Both the position numbers and the translations under genes were made by a program. From the NCBI GenBank assembly GCA_018335335.1, contig JAGXKG010000019.1, forward strand, positions 1 to 36,360: 36,360 nucleotides of DNA, read 5' to 3'. Every line of letters begins with the position of its first letter. Position 1 is the stretch's first letter. Origin of the DNA: Candidatus Thorarchaeota archaeon (GTDB lineage: Archaea; Asgardarchaeota; Thorarchaeia; Thorarchaeales; Thorarchaeaceae). Below, piece after piece: positions 1 through 36,360 of the stretch. The notes beneath the pieces are model-generated. The model was not told the DNA's origin and ran no database searches. It saw only the letters and a program-made list of their open reading frames with translations.

Positions 1-894
1 GACGAGACAGAGGGCCTCTACAACACTCATGGTGAAGAAGCAGAAAGGCGTTTCTTGGAAATCCTCAAACGAATATATAATGAAGGTAAGAACGTTGTTA
101 TGGTAGCTTCTTGCTTGACCGATGTATGGGACAGGATCTACGAGATAGCTGATGCTCCCATGAAATCCAGAATGGAAGAACCCGTGAGTCTTCGCCCCTT
201 CACCGAAGATGATTTGATATGCTTCGTCGAGAAGACGATGAAAAAGTACTGGAATGAGAAGAACATTGACCCCCCACCAAGCTTGATATTCCCGTTGAGC
301 GAAGCGGACATAGACGATGCATTCAAGCACTCCGAAGGTGTTCCCAGAGAAGCAATCAAGTTCATCATACCTCGGCTTGACTCGATTCTATTCGATATCG
401 AGGAGGAGCCTGAACCACAGGCGGACTACGTCATTAAGCTCACAGCATCTGTGGTCATCAATGCCATTGTAGAAGCTTTGAAGTTAGCTGCCGAGGAGGT
501 TGGAGGCCAAGTTCAGCTGCATATGGCTAAGGGTGGAACATCACGCGAGGCAACTGCAATTGTAAACGTCAATAAGGATGGTCAATCAAAGAAGATATGC
601 ATTGATGTGGCAAATGTTAAGGATTGGAATCGCAGTGGTGGAGTGGCTGGATACTATTCCGTCAAAAGAGTGAAGGAGATCATGGAGTCCGACGAAGCCG
701 ATTACGGTATAGTTGCGGTGCCAAAGGAGACTGGTGGAGCCAAATTTGAAGCCATGCGTGAAGAGCTTGGTGACACGTTGACGACGCTGAGGTTCACGGA
801 GAAAACGGCAACCCAGCTGGTGGAATCCACAAAAGGAAGAGTACTTACTTCAGAGGAAGCCGATGCATTTGGCGAAATTGTGAAATCGGTATGA
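1..894 (+). CDS. AAA-type P-loop ATPase, C-terminal part (5' end outside window)
   Basis: The reading frame is open from the first base, so the gene starts upstream. The first visible residues are Asp-Glu, as expected just after a Walker B strand. A helix and the strand NVVMVASCLTDVW follow, then SRMEEPVSLRPFTEDDL. A 'basic residue then L-x-PFTExDL' pattern is typical of sensor/lid regions in archaeal AAA ATPases of the ORC/STAND type. After a lid-like helical region (to about residue 140 of the visible part) there is a second alpha/beta domain with the stretch KICIDVANVKDW, which could be a nuclease-like or sensor domain; this is a guess. The P-loop itself is not in the window. It converges with the signal peptidase gene, with two bases between the stop codons. 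ATPase assignment is moderately sure; cellular role unknown. Confidence 0.6.
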   Translation, partial: DETEGLYNTHGEEAERRFLEILKRIYNEGKNVVMVASCLTDVWDRIYEIADAPMKSRMEEPVSLRPFTEDDLICFVEKTMKKYWNEKNIDPPPSLIFPLSEADIDDAFKHSEGVPREAIKFIIPRLDSILFDIEEEPEPQADYVIKLTASVVINAIVEALKLAAEEVGGQVQLHMAKGGTSREATAIVNVNKDGQSKKICIDVANVKDWNRSGGVAGYYSVKRVKEIMESDEADYGIVAVPKETGGAKFEAMREELGDTLTTLRFTEKTATQLVESTKGRVLTSEEADAFGEIVKSV

Positions 895-896
895 GC

Positions 897-1475
897 CTAA
901 TCTGTTTTGGGTGACTCAGTCTCTCCATTCGGACCCCCGTCACCGGTCTCTTCGTCTTCTTGGCAAACAAACTCGGGTACCACCAGAATCAGCAAGAAAA
1001 TCACTGCAGTTGTGGCGATTCCAAGAGGTGTTCTGAGAAACAGGCTTAGATGACCTATAGCAGGAATCCGGAGAATCATGACGCCAACTACTTCATCATA
1101 CGTTCTGTTTCCAGGGTCGATTATGGCGTTGTTATCACCTTGTGTAAAGTAATAGTACTTCCCATTCTCCACTTCAATCGAAACAACTCGGTGCACTATG
1201 GGAGCACTACCATGCCAATCGTCTTCGTAGACGATAATGTCCCCAACTGCAATATCCTCCGCCGGTCGACCTTGGAGAATCAACAGATCGCCGGGATAAA
1301 GCGTTGGCTCCATAGATTCGCTTGTGACTACCACAAGCGGCGTTGTCGTACCCATGGAAAACATGAATAACCCATATCCGCCAAAAGTCGCGATGACTAC
1401 TATCCCCAGAAGAAAAAGTGTCTTCACCAGTTCTGAACGCTGGTCCCATTTGAGTGCTGTTCGTACCTTGTCCAT
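897..1475 (-). CDS. Signal peptidase I, archaeal/ER (Sec11-like) type
   Basis: A 192-residue membrane protease that removes signal peptides from exported proteins at the outer face of the membrane. TM helix 1 is at about residues 17-40. It is followed by the box I motif VTSESMEPTLYPGD with the catalytic Ser54, then IVHRVV with His95 in the place of the bacterial Lys, then GDNN with Asp114. That Ser-His-Asp set is characteristic of archaeal and ER signal peptidases rather than bacterial LepB. A second hydrophobic segment at about 150-170 is followed by a short acidic tail rich in Glu, Asp and Gly, probably cytoplasmic. The length is typical of the family. The ATG start is clear. The gene ends two bases from the convergent ATPase gene, so both probably terminate inside each other. 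Confidence 0.93.
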   Translation of the reverse strand: MDKVRTALKWDQRSELVKTLFLLGIVVIATFGGYGLFMFSMGTTTPLVVVTSESMEPTLYPGDLLILQGRPAEDIAVGDIIVYEDDWHGSAPIVHRVVSIEVENGKYYYFTQGDNNAIIDPGNRTYDEVVGVMILRIPAIGHLSLFLRTPLGIATTAVIFLLILVVPEFVCQEDEETGDGGPNGETESPKTD

Positions 1476-1548
1476 GAATACAGCCTCTCTCAGGGCGGTA
1501 CAAAACTGCTTCTAATAAAGGCTACTTCTTGCTACTGTTGAAAACTGC

Positions 1549-2019
1549 TTACCTTCCCCAGCGTTTGGTGGCTCTAGCAACAGTGCTGAGTGCCTTACCC
1601 TCGTGGGAAAGGCAGCTGTCCCATTCACAGGGCTCATACACTGCATCCTCCCCCTCTGTATGCTCTAGATGCTTCACAATTATCCTAAGTTTCTTCCTTT
1701 CAGATTCAGCTATCCTGGTTGAGCCTCTAGTTGTAGGTAAGGCGTCTGCGAGTATTTCCGATGTACTGATGAGGTGCCACATTTTATCACTTACCCGAGT
1801 CGCAGCAATGAGGATTGGTCCCACTTCGAAGTCTTCCTTGAATAGAACCGTTGCACCGATATCCACTTCGTCACCTACTTCTTCGCCGGATTCTTCAAGC
1901 TCCTCATGAAAATCAAATAGGGCCTTCTTAATAGCCTCCCGAAGTGCGTCCAATGATGCCTGAACTACTACTCCTCTCTCATTGACCGATTCATCTTTGC
2001 TACTCATCACGAACACCAT
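1549..2019 (-). CDS. Conserved hypothetical protein, 156 aa
   Basis: I do not recognise a family. The product is soluble, with an amphipathic helix near the N terminus (about residues 20-45, LDALREAIKKALFDFHEEL) and an acidic linker. A small beta-rich part follows, with strands at VDIGATVLF and VGPILIAATRV. The C-terminal third holds a Cys pair (CEWDSC) that could bind metal or form a disulphide. The chosen ATG at 2019 has a purine-rich GAGAG stretch about five bases upstream, and the upstream DNA is A/T-rich, including an AATAAATAT box that could be a promoter. It lies between the signal peptidase and TPR genes on the same strand, separated from the TPR gene by about 160 bases, so it is probably transcribed on its own. 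Confidence 0.7.
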   Translation of the reverse strand: MVFVMSSKDESVNERGVVVQASLDALREAIKKALFDFHEELEESGEEVGDEVDIGATVLFKEDFEVGPILIAATRVSDKMWHLISTSEILADALPTTRGSTRIAESERKKLRIIVKHLEHTEGEDAVYEPCEWDSCLSHEGKALSTVARATKRWGR

Positions 2020-2180
2020 ATATCTCTCATATTTATTGAAAACCTAAATAATCCTCTCATCTGGCATTTTTTCTCCATTGATTACGGAGTGCTTCAGTTC
2101 CTCTGCACAGAAACCACAGGTCTCTTGCAACGGGGCTTGCTGTCATTTGTTTGCTGGACTATAATCAAGACACGGAGTAA

Positions 2181-2951
2181 TCAGAATTGCTTGTCATACT
2201 CCTCATGAATGAATTCTCTTACCCGGCCCGGTATATGCACGGAAAGGTCGACTGTCAAATCAAGAAGGAGCTCACAGCCCCGCTCGTGGTCAATGGAAAG
2301 CATCTTCTTGAATTTATCAACTGCCCTATCATGCTCTCTGGTTTTGAGAAGAACTACTCCCAAAGAAAACCATGCTTCTGTAGATTCCGGATCATGTTCA
2401 ATAGCTTTCTGGAACATTTCAGAGGCTTCTTCGTATTGTCCTAGTCGTTCCAACCCGACTCCAAGTAACGTCCATGCTGTGGGGTCGTGCGGATTCAGTT
2501 CAATTGCAGTTTTGAGCTTCTCTGTGGCTCGCTTATCTTCTTGGAGATTCAGCAATACCCAACCAAGATTACGCCGTGCTTCAGAATGATTTGGCTGCAA
2601 TCTAATGGCTTCTTCTAGTTTCTCAACAGAGTCATGGTAATGACCCAAGTGGGCATACGCTGTGCCAAGAGCATTCCAGGCATCAGCGAAATCTGATTTC
2701 AAACTAATAGCTTTTTCAAAATTATTTGCTGCGCCTTCATGATTCCCGAGATGGGCAAGAGCTAAGCCTAGCGCGTAACGCGCATCGGAAAAGCCAGGTT
2801 CAATGTCTAATGCTCTTCTATAGACATCTGCAGCCCCTTGATGGTCACCTGACAGCGCAAGCAAGGTGCCCATTCGGTAGAAGACGCCAGCATTATCTGT
2901 ACGTGAAGATGCGGAAACGTCGTCGGTATCTCGTTCTTGGTTTTCAGACAC
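2181..2951 (-). CDS. TPR-repeat protein (six tetratricopeptide repeats)
   Basis: A 256-residue soluble protein built almost entirely of 34-residue tetratricopeptide repeats at roughly residues 20-53, 54-87, 88-121, 122-155, 156-189 and 190-223. Each shows the TPR pattern of Trp/Tyr-x-x-Leu-Gly ... Tyr/His ... Ala ... Phe/Leu-x-x-Ala-Ile ... Pro, for example DAWNALGTAYAHLGHYHDSV. TPR arrays form a superhelix that binds peptides, so the expected role is a scaffold or chaperone adaptor; the partner cannot be told from sequence. A short non-repeat tail follows the last repeat. The first codon appears to be GTG at 2951. The gene stands alone, with a long spacer upstream. Confidence 0.88.
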   Translation of the reverse strand: MSENQERDTDDVSASSRTDNAGVFYRMGTLLALSGDHQGAADVYRRALDIEPGFSDARYALGLALAHLGNHEGAANNFEKAISLKSDFADAWNALGTAYAHLGHYHDSVEKLEEAIRLQPNHSEARRNLGWVLLNLQEDKRATEKLKTAIELNPHDPTAWTLLGVGLERLGQYEEASEMFQKAIEHDPESTEAWFSLGVVLLKTREHDRAVDKFKKMLSIDHERGCELLLDLTVDLSVHIPGRVREFIHEEYDKQF

Positions 2952-3093
2952 AGTACATGCTCCAAGATTACTGATGGAAATCTGTTAATCTTGCTTTTGG
3001 TGTGGTATTGCTAAACAATACAAAGAAAATGAAAAAGATAGACGGGTTGCGACCGTCCACTCCGAACTACTATCTGTTCCCTTAGACTGCTGA

Positions 3094-3312
3094 TTATAGG
3101 AAAAATTCCACTGCACCAGAGTCAAAGCTGTAGTATGCGCCGACAAATTTCATTTTGTCTTCTTCTGCGAGTCCTCGAAGTAATGGGCTTTTTTCCTTAA
3201 TATCTTCGATAACCCGCTCAACATTTTTTCGCACGGCTTTGTCAACTAACTCATCAAAGGGCAAGTCATCGTCTAACGACTCTATTACCGGCTGGATATT
3301 GTCGGGCTTATG
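3094..3312 (-). pseudogene. Decayed beta-carbonic anhydrase, C-terminal remnant
   Basis: Reading the minus strand gives 72 codons without a stop, flanked upstream by an in-frame TAG at 3313-3315. It contains HKPDNIQPVIESL, then FDELVDKAVRKNVERVIEDI, then SPLLRGLAEEDKMKFVGAYY and FDSGAVEFFL at the end. The pattern 'KNV..VI..I...SPLL......K.KFVGAYY..dsG.VEF' is the C-terminal helix pair and last strand of beta-class carbonic anhydrases. The N-terminal half, which carries the zinc ligands (Cys, His, Cys), is missing: no frame upstream of 3315 shows it. This is therefore a truncated, inactive remnant in a spacer otherwise empty of genes. Family recognition is from memory of the consensus. The stretch 2952-3093 holds nothing else that I can see. 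Confidence 0.65.
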
Positions 3313-3562
3313 CTATGGGCTAGAATAGCTGACAATGAATTCGATCTACTTGGACATGCTATTTGAAATGGTGGTTCGTGTGTGGAGGGGGATTTAACAT
3401 TCAATCAATCGTCCTTGCCGCGATTCAGTAGCAGGCATAATACTAAAACTCAGCTGAATTCATTGTTGCATCAGCTCCCTTTTTGCTCTGAAAATATCTA
3501 GTTGGATAGGATCATACATCCGATATCTAGGTGCATTTTCATTGACTCTTCCTTTGTGAAAC

Positions 3563-3600
3563 AATAATATACCTATATTCCTTTCTCAATTGTAGAGAGG
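3563..3600 (+). promoter_or_regulatory. TATA-like box and ribosome binding site of the MBL-rhodanese gene
   Basis: An A/T-rich AATAATATA lies about 40 bases before the ATG at 3609, and GAGAGG (3595-3600) lies eight bases before it. Together they fit an archaeal promoter with a short leader and a Shine-Dalgarno site. The rest of 3313-3562 shows no gene or clear repeat. Confidence 0.4.
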
Positions 3601-3608
3601 CTCACGAG

Positions 3609-4982
3609 ATGGAAGTCACAACTGTTGTATCCGAGGGTTTGGCTGCTCTTTCTTATTTTGTTGAATCAGCTGGCGAAGCTATGGTCGTCGACCCGCGAAG
3701 AGACGCACAGATTTACGAAGAAATGGCACTAGAGAGGAACGTCGAGATTAAATACGTACTAGAGAGCCATCGTAACGAGGACCTAGTCTTAGGCTCATTA
3801 GAACTCCAGAATCTGGTTCCGTCTCTTGAGATTATTCACAGTAAACACGGAGCTCCCTTCAAGTATGGAGAGCATAATGTTGGAGACGGCGAGAAGTTTG
3901 AGGTTGGAGACTTAGAAATCGAATGCCTCTATACGCCTGGCCACACGAATGATAGCATCTGCTATGCTGTAACGGATACATCGACTGGCGATGATCCGGT
4001 TGCTGTTTTCACGGGTGATACCCTCTTCGTAAATGACGTTGGAAGAACAGACTTGGTTGACATTAAGAAGCACGAGGAGCAATCACGAAAGATGTATCAC
4101 AGTCTACATGACAAAGTGCTTGAGCTCCCTGATTCTACTATCGTATATCCGGCGCATGGAGCAGGTTCTGTTTGTGGTGCCGATATGGCTGCTCGCCCAG
4201 TTACAACAATCGGATACGAACGGAAGAATAACCCTTGGCTGAACAAAGACGAGGAGGAATTCGTGGAAGGCAGGCTAAATTCGAACCTGATGATACCTGA
4301 CTATTTCACCCGCTGTGAGGTGTACAATCTTGAAGGTCCACCCCTGTTGTCTGAGGTCCAACGTCCACGATTTCTTGGGATGGGGGCATTTGAGGAACTG
4401 ATGCACCGGGACGACCACGATGTTCTTGATACTCGCACACCAAGCTCCTTTGTTAGCAAACACATTTCGGATTCGATCTTCATGGGGTTGCAAATGATGG
4501 GGATTTTCTTGGGTTGGGTAGCAGATTACGAAGATGAGCATCTACTCGTAGTTGAAGATTCCTCACAATTGGAGACTGCATGGAACTACATGGTTCGGCT
4601 CGGATATGATGGCTTCGCTGGTGCCCTTGGTGGCGGACTGATGGCTTGGGAACATACTGGAAGACCAGTCGATAGCCTCGGTCACCCCAGTGCTCCAGAG
4701 CTGAAACAATGGATTGACGCTAAGGGACTACAGATTGTTGATGTCCGAGAAGAGCATGAGGTCCATGGGAACCTCCTTCCTGGTTCCAAGCTCGCTCCTC
4801 TTACAGAGATTCGTGATCACATTGGGGATTTAGACCAAGACAAGAAAACCGTTTCAGTTTGTCCCTCTGGTTTCAGAAGTACAATAGGTGCAAGCATTCT
4901 CAAGAGGGCAGGTTTCGAGGATGTCGCCGTTCCTCTTGGTGGAACACACGCTTGGAAAAACAATGGCTATGAACTTGCTTAG
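3609..4982 (+). CDS. Metallo-beta-lactamase fold protein fused to two rhodanese domains (persulfide dioxygenase-like)
   Basis: Domain order: MBL fold (about residues 1-235), a first rhodanese domain (about 255-355) and a second rhodanese domain (about 363-455). The layout matches persulfide dioxygenase/sulfurtransferase fusions that oxidise glutathione or other low-molecular persulfides and move sulfane sulfur. In the MBL part TPGHT (His112), FTGDTLF (Asp137) and YPAHG (His183) are present. The usual H-x-H-x-D-H motif, however, reads H54-R-N56-E-D58-L59, so the second His (an iron ligand in ETHE1-type enzymes) and the last His are replaced. The first rhodanese domain has no active-site Cys and is probably structural. 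The second keeps CPSGFRS with Cys418. The gamma-glutamyltransferase gene follows 23 bases downstream, so they are likely co-transcribed. Either a changed metal site or loss of dioxygenase activity is possible. Confidence 0.85.
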   Translation: MEVTTVVSEGLAALSYFVESAGEAMVVDPRRDAQIYEEMALERNVEIKYVLESHRNEDLVLGSLELQNLVPSLEIIHSKHGAPFKYGEHNVGDGEKFEVGDLEIECLYTPGHTNDSICYAVTDTSTGDDPVAVFTGDTLFVNDVGRTDLVDIKKHEEQSRKMYHSLHDKVLELPDSTIVYPAHGAGSVCGADMAARPVTTIGYERKNNPWLNKDEEEFVEGRLNSNLMIPDYFTRCEVYNLEGPPLLSEVQRPRFLGMGAFEELMHRDDHDVLDTRTPSSFVSKHISDSIFMGLQMMGIFLGWVADYEDEHLLVVEDSSQLETAWNYMVRLGYDGFAGALGGGLMAWEHTGRPVDSLGHPSAPELKQWIDAKGLQIVDVREEHEVHGNLLPGSKLAPLTEIRDHIGDLDQDKKTVSVCPSGFRSTIGASILKRAGFEDVAVPLGGTHAWKNNGYELA

Positions 4983-5005
4983 TCCATGATGATTGAGGAA
5001 TAGCT

Positions 5006-6595
5006 ATGGTATTTTGGCGTAGGCCCACAGGAAGATCTGATGTTATTGCAGATAGAGGAATTGTTGCGTCATCGCAGCCACTTGCTACGCAGGCTGGCTT
5101 GAAGATGCTGCAACAAGGAGGCAATGCAGTGGATGCAGCTGTAGCTACAGCAGCAACCCTTGACGTAGTTGAACCTTTCTCAACCGGGTGCGGTGGAGAT
5201 GCTTTTGCTTTACTGCATTTACCAGGACAGTCAAAACCCCTAGCATTCAACGGGTCAGGACAAGCAGGCTCTCTTGTCACTCTCAATGAGCTTCGAGAAC
5301 GAGGATGGGACCAGATACCTGTAAGAGGAGGTGCACCTGTTACAGTTCCAGGCGCGATGCATCTATGGCACTTCCTAACATCCAACTACGGCGCTCTAGA
5401 TTTTGAGACGGTTATGAGTCCGGCGATTTACTATGCGGAAAATGGTTTTCCAGTATCACCCATTATCGCAGAAGTTTGGGATCTTTTGTTTTCAGCTCTC
5501 AGAAATGAAGCTGCTGAAAACATTTTCACCATAGATGGTAGAGCCCCAAAACCGGGCGATAAAATGAGCAATCCTCGGCTGGCCCGCACTTTCAGAGAAG
5601 TTGCTGAGAACGGAATCTCTTCCTTCTATTCCGGTGCAATCGCTGAAAGCATAGTTGCAACAGTACAGGAGCATGGTGGCTTCTTGAAAGCGGAAGACCT
5701 AGCAGGACATGAGACTGAACAGACCTCACCAATTTCTGTATCCTACCGGGGCGTTGATATTTTCGAGCATGCGCCAAATGGACAAGGCTTTGCAGCTCTT
5801 GAAATGCTGAATATGATGGAGGAGTTCGAATTCTCGGAGCTTAGTCATCTTTCTGCTGGCAGATATCACATCATGATTGAAGCAAAGAAGTTGGCTTACG
5901 CAGACCTGTATCAGCACAATGCGGATCCCGACTTCTATGAGGTACCCTTGGAGCGATTACTCTCCAAGGACTACGGTCTTGACCGTTCAAAAAGCATCGA
6001 TTTGGACTCTGCGATGGATGTGCCGGATTCGGGTATTGATTTGGGGTCGGACACAATATATTTGGCAACTGCTGACCAAGAGGGACGAGCGGTATCTTTC
6101 ATCAACAGCTTGTATATGGGATTTGGTAGTGGTCTTGTGGTGCCAGAGTGGGGCATCAAACTGCAGAATAGAGGCAGGCTGTTTTCCCTTAACCCTGGGC
6201 ACCCAAATAGCTATGAACCTGGGAAACGACCGTTTCATACAATTATCCCCGGAGCAGCCTACACAGACGATGAGTTACTTGGAGTGTTTGGAATCATGGG
6301 CGGACCACATCAGGCACAAGCCCATGCTCAATTTGTGAGCAATGTCTTGGATTATGAAATGTCACCCCAAGAGGCATTAGACCATCCTAGATTCCATCAC
6401 AACCAGGATTCCAACACTGTGGCTCTTGAAAACGGCATTCCTCCGCGAGCTCAAGGAGAACTAAAAAAACGAGGGCACGAAATAGCGCACGAGACAATGG
6501 CTGGCTTTGGAGGCGGACAAGCCATTTTCCGCTTGAAGGATGCTTGGATTGCAGGTTCTGATTTCAGAAAAGACGGACAAGCTGCTGGATTCTAG
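5006..6595 (+). CDS. Gamma-glutamyltransferase family protein (Ntn hydrolase)
   Basis: A 529-residue member of the gamma-glutamyltranspeptidase family. These proteins cut themselves into two subunits and then hydrolyse or transfer gamma-glutamyl groups, for instance from glutathione. The N-terminal GIVASSQPLATQAGLKMLQQ, GGNAVDAAVA and TGCGGDAFALL blocks are typical of the large subunit. The self-cleavage nucleophile is Thr350 in SDTIYLATAD, followed by VSFINSLYMGFGSGL. HTIIPG and GIMGGPHQAQAHAQ are the oxyanion and small-subunit signatures. There is no signal peptide, so this is a cytoplasmic form like the YwrD group; the substrate may be something other than glutathione. TGAGGAATAGCT before the ATG contains a GAGG ribosome binding site. 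It sits directly after the persulfide-dioxygenase-like gene, which suggests joint turnover of thiol peptides. Confidence 0.9.
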   Translation: MVFWRRPTGRSDVIADRGIVASSQPLATQAGLKMLQQGGNAVDAAVATAATLDVVEPFSTGCGGDAFALLHLPGQSKPLAFNGSGQAGSLVTLNELRERGWDQIPVRGGAPVTVPGAMHLWHFLTSNYGALDFETVMSPAIYYAENGFPVSPIIAEVWDLLFSALRNEAAENIFTIDGRAPKPGDKMSNPRLARTFREVAENGISSFYSGAIAESIVATVQEHGGFLKAEDLAGHETEQTSPISVSYRGVDIFEHAPNGQGFAALEMLNMMEEFEFSELSHLSAGRYHIMIEAKKLAYADLYQHNADPDFYEVPLERLLSKDYGLDRSKSIDLDSAMDVPDSGIDLGSDTIYLATADQEGRAVSFINSLYMGFGSGLVVPEWGIKLQNRGRLFSLNPGHPNSYEPGKRPFHTIIPGAAYTDDELLGVFGIMGGPHQAQAHAQFVSNVLDYEMSPQEALDHPRFHHNQDSNTVALENGIPPRAQGELKKRGHEIAHETMAGFGGGQAIFRLKDAWIAGSDFRKDGQAAGF

Positions 6596-6612
6596 CAGTC
6601 TTCAGGATTACT

Positions 6613-6626
6613 CTACATACGTGTAG
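6613..6626. terminator. Small hairpin between convergent genes
   Basis: CTACA-TACG-TGTAG is a perfect five-base stem with a TACG loop. It lies between the gamma-glutamyltransferase gene and the convergent exported-protein gene. It may serve as a transcription end on both strands, but the stem is short and could be chance. Confidence 0.25.
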
Positions 6627-6647
6627 GGCTTGATAATGTGCTATCTC

Positions 6648-7535
6648 TTATGCATAGTACCGTTGAATAGCTTTGTATAGAAGGATTGTTACAAGAACCC
6701 CTAGACCTAGATATATTGGATACATGATGAATGGGTCTGGTGGTGGTCCGCCTTTTGAGTATTCCCAGTGCTGAACCTCAAAGCCCACGTAATCATAATC
6801 GAAACCAGAGATATTGAATTCCCACGCTCCTGTGACTATGGCTTCCTCATCGGTTGTAGTAAGATTCTGGGAAGGCGAGAAATGGTGACTGAGGAATCCG
6901 GCTTGGTCGTCGACAGCCATTGTAACTGTCTCGTGCGTATCACCGCTCCATGTTCTTGCAGTTCCAACATAGTAATGATAATAGAATACCGTTGCACTAC
7001 TTGTAATGATAGTATTGGTGGTCACACAGATTTGAGTCGGAGTACTCTCTTCAAGAGTTGCATTAAACACAAGACACTCGATTCCCTCAGCCCAAGACCA
7101 TTCGGTTGTATTGAGCTTGTATGAGGCGTTGATTTGATGCCATCCCATGCGTACAAAATCTATCTCTGTTTCATTTACCTCTACAGCTGCATCAGAGGAC
7201 ATCACATTGGTATAGCTCCCCATTAGTGAAGAGGGTAAGGCGAATGCCATCGAGATATTTTGGGGGGTTTGAGGAACAACCAGAAAAGACGCAGTCAAGT
7301 TGATATCATATTGCACTTGTTTGTCAGCGATTTTTTTTGATTGAATATCAGCTATAACATCCGCTTCAGGCATGGAGGCATTTGTAAGGAGGGGATATGG
7401 CAATCCTAATGCGATATGTGAAGCTATTACCAGATCTGCAGAAGCTCGCTGGTTGGGCAGGAGATTAGTCATAGATAGCAAGCACAGAAAGATTACGATT
7501 CTCGAAAGATGCCCTTCCCCCACTCGATGCACCAC
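6648..7535 (-). CDS. Exported, C-terminally membrane-anchored protein of unknown function
   Basis: I do not recognise a family. The 295-residue product has an N-terminal signal sequence (RIVIFLCLLSMTNLLPN, about residues 12-28) and a likely cleavage region after RASA. A large beta-rich, Thr/Ser/Asn-rich ectodomain follows, and then a C-terminal TM helix, MYPIYLGLGVLVTILLYKAI, with a short basic tail RYYA. The ectodomain has several Asn-x-Ser/Thr sites, expected for an archaeal surface protein modified by N-glycosylation. The topology is thus outside with one C-terminal anchor. The start is GTG at 7535, and a second GTG 12 bases further in is also possible. It is convergent with the gamma-glutamyltransferase gene and divergent from the aspartase gene. 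Confidence 0.75.
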   Translation of the reverse strand: MVHRVGEGHLSRIVIFLCLLSMTNLLPNQRASADLVIASHIALGLPYPLLTNASMPEADVIADIQSKKIADKQVQYDINLTASFLVVPQTPQNISMAFALPSSLMGSYTNVMSSDAAVEVNETEIDFVRMGWHQINASYKLNTTEWSWAEGIECLVFNATLEESTPTQICVTTNTIITSSATVFYYHYYVGTARTWSGDTHETVTMAVDDQAGFLSHHFSPSQNLTTTDEEAIVTGAWEFNISGFDYDYVGFEVQHWEYSKGGPPPDPFIMYPIYLGLGVLVTILLYKAIQRYYA

Positions 7536-7672
7536 ACGCGATTTTAGAGATAGATTTCGACAAATAAATTCTTTGCGTAAGATGACTTTTCCATTGTATG
7601 TAGATGAATCGATTCGTTCCTATCTACTGCAAAAGACATAAGACGGATTGAGCAAATGGGTGCTTGAGCTGT

Positions 7673-9133
7673 GTGACGGAATTGACGAATGCAGACCCAG
7701 ATTATCGAATTGAGAATGATCTCATAGGAGAGCGAAAAGTACCAGCTGAAGCCTACTGGGGAGTGCAGACGCTTCGCGCTCAGGAGAATTTTGGTGTTTC
7801 CAGGGTACCACTTGCTAACTACCCGACACTCGTACACGCCCTGGCTATGGTAAAGAAGGCCTGTGCACAAGCGAATAAGGAACTGAAACATCTAGAACAG
7901 GAATATGCTGACGCAATTAATCAGGCCTGTGATGAGATAATCGAGGGCCAGATGATTGACGAGTTCACTGTTGATATGCTACAGGGGGGAGCAGGCACAA
8001 GCACGAACATGAATATGAATGAGGTACTTGCATCTCGAGCTAATGAGATACTCGGCTATACCCGAAATTCCATGGAGCCCGTTTCAGCCAATGATCATGC
8101 TAACATGTCGCAGAGCACCAACGATGTTTATCCCACAGCCATCAAGATTGCCACAATCTACGGATTCAGAGAGCTGTCCGATGGTCTCCGAGACCTCATT
8201 GTTGCACTAGACAGGAAATCAGAGGAATTCAGAGACGTATTGAAGTTGGGCCGTACTGAAATGCAGGATGCAGTACCAATCATGCTGGGCCAAGAATTCT
8301 CCGCTTGGTCTGCTGCGCTGAAAAGGGACTTGCTTAGGATTGGGTCTGCCATGGATGTGCTGAAAACGCACAATATTGGAGCAACAGCGATTGGGACTTC
8401 CCTCAATGCAGATTCAAAATACATTGAACTAGCCGAGAAGTACCTTCGAGAAGTTACCGGGTTAGATGAGCTGACGACAGCAGTAAATCTTATCGATGAC
8501 ACACAGAACAGCGATGAATTCGTCCACGCTTCAGGCCTTCTCAAAGTAAACGCCATGAATCTCAGCAAGATCTGTGGCGACATTATCTTGATGTCTTCGG
8601 GCCCAGTAGGTGGATTTCACGAAATAAGGCTCCCTGGTGTGCAGCCCGGATCTTCCATCATGCCTGGAAAGGTTAACCCTGTGATTCCAGAAATGGTCAT
8701 GCAGTGTGCCTTTCAGGTGCTGGGGCATGATACCGTAATCTCATTAGCGGCTCAAGAAGGCCAGCTTGAATTGAACGCCTTTGAACCATTGATAGCATAC
8801 AATTTCTTTCAAGCACTCAAGGTACTCAAGAATTGCATTCCCATACTGGCGGAGAAGTGCATCAGGGGCATCAAACCTAATCCAGCTGGATTAGACGTCG
8901 TACATAAGAGTGTGGGCTTGGTTACTGCACTGAATCCAGTTATCGGCTATAAGGCAGCCACCCGAATTGCTAAGAAGGCTCTTGATACAGGGAAGTCGAT
9001 TCGAGAGATTGCCCTTGAAGAAGGCGTTATGGATGAAGAATGGTTGGATTTCCTTTTGGATCCTGAACGAATGACTCGGCCTGAAAGCAGGGGCGATGTC
9101 CCCCAAGCGAAGGGGGAGAAAAACAAGAAATAG
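7673..9133 (+). CDS. aspA: Aspartate ammonia-lyase (aspartase), fumarase/aspartase superfamily
   Basis: Catalyses reversible deamination of L-aspartate to fumarate and ammonia in the cytoplasm. Superfamily signatures are GGAGTSTNMNMNEVLASRA, NDHANMSQSTNDVYPTA, LGRTEMQDAVPIMLGQEF and the mobile catalytic loop GSSIMPGKVN (residues 326-335, with Ser327/328). TSTNMN rather than TQTNMN, IGATAIGTSLN rather than GGTAVGTG, and GQLELNAFEP point to aspartase over class II fumarase, but the two are close and fumarase is the alternative. The length of about 486 is normal. The start is unsure: GTG at 7673 places the conserved IENDLIGERKVPAEAYWG at the usual distance, while TTG at 7664 or 7682 is also possible and none has a strong ribosome site. 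The FMN-binding gene follows 18 bases after the stop. Confidence 0.88.
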   Translation: MTELTNADPDYRIENDLIGERKVPAEAYWGVQTLRAQENFGVSRVPLANYPTLVHALAMVKKACAQANKELKHLEQEYADAINQACDEIIEGQMIDEFTVDMLQGGAGTSTNMNMNEVLASRANEILGYTRNSMEPVSANDHANMSQSTNDVYPTAIKIATIYGFRELSDGLRDLIVALDRKSEEFRDVLKLGRTEMQDAVPIMLGQEFSAWSAALKRDLLRIGSAMDVLKTHNIGATAIGTSLNADSKYIELAEKYLREVTGLDELTTAVNLIDDTQNSDEFVHASGLLKVNAMNLSKICGDIILMSSGPVGGFHEIRLPGVQPGSSIMPGKVNPVIPEMVMQCAFQVLGHDTVISLAAQEGQLELNAFEPLIAYNFFQALKVLKNCIPILAEKCIRGIKPNPAGLDVVHKSVGLVTALNPVIGYKAATRIAKKALDTGKSIREIALEEGVMDEEWLDFLLDPERMTRPESRGDVPQAKGEKNKK

Positions 9134-9151
9134 AGAGGAGATAAAAAAAGA

Positions 9152-9598
9152 ATGGATATATCAGAGAAAACGGAGAAGAGACTCAGAAACCTGTTCGACT
9201 CACAACTGAATGCAGCACTTGCTACTTCGAAAGACGGAAAACCATACTGTTGTTTAGTATCGTTCTTTGTCACTGATGACTTCAAGCACTTGCTCTTCGC
9301 AACCAAGCGAGCCCGCTTGAAATACGAACAGATGGATGCAAATCCTTCTGTTGCTCTCTTGATAGAAAACACTACGAATCAGCCTGAAGATGTCACTCAA
9401 GCTATTTCTGTTTCGGTACTAGGTACGGCTAAAGATGTCAAGGGAGCTGACAGATTGGACTACGCAGATCAATTGGCTGAGCGTCACCCGAAACTCGAAC
9501 AGTTCGTGCATTCGGAAGACACTGCTATCATGAGAGTAACGATTGCGAAGATGTATGTTGTCACCAATTTCGAAGAGGTCGAAGTTGTCGACCTTTAG
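9152..9598 (+). CDS. Pyridoxamine 5'-phosphate oxidase-like FMN-binding split-barrel protein
   Basis: A 148-residue protein with the split-barrel pattern of the PNPOx-like family: an N-terminal helix (SEKTEKRLRNLFDSQLN), then AALATSKDGKPYCCLVSFFV, FKHLLFATKRARLKYEQMDA and NPSVALLIENTT. These are the strands and phosphate-contacting region that normally bind FMN or F420 (family knowledge). Members reduce or oxidise small molecules or sense heme and flavins; the substrate cannot be told here. A strong ribosome site (GAGAGGAG) lies directly after the aspartase stop, about 10-15 bases before this ATG, so the two are almost certainly one transcript. Confidence 0.8.
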   Translation: MDISEKTEKRLRNLFDSQLNAALATSKDGKPYCCLVSFFVTDDFKHLLFATKRARLKYEQMDANPSVALLIENTTNQPEDVTQAISVSVLGTAKDVKGADRLDYADQLAERHPKLEQFVHSEDTAIMRVTIAKMYVVTNFEEVEVVDL

Positions 9599-9607
9599 TG
9601 ATGTTTC

Positions 9608-9855
9608 TTATGCAACATATGCAATGCAGTTAACAGTAGTAGGGAACTTGAACGTCACATCAATGGGAGCATATAGAAGTGAAACGCATGCTCCATATTC
9701 TTGGATGACCTCTTTCGTGGAAGCATCTCGGTGGGAAATCGCAACATTGATTTCCAATTCAACTAGTGCATTAACTGCGTCTTCCACATTTTCATGCAGC
9801 TTCTTACACTTGGAGCACGGCGGTTTGGAACCGATTACTCCACATCAAGCTTCAT
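9608..9855 (-). pseudogene. Thioredoxin-like small redox protein, frameshifted
   Basis: The minus strand from 9844 down to a TAA at 9608-9610 encodes VIGSKPPCSKCKKLHENV, then EDAVNALVELEINVAISHRD and STKEVIQEYGACVSLLYAP. The CxxC motif (CSKC) followed by KKL.ENV..AV..L....., and then a helix ending in EYG, is the pattern of the small archaeal thioredoxin-like proteins (about 78 residues). No start codon lies in this frame. Just upstream an ATG at 9855 begins MKLDVE in another frame and stops. Joining the two by a one-base shift around 9838-9845 gives the expected beta strand MKLDV-VIGS, so the gene looks frameshifted. The C-terminal end also departs from the usual TPALVIDGE pattern. A sequencing error is an alternative. 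Confidence 0.5.
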
Positions 9856-9933
9856 TTGAATCACAATTATGTCGAATAAATTCGATATTTACATTATTCA
9901 AAAATACACTTCTATGTACTGGTTTTTATGACA

Positions 9934-9950
9934 AATTAAAAAAAAAGAAA
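9934..9950 (-). terminator. T-run terminator of the ferritin-like gene
   Basis: On the minus strand the DNA reads TTTCTTTTTTTTTAATTT about 45-60 bases after the stop codon of the ferritin-like gene. A long T run without a stem is the usual archaeal transcription end. Confidence 0.5.
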
Positions 9951-9993
9951 TGGTATGCTCCCCCAACGAATGAGAGAGCAAACTTCACTTATT

Positions 9994-10491
9994 CTATGCT
10001 TTCTTCTTCATGACTTCGATGTCGTCCATCAGAGCCTCGAGGTCTTCTTCATGTTCGACCTCATCTTCCATAACTTCGAGAGCGAGGTTATAGGTAACTT
10101 GATCCTTGCCCTCTGTCATGTTGACCAGCTCATGGTAAACATCGATAGCACAGCGTTCGGCTTCGATATTCTGCTCAAGTAGCTTCGGTACGTCTGGCTC
10201 TTCCGGAGTGGCATACTCACAATTGTAGTTATCGAACCAGTCTTCTGGACTGAGCAGCGGTGTCCCGCCAAGGGTTAGAATTCGCTCCGAAAGCATTCCA
10301 GCATGTCGAAGCTCATCTCCGGCATGTTCAACAAGCTCGGCAACCACAGCACCCCTCATGGGACCTACTGCAACTTGTGAGCCTATCCAGTACTGGTAGT
10401 AAGCGAGCCACTCGTCAGCGAATGCTTTATTGAGTTTCTCGATGAGCTCATCTACATCTAGACCAACTATTTCTTTTCCTCGTTTTCCCAT
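9994..10491 (-). CDS. Ferritin-like diiron protein, DPSL (Dps-like) type
   Basis: A 165-residue four-helix-bundle protein. Helix 1 contains FADEWLAYYQYWIG (Glu27), helix 2 has E60-L-R-H63 in EHAGDELRHAGML, helix 3 follows, and helix 4 has E144-V-E-H147. These two ExxH motifs plus extra Glu form a diiron or ferroxidase site as in ferritins, bacterioferritins and Dps-like proteins. Cys91 and Cys114 lie 23 residues apart across the loop and helix 3; a similar Cys pair marks archaeal DPSL ('thioferritin') proteins, which use peroxide to oxidise iron and guard against oxidative stress. The ATG at 10491 is chosen because AGAGGAT precedes it by about six bases. An in-frame ATG 66 bases further upstream would add an unconserved tail. 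It appears monocistronic. Confidence 0.82.
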   Translation of the reverse strand: MGKRGKEIVGLDVDELIEKLNKAFADEWLAYYQYWIGSQVAVGPMRGAVVAELVEHAGDELRHAGMLSERILTLGGTPLLSPEDWFDNYNCEYATPEEPDVPKLLEQNIEAERCAIDVYHELVNMTEGKDQVTYNLALEVMEDEVEHEEDLEALMDDIEVMKKKA

Positions 10492-10786
10492 CTCAAATCC
10501 TCTCTTGCAGTCAGAGACGAGTATTCTTCTGGTATACCCAGATATACAATAGTTCATCTCTGATTTTTGTTATTATAGGACTAATGTATGTTTATATAGT
10601 CTAGCAAAGCGTACCTGCAGCCAAAATCGATACTAAGAAGGCGCCAGAAATATCCATGCAGCCGAATCCATATTCATTGATATCCCCTTCTTTTTTGGTC
10701 TGCATTCATGTTCCGGTCAGATTTTGCTTTTCGTCGACAGACTGAATAGACGGCTTCTGATAGCTCTGTGCTGTGGGGATTGTCAA

Positions 10787-11694
10787 GTGAAGAAATCCAT
10801 CCTTGAGTGCATCGGGAAAACGCCTATTGTCCAACTGGGTCGATTGAGTCAAGATTGCTACGCCACGCTAGCCGCAAAACTCGAAATGTTCAATCCGATT
10901 AGTGTCAAGGATCGCCCTGTGCTTTCTATGATTACGAAGGCAGAACAGGAAGGATTGATTGACGAGAATACGACAATCATTGAAGCAACAAGCGGTAACA
11001 CTGGTATGGCCTTGGCCTACATTTGCGCTGTCAAAGGCTATCGGTTGATAATCTGCATGAATGAAGCCATGAGCGCAAAAGGATTCTGCGATTATTTGGC
11101 GCGCAGCTCGAACTGACGCCGCCTGAATTTCACACTGCCGCGGCAAAAGAGCGAGCAATGGAGATACACGAGGAGATATCGAACTCGTTCTATGTAAACC
11201 AACATGGCAATCCAGCAAACAAAGAGGCTCACATCGAAACTACAGCGGAAGAAATATGGCGGGACACAGAGGGTGAGGTTGATATTATTGTTACAGCGCT
11301 GGGAACTACAGGAACAGCTATGGGAATCGCAGAAGCTCTGAAACCGAGGAAATCAAGCTTAGAAGTGATTGGAGTGGAACCCAAAGCCGCACCGATGATT
11401 TCTGAGGGCAGTTGGGAGAAGCACAAATTGCCTGGCACCAGTCCTGGTTTTGTTCCAGACTTATATGAAGAAGGTCTTCTGGATGAGATTTTCACTATAG
11501 ATGCCGAGGGCGAAGCATATAGATTCTGCCGGCGGCTGGCCGCCGAAGAGGGGATACTTGCTGGCATTTCTTCAGGGGCAACAGCTGCAGCTGCAGTTAG
11601 GATTGGGAAGCGATCGGAAAATGAGGGCAAGCTAATTGTTGCCATATTCGCTGATTCTGGGCAGCGGTATTTGAGTGTGGAAGGGCTATTCTGA
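10787..11694 (+). pseudogene. Cysteine synthase-like PLP enzyme, frameshifted near the middle
   Basis: The two halves lie in different frames. The first half starts at GTG 10787 (KSILECIGKTPIVQLGRLS) and keeps the PLP lysine in NPISVKDRPVL and the phosphate loop ATSGNTGMALA, up to MNEAMS. It then runs into a stop at about 11114. The second half continues from KRILRLFGAQLELTPPEF through NSFYVNQHGNPANKEAH, then TALGTTGTAMG and GILAGISSGATAAAA, to the stop at 11694. Joined, they form a full O-acetylserine sulfhydrylase/cystathionine-synthase-type protein. The break lies at about 11070-11076. The family usually reads MSxERRxIL there; restoring one four-base AGCG unit next to the existing AGCG would give MSERKRIL in frame. 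That fits slippage that lost one tandem copy, or a read error. Confidence 0.8.
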
Positions 11695-11781
11695 GAGTCT
11701 CAGTCAGGAAATCACAAACACATTTTTGCCGACAAGCTGAATAGTCTCTATTGATAAGATGAGTTTCATGGGGTCTATAAT

Positions 11782-12750
11782 TTGGAAATACCAACGCTTC
11801 GTGACATCCAAAATGCTGCAAAACTGCTCAAGACTAGAATAAAACATACTCCTTTAGTCCGCTCCGAGTTCCTGAGCGAGGTAGCAAATGGCAGTGTGTA
11901 TCTCAAGCTAGAGAACCTGCAGAAGACGGGCGCTTTCAAAATCAGGGGGGCTTTCACGGCATTATCAAGACTTGAGCAGAAAGGGGACTCCAAAGGCGTA
12001 ATAACAGCCTCTTCAGGAAATCATGGCCAGGCTGTTGGTCTAGCCGCTGCTGAGCTGGGAATCAATGCAACAATCGTGGTGCCAGAACATGTCTCGAAAA
12101 GTAAACTCAAGAAAATAAAGCAGTTTGATGTAAACGTGATCAAGAGGGGTTCCTATGAGGAGGTTGAGCCTCTGGCGAAGCAGCTGGCACAAGATAAGGA
12201 ACTGACCTATGTAAGTCCATACAATCATCCTGATATCATTGCAGGTCAAGGTACTGTTGCACTAGAAATACTGGAGGAAGAACCAGATACCGACGCAATC
12301 ATTGTTCCCGTGGGAGGTGGCGGTTTGATATCGGGTATCGCCATTGCAGCAAAGGGCTTGAAACCTGAAATTCAGATAATCGGGGTACAGGCAGAAGCAT
12401 CACCTATGGTATATCACTGCTGGAAGTCGAATGAGTTTGTCAAAGTGCAAGAGAACGAGACTGTTGCTTCAGGATTGATGGGAGGTATTCAGGAGGACTC
12501 CATCACACTTTCGATCATGCGGGATAACGTGGATGACATGATTTTGGTTGAAGAGGGAACCATCTTACACGCTCTCAAGATTCTTTATGAATCAGAAGGG
12601 CAGCGTGTTGAGGGTGCAGCAGCTGTTGCAGTCGCTGCGATTCTGAAGAATCCCACCCGGTTCAGGGGAAAGAAAGTCGTGGCCGTGCTAACTGGCGGAA
12701 ATATTGAAGAGTCTATGTTTCAACAATTGATTCGAGACACTAGTAGCTGA
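11782..12750 (+). CDS. Threonine/serine dehydratase (PLP-dependent, no ACT domain)
   Basis: Deaminates L-threonine to 2-oxobutanoate, and L-serine to pyruvate, in the cytoplasm. Signatures are LENLQKTGAFKIRGA with the PLP lysine at residue 53, the substrate loop SSGNHGQ (77-83) and the phosphate-binding GGGGLISG (178-185). The 322-residue length and lack of a C-terminal ACT domain point to the catabolic (TdcB-like) form, or to the related serine racemase, rather than the isoleucine-regulated IlvA. The start is TTG at 11782 giving MEIPTLRDIQNAAKLL, which matches the family N terminus. It follows the broken cysteine synthase gene and sits near aspartase, in a stretch rich in amino-acid-degrading enzymes. 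Confidence 0.9.
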   Translation: MEIPTLRDIQNAAKLLKTRIKHTPLVRSEFLSEVANGSVYLKLENLQKTGAFKIRGAFTALSRLEQKGDSKGVITASSGNHGQAVGLAAAELGINATIVVPEHVSKSKLKKIKQFDVNVIKRGSYEEVEPLAKQLAQDKELTYVSPYNHPDIIAGQGTVALEILEEEPDTDAIIVPVGGGGLISGIAIAAKGLKPEIQIIGVQAEASPMVYHCWKSNEFVKVQENETVASGLMGGIQEDSITLSIMRDNVDDMILVEEGTILHALKILYESEGQRVEGAAAVAVAAILKNPTRFRGKKVVAVLTGGNIEESMFQQLIRDTSS

Positions 12751-12761
12751 GTGATGAAAGA

Positions 12762-14363
12762 TTGCCTGAAAACTTGGATGCCAAGAAACATTCGTTTCTA
12801 AATCGCCTCATAAAATCACTTTTCTCTGTTCCTGATTGGATTTCGGAGAACAGAGCCGATTTACTCCTTTTCATATCTGGGACAGCTATTACTGTTGCAT
12901 CTTGCCTTCACTACTTGTTGACTATGCTCACATGGACTCAGCCAGGCTTCACGCTTGATGATTCATGGATACATCTTGTTTTTGCTAGGACAATACACGA
13001 AGGGCGGCCTTGGGAATACTCTCCTGGATATCCGAGCACTGGTTCTACGAGTCCTTTATGGTCGGTTGTTCTCGCACCGCTTTTCGCATTGACTGGCAAT
13101 ACCACGCAACTTATTTTGGGAACCTATTTGGTTTCCATCGCATTCTACAGTCTAACAACTTTTCTTGTTGGATTTCTCATTTCCGAAGCTACAGGCCGCA
13201 GGATTTGGGGTCATCTCGGCATGATTGCGTTTGTGTTACTGCCGCGGAATACATGGCTCATGTTATCGGGAATGGAAACACCACTGTTCATGTTTCTACT
13301 TATGCTTGGAATAGCTCTTCTACCAAAACAGCAACTCTACTATGACATGCTGCTGGGTGGAGTCATGGGTCTAACGTACTTATCGCGACCGGAAGGAGCT
13401 CTCTTGTCTCTCTTTGTGTTGCTGATACGACCCGCCTTGTTGTACACCAAGGGCGTCTTGAACCGGAGACGGATTCTTTCATTGTTGGCAATGATTGTTA
13501 TAGCTGCCCTTGTAGTGAGCCCATGGATTCTACATTGCCTCTCAGTAACTGGGTTGCCTCTGCCTGACACATTCTACGCCAAGGTGCATGTTCCGACGCC
13601 GTCTGAAATTGAAGTTTGGAATTTCTTCTGGGGACTCTGGATAACACAGCATCCCTTCATCGTTATTGGGCTTGTTTCTTTTCCTCTCCTCATCAAGGCA
13701 CGGCGCCCTATGAGCTGGCTGCTTGGTGTCTCTCTACTGATATTGTATAGGCTTACGAATCCTTATGGTGCACTGATTAACAATGCTCGTTATCTTGTCC
13801 CTGTGTTTCTGTTCCTCTTAATATCGGCTTTTACTGGGGGCGTTTTTTTCTTTCAGAGTCTCTTGGAGCGATTTGATTCACAAAAGGGATCTAGTGATAC
13901 GGTAGTGGTGGGTTTTGTAGTCTGCCTCCTTTTCATTGTCCCTTCTGTTCCCGGTTATCTGGACCAGGCACCATTCTATGGCAACGCAGTGAAGAACATC
14001 AATGAACAGCAGTTGCAGATTGGCCTGTGGCTACGCTATCACACCCCCGAAGATGCTGTCCTAGCAATCCACGATGCTGGAGCTCTCAGATTCTTTTCAA
14101 ATCGTACGGTGATTGATCTTGCTGGCTTGGTCAGTCCTGAAATCATACATAGCAACATGTCGGGACAAGAGACTTTGCTCTATCTTCACGAACAAGGATG
14201 CGATTATTTCGTCTTTTTCGACGACCTGTTCAACTACTGGGCTTGGCAACTGGGTTATGCCTATGAGAAAATATACACCGTGCATCTCGACGACAATGTG
14301 ATATCGGGGCGTGATACTATGTCTGTGTTTAAAATCAAATGGAATGAGACGGGGCTGGTGTGA
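12762..14363 (+). CDS. Multi-spanning GT-C fold glycosyltransferase-like membrane protein
   Basis: A 533-residue integral membrane protein with about ten hydrophobic helices. The first helix (about residues 33-56) is followed by an outside loop with TLDDSWIHLVFARTIHEG, then GSTSPLW. A paired acidic motif (Asp66-Asp67) in the first outer loop and the later small loop are the usual marks of GT-C enzymes such as ArnT, PMT and related lipid-linked sugar transferases. These take sugar from a polyprenyl phosphate donor and add it to protein or lipid outside the cell. A soluble-like C-terminal part (about 430-530) contains LRYHTPEDAVLAIHDAGALR, a common ending of this group. The start is TTG at 12762, 11 bases after the threonine dehydratase stop. 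The exact acceptor is unknown. Confidence 0.72.
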   Translation: MPENLDAKKHSFLNRLIKSLFSVPDWISENRADLLLFISGTAITVASCLHYLLTMLTWTQPGFTLDDSWIHLVFARTIHEGRPWEYSPGYPSTGSTSPLWSVVLAPLFALTGNTTQLILGTYLVSIAFYSLTTFLVGFLISEATGRRIWGHLGMIAFVLLPRNTWLMLSGMETPLFMFLLMLGIALLPKQQLYYDMLLGGVMGLTYLSRPEGALLSLFVLLIRPALLYTKGVLNRRRILSLLAMIVIAALVVSPWILHCLSVTGLPLPDTFYAKVHVPTPSEIEVWNFFWGLWITQHPFIVIGLVSFPLLIKARRPMSWLLGVSLLILYRLTNPYGALINNARYLVPVFLFLLISAFTGGVFFFQSLLERFDSQKGSSDTVVVGFVVCLLFIVPSVPGYLDQAPFYGNAVKNINEQQLQIGLWLRYHTPEDAVLAIHDAGALRFFSNRTVIDLAGLVSPEIIHSNMSGQETLLYLHEQGCDYFVFFDDLFNYWAWQLGYAYEKIYTVHLDDNVISGRDTMSVFKIKWNETGLV

Positions 14364-14461
14364 ATCGTGAATGTGGTCGTTAGGCGATACTATCTGGGTC
14401 AAGCTCCCTCTCATAAAGCAGAAAACAAATACGAGCCTAGCTACTGGAGAGATGAGAACCT

Positions 14462-16381
14462 ATGGTAGAACCCTGGAAGGTTCAGGTCCGATTTGAGGAT
14501 TCTTGGCGAAGTGGTTTGCTTTCTTGGTCTGCGGAGGGACCATTTGTTGAGCTGGATTCAGGCGAAGAAATTACCTCGGGTGCGCTTGTAAAGCTAAACC
14601 AAGAAGCGATTCTCGATGAAAATGGTAAAAGTTCCGTGCGTCATAGAAATGAATACATCATTAGCCTTGAACCGGTTCTGGTACGGGAAGGCACCTTTGC
14701 ACCTCTGCTTGACGAACCTGTTGGTTCTAGCATCTATCCCCCCGAAACAAATCTATGGTATACCCGCTTGTTACGTGGCAATAAAATGGTAACGTTCTTC
14801 CTGCATATCATCGAAGAATCAGCCAAGTACTATCTTGCTATTGTGCATGACTGCCGACTTATCCAAGCGCATGCTATAAGAAAATATGAGGCGGGTGCCC
14901 TTCGTTATGAAACAAATGCCGAGTTGTGGAGAAAGGGTTGGGCTGCAGATGCTCCAGATTTTGATGCTCTTACCATACTTGATAAGCCCCGTCCTGAATG
15001 GAAATGCATCGATCGACTTACCGATGGTATCCGGATTCCCATTCGAGGTGAAACAGTGGCAGAAGCATTTGATGAACTCATTCCTCCACAATGGCCATCA
15101 AAAGTACGTCAAGAGATAAAGGCCTTCTTTGCCCACATCTGCAGAGGTAGACCAGATGAGGATCCCCTTGATTTCTTCCCGCGATTTCAGAAGTATATGA
15201 TGCTGTATGGAATGCTATTGAGTCACTATAGAAGTAGGATTCATTCCGCTGATACGTATCCTTATGCTCGTTGGATGTGGCAAACACAATCTCAGCAATT
15301 GCATATTGACACTCTGGCCTTTCCGGAAGAAACAGAGCAACAGCCATGGCATGCATTTCGCAATTACATGTATGATAGAACATTGACTTTTGAACGTGCC
15401 GCCAAAATTACCGAGAAGCTGAACAAATCTGGAAAAGTAATTACAAAGCTCCCCGTCAGTCGAGAAGAAGCAGAAGAATCACAAGATGCATGGATTGAAC
15501 GTATCTGGATGATGGCTATGGGTCTGAGAATATGGCCCCATGTACGAGCTCCCGTATTGGGGCTGCAGGAGGCTGTCTATATTGGTCGTGCCCAACGATG
15601 GCCTCACAAGCATTTGAGAATCATGGCTCGCCTGGAAGACAGCTATGAGACACCTCGCTACTTTCATCATATGATGATACCGCCTTTAGCTTTCCAAAAG
15701 GTAAAAGCTACCATACATGATTTGTCCAGTATTGCTTTCTCTGTTTACAGCGCCAATTATCATTTGTACAACGTGGAAGAAAGGCAATGGAGAATCGACT
15801 GGGAATCTCTTGAATCCCGAGAGAATATGTCGCTTGATGACCTGAAACGCAGATTTGGGAGAAACAAACAAGGCTTCATTGGTCCACTCAGCAAGAAACA
15901 GGCCATAATACTTGACTACATTGTTTCGAAGGGATGGCTATCTGCAATAGAACTTCACAAAGGAATACCTGGTACTGATATAGACCAAGACACGCTCGAG
16001 AGATTCTTGACCTTTATGAGGGATGGAAAAGCATTAGATTTAACGTACAGAGTTTCGCCGTATGGATTACCTCTTACATTCTTAGAAGTAGAGGGCGAAG
16101 AGTCAGCTGTTTGCTCTCTAATGTCCACCTTGCTCGATACAGTGCCTACTTGTTCCGTTCTTACTGAGCCTGGTGGAAATCGTTCATATGCTATAGTTCG
16201 CTGTACAGAGCATGACAGAAAAAAACTATTGAAGCATATCACAAGCACTGACTATGAGGTCCGAATGTCAGAGGTTTCAGCGTTTAGATCTTTCACCCAC
16301 CGATTCTTCCAGCGAATAGTTACCGAAGACGGTTGGGATAAAGATGTAGACGAGATCCTTACACAAAAATTTCTCCATTGA
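14462..16381 (+). CDS. Large protein of unknown function with C-terminal HTH and ferredoxin-fold-like region
   Basis: I do not recognise the family. The 639-residue soluble product has a beta-rich N-terminal part (to about 160), a long middle rich in Trp, Tyr and Arg, and a C-terminal tail. In the tail, LSKKQAIILDYIVSKGWLS and the following helices look like a helix-turn-helix (about 480-530). It is followed by an alpha/beta stretch (LTFLEVEGEESAVCSLM, then SYAIVRCTEHDRKKLLKHI) that resembles a small ligand-binding ferredoxin-like fold. The same C-terminal order is seen in the convergent 528-residue gene downstream, so the two may be distant paralogues. The start is an ATG about 100 bases after the glycosyltransferase gene, with GAGAGATGAG nearby. 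A transcription-linked role is only a guess. Confidence 0.75.
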   Translation: MVEPWKVQVRFEDSWRSGLLSWSAEGPFVELDSGEEITSGALVKLNQEAILDENGKSSVRHRNEYIISLEPVLVREGTFAPLLDEPVGSSIYPPETNLWYTRLLRGNKMVTFFLHIIEESAKYYLAIVHDCRLIQAHAIRKYEAGALRYETNAELWRKGWAADAPDFDALTILDKPRPEWKCIDRLTDGIRIPIRGETVAEAFDELIPPQWPSKVRQEIKAFFAHICRGRPDEDPLDFFPRFQKYMMLYGMLLSHYRSRIHSADTYPYARWMWQTQSQQLHIDTLAFPEETEQQPWHAFRNYMYDRTLTFERAAKITEKLNKSGKVITKLPVSREEAEESQDAWIERIWMMAMGLRIWPHVRAPVLGLQEAVYIGRAQRWPHKHLRIMARLEDSYETPRYFHHMMIPPLAFQKVKATIHDLSSIAFSVYSANYHLYNVEERQWRIDWESLESRENMSLDDLKRRFGRNKQGFIGPLSKKQAIILDYIVSKGWLSAIELHKGIPGTDIDQDTLERFLTFMRDGKALDLTYRVSPYGLPLTFLEVEGEESAVCSLMSTLLDTVPTCSVLTEPGGNRSYAIVRCTEHDRKKLLKHITSTDYEVRMSEVSAFRSFTHRFFQRIVTEDGWDKDVDEILTQKFLH

Positions 16382-16558
16382 CTGCTTTGAATTGTTACTC
16401 ATCGATGAACATCTAATCTAGCTAATGTAGTTCTACTCAATCCAATTTAAGCTCACATCTTCTATTCTGGCATCTTTTAGAATAGATAGATAAAATCCAT
16501 GAAAATATCCCTACGATTCGACTGTGCTTGCGTCTGGGTAAATGATGAGCTATTTCGC

Positions 16559-16584
16559 TATACTTCATTTTGAGGTGAAGTATA
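16559..16584. repeat. Perfect inverted repeat in the convergent spacer
   Basis: TATACTTCA and TGAAGTATA form a perfect nine-base stem around the eight-base loop TTTTGAGG. It lies in the 385-base spacer between two convergent unknown genes. It could be a terminator hairpin or a protein-binding operator. The rest of 16382-16558 shows nothing further. Confidence 0.5.
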
Positions 16585-16633
16585 TTGGCTCCAGAAATGC
16601 CTGATCAACCGTTTTAAACAGCTGAATGCGTAC

Positions 16634-16662
16634 GAGAAGGGGGTAGCTTTTCCCCCTTTCTC
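16634..16662. terminator. GC-rich hairpin between convergent genes
   Basis: GAGAAGGGGG pairs with CCCCCTTTCTC (one bulged T) around the loop TAGCTTTT. The stem is the most GC-rich local structure in the spacer, and together with T-rich flanks it is a good candidate for a terminator serving both convergent genes. From 16663 to 16766 I see no other feature. Confidence 0.45.
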
Positions 16663-16766
16663 CCTATGGAATCATGTTTCTTGAGCGAACCTATTCTATT
16701 TTCTCCAGCGGAAGATTTCATCATTAGGCCGGCAGACATATTCTCTACCTTTTCTTTCGGGTGTAT

Positions 16767-18353
16767 TCATTCCCATGGATCGGCAAACCCTCCTGCCTTC
16801 TCGCCATAAAGACGTCTGGGTAAGGTCATCATGTAAGAATTCTCCGAAAGTATTCTGCCAAGATAGTAGTTCAGATTCATTTCCTCAAAGTATTCAGCCA
16901 GGACTCCTTGAAAGATATCCGAGCGGTATCTCGGCATCCGGACAATGGACCAGAGTGAACCATCAGATTCATTGCTGTAGATTTCGCAATAAACAGAAAT
17001 TGAGAGAAGATGATTGCGTATTTCGTCTATTCTGTCAGTTCCTGTCAAAGCAAGAAGAACGCCATCATGCAGCCCGCTGAAGCAGAGCTTGGGATGATAG
17101 CATCTTTCAACAATCTGATTGTCTAACAGCTTCTTTCTATATCTTCTCTCAGAGCGCGATGGGAACTCAAGAAGCTCTAGAAACTGATCTCTTGAGGCAG
17201 CATCTCCTGAGTATGACATCAGAATTCCCAAGAGTACTGTTTCACCAGTTTTCAGGCGTACCTTATCATCATATGTATTGAATTCCTTGAGAAGCCATCG
17301 CTCTTTCTTGCCTTCAACGTGTTCTGGCTTCGGTTCATAGGGTTCGAAAAGCCACTTCTTGCCATCCCAAAAATCGAGCCGAAAGGAGAGTACTCCACGA
17401 GTCGCAGTAAAATGTACTGCACCTTCTTGCAGGTCGGTTTGCTCAGGACCGCTGCTTTGTTGAGGCTCGATATACAAGAAGAAACCTGGATACTCGGAAT
17501 CCACCATTTCGTACGCTCGTGCGAGGCCAGCATTCCAGATTCGAGGTCGTAGGTTTGGCGTCAGCATGCATCTGTATCTAAGCCCGAGTGCTGCTATTTG
17601 GGGTATGAAGCGTTCAGTCATCAAGAAGGATAGTTCTTCCAAAAAACGACTTGCTTCACGCTTAGTGCACCCAGTTTCTTTGCGGATCAGACTATATGTT
17701 ATATTACTCTGCTCTTCTGTACTCCAAACCTTCTCAAGAACTTGCAATAACGCGGGGTGTTGAAGCGCATTGAACGACTGTCTCAATTCCTGCAGTAATT
17801 TCTTGTTATCGTATTCTGCGGCAGCGTCGGGTAACACATCGCACCTTGGCCATAAAGTCCGTGCAAAACTACTGTAGTTCAGCTCTGCTAGTTTGTCTAT
17901 TGATAGGTAGTTTTCAAGCGCACTATTCCAATCAAGTTTCTCTCCACAGGATACCGCGTACTCATGCAGTGCAATTATTCCCCTCGTTACAATATTCAAC
18001 CCGGGGGCTTGGTACAGATACTCTTGCGGTGATTTTTTGTGGTCAAACACCTCTAAACGACGAATCAGGTGGTTGAGGTCACTTATGTCAATTGGAAGGT
18101 TGAATGTTCCAATATTCGATTTTATATCGATTTTGATTGGTAAAACATCTTCCAGAGAGATTGATGTGTTTTTCACAATGTTGTGTTTTGAAATCGGTTG
18201 TAATCCCATGTAGTTCTCAAATCTCTCCCAATCGAGATCATCTTGGAATCGAGCGGCGTTGATTCCAGCGTATATCCGGTCATCGGTAAACCAGTACGGT
18301 TCAACATGATTCGGTCCTAGATTGTTCAGCCAATCTAGAGTTGCTACGCGCAC
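16767..18353 (-). CDS. Large protein of unknown function, possible paralogue of the convergent neighbour
   Basis: I do not recognise the family. The 528-residue soluble product has a predicted helical first half. A helix-turn-helix-like stretch, YSLIRKETGCTKREASRFLE, lies at about residues 219-238. A beta-rich middle follows (FRLDFWDGKKWLFEPYEPKP). A C-terminal region then runs RLKTGETVLLGILMSYSGDA, a second HTH-like segment (RYRKKLLDNQIVERCYHP), and an alpha/beta module (GVLLALTGTDRIDEIRNHLL, then GSLWSIVRMPRYRS). The last two modules parallel the C terminus of the 639-residue protein. Two HTH-like segments suggest DNA binding or regulation, but this is inference. The start is GTG at 18353. 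It is divergent from the GH3 gene and shares with it the spacer that holds the first copy of the conserved element. Confidence 0.72.
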   Translation of the reverse strand: MRVATLDWLNNLGPNHVEPYWFTDDRIYAGINAARFQDDLDWERFENYMGLQPISKHNIVKNTSISLEDVLPIKIDIKSNIGTFNLPIDISDLNHLIRRLEVFDHKKSPQEYLYQAPGLNIVTRGIIALHEYAVSCGEKLDWNSALENYLSIDKLAELNYSSFARTLWPRCDVLPDAAAEYDNKKLLQELRQSFNALQHPALLQVLEKVWSTEEQSNITYSLIRKETGCTKREASRFLEELSFLMTERFIPQIAALGLRYRCMLTPNLRPRIWNAGLARAYEMVDSEYPGFFLYIEPQQSSGPEQTDLQEGAVHFTATRGVLSFRLDFWDGKKWLFEPYEPKPEHVEGKKERWLLKEFNTYDDKVRLKTGETVLLGILMSYSGDAASRDQFLELLEFPSRSERRYRKKLLDNQIVERCYHPKLCFSGLHDGVLLALTGTDRIDEIRNHLLSISVYCEIYSNESDGSLWSIVRMPRYRSDIFQGVLAEYFEEMNLNYYLGRILSENSYMMTLPRRLYGEKAGGFADPWE

Positions 18354-18476
18354 TGTGTCCTATCTCCAAGTACAGAGATATGGTATTCCAATACAAATCT
18401 GTTCGTGTTAGAACATAATTATGATCAGGTGGCCCTCGAAACTGCACTGTGTCTGCAAAAACACCCCATTTTCAGT

Positions 18477-18632
18477 CAAAAAGCGGGAAAACACGGCCAA
18501 TCACTTTCGAGATAAAGGATATGAATGCTTTATACGACTTTTGAAGAACTTAGAAGAAGAATGAATATGTTGGAGTAATTATCGTGGTTCAAAACGTCTA
18601 GATAACCTTTCATATATCCTAGGTATGGTTGA
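18477..18632 (+). repeat. Conserved intergenic element, copy 1
   Basis: This stretch aligns without gaps over about 150 bases with 23811-23965. Blocks of full or near identity sit at fixed spacing: AAAAAGCGGGAAAA plus ACGGCCAATC, then TTTTGAAG, then ATGAATATGTTGGAG, then GTCTAGA, then CATATA and CCTAG, then TTGA, with weakly similar spacers between. GTCTAG (18596-18601) pairs with CTAGGT (18619-18624) over a 17-base loop using two G-U pairs. It lies between divergent genes, upstream of the GH3 gene. It could be a non-coding RNA, a compound regulatory region or a decayed mobile fragment; the orientation of function is not known. Confidence 0.6.
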
Positions 18633-18715
18633 CGTAGCTCTTATACTAAGCACTGTATCTACCGTCCTGATAGTCTAGGACATTTGTGTCCCGGGCTATC
18701 GGAGGAAAAAGACAG

Positions 18716-20263
18716 ATGTCGATTATGAGACGACTTGTTTCGTTCTACGCGAAACGCAAACAGAAGAGTATCGATGAGGTACTTACCAACCCCATCGAGA
18801 TAACCAATGAAAAACTTATGTCTATTCTGCACCGTCACCGGGACACACTCCTGGGCAAACAGTATAGATTTGATGAGATAACAACACCTGAGCAGTTCAG
18901 GCAACAGGTCCCGTTGTCAGACTATGAGAGTATGAAGCCGTATTTTGAACTAACGTATGCTGACCCAGGTGGTGGTATCCTGACCAAGGATCCCGTTTAC
19001 TGGTATTTGCAGACCTCTGGCACATCAGGGGAACCAAAGAAACTACCTGTAACCAAGAGAGGGCTCAAAGATGTCAGTGGTGTAACCGCCCTTTGCTGGA
19101 TGGCGTTTATGAACGCAGAACCTGAGAATCCCAAGATTGTTGATGGTACGCTCATCACCTTTGGTGCGGCTCCCGAACTTGGTAGCATCAATGGCGTGAA
19201 AGTAGGATACGCAACAGGAGTGTACGCTCGGAATCAGAATGCGTTGTTTCAGCGGCTCATAGAACCGGGTGAAGACGTGTTCAACATTGACGATATGGAT
19301 CTCAAGATGCGAAAATATGCTGAACTCATGGCAACCCGAGATGTCACCGGGATTCAGGGTATAACCACACTCTCTCTGGCTCTTGTCCGGAGGATGCAGA
19401 ACCAGTATGGTCCGTGGTTGCTTGACAGATTTGCTGGCACCCAGCACGAATCCAGGATTCGTGATGCCCTGCGGGATCATGGCACACTTGATGTGGGAGC
19501 GTTGTGGCCGAACCTCCGGCTAGTCCTGGCTTCAGGTATTGACCCAGACCCGTACAGGGAGTGGATCTCAAACACTTTGCCAAACGCCACCCTCTGGAAC
19601 ATGTATGGGGCATCCGAGGGTGTCTTTGCTGGGCAGCTCGTACCCGACATGGAAGGCATGCAGCTATTCACCAACACAAACTACTTCGAATTCATCCCGG
19701 AGGATGTGGTGAACGAACAAGACCCGGAAGTGCTACCACTGAGTGATGTCAAAGCCGGCAATCGGTATGAGATCGTTATCACGAACATTCAGGGTTACTA
19801 TCGCTACCGCATTGGTGATATGGTTACATTCGAGAGTACCAACCCCTATACCATCCGCTCTATCGGCCGATGCGGAAACGTCGTGAATCTGGCAGGAGAG
19901 AAAATCACCGAAGAGCAAGTAGCAAGGGCGATGAGACAGACTGCTGAGAAAACCGGCTACGAAATACTTGACTACAGCGTTATAGGCATCATTGAAGGAA
20001 GCAGGGGGCACTATGTTATTGCAGCAATGTTTCAACACGACCGGGTTGACGCAGTTGAGTTCGTTACCGCCTATGAAGAGGCGATGAAGACTATCAATCC
20101 CGAGTTCCGTGGGTCAAGGGAAACTGGAGCGATTGGGCCAACAGTTCTGTATCGTATGAACAGCTCAGCTTTTGAGCACCGCGTGCGGACCCATCATTTA
20201 CAGGCCAAACCGGTACCCCTCACCACCGATACGGATGTACTTTCCATCTGTGAGGCGATATGA
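18716..20263 (+). CDS. GH3 family acyl-adenylating enzyme (acyl acid-amido synthetase-like)
   Basis: GH3 proteins of the ANL superfamily adenylate a carboxylic acid with ATP and join it to an amine, usually an amino acid; the plant members act on auxin and jasmonate (family knowledge). Motif 1 is QTSGTSGEPKKLPVT (residues 99-113), motif 2 is MYGASEGVFAGQ (about 296-307), and motif 3 is YYRYRIGDMV (about 360-369). IGRCGNVVNLAGEKITEEQV begins the C-terminal lid. The 515-residue length is a little below the plant forms. ATG 18716 is chosen because GGAGGA stands nine bases before it; an in-frame GTG at 18686 lies before that site. A TTATACTAA box near 18640 may be the promoter. The substrate in this organism is unknown. 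Confidence 0.9.
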   Translation: MSIMRRLVSFYAKRKQKSIDEVLTNPIEITNEKLMSILHRHRDTLLGKQYRFDEITTPEQFRQQVPLSDYESMKPYFELTYADPGGGILTKDPVYWYLQTSGTSGEPKKLPVTKRGLKDVSGVTALCWMAFMNAEPENPKIVDGTLITFGAAPELGSINGVKVGYATGVYARNQNALFQRLIEPGEDVFNIDDMDLKMRKYAELMATRDVTGIQGITTLSLALVRRMQNQYGPWLLDRFAGTQHESRIRDALRDHGTLDVGALWPNLRLVLASGIDPDPYREWISNTLPNATLWNMYGASEGVFAGQLVPDMEGMQLFTNTNYFEFIPEDVVNEQDPEVLPLSDVKAGNRYEIVITNIQGYYRYRIGDMVTFESTNPYTIRSIGRCGNVVNLAGEKITEEQVARAMRQTAEKTGYEILDYSVIGIIEGSRGHYVIAAMFQHDRVDAVEFVTAYEEAMKTINPEFRGSRETGAIGPTVLYRMNSSAFEHRVRTHHLQAKPVPLTTDTDVLSICEAI

Positions 20264-20266
20264 TTG

Positions 20267-20617
20267 ATGGATTCATGGAGAAAAACTGCCGCCTCAGGAG
20301 AAAAATCAGTACGTATTCCTTCTTCGAAGCTATTCGGAGACCTGCTGATCTATCTTGTTGAAGTCTTTGATAGAAAAGGAGAAACACCAAAGGATAGACA
20401 AATCAGACCTTTCAGATACGTCGAAGCATTCTGTGACTATAATGATTTGAATAGAGCTCAGGTATGTAAGCTACTCAAAGAACACGGGGCCGATAATGAT
20501 CTAGAAGTGTTACTGAATTGCCTAGACGTTATTCCTCCGTACAGGAGCCTTCCGAAATGTGGAGAGGCTTTTCATAATCATGCTGACAACGCGGCGATAG
20601 CTGCCCCAGGTGGATAG
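20267..20617 (+). CDS. Small hypothetical protein downstream of GH3
   Basis: A 116-residue soluble product with no family that I recognise. It has a central helix (SKLFGDLLIYLVEVFDRKGE) and a second one (NRAQVCKLLKEHGADNDLEV). The ATG is three bases after the GH3 stop, with a TTG codon just before it, so translation may be coupled to GH3. No clear ribosome site is seen. Its stop falls about 22 bases before the next start. The C-terminal end is low in complexity (Ala, Gly, Pro). Confidence 0.5.
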   Translation: MDSWRKTAASGEKSVRIPSSKLFGDLLIYLVEVFDRKGETPKDRQIRPFRYVEAFCDYNDLNRAQVCKLLKEHGADNDLEVLLNCLDVIPPYRSLPKCGEAFHNHADNAAIAAPGG

Positions 20618-20639
20618 GCTCGTAGGGGGCGAGTATACA

Positions 20640-21260
20640 ATGTCTGAAAACAAAAAGTCTGATGATGTGCTCTCTTTTGACCAGATTGCGGCCATGTCCC
20701 AAGATGAAAATCTCCGCATCAAGGTGTTGGTGGAAAAGCTGCCAGTTGTCGATCTAGATTGGAGTTTGGAAATAGATGGGGATTGTGAGGAGCCAGAGGA
20801 GATGGGAGCTGAACAGGCGCGATGGCAGCTCTTCGTATTTCGGTGCATGAACGCGATTAGAAGAGTCGATGAAAACAAGGATTATGCGAAATTGAAATGG
20901 AACGAGGACTTGATCGGGTATCCGCTACTGCTCGTTCCAATTACTATTAACGAAATCCTGGGGCCAATCGGGCTCTATCCTCGTTTCTGGGGTTTCTTCT
21001 GCAAGTACGACGCTGAAGCTGAGCATGTTGAAGCCAAGAAAGCAACAATATCCCTTCCCTCAGCTATTTTCGATACAATATCTACATATGGTGATTTGAT
21101 GATTGGTCAAACAGTGGATCCATTGAATGACCCTGAAGTGCTCATGATTCCCATTGTTTACCACGGGCTTCACGAATTCAAATTTGATGGTGAGAATCGG
21201 CAGGTGCACAAGTTCGGCAGCATTGATGTACTGGTTGGAAAGCGTAAGGCTGAGTGTTAG
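20640..21260 (+). CDS. Hypothetical protein, 206 aa
   Basis: I do not recognise it. The product is soluble and acidic in its first third (for example EIDGDCEEPEEMGAEQARWQ). A more hydrophobic middle follows (YPLLLVPITINEILGPIGLY, then RFWGFFCKY) and a beta-rich C-terminal part. ATG 20640 is preferred because AGGGGGCGAG stands about 12 bases upstream; an in-frame GTG at 20610 would overlap the previous gene. It lies third in a likely GH3 transcript. The spacer that follows (21261-21349) holds nothing recognisable. Confidence 0.6.
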   Translation: MSENKKSDDVLSFDQIAAMSQDENLRIKVLVEKLPVVDLDWSLEIDGDCEEPEEMGAEQARWQLFVFRCMNAIRRVDENKDYAKLKWNEDLIGYPLLLVPITINEILGPIGLYPRFWGFFCKYDAEAEHVEAKKATISLPSAIFDTISTYGDLMIGQTVDPLNDPEVLMIPIVYHGLHEFKFDGENRQVHKFGSIDVLVGKRKAEC

Positions 21261-21349
21261 ACCTGTTGCATGTACTCGTATGTTGTATCTTGGTCATGCA
21301 CGAAAAGACATTGTCTTCGAAGTGAGGAGCGAACAACCATGCAGTTAGA

Positions 21350-21685
21350 TTATAGCGGGATTGTTTCAACTTCGGAGTACACCTTTGCATAGACTCCATT
21401 TTCCTCTAGAAGAGATGTGAAGTTTGCAAAGAGCTGTTTTACCAGCTTAAGGATTCTTTTTGGGTTCTTTGTTGAATAGCATTGTTTCACCAGCTTCTCA
21501 TAATCGGCAGGTACTCTGTCAAATTGGAAACTATCCTCAAACCGGTAGAAGTCATTCTTAATGAAATACCGTTTATTCAGAAGCGCGATGCACCCTAACA
21601 TTCCATTAAGCAAGTCCCACATTGCAAACAGCAAATTGTTTGTTTCTTTTCGGTATGCTTCATGGTTAGAAACAAGCAACGCCAA
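21350..21685 (-). pseudogene. Truncated nucleotidyltransferase C-terminal-domain-like fragment
   Basis: A 111-codon frame with protein-like content: ETNNLLFAMWDLLNGMLGCI, then LNKRYFIKNDFYRFEDSFQF, then RVPADYEKLVKQCYSTKN and a last helix. The arrangement 'LL..L..LN..YF.....F......P..Y..LV' recalls the helical C-terminal domain of kanamycin-type or other small nucleotidyltransferases. The catalytic N-terminal domain (GSxxxGxxxxxSDxD) is missing, and an in-frame TAG stands just upstream of the first possible start, a TTG. I therefore read it as the remains of a larger gene; a complete small helical protein is the alternative. It points against its neighbours. Confidence 0.4.
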
Positions 21686-21749
21686 AATTGAGAATTTTGA
21701 CTACCAATCCGTATACGTTATGTGTTTCGCAGGGATGGCCCATGGGCAG

Positions 21750-21756
21750 TTTATAG
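21750..21756 (+). promoter_or_regulatory. TATA box for the P-loop-less RecA-fold gene
   Basis: TTTATAG lies 28-34 bases before the ATG at 21784. With no Shine-Dalgarno site present, this spacing fits an archaeal promoter that makes a nearly leaderless mRNA. Confidence 0.4.
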
Positions 21757-21783
21757 ACCTCCGTAAGCATCACTATGTGAACA

Positions 21784-22512
21784 ATGGCATTTCGAACTGC
21801 AGATCAGAAAACAACTAAGGTTGTGAGTACAGGGAGCGAAACACTCGATAAACTACTTGGCGGAGGACTTGAAGCCGGGCTTGTGCACCTTTTCTATGGT
21901 GACAGGGTGCTGCGGGATGATGTTCTCCAGATTGCTGTTTCTGCACAGCGATCAGAGGACAAAGGCGGCCTGGGTGCTCCCGTCATCATAATTGACAGCA
22001 ACAATATCATGGATGTCGCGACCCTTGCGGACTGCTGTCTGTGGGAAAACCTAGAACCAGAGCATGTCATGGATAGAGTGTTTATCTCACGTGCCTTCAA
22101 TTCCTCGCAGACCTACGATCTTGTCACCAACAAGCTCGAAGCATTTTTTGAACAGGTCCCGGCTAAAACCCTTATCGTTCCAGGTCTAGCCGATATATAC
22201 CACCGCGAAGGCATCACGCAGGAAGGTACCCGACAAATAACTCACATGGCCCATCGGTTGCAATCATTCACCCTTCGGAGAGGAATCGTGACCGTGGTAA
22301 CTGCGGGGCTATCCGAAAGCAAATCACATTTACCGCTTGGTGGGAGGGCTCTTACAAGCTGCTGTCAGGTACACATTCTTGTCAATGAATCCAAAACATA
22401 CGTCAAGTACAAGCTCGCGAAGCATCCGGTGCACCCAACACGACGAAAATCGCGAATGAAATCACCGATGTTCGGTACTACTCTGCCCCTAGAACATTTT
22501 CTAGAAGATTGA
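21784..22512 (+). CDS. RecA/RadA-fold protein lacking a functional P-loop
   Basis: A 242-residue protein shaped like RadB/KaiC-type RecA-fold ATPases. It opens with STGSETLDKLLGGGLEAGLV, the standard lead-in to the Walker A motif. Where GxxGxGKT is expected it reads YGDRVLRDDVL (about 38-48), with no Gly-Lys-Thr. The strand TLIVPGLADIYH holds the Walker B place but has no Asp after the hydrophobic run. The later RRGIVTVVTAGLSESKSHLP and GGRALTSCCQVHILV fit the last strands of the fold. It is therefore probably a non-catalytic regulator or partner, as seen for some Rad51 paralogues (inference). It lies about 1.5 kb from the helicase and RadA cluster but is separated from it by a dehydrogenase gene on the other strand. 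Transcription seems to start from its own TATA box. Confidence 0.75.
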   Translation: MAFRTADQKTTKVVSTGSETLDKLLGGGLEAGLVHLFYGDRVLRDDVLQIAVSAQRSEDKGGLGAPVIIIDSNNIMDVATLADCCLWENLEPEHVMDRVFISRAFNSSQTYDLVTNKLEAFFEQVPAKTLIVPGLADIYHREGITQEGTRQITHMAHRLQSFTLRRGIVTVVTAGLSESKSHLPLGGRALTSCCQVHILVNESKTYVKYKLAKHPVHPTRRKSRMKSPMFGTTLPLEHFLED

Positions 22513-22607
22513 CTCTTACTGACCATCCTAACTAGTAGAGCTTTGTGAGAATCGGGGTTACGAGTTACACAATCGACTTCACAAAATGAGACTTGAGAGC
22601 CTCTAGC

Positions 22608-23708
22608 TCAGCTTTTGAATTCAAGATTGACCCCGAACTCTTCTGCGAATCCCAACAGGCTTTTCACGGTCTTGTTGTCAAGCGGAATACCTGATTTCTC
22701 TCTTCGTTTTCTTTCTTCGAATTCCTTCTCGCCATGTACGAAGATACGAGTCTGTCCCTCTGCTTTCTCCGATTCATGAAGGCGGTTTATCAAATCATCC
22801 ATTCTTGTTTTGAAGACATCAATGTTGATGAAGAAGGATGGCTTCAATGCCATGAAGAAGTGCCCAACATTGGGATGCTGAGTTTTTCCCTCTACGGAAA
22901 ATTTCACATCCCCATCATAATTCGCACTTGAAAGCACACCGCAGAGAATGTCCACCATAGTTGCAAATCCATACCCCTTGTGTCCTCCATGTAACTCCCC
23001 TTCTCCGCCTAGCGGGAGAATACCGCCTTTTCCGGTACCCCCATACATATTTTTCAAAACCTCTTCAGGATTATTCGTACTTCTACCAGTTTCATCAGTT
23101 GCCCACCCATCAGGTATTTTCCTGCCGGTTCTATCATAGACCTGAAGCTTTCCGCTTGGCACTACACTTGTTGCCTGATCCATAACCCAGGGTCTATTCT
23201 CTGATGTAGGTACCGCTACTGCGATTGGGTTCGTCCCTAGCTTTGCGTTCTTTCCAAATGTGGGCACAACCAGAGGTTCTGAGTTTGTCATGGATATTCC
23301 GATTAAATCCTCCTCTAATGCCATCATCGCGTAGTAGCCTGCGAAACCAAAATGATTTGAGTTGAACACAGTAACAACTCCAATGCCGCTATCTTCTGCC
23401 TTCTCGATAGCCAGCTTCATACTGTAAACTCCTATATTCTGGCCTAGTCCGTGCTTCCCATCCACTTTAGCCATCACAGAATTTTCAGTTACTGTTTCTG
23501 GTTGGGAATCGGGAACAATATACCCGTCCCGAATACCGCTGACATATCTCTTCAGTCGACCCACGCCGTGCGAGTCTATTCCTCTTAGATTGGAGGTTAC
23601 TAGGTTATCGGCTACGTGCACTGCGGCAGTTTCAGGCACTTCGAGTTTCATCATTACCGTCTTGACGAAAACGAACAAATCCTCATGATCTATGTGTTTT
23701 TCACTCAA
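22608..23708 (-). CDS. Malate/L-lactate/sulfolactate dehydrogenase family (Ldh2/MDH2) oxidoreductase
   Basis: A 366-residue cytoplasmic NAD(P)-dependent dehydrogenase of the type II malate/L-lactate family, which also includes ureidoglycolate and L-sulfolactate (ComC) enzymes. LRGIDSHGVGRLKRYV (residues 41-56) with His47, FNSNHFGFAGYYAMM with catalytic His119, and KLGTNPIAVAVPT are its signature blocks. GGEGELHGGHKGYGFATMVD binds the nicotinamide end. The family oxidises 2-hydroxy acids; the exact substrate cannot be read from this sequence. The start is TTG at 23708. It is convergent with the RecA-fold gene (95-base spacer with no clear terminator) and divergent from the large cluster, sharing with it the spacer that holds copy 2 of the conserved element. 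Confidence 0.92.
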   Translation of the reverse strand: MSEKHIDHEDLFVFVKTVMMKLEVPETAAVHVADNLVTSNLRGIDSHGVGRLKRYVSGIRDGYIVPDSQPETVTENSVMAKVDGKHGLGQNIGVYSMKLAIEKAEDSGIGVVTVFNSNHFGFAGYYAMMALEEDLIGISMTNSEPLVVPTFGKNAKLGTNPIAVAVPTSENRPWVMDQATSVVPSGKLQVYDRTGRKIPDGWATDETGRSTNNPEEVLKNMYGGTGKGGILPLGGEGELHGGHKGYGFATMVDILCGVLSSANYDGDVKFSVEGKTQHPNVGHFFMALKPSFFINIDVFKTRMDDLINRLHESEKAEGQTRIFVHGEKEFEERKRREKSGIPLDNKTVKSLLGFAEEFGVNLEFKS

Positions 23709-23810
23709 TATTCATCACACTAACACCCTGTACGTGTTCCGAGAAAAAGTCTACGATGATTTTCCTATAACAAATATCTAATAGAATACCGAATCGTAAT
23801 ATCTTTGCTC

Positions 23811-23965
23811 CAAAAAGCGGGAAAAGACGGCCAATCGATTCTTAACTAAGAAATCATAGGCCTGTAAAGCGTTTTTGAAGGGTTTGAGGAAAAGATGAAT
23901 ATGTTGGAGCATTAATGGATTCTCAGAATGTCTAGAAAAGTACTCATATACCCTAGACATGTTGA
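23811..23965 (+). repeat. Conserved intergenic element, copy 2
   Basis: Partner of 18477-18632, in the same orientation and with the same block spacing. ATGTCTAG (23928-23935) and CTAGACAT (23953-23960) form a perfect eight-base stem with a 17-base loop. In the first copy the same stem is kept by two G-U pairs, as expected if the RNA folds. A GAGG site six bases before the conserved ATGAATATG could serve a tiny reading frame (MNMLEH then stop; MNMLE then stop in copy 1). On the minus strand this copy is also open for 71 codons (23778-23993), while copy 1 has stops there. It lies 50-200 bases before the first gene of the helicase/RadA cluster. Confidence 0.6.
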
Positions 23966-24013
23966 GCGAAACATTCAGACTAGAACTCTCCAATAGATTG
24001 CCCGTGAATTGTC

Positions 24014-24742
24014 ATGGTGAATCTCGAGAGAAACTTGGGGCAAGCTCTGAAGCTGCTCGACGACCAAGAAATGGTTGATGTAACGCGGCTTCTTGATGTT
24101 CTTTACACATGTGAAGACCGAACAATCCGGAAGGCGTATCTTCTGCGTGGACCGCTACTACTCATAATATGTGGACTGAGAAGCGATATTCTTGACGGTT
24201 TCGAGCGCTTCCTTCCCTATGAAGATGGGGAGCTCAGGCCATGTGATATCCCTGGTATTGTGCCGCTGTTCGCATTGATGTCTGCTGAAGCAGGGAAAGC
24301 ACTGGCACTAAGTGCTTTTCAACGTCAGGATGGACACGTGCGGGCCATTCTTGGTCTTGAATCTGAGGATGGTTCGGTTCAGAGCATCGCATCTCGACTC
24401 AAGCATCTGATGAATCGCTGGGCTGAATGGACTGATGTGCTCTTGGATATCGTTGAGAAAGATCCTGCTACAACAGATTGGCTTGTTGACTGGAGAGAAT
24501 TTCTGTCTGGCGAGTCAGGTTTCTTCACTATGGAATGGTACAATGGTTTACCCTATGAAAAGCGACTCACAGCACTCGATAGAATTGTCATGGCATCAGA
24601 AGCACTGCTGAATTCAGTCCTCTCCCGAGAACAGCTAGAAGCAGAGAGAATACAGCGTCTTAGAACGTGGTTACGAGACCTTGAGCCGCTTCCACATGTC
24701 TTCGGTTACGCAACAGATGCTGCTCAAAGGGGTGTTGCATGA
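24014..24742 (+). CDS. Hypothetical protein, first gene of the RadA/helicase cluster
   Basis: I do not recognise a family. The 242-residue product is soluble and mostly helical: NLGQALKLLDDQEMVDVTRL, a hydrophobic GPLLLIICGLRSDILDGF, and IASRLKHLMNRWAEWTDVLL, ending in a long helix with SREQLEAERIQRLRTWLRDL. The ATG at 24014 has no strong ribosome site. Its stop overlaps the next start by four bases (ATGA), so the downstream genes are translationally coupled to it. As the first gene after the conserved spacer element it may be the point where the cluster is regulated. Confidence 0.72.
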   Translation: MVNLERNLGQALKLLDDQEMVDVTRLLDVLYTCEDRTIRKAYLLRGPLLLIICGLRSDILDGFERFLPYEDGELRPCDIPGIVPLFALMSAEAGKALALSAFQRQDGHVRAILGLESEDGSVQSIASRLKHLMNRWAEWTDVLLDIVEKDPATTDWLVDWREFLSGESGFFTMEWYNGLPYEKRLTALDRIVMASEALLNSVLSREQLEAERIQRLRTWLRDLEPLPHVFGYATDAAQRGVA

Positions 24743-25191
24743 TGCTTGCAAGTGGATCGCTCCTAGAGCCGAGATTGTGGCTTGAATCAGCTCCCAATAG
24801 AACGTGGATGGCTGGAGCATTGGCGGGTATGATAACAAGAAATGGTTGCAGCGAGGAGTCTTGGGAATGGTCATGTTTCATTGACGACCTGAGAAGCAGG
24901 TTGGAACTGACGGGCATAACAGAACCGGTATGGCCAGGAAGCAATGGAATCGAGGGTTCGCACTATGACTCCCTTGGTGGATATGCGAGTACTTGTGCTA
25001 CAGACGTGGATGGAGGACTTCGTATTCCTCTCCCGACTGTATTGAAAGAAACCGTTCTTAGGTTGTTATCTGGCATAGCATTCTGTTGCCCCGATGGGTG
25101 CCTTATGATTCCTTCCGATAAGCTGGACAATTTCAGCAGGCTTGTCAACATCCGTGGTCCACTTTCAAAATCAATGGAGGTGTTCATGTGA
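24739..25191 (+). CDS. Hypothetical protein in the RadA/helicase cluster
   Basis: A 150-residue product of unknown family that overlaps the previous gene by ATGA and the RadA-like gene by GTGA. It has a Trp-rich N-terminal part (LWLESAPNRTWMAGALAGMI) and a C-terminal part with four Cys in two pairs (GIAFCCPDGCLMIP, CATDVDGG). The Cys could bind a metal but do not match a known finger. Its tight packing against the recombinase gene suggests a partner role for the recombinase. Confidence 0.7.
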   Translation: MMLASGSLLEPRLWLESAPNRTWMAGALAGMITRNGCSEESWEWSCFIDDLRSRLELTGITEPVWPGSNGIEGSHYDSLGGYASTCATDVDGGLRIPLPTVLKETVLRLLSGIAFCCPDGCLMIPSDKLDNFSRLVNIRGPLSKSMEVFM

Positions 25192-26222
25192 CAGAATTAG
25201 AAGAGATCAGCGGTATTGGTGCTGCGACCGCGAAGAAGCTCCAAAAGTCATTCATCACTACAGCCGAATTACTCGCTGTTCAAAATCCTTTGGAGCTATC
25301 TGCAAAATCCGGAATTGGTGAGGGAACAGCGCAGAAAATTGTGAGTCGTGCTCGGGGCTTGGTTGGAGGGTATGATTTCGTTTCAGGACTGGAATTTGAA
25401 GAACAGATGAAAAAGGCTCATCGATTGCGAACAGGACTGTCTGAACTTGATAGGCACCTGAGAGGCGGCCTAATGGAAGGTTCAATTGTCGAGATTTTCG
25501 GACCCGCCCGAGGGGGAAAGACTCAGTGGTGCGGTCATTTGGCCACACGGGTTCAGCTTCCTTTCGAGGAAGGAGGGCTTGAAGGTGGTGTTCTCTGGCT
25601 GGATACAGAGTCTTCATTCAATCCCGCAGTTATCCGAGCGAACGCTTCGAGATGGGGCCTAGATCCTGAAATGGCTCTTGGAAACATAAGACGGGCTGAA
25701 GTTGTTGTGACCGGTCAAATGGAATCGCTTTTTGATACCATTCCGAAACTCTGTGCAGAACAGAACAACAAGCTGGTTGTGGTAGATTCTCTTTCAGGTT
25801 TGTACAGGGTGGAGTTCTCTGGTATTAGTACCTTGGCCACACGACAGGCCAAGCTCAATACACTTCTGAATAGAATGCGACGAGCCGGAAAAGCAACCAA
25901 GACGATTTTTCTCTACACTAACCAAGCGACAACTGGCATATTCCCCCATGGTGGGGGATATACGAAAGCGGTCGGCGGACACATACTTGCTCATGGATCG
26001 GATTATCGGTTCTATGCAAAAGCCAAAAGCGATGGAACAAGAAACTTGAAGCTGAAGGATAACGCATCCATCCCCGAGTTCGAAGTAGGACTCAGGCTTG
26101 GCTGGGGCGGCTTCTATGCGGATGCAAGTGCGAAGGAAGATACTGAACCTGAGATACTGGACTACATGGAAAAAGCGGGTCTGAATACAGACTTAGATGT
26201 TAGTGGAGGGAAAGAGGGATGA
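25188..26222 (+). CDS. RadA-like recombinase (RecA/Rad51 superfamily)
   Basis: A 344-residue protein with an N-terminal helix-hairpin-helix domain (ISGIGAATAKKLQK and SGIGEGTAQKIVSRA, residues 8-56) and a RecA-fold core. Walker A is FGPARGGKTQW (Gly105-Thr112), WLDTESSFNP matches the DTE motif, and Walker B is KLVVVDSLSG (Asp200). LYTNQATTG and GGHILAHGSDYRF correspond to the L2-flanking motifs of RadA. RadA forms filaments on single-stranded DNA for strand exchange. The usual FxxA oligomerisation motif reads F-V-S-G, and the L2 region differs from typical RadA. It may therefore be a cluster-specific paralogue rather than the main cellular RadA, but no second RadA is visible to compare. The GTG start overlaps the previous gene by four bases. 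Confidence 0.85.
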   Translation: MTELEEISGIGAATAKKLQKSFITTAELLAVQNPLELSAKSGIGEGTAQKIVSRARGLVGGYDFVSGLEFEEQMKKAHRLRTGLSELDRHLRGGLMEGSIVEIFGPARGGKTQWCGHLATRVQLPFEEGGLEGGVLWLDTESSFNPAVIRANASRWGLDPEMALGNIRRAEVVVTGQMESLFDTIPKLCAEQNNKLVVVDSLSGLYRVEFSGISTLATRQAKLNTLLNRMRRAGKATKTIFLYTNQATTGIFPHGGGYTKAVGGHILAHGSDYRFYAKAKSDGTRNLKLKDNASIPEFEVGLRLGWGGFYADASAKEDTEPEILDYMEKAGLNTDLDVSGGKEG

Positions 26223-26659
26223 TGACTGAGAACCAGAGGCTATTCCGGATTTATACATGCCCCGGTTGCAGAAACACTGGTTATGTACAAGTAGCGGATA
26301 AACAAGAGGAATGTCGATGTAGTCTTTGTGGTGCCCTAATTGTAGAAAATGACTCAGCTCTGTATGCAGAGAATCAAGAACAGGCCAGAGAACTTGTCGC
26401 TAGAGTATCTATGAGTTCTACTAGTGAAGAGACTCAAGTGATTAGAGGTCTGGGAAAAAGAAGACGAATTCTTCGAATGATACGTGCTCTTCAGGACTTG
26501 CGCCGAAATCGAGCTGTCCCGGTACAAGATGTGATAAAAGAATGCGAATATGCTGGAATCAGTGAAGAAACAGCACACAAGTTCATTGATGTACTTGTTG
26601 AGCAAGACTTGGTAGAACAGCTACCTGAAGGGCTTGTTGCAAGGATAGGTGATGACTAG
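26219..26659 (+). CDS. Zinc-ribbon and winged-helix protein next to RadA (DUF5817-like)
   Basis: A 146-residue protein. The N-terminal zinc ribbon has C14-P-G-C17 and C34-S-L-C37. An Ala/Glu-rich helix (NQEQARELVARVSMSST) follows, then a basic RKRRRI-type stretch (LGKRRRILRMIRALQDLRRN). A winged helix ends it (VPVQDVIKECEYAGISEETA, then FIDVLVEQDLVEQLPEG). A ribbon followed by 'E.AR' helices resembles the DUF5817 domain that in haloarchaea is found beside RecA-family genes, and the C-terminal winged helix resembles those of MCM. It probably binds DNA and guides the recombinase (inference). Its start overlaps the RadA-like stop by four bases, and its own stop directly touches the next start. 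Confidence 0.75.
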   Translation: MMTENQRLFRIYTCPGCRNTGYVQVADKQEECRCSLCGALIVENDSALYAENQEQARELVARVSMSSTSEETQVIRGLGKRRRILRMIRALQDLRRNRAVPVQDVIKECEYAGISEETAHKFIDVLVEQDLVEQLPEGLVARIGDD

Positions 26660-27280
26660 ATGCCACCGTCATCTGCTGTTCCTGTTTCTAGGCTGAATAC
26701 AGAGCTGCCGGGAGGTGCTGCCATAAACCTAGCCAACCTCCTTCTTCGCAATTCTGACAGAAGAGTCACAACGGTGCAAGTAAGCAAGCATGTGGAAGCA
26801 GATCCTGAAGTGTATGTGGTAACACGCGTCAACTGGGCACACAAGGGCAGCAATGAACCACTGCTCGTGAAATTGCCTTCCTTGCTTTCTGTTCTGGAGA
26901 CTCTACGCGGCTCAAGATCGGTTCCTGAGAGAGTAGACTTGGAATCAGAAAAGGGACTTGTTGTATACATTCCTACAGCTCTCCATATCTCGGAACTGTC
27001 GAACAATAGGAAGCGGGCTGTTAAGCATCTACTTGGATTAGCCGAAGAGACAGTGGCGATTTTCAAAGATACGAAAGAAACAGTAGAACGATGGTTCTGG
27101 AAGGCTGCCCGGCAACGCGGGTTTGGACCGAAAATCGTCGAGAGGATAGCGGCGCAAGAGCCTGGCTATTACACTCCTGACCGGGCTAACCGATTCCAAG
27201 ACTTGCTCAGACGCTACTTCAGTGTGAAATTCACAATTCATCATAGTCAAGGGTGCCTCCGGGTGGAGCGAGAAAAATGA
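26660..27280 (+). CDS. Hypothetical protein in the RadA/helicase cluster
   Basis: A 206-residue product that I do not recognise. It begins with a strand-rich region (TTVQVSKHVEADPEVYVVTR), has a central hydrophobic strand (GLVVYIPTALHISELS), and ends in basic helices (RAVKHLLGLAEETVAIFKD, RYFSVKFTIHHSQG) that could touch nucleic acid. The ATG is the first base after the previous stop, and its stop overlaps the XPD-like start (ATGA). This placement suggests it works with the helicase. Confidence 0.72.
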   Translation: MPPSSAVPVSRLNTELPGGAAINLANLLLRNSDRRVTTVQVSKHVEADPEVYVVTRVNWAHKGSNEPLLVKLPSLLSVLETLRGSRSVPERVDLESEKGLVVYIPTALHISELSNNRKRAVKHLLGLAEETVAIFKDTKETVERWFWKAARQRGFGPKIVERIAAQEPGYYTPDRANRFQDLLRRYFSVKFTIHHSQGCLRVEREK

Positions 27281-29229
27281 GTCTAACATCTTCAGACCCG
27301 TTGGATCATTTTCCCTATCACCCAAGACCCAATCAAGAAGCGGCTGTCATTCACTCAGCAGATGTTTTCAGAGAGAAAAAAATTGGGCTATTATCCGCTG
27401 GTTGCGGCGTTGGTAAGACAATTGCTGTACTGGCTGGTTGGTTCGCGGCAAGAGAAAACAATCCTTCAGCTCGACTATTGATTCTCACTAGAACTCATTC
27501 TCAATCGGAGGTCTTTGAATCAGAGCTTGAACAGATTCGAAGGAAGAACCTAGAGGATACTGGTTCAAGCCCGGTTACGTCAACGAGCATGGTTGCGAGG
27601 GCGCATATGTGCCCACTTCGTCATCGCCTAGACATTGAACTCAAGCATGGTTTCTTGAAATCGTGTGCTGAAGCTATCAAAACGGGAAACTGCTCCTATT
27701 ACTGGAGTTTCTACAAGAGTGGGAAGGGCGATGTTCCCCGGATTCGATCAGAATCAGTTGAGATGGTCGATAGCCTTCTGGAGAATGCTGTTGTCACACG
27801 CGCATTAATTGAAGAGGAGGCTGAAACGTCCGGTTGTTGCCCATATGAAATAATGCGATGGTGTTCAAAGTCTAGTAAGGTGCTTATCGGCTCCTATGGT
27901 TACTTGTTCAGCCATCGAGCTAGAAACGCGCTTCTGAGTACATTATCTGTTGATTTGAATGAGTTAGACCTACTTGTTGACGAAGCCCATAATCTACCTT
28001 CCTTCGTGCTTGGCTCGGAAGGGTCCCTTCTGACAGGTAAGGACATTGAAGTTCTTCTAGAGCAGCTACCTCAACTTGAGAAAGAGCTTGGTGTATCTTG
28101 GGCTGGGGAAAGTATAGAATTTCTCTTTGAGAGCATGATGACGCACTTGGACGGAATCCAAGGAAATGAAAAGGAGCTTCCAGCCTACGAGGTGTTTCCA
28201 CGATTTGTAGTCCCAGGAGAGCTTGAAGCCCTAGTAAAAGGAGCTCAGTTTGAATCATTGTCAACGAAACTCGAAAGCAAGCTTGATCAGCTCCTTGATT
28301 TCCTGTTCAATGCCTACCGTGCAGTCAATAGTGATTCCTGGCATATCACACTTGAGCTCCTCAACCCACACTGGGAGGTAACTCGTTCAAATACAGTACT
28401 CGCGATACGGCCCTTGAATTCGGCCGGTCTGATAGCACCTGTGCTTGCTGGTACAAGATCCGCCTTGTTAATGTCTGGAACAATGAGACCTTCAGAGCAT
28501 TACGCTAGGCTTCTTGGCATAAACAGTCCCGCTGTTGCAGAGATTGACAGTCCCTTTCCAGAGGATTCCCGCATCGTACTGGTTGACAAGACAGTGACTA
28601 CGAAGTACACCCACCGAAATGAATCTCTTTGGCGAAATATAGCCACGAGAATCGAGACTGCCCTTGAGTCAGTCCCAGCTGACAAGAGTGCCCTCGTTGC
28701 TTTTCCCAGCTACAAAATAATGAACCACGTCTTGAGTTATGGTATCAACAACCAGTATCGTGGGCAAATAACGGAAGAACGCGGTGTACGGATTGAGTCC
28801 GTCTTGGAAGCCCTTCTTGACCGTCCGCAGACTATTTTCTCTGTATATGCAGGCAGGCTAAGCGAAGGGGTGGATCTCGTACACGATGGGTCATCCTTGC
28901 TCAATCTGATAATTGGTGTTGGCGTACCTTTTTCACCACCCACATCCTATAACATAGCCTTGCAAGAATTCTACGATCAGCGGTTTGGTGCCGGGAAAGG
29001 ATACTACTACTCGTCAGTGCTGCCTGCAATTCGTAGAGTTGCCCAGCTTATTGGGAGGCTACGAAGAAGCCCGAAGGACCGGGGTTTATGCATACTCCTA
29101 GATAACCGTTTCATCAAGTATTCACGAGGTCTGGGCAGCGATGTTATAGCTGATATGTGGCCATATGATAGCCTTGGTGAGTTGAGAGCTGCTATCGATA
29201 TGTTTGTTGCAGGAGGGAGAGAACAATGA
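27277..29229 (+). CDS. XPD/Rad3-like Fe-S superfamily 2 DNA helicase
   Basis: A 650-residue helicase of the XPD/DinG group, which unwinds DNA 5'-to-3' using an iron-sulfur domain as a wedge. Motifs in order: FPYHPRPNQEAAV (Q-like), Walker A AGCGVGKTI (41-49), Cys112, Cys130, Cys139 and Cys187/188 in the Fe-S insertion, DEAH at 235-238, and LMSGTMRPSEHYARL. GRLSEGVDLVHDG and RRVAQLIGRLRRSPKDRG (motif VI) close the core. All catalytic motifs are intact, so activity is expected. The ATG at 27277 overlaps the previous stop (ATGA), and GGTGGAGCGA precedes it; an in-frame GTG lies 24 bases before. The length is close to archaeal XPD. It may be the only XPD of this organism or a cluster-specific paralogue. 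Confidence 0.9.
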   Translation: MSLTSSDPLDHFPYHPRPNQEAAVIHSADVFREKKIGLLSAGCGVGKTIAVLAGWFAARENNPSARLLILTRTHSQSEVFESELEQIRRKNLEDTGSSPVTSTSMVARAHMCPLRHRLDIELKHGFLKSCAEAIKTGNCSYYWSFYKSGKGDVPRIRSESVEMVDSLLENAVVTRALIEEEAETSGCCPYEIMRWCSKSSKVLIGSYGYLFSHRARNALLSTLSVDLNELDLLVDEAHNLPSFVLGSEGSLLTGKDIEVLLEQLPQLEKELGVSWAGESIEFLFESMMTHLDGIQGNEKELPAYEVFPRFVVPGELEALVKGAQFESLSTKLESKLDQLLDFLFNAYRAVNSDSWHITLELLNPHWEVTRSNTVLAIRPLNSAGLIAPVLAGTRSALLMSGTMRPSEHYARLLGINSPAVAEIDSPFPEDSRIVLVDKTVTTKYTHRNESLWRNIATRIETALESVPADKSALVAFPSYKIMNHVLSYGINNQYRGQITEERGVRIESVLEALLDRPQTIFSVYAGRLSEGVDLVHDGSSLLNLIIGVGVPFSPPTSYNIALQEFYDQRFGAGKGYYYSSVLPAIRRVAQLIGRLRRSPKDRGLCILLDNRFIKYSRGLGSDVIADMWPYDSLGELRAAIDMFVAGGREQ

Positions 29230-29804
29230 GTCGGTTTAGTAGTTTGCCTTGGCTTTTCTGCGCAGCTGTTCTTGCTGCTTGGTTGTTTCGCCTTATCTTC
29301 ACACCTTCCTTGTTGGTTACAATCGAGTCTCTTATGGGCATAATCGTGATTTTGGTGGTTACTGTTCTCGTGCGAACGAGGTTGGAACCCGCCGAAGTTT
29401 ACGTTGATCGGGCCAAGGGGATTGTCGCGAGAGTCGGATTGTTCAAAGTCGAGCTTTTTGCAGGCCGGCTTCTGGCACATGTACCTCTCGGTATTGATCT
29501 CTCTCATTCAGCTACTTCTGTGTTAGCAGCTATGAGTGAAAGATACGAGCGGTCATCTGGCGGTACGTTGAGTTTCTTTGTGTGGCGACCTTTGACAAAC
29601 GATTCAACTTCTATTGGAATGCTCGTAAGCAGAGAGTCGTGGTCGATTCCAGGACTCCTGCGACTAGAGAAGCTAACAGAAGAGATTCTGGAGGATGTTT
29701 TTGTTCTGGAAGGAGCAATGAGAGCTGCCTATCCACATCTTCGTGTTACTGAAGCACCAGTGGGGCTGACAAAGGCTGTTCTTCGCGGAGGTTTGATGCA
29801 ATGA
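29226..29804 (+). CDS. Two-TM membrane protein of the RadA/helicase cluster
   Basis: A 192-residue protein with two N-terminal TM helices (about 7-24 LPWLFCAAVLAAWLFRLI and 29-48 LLVTIESLMGIIVILVVTVL), so the rest faces one side, probably the cytoplasm. The soluble part is alpha/beta: RAKGIVARVGLFKVELFAG, LSFFVWRPLTNDS, then a long helical segment with LRLEKLTEEILEDVFVLEGA. I do not recognise a family. It overlaps the XPD-like gene and the next gene by ATGA. A small membrane protein upstream of a HerA/VirB4-like protein recalls the layout of DNA-transfer systems, though no sequence likeness to a named component is claimed. Confidence 0.7.
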   Translation: MSRFSSLPWLFCAAVLAAWLFRLIFTPSLLVTIESLMGIIVILVVTVLVRTRLEPAEVYVDRAKGIVARVGLFKVELFAGRLLAHVPLGIDLSHSATSVLAAMSERYERSSGGTLSFFVWRPLTNDSTSIGMLVSRESWSIPGLLRLEKLTEEILEDVFVLEGAMRAAYPHLRVTEAPVGLTKAVLRGGLMQ

Positions 29805-30073
29805 ATATCCCGGGCATGGATTCGATTGAGATTCCCTTGGGTCTTTCATTGGTCGATGTTAAAGAGGCGCTAGAAGGTGGTCATGGCTACAATTTCTTGC
29901 TACTGGTGAAGTCACCGACGAGGATTGAAATAGGTGTTCCAGGCAAACGCGGACTGCCGCAAATGGCCATAATTGGAAAACGATTGGCTGTTGAACACGC
30001 ATCTTCTCGCTTAATCAAGGAAACACTCTCGGCCCTGAAAGGACTTAATTCCGGAGGTGAAGCGAGTGACTGA
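29801..30073 (+). CDS. Small hypothetical protein, 90 aa
   Basis: A short soluble protein. SIEIPLGLSLVDVKEALEGG, YNFLLLVKSPTRIEIGVPGK and the helix SSRLIKETLSALKGL suggest a beta-beta-alpha fold. No family is recognised. It overlaps the previous gene by ATGA and the next gene by eight bases, so it is a genuine member of the coupled series, most likely an accessory subunit. Confidence 0.65.
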   Translation: MNIPGMDSIEIPLGLSLVDVKEALEGGHGYNFLLLVKSPTRIEIGVPGKRGLPQMAIIGKRLAVEHASSRLIKETLSALKGLNSGGEASD

Positions 30074-32390
30074 TCGTCATGTGTTTGGCAGTCTTCCACA
30101 AAGAGATCCAATGGACGAGATGAAAGAGTCTCGTTGGACGGTTTCCAAGAGCTCAAAGGCTCGCTGGAGAACAAGAGAGCTTGCGTCATCTTGGTTATCA
30201 TCGCTTGCCATTTCAGCTCTTGCAATCACGGTCGTATTCTACCTACCTCAGATTATCGGTATACTAAGTGGAGGAATGCTGCTTCTTCTACTCGGAGCGC
30301 CCGTACTAACTGCTAAGTATTCTGAGCAGCTCGCTGACGAATGGGAAAAGGACGAATCCATTGATTCCCTCGTCGCTGATGAACGGGAACTGGTAAGAAC
30401 CGCCAACGAGCAGTACATGATTGCCTTATCTCTAGAGGATGGTCCAGCTGAGTTTCTGGGTGACTTGGGACGTCTTGTCCGTGCTCTCCCCATGAGTCTG
30501 GGTTTTTGTCTTGTGGTTTCCTTAGAGAAATGCGAGCCGTCTGTCCTTTATGATCATGACTTACTTGACGCTTCTTCTGAATGGATAGTCAATTCTCTGA
30601 GCCCCGAGGGACTGGAATCTTTCTTACTGAATCAGGCAGGTTTATGGAAAACCTCGGTTTCGATAGCCGCCCAGTTACCAAACAGGAACGGTCAAGGATC
30701 TTTTGAAAGCGCTATCCACGGTGCTTTGCCTGCAAAAGGATGGGAACGATTCTCAGTTCAACAGCTGATGACGCTCATTTTGAATCGGTCTTTTGCCAGT
30801 CAAAATCCACGTTTCTATGCTCTAGGCAATGAACTGACAAAATGGCTCATCCAGCTGAAAAGCGAACTGGCTTCCGAAGTAGGTTCCAACGTGCCAGGTG
30901 AATTTGTAAGCCCGATACGTGAAGCGAAATACGACCTTGCTCTAGGACATAGTATCAATCCTGAGACTATGCTGGAGGGACCACCTGTTGGATTGGTAGA
31001 GAACGACCTCAAGAATGGCCTTCTTATCTGCGGTGGGAATCAAAATGAGCGGGCAGGGGTTCTTGCTAATCTAGTTGAAGAACTCTTGAATTCCGGAAAG
31101 CATGTTATTCTCCTAAGTCCAGATACACAGGTGTTGGACCTAGCGAGTCTTCATCACTCAGGAATCCCGCTCCAGCTTGCTGATGATTTGATTCTGAATC
31201 CGATTGATTCGGATGGCATGAATTCACTTCGCTATGTTTCTAGACTGAAGAAAGCACTTGAGGTCCTGAACGGTCGAGCATTTGGCGCAGCCACAGACTT
31301 CGAGCTCGCATTGCAGCGAGCAGTATCCGTACCTGATGCCACCCTGGCTGATGTTACACTCAAGGATGACACGCCCGTTGTGGCAGAAGAAGGTGGTTCT
31401 TCGAAGCAGCCAACGAGCGATCCTTCAAGAGACACGCTCAGGGGTATGGAAGTGATACGTGTTCTTCGGGACGGCGTTGGTGCTCGAGCCTTCTACGGGA
31501 AACAGACCGTGCCAATGAGCTCGCTTGCTGAAAATCCTTTGGCAGTTATTACGGTCGAATTGGGAAGCCCTGAGCTTGACATTTTCGTTTGGGACCTGTT
31601 ATCGATAAAACTCAGTGGAATTGCACTGGATAATGAACTTGTAGTCATATTGGATTCTCCTCAGAATCTGTTGGCAATGAACAGTCGATATCCAAATAGA
31701 TCAAAATGGGTACATGATGTCATCAGCAATCTTCTACGACTTGATGGTCTGATTATCTCCGTAGATGGCCCCTCTATTCTGGATAGTGAGGTTCTGAATC
31801 ACCTGGGTAGTTCGATTTGTTTACGTCTCAGGGATTCGCGTGATGTTGCAGTTGCTAATGATATTCTCAAGCTTACAGTTGTAGGCCATGGCATTCATAG
31901 CAAATCACGTAGATCAAGTAGAGAGACGTCGTTCGTTCGAACACTTGACTCGGATATGGCCATCTTATCGCATCAAGCAGAGGAGCTGTCTTATCCGATC
32001 CAGTTGAATACGCCGCCTACTCTAGACCCGCTTACTGGAAGCCAAATACGGGAACGGTTGAAACTACTCCAGCGCTATGAAGAGCAAGAGCCCAAGTCAC
32101 AAAGCTTGTTGGCTCATGCTGTCAGAGAGCACAAGGAACTAGCGGCAAGAATCCTTGAACTACTTGACAGATACGAACCTTTGACCGAGAAGGCCATTCA
32201 GAGCTTTCTGAATCAAGAGGCGCTCTCTACCGCGGATATGACTCAAATACTCTATAGGCTGGAAAAAGCAAGCCTGATTCTTCGAGGACATGAAAGCCAC
32301 AGCGGTGTGGACTACAGAAACTACCGATTGACTCTGAAAGGCCGAATGGCTCTTAGACAGTTTTCTGAGGAGGTCTCGCAATCACAATGA
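30066..32390 (+). CDS. Membrane-anchored HerA/VirB4-like protein with degenerate P-loop
   Basis: A 774-residue protein. Two TM helices lie at about residues 44-59 and 63-79. They are followed by a helical region and then a domain with the secondary-structure order of HerA/VirB4/TraG ATPases: LKNGLLICGGNQNERAGVLA (P-loop place, residues 323-330), GKHVILLSPDTQ, LILNPIDSDGMNS, NELVVILDSPQNLL (Walker B place, Asp530) and GLIISVDGPSILDSEVLNHL. In active members the first reads GSTGSGKS, the fourth LDEAH and the fifth ATQ. Here the P-loop Lys is Arg, the Ser/Thr is Ala, and the Walker B Glu is Ser, so ATP hydrolysis is unlikely. A C-terminal winged helix ends at about 770 (LTEKAIQSFLNQEALSTADM). 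GTG 30066 is chosen because GGAGGT stands seven bases before. Confidence 0.75.
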   Translation: MTDRHVFGSLPQRDPMDEMKESRWTVSKSSKARWRTRELASSWLSSLAISALAITVVFYLPQIIGILSGGMLLLLLGAPVLTAKYSEQLADEWEKDESIDSLVADERELVRTANEQYMIALSLEDGPAEFLGDLGRLVRALPMSLGFCLVVSLEKCEPSVLYDHDLLDASSEWIVNSLSPEGLESFLLNQAGLWKTSVSIAAQLPNRNGQGSFESAIHGALPAKGWERFSVQQLMTLILNRSFASQNPRFYALGNELTKWLIQLKSELASEVGSNVPGEFVSPIREAKYDLALGHSINPETMLEGPPVGLVENDLKNGLLICGGNQNERAGVLANLVEELLNSGKHVILLSPDTQVLDLASLHHSGIPLQLADDLILNPIDSDGMNSLRYVSRLKKALEVLNGRAFGAATDFELALQRAVSVPDATLADVTLKDDTPVVAEEGGSSKQPTSDPSRDTLRGMEVIRVLRDGVGARAFYGKQTVPMSSLAENPLAVITVELGSPELDIFVWDLLSIKLSGIALDNELVVILDSPQNLLAMNSRYPNRSKWVHDVISNLLRLDGLIISVDGPSILDSEVLNHLGSSICLRLRDSRDVAVANDILKLTVVGHGIHSKSRRSSRETSFVRTLDSDMAILSHQAEELSYPIQLNTPPTLDPLTGSQIRERLKLLQRYEEQEPKSQSLLAHAVREHKELAARILELLDRYEPLTEKAIQSFLNQEALSTADMTQILYRLEKASLILRGHESHSGVDYRNYRLTLKGRMALRQFSEEVSQSQ

Positions 32391-34573
32391 CTCTTGCACA
32401 AGAATCGGTGATGGCTTGGCTTCGTGATGCTGGATTAGAACCTAGAAAGCTACAGCAGAAGGCCATAGACGCAGGGTTACTCGAAGGAACCAACCTGATG
32501 ATTTGTAGTCCCACAGGATCAGGCAAGACCCTCATTGGTGAGATGGCCGCTCTTCGGGCTGTATCTAATGGACAGAAAGCTGTTTTCATGGTGCCTCTCC
32601 GGTCACTTGCACTACAAGTTGGAAAAACAATCAAGGAACGTTACGCTAGTCGAGGTTTGAATGTAGAGATAAGTACCTCCGATTTCGAAACAAGCGGTAG
32701 TACACTAGAATCTTGTGATGTTCTTGTTGCAACATACGAACGGACCGATTCACTACTTCGCCACAAAGCCGCATGGTTGTCAGATCTTGGTACTGTGATT
32801 GTCGATGAGATTCAGAACATCTCAGATTCAATGAGAGGGGGACGTCTTGAAGGTACGCTTATGCGATTGCGAAAGGCATTCGCTGATATTCAATTTGTGG
32901 TCCTTAGTGCTACCGTCGGTCAGCCCAACATACTAGCTGATTGGTTGGACTGCAAACTCGTGCAGTCGAATCATAGACCAGTTCCCTTGGTAACGCGGGT
33001 TCTCAAAGCAAGTGAACCAGAAAAGACAGTTCAGGATCTTGTGATGAGTAGCATCCAGAAAAGTGGTCAAGTTGTGGTTTTCAACAGAACTCGGCGAGAG
33101 GCTGTAGCCGCAGCTCAGCGGCTTGCACCACATGTAGTTAGGCAATTGCGTCACGTAGAAAAAGAAAGTCTTGTCAACGAAGTAGATTCTCTTGAAAACT
33201 GGAGCGCCTCTTTGCCTCGGGATTTGGTCTCTCTTATTCACAAAGGTGTAGCATACCACCATGCAGGCTTAGATTTTGAGTCTCGGCATCTTGTTGAACG
33301 GCTATTTAAACGAGGTGTTCTGAAGGCGATTTCAGCAACAACAACGCTTGCTTCAGGTATGAATCTGCCAGCTCGAACTGTGGTTCTTTCATCAATTGCT
33401 TCTCCTGCTGATTACAAGGAAATTCTTTCCGCAAATGAGATTCATCAGATGCTCGGAAGGGCTGGTCGCCCAGGGTATGACAAAGAGGGGTTCGGTATCA
33501 TAATAACTCGAAGTGAAGGTGAAAGACAAACCGCTCTTGATGGCTATTTTCATCGTATTGAAGATCCTGAGAATGACGAACACGAAAGGATGCCGAAATT
33601 CAACCCCGTTCGCAGCAGCCTTTCTACTAATCTAGCAGAACAAGTGCTTGTAGCTATCGATTTCCTTGGAGGTGTTGCAGTTTCGGATCTCGAAAATACC
33701 TTCTTTGCTCAGTCATATCTTGTTCACAATCACGTAAGGAACCCAAAATCTCCGGTCCGACCGCTGGTTCTATCCGAGCTAACAGCACAAGCTGCTATTG
33801 AAAAACATGCTATGTCTGAGACCGTTCATGCGGCAATGCAAGGTGTTCTCGCTAGTACCGAAATACGGGAAGAATCTGAACAGACACTAGGAGGCCTAGT
33901 CCAACCCCGTAGTGGCGGTGGATACACGTGTCGCTTCTCTATCAGGCCGCAGAAAAGTGGAGTTATGGAGGGACCCATGTGCTCCTGCGGAAGGCCTATT
34001 TCAGATGACGGCATACTCTGCCCACATCTTGTTGCCTTGGGAATTACGGCCTCAAAATTGGCGCAATCGAAAGCTGATTTCATTATCCCTCTCGCATTGG
34101 GAGAGATGAGTCCGGTGGCGACTCTTAGCAAGCTTGGTCTTATTGAAGCTGGCTCTGATAACCGACTCAAGCTAACAGCTCTTGGGAGCGTTGTCTGCAA
34201 GCTGTATCTTCGTATTCCTACTGTCAGAGAACTCCTTGCTTTGCTTCCAATGGTTGAAACATCGCAGGAGATGCTAGACCTACTGGGTCATATCATCATG
34301 CTAGAAAGTGGGAGAAACTTAGGTGAGTCGGCATCCCGGGTTGCAGCTGAACTGATCTTAACTTCTGATACATGTGAAACCATCTCAGCAAGGAATGATA
34401 TTGACGTAGGTGACGTTAGACTCGTTCTGGAAATGCTTGATTGGGTCCTTATTTCTATTTCAAGCATTGCTGAGATTTCCAACCTGAAGACTGTAGGAAA
34501 TGGGATTCACAGAATGCTCAATGAATTACACTCGAATCGTTACGAGGGTGAAAGAAATGTCAACAAGCAGTGA
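32387..34573 (+). CDS. Ski2/Hel308-like DExH helicase with an inserted SWIM zinc finger
   Basis: A 728-residue superfamily 2 helicase. Motifs are LQQKAIDAGLLEGTN (Q-like), Walker A SPTGSGKT (41-48), VDEIQNI (DEIQ at 140-143, where Hel308 has DEIH or DEVH), VVLSATVG (III), VAYHHAGL (about 288-295), TLASGMNLPAR (V) and HQMLGRAGRPG (VI). After the core there is MCSCGRPISDDGILCPHL, in which Cys532-x-Cys534-x10-Cys545-x-His547 matches the CxC...CxH SWIM signature. A winged-helix/helical tail follows. Catalytic motifs are intact. Hel308-type enzymes act on stalled forks and the Ski2 group on RNA; the DNA-repair neighbours favour DNA. A SWIM finger in this family is unusual and may set the substrate or partner. 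The start overlaps the previous stop by ATGA. Confidence 0.88.
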   Translation: MTLAQESVMAWLRDAGLEPRKLQQKAIDAGLLEGTNLMICSPTGSGKTLIGEMAALRAVSNGQKAVFMVPLRSLALQVGKTIKERYASRGLNVEISTSDFETSGSTLESCDVLVATYERTDSLLRHKAAWLSDLGTVIVDEIQNISDSMRGGRLEGTLMRLRKAFADIQFVVLSATVGQPNILADWLDCKLVQSNHRPVPLVTRVLKASEPEKTVQDLVMSSIQKSGQVVVFNRTRREAVAAAQRLAPHVVRQLRHVEKESLVNEVDSLENWSASLPRDLVSLIHKGVAYHHAGLDFESRHLVERLFKRGVLKAISATTTLASGMNLPARTVVLSSIASPADYKEILSANEIHQMLGRAGRPGYDKEGFGIIITRSEGERQTALDGYFHRIEDPENDEHERMPKFNPVRSSLSTNLAEQVLVAIDFLGGVAVSDLENTFFAQSYLVHNHVRNPKSPVRPLVLSELTAQAAIEKHAMSETVHAAMQGVLASTEIREESEQTLGGLVQPRSGGGYTCRFSIRPQKSGVMEGPMCSCGRPISDDGILCPHLVALGITASKLAQSKADFIIPLALGEMSPVATLSKLGLIEAGSDNRLKLTALGSVVCKLYLRIPTVRELLALLPMVETSQEMLDLLGHIIMLESGRNLGESASRVAAELILTSDTCETISARNDIDVGDVRLVLEMLDWVLISISSIAEISNLKTVGNGIHRMLNELHSNRYEGERNVNKQ

Positions 34574-36092
34574 GAAAAAATCGACACAACTATCTCAAAA
34601 CAGAGAAACCATCAATGAAAATGAGAAAGAAGAGAAGAAATCGCAGATAGAGGACCTGCTTGCCTTTCTCAAAGAAAAAGAGCATGTCGCAAAAGCATAT
34701 CCTGAAATCGGGCTTGTCGTGGGAGTGTGCTTTAAGAAAATTTCCAACACTAGGAGCGTACATGTTTCTTTGACCAATGTTTTGGATCTCAATTCTTGTG
34801 ACCTTCCAAAAATGGCCATGCAGAAAGAGATTCTAGAATACGCCAACAGGGATTTGAAAGAGATTTTCGAGGATCTGGAGATCGATGAACGAATGGAATC
34901 GAAGGCAATCACAACACCATTTGGAACTGCAGAATTCGAGGTGCTGAAATCTACTAAATCCTCGGAAAAATACAGCTTGGTTCGCGAGACAAGGATGAAC
35001 TATGTTGTCAGTTCCGAGATTCTTGAAAAGGAATCGTATTCTTGGTTCTGTGAGCCTAAACATGTTCTGAATCTGCAGGACTTTAGTCTTTCTAGAAGAA
35101 GTGATGTAATAGCAAAGATGCCTGCTATTCGGAGCGCAGTGAGCACCGCGAAATGGGATTCTCTCGAAGACGGTTTTACGAAAGGTTGGACAGCTTTCCT
35201 GACCGCTCTTGTTGGGCTTGCTGGTGTAACAGGCACGCTATACAGTCTATTTGTCGGTGGTTTGGGATGGATTCCTGCTGTTATACTGGCTTCTATTGGT
35301 GGTGTGCTTGCCATTTGGAATGGTGTGACTGCCAGAAAGAAGATAGAGTCTTTCGGGCAGAGACTAGCAAAAGAAGAGGAGAAGATGTCTGAAATAGGTG
35401 ATTTTTCTCGTACTAAGAAGCAGCATAGGGAGAAAGCTGATGCTTTCGAGAAAATCAAAAGCATCAATTTCGTGACATCAACGCTTGCCTCGAAAGTAAT
35501 TGAGAATCTGAAGAACTCAAGAATCAAGAACGCCGCTGAAGTGAGCGGTGTCATAATTGAAGAATGTGCTACAAGATCTTCAACTAAGCGCTCTTCAGTT
35601 CCAGACGATGGTCTCGCTCTATTCCTTGGACTGTTTGAGGAGTTTGAAGCTGATCTTTCGGATGATGAATATGAGGATTTGGCTATTTCATATGCAGGTC
35701 TATCTGGGGAGGTTTCAGATGAGCGAGATGCCCTAATTAGCTATATGGGCGATTTATATCCCGCTTTGTCAAAAACCGGTCTTATTGATACCGAGCTTGT
35801 TGAACGGATTTATGATTCAATGAATTTGCTCGGCGGTGCAGCATATCTAGATGAAGAGATAGAATCTGACCTTCCTGAAGAACTACCAGCAATAAATGTA
35901 GAAAACGACCAAATCATGAATCGGATAAGTGCTGCCGGGATATCGGATGGGGAGGATGAAACGAACCAAGCTGAGGAAGATTCCGGTGAAGATGAGCTAG
36001 AGGTGACCGGACAGGAAATTGCCGATTCGAGGTTGCAAGGGTCCCCTCTCGAGCGAAGATCGTCAAAGGATGATAGTGAGGAGGATTCTTGA
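34557..36092 (+). CDS. Two-TM membrane protein with coiled-coil parts and acidic tail
   Basis: A 511-residue product without a family that I know. A charged N-terminal helix (to about 45) is followed by a mixed domain (46-200), then a TM hairpin (about 211-234 and 238-256, TAFLTALVGLAGVTGTLYSL and AVILASIGGVLAIW). A Lys/Glu-rich coiled-coil stretch follows (about 260-300), then a helical domain and an acidic, Ser/Glu/Asp-rich disordered tail from about 455 to the end. ATG 34557 (GAGGGTG seven bases before) overlaps the helicase gene by 17 bases. Two TM helices with large soluble parts on one side suggest a membrane anchor for the cluster's DNA enzymes (inference). Confidence 0.7.
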   Translation: MSTSSEKKSTQLSQNRETINENEKEEKKSQIEDLLAFLKEKEHVAKAYPEIGLVVGVCFKKISNTRSVHVSLTNVLDLNSCDLPKMAMQKEILEYANRDLKEIFEDLEIDERMESKAITTPFGTAEFEVLKSTKSSEKYSLVRETRMNYVVSSEILEKESYSWFCEPKHVLNLQDFSLSRRSDVIAKMPAIRSAVSTAKWDSLEDGFTKGWTAFLTALVGLAGVTGTLYSLFVGGLGWIPAVILASIGGVLAIWNGVTARKKIESFGQRLAKEEEKMSEIGDFSRTKKQHREKADAFEKIKSINFVTSTLASKVIENLKNSRIKNAAEVSGVIIEECATRSSTKRSSVPDDGLALFLGLFEEFEADLSDDEYEDLAISYAGLSGEVSDERDALISYMGDLYPALSKTGLIDTELVERIYDSMNLLGGAAYLDEEIESDLPEELPAINVENDQIMNRISAAGISDGEDETNQAEEDSGEDELEVTGQEIADSRLQGSPLERRSSKDDSEEDS

Positions 36093-36360
36093 TGAATAGT
36101 CCATGTGATCTAAATGGGCTGATTCACATTTCTGGAGAGCCCGCCTCAGGAAAAACGCTTTTCGCAATAGGCTATGCTTCTGAAATGTCCAGAAAAGGAG
36201 ACGTTTTGTGGGTTAACACAAACGGGAAGATGTCTTTCCTCACGCCTCTGAAGAGAACCATATCGCGGCGAAATGGAAACGCGAAATCTGTTAGAATCTT
36301 GACTGCTTTGGGGCATGAGATGATTAGAAAGACAATATCGAACATTCCTTCGTTTCTCAC
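36092..36360 (+). CDS. RecA-fold ATPase, 5' part only (runs off the window)
   Basis: The first 89 codons are visible. NGLIHISGEPASGKTLFAIG carries a full Walker A motif (GEPASGKT, residues 15-22) at the usual place after a short strand. DVLWVNTNGKMSF follows, where RadA/RadB proteins have the next strand and the DTE-like turn. This points to a RadB/RadA-type ATPase, distinct from the RadA-like protein earlier in the cluster because there is no N-terminal helix-hairpin-helix domain. The ATG shares one base with the previous stop (TGATG). The rest of the gene lies beyond the window, so the domain content downstream is unknown. Confidence 0.7.
   Translation, partial: MNSPCDLNGLIHISGEPASGKTLFAIGYASEMSRKGDVLWVNTNGKMSFLTPLKRTISRRNGNAKSVRILTALGHEMIRKTISNIPSFL

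Follow-up and report, generated by a model that had tools for sequence, protein, structure and literature searches.

A fifteen-gene unit of recombination-type enzymes and membrane proteins conserved in Thorarchaeota, with a core grouped in other Asgard archaea

Closest described systems

No known prokaryotes are more closely related to eukaryotes than the Asgard archaea, whose DNA exchange and recombination are, to our knowledge, little known. The described systems nearest to the locus reported here, a unit of fifteen Thorarchaeota genes (A-O), include the Ced and Ted systems (CedA, CedA1, CedB and CedD; TedA-C), of which the VirB4-type CedB and CedD act in the DNA import of Sulfolobales (PMC11868833). 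The locus shares with them a membrane-associated VirB4/HerA-class protein, a VirB4-like N-domain and a link to recombination. It differs in that this protein (gene I) lacks a P-loop, that searches by protein family recognised neither a CedA/VirB6 channel nor a CedA1/VirB2 pilin, and that the genes for a recombinase, an XPD-type helicase (XPD'), a FEN1-like nuclease (FEN1') and a Hel308-type helicase lie within the unit.

The HerA-NurA-Mre11-Rad50 end-resection operon likewise places a HerA-class protein next to recombination enzymes, but NurA, Mre11 and Rad50 were not found among A-O by Pfam, I is P-loop-less and an intact HerA is encoded elsewhere. The VirB4 protein TrwK of bacterial type IV secretion is the top predicted-fold match of I, whereas sequence identity is only ~12%, Walker A is missing and other type IV secretion parts were unrecognised in the unit. 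Genes C, F, O and J belong to the same families as housekeeping archaeal RadA, XPD, FEN1 and Hel308 and keep their motifs intact, but are grouped in an operon-like unit while the housekeeping copies persist. Finally, RadA is duplicated within Asgard genomes here as in a 2025 study that finds the RadA of some Asgard archaea to form two clades and reports no gene neighbourhood, operon or synteny (PMC12722695).

The preliminary description of this DNA had matched the cluster to no named repair operon, Ced/Ted system or defence system, and comparison with NCBIfam and PADLOC agrees. A search of the open-access literature returned no description of such a locus, and a 2026 Asgard review holds none under the terms searched (PMC12993045). 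The unit as a whole fits no named system tested, and its enzymes are members of known families. It is a real, conserved multi-gene system, undescribed as far as searched, whose function we infer.

Gene content and organization

The window, that is, the whole stretch of DNA that was analysed, is the entire 36,360-base contig G000:C19 of a Thorarchaeota MAG, and its 3' end falls within gene L. Positions 24014-36360 hold twelve ORFs (A-L), all on the (+) strand in the ORF listing. The end of contig C36 from the same genome overlaps the window contig by 12 bases and carries the remainder of L followed by M, N and O (locus L092), and in relatives with long contigs the latter three directly follow L. 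Because the contig is cut within L, and C36 and the relatives supply M, N and O, we define the unit as fifteen genes. All twelve ORFs that had been grouped beforehand are thus present on one strand, but their count understates the unit. The genes are:

Gene A, 24014..24742, (+) strand: ~242 aa, uncharacterised; opens the unit, with orthologues also first in the cluster in nine or more genomes
Gene B, 24739..25191, (+) strand: ~150 aa, uncharacterised, called from the ORF and its orthologues
Gene C (RadA'), 25188..26222, (+) strand: RadA/Rad51 paralogue (PF08423, 2e-48; HHH_5)
Gene D, 26219..26659, (+) strand: zinc ribbon and winged helix
Gene E, 26660..27280, (+) strand: 206 aa, conserved, uncharacterised
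Gene F (XPD'), 27253..29229, (+) strand: XPD/Rad3-type helicase, start at 27253 or 27277 (PF13307, PF06733, PF06777)
Gene G, 29226..29804, (+) strand: membrane protein with a predicted N-terminal TM hairpin
Gene H, 29801..30073, (+) strand: 90 aa, uncharacterised
Gene I, 30057..32390, (+) strand: VirB4/HerA-class protein
Gene J, 32387..34573, (+) strand: Hel308/Ski2-type helicase with a SWIM zinc finger
Gene K, 34500..36092, (+) strand: membrane protein with a mid-protein TM hairpin, start probably at 34557
Gene L, 36089..36360, (+) strand: RecA-fold ATPase, truncated by the contig end
Gene M, end of C36: 4-TM protein
Gene N, end of C36: RadA/RadB-like protein
Gene O (FEN1'), end of C36: FEN1-like nuclease

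The tight coupling of consecutive genes claimed at the outset is borne out by the ORF listing, in which every A-L junction abuts or overlaps. A/B, B/C, C/D, F/G, G/H and I/J each overlap by 4 bases, and D and E abut. The E/F overlap is 4-28 bases, set by the choice of F start; H/I overlap by 17 bases, J/K by 17 (K start at 34557) or 74 (first ATG) and K/L by 1-4.

Enzymes and smaller subunits

Pfam, PDB profiles, alignments and motifs upheld the RadA-like, zinc-ribbon/winged-helix, XPD-like and SWIM-Ski2 assignments of the preliminary description. RadA' combines an N-terminal HHH domain with a RecA core whose Walker A is intact, and its profile matches solved RadA/Rad51 over the full length. 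The zinc ribbon of D (CxxC...CxxC) is kept in all nine members compared. XPD' carries Walker A, a DEAH box, four invariant FeS-type cysteines and a helicase C domain, and PDB profiles match it to archaeal XPD. The helicase motifs of J are intact, and its SWIM signature (CxC...CxH) is found in 8/8 proteins. Two further proteins are RecA-like: L, with an intact RecA-type Walker A, and N, which is RadA-like and lacks the P-loop in the alignment. The second RecA-fold ATPase called earlier therefore holds for L, but together with C and N the RecA-fold proteins number three.

FEN1' has XPG domains in which the acidic metal-binding residues are invariant (D38, D83, E155, E157, D176, D178 and D227; alignment A7), and the C-terminus of all six Thorarchaeota O proteins bears a PCNA-binding-like (PIP-like) motif of the QxTLExW type, for example QTTLEVWF. 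Among A-O we recognised neither a polymerase nor an SSB nor a Holliday-junction resolvase.

TM helices are predicted in G, I, K and M, the first three of which correspond to the three membrane-anchored proteins already noted within the window. M has 3-5 predicted TM segments and no Pfam match. G weakly resembles the N-terminal part of I, and its profile weakly matches the N-domain that other Asgard archaea encode as a gene of its own. The sole small protein, H, has a predicted TM segment in none of ten members, which speaks against a VirB2/CedA1-like pilin in the unit. Neither A nor B matched a Pfam family. E has a confident predicted model (pLDDT 87.7), for which the PDB offered no similar fold.

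A second set beside the housekeeping genes

Canonical RadA, FEN1 and XPD and an intact HerA are encoded elsewhere in the same genomes, as is, in nearly all of them, a Hel308-type helicase. In the present genome, canonical RadA is found at G000:C42 and canonical XPD at G000:C1. The presence of these ordinary counterparts indicates that the cluster is a dedicated second set. The canonical copies score 308-329 bits (RadA), about 90 (FEN1) and about 125 (XPD), and the cluster copies of F, C, O and J all fall below the NCBIfam equivalog cut-offs, as dedicated paralogues; for RadA' the two values are 225.8 against 259 bits and 211.6 against 361 bits. In the same genome pairs, identity is 79-91% for canonical RadA versus 47-61% for RadA'; judged from these sequences, RadA' has a far higher rate of evolution than ordinary RadA.

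The Asgard RadA tree splits RadA' from canonical RadA by one branch with an SH-aLRT of 87, a value that is not decisive; the tree has long branches. In the FEN1 tree the clade of canonical FEN1 (support 99) excludes every FEN1'. One FEN1 from G130, which had received the canonical label because no better candidate was available, groups among the FEN1' proteins. A single FEN1' clade was rejected by the AU test (p 0.0007), with labels that may be partly wrong (G130). Two ordinary-scoring RadA genes each were observed in families f11, f12 and f24, of which f11 and f24 have RadA' as well.

Gene I, a VirB4/HerA-class protein without a P-loop

Gene I encodes a TM hairpin, a VirB4-type N-domain, a motor domain without the Walker A lysine and a C-terminal winged helix. 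Its AF2 model (pLDDT 77.5) was best matched by Foldseek to R388 TrwK/VirB4 (E 1.3e-12, ~600 columns), with HerA next; against HerA 4d2i the Foldseek E is about 1e-10, and the sequence-profile match is weak (E 0.066). None of the 30 homologues compared, drawn from Thorarchaeota as well as from several further Asgard families, has the Walker A lysine. Walker B is largely degraded in the Thorarchaeota members, and the NPxD motif and C-terminal winged helix are retained. The earlier designation "HerA-like" thus stands for the predicted fold, which is of the VirB4/HerA class, but not for a working motor. On the evidence of its motifs and predicted fold, I is a VirB4/HerA-class protein with its motor function lost.

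In other Asgard families the TM-bearing N-terminal part is a gene of its own directly upstream of the motor-part gene. Aligned to I by hhalign, these split genes gave E 2e-9 for the N-part and E 1e-42 for the motor part. Family f2 has a version of ~1,285 aa that aligned over 628 columns (E 1.8e-17). In G022, an 812-aa gene that lies upstream of J was considered as a diverged I, and the comparison was negative.

Conservation of the gene order

Gene order and strand are constant across about 25 Thorarchaeota loci at protein identities of 25-55%, and all fifteen genes occur on a single contig in several Thorarchaeota. The gap is below 20 bases at 251 of the 253 junctions in these loci. Such a recurring order across about 25 loci is more than chance. 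The synteny check proposed in the preliminary description thus found the order held in diverged Thorarchaeota genomes; scattering of the genes in relatives, which that description had named as contrary evidence, was not seen in Thorarchaeota, and the core is also grouped in several other Asgard families. A scan with two short peptide patterns, whose reach is limited to close relatives, matched MAGs whose titles name Thorarchaeota and, in a few cases, Lokiarchaeota or just "archaeon".

About 29 of the 38 family genomes sampled carry markers of the unit, which is missing from about 9 of these MAGs. G021, a single-contig genome, is without A-C, G022 has J-O only, and stop codons interrupt the F gene of G012 and the J gene of G008. 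Since the unit is incomplete or missing in some genomes, it is common, yet not universally needed.

Asgard neighbourhoods were located via profiles of I and J together with the Rad51 and XPG families. They define a core of RadA', FEN1', an L-like (RadB-like) RecA-fold ATPase, J and I; families f2, f4, f9, f11, f24 and f25 have three to five of these genes in a span of 5-31 kb. All five fall within about 15 kb in four f11 genomes, within 12 kb in f25 and within 21 kb in f9. Family f4 has four of the five in 5 kb, J being absent, f24 has four core genes and an XPD in 12 kb, and f2 members have three or four in 21-31 kb. A rough estimate puts the probability of such grouping by chance at 1e-4 to 1e-10 per genome, the genomes not being independent. 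Similarly placed f11 membrane proteins were compared with Thorarchaeota K and M: homology to K was unsupported (hhalign probability 5.9%, E 0.006), and M gave no match. XPD-like paralogues scoring 275-352 bits in f14, f16 and f29 were considered as further clusters and had no other cluster gene at their loci.

Proposed function

Family membership of the RecA-, XPD- and FEN1-type enzymes suggests a role in recombination. We propose that A-O encode a dedicated membrane-tethered complex for homologous recombination and repair synthesis, apart from the housekeeping set, and give this reading a probability of about 0.5. The membrane proteins G, I, K and M most likely anchor the complex at the membrane, where I, together with the other three, would form a platform that binds DNA or partners and does not pump DNA; the role of I as a scaffold is suggested by the absence of its P-loop. 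RadA', aided by L and N, both RadB-like, would load on ssDNA and pair it with a homologous duplex. The 5'-3' helicase XPD' and the Hel308-type SWIM helicase J may open or clear the joint molecule, and FEN1', which bears the PCNA-binding-like motif, could trim the flaps that a PCNA-bound polymerase leaves during repair synthesis. We infer the assembly of all products into one complex, the order of these steps and the substrate, be it incoming or chromosomal DNA.

The preliminary description had as its working idea a membrane-associated machine that would import or export DNA or repair DNA coming in, and each of these may be so. Incoming DNA is an attractive substrate because VirB4-type CedB and CedD serve import in Sulfolobales and Ted loci carry recombination genes. 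A tentative alternative holds that a complex located at the cell boundary recombines DNA from other cells, as a functional counterpart of the crenarchaeal Ced/Ted with its own recombinase, and that I is a derived VirB4/CedB relative serving as a gate or tether. This would agree with full-length VirB4 as the best fold match of I, and with the VirB4-like N-domains of CedB and CedD and the TM helices of about half of such proteins (PMC11868833). Ted loci include HerA and Rad50 genes (PMC9905601), and a set of RecA, flap nuclease and helicase fits the integration of ssDNA. However, the P-loop of I is lost in every relative compared, so transport would not be powered by I in a known manner, and family searches of the unit proteins recognised neither a CedA/VirB6-like channel nor a VirB2/CedA1-like pilin.

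More doubtful is the idea of an ancient, Asgard-wide membrane-bound apparatus, with a VirB4 relative lacking the P-loop and a dedicated paralogue of RadA as its basis, that recombines DNA exchanged between cells. If true, the phylum nearest to eukaryotes would have in this apparatus a prokaryotic counterpart of a second recombinase system devoted to sex-like exchange. The locus supplies a concrete set of proteins with which to study a dedicated membrane recombination machine in Asgard archaea, and lets one ask whether the Asgard RadA duplication reflects a special recombination pathway.

Membrane genes and mode of inheritance

Every enzyme of the unit comes from a repair family, and the combination of XPD with an XPG/FEN-family nuclease resembles eukaryotic excision repair. 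The cluster might thus be an ordinary lineage-specific operon for excision or crosslink repair, with the membrane genes as passengers and no membrane machine. We consider this unlikely, as G, I, K and M hold their positions beside the enzymes at 25-40% identity, other Asgard families keep the VirB4-like gene pair together with RadA' and FEN1', and canonical XPD, FEN1 and RadA are separate.

In the tree of I, each genus with at least two members is monophyletic, which indicates mainly vertical descent. In some genomes the same flanks return, namely a GH3 gene upstream and several genes downstream; together with the genus-wise tree, they indicate that the locus is chromosomal and vertically inherited. 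This fixed place and mode of inheritance make anti-phage defence, also raised in the preliminary description, unlikely. A system of fast-evolving helicases, a recombinase and a nuclease for destroying foreign DNA or keeping it out would suit the strong divergence from the housekeeping paralogues, the absence of the unit from some genomes and the known occurrence of HerA-class proteins in defence (SIR2-HerA is among the structure matches of I). However, the unit encodes neither SIR2 nor a known toxin nor any similar effector, no viral or plasmid copies of I were found, and PADLOC, run on ten proteins, gave nothing for RadA', I, K, L, N, O and E and generic helicases for F and J. Defence is the least probable of the readings. 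A viral or plasmid origin was likewise rejected, with I homologues absent from viral contigs and plasmids and the phage matches of F being generic helicases. PADLOC returned a weak mad8 match for one homologue of I.

Chromosomal place and neighbours of the cluster

In several Thorarchaeota genomes the unit of genes A-O is flanked by a GH3-like gene, which shows that the position of the locus on the chromosome is fixed. Four neighbouring genes of the window are listed here.

14462-16381, +, large protein without a Pfam match
16767-18353, -, large protein without a Pfam match
18686-20263, +, GH3-like gene flanking the unit
21784-22512, +, further RecA-fold protein (PF08423, about 50 bits)

Several genomes carry relatives of the 16767-18353 protein next to the unit on its downstream side. 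The RecA-fold gene does not belong to the unit, which begins 1.5 kb further downstream; relatives also have similar PF08423 proteins (50-60 bits).

Variation in related loci

L033 3490-6090 (Asgard family f11), M28-family peptidase with TM segments
L121 8786-16648 (Asgard family f2), I-like gene (1,285 aa) and three preceding membrane-protein genes
L028 9056-11092 (relative G012), XPD' gene with a single in-frame stop
L038 13559-15748 (relative G008), gene J with a single in-frame stop
G000:C3:65091-65345 (source genome) and G021:C1:1280179-1280460, further FEN1 paralogues

Four f11 genomes place the peptidase gene between RadA' and the VirB4-like pair. Several f2 genomes keep the L121 arrangement adjoining the helicase gene J; one of its three membrane proteins (796 aa) has an HHH-like DNA-binding repeat in its family consensus. 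The stops in XPD' and J reflect either assembly error or gene decay. Some Thorarchaeota genomes, including the two listed, carry an additional FEN1 paralogue away from the unit.
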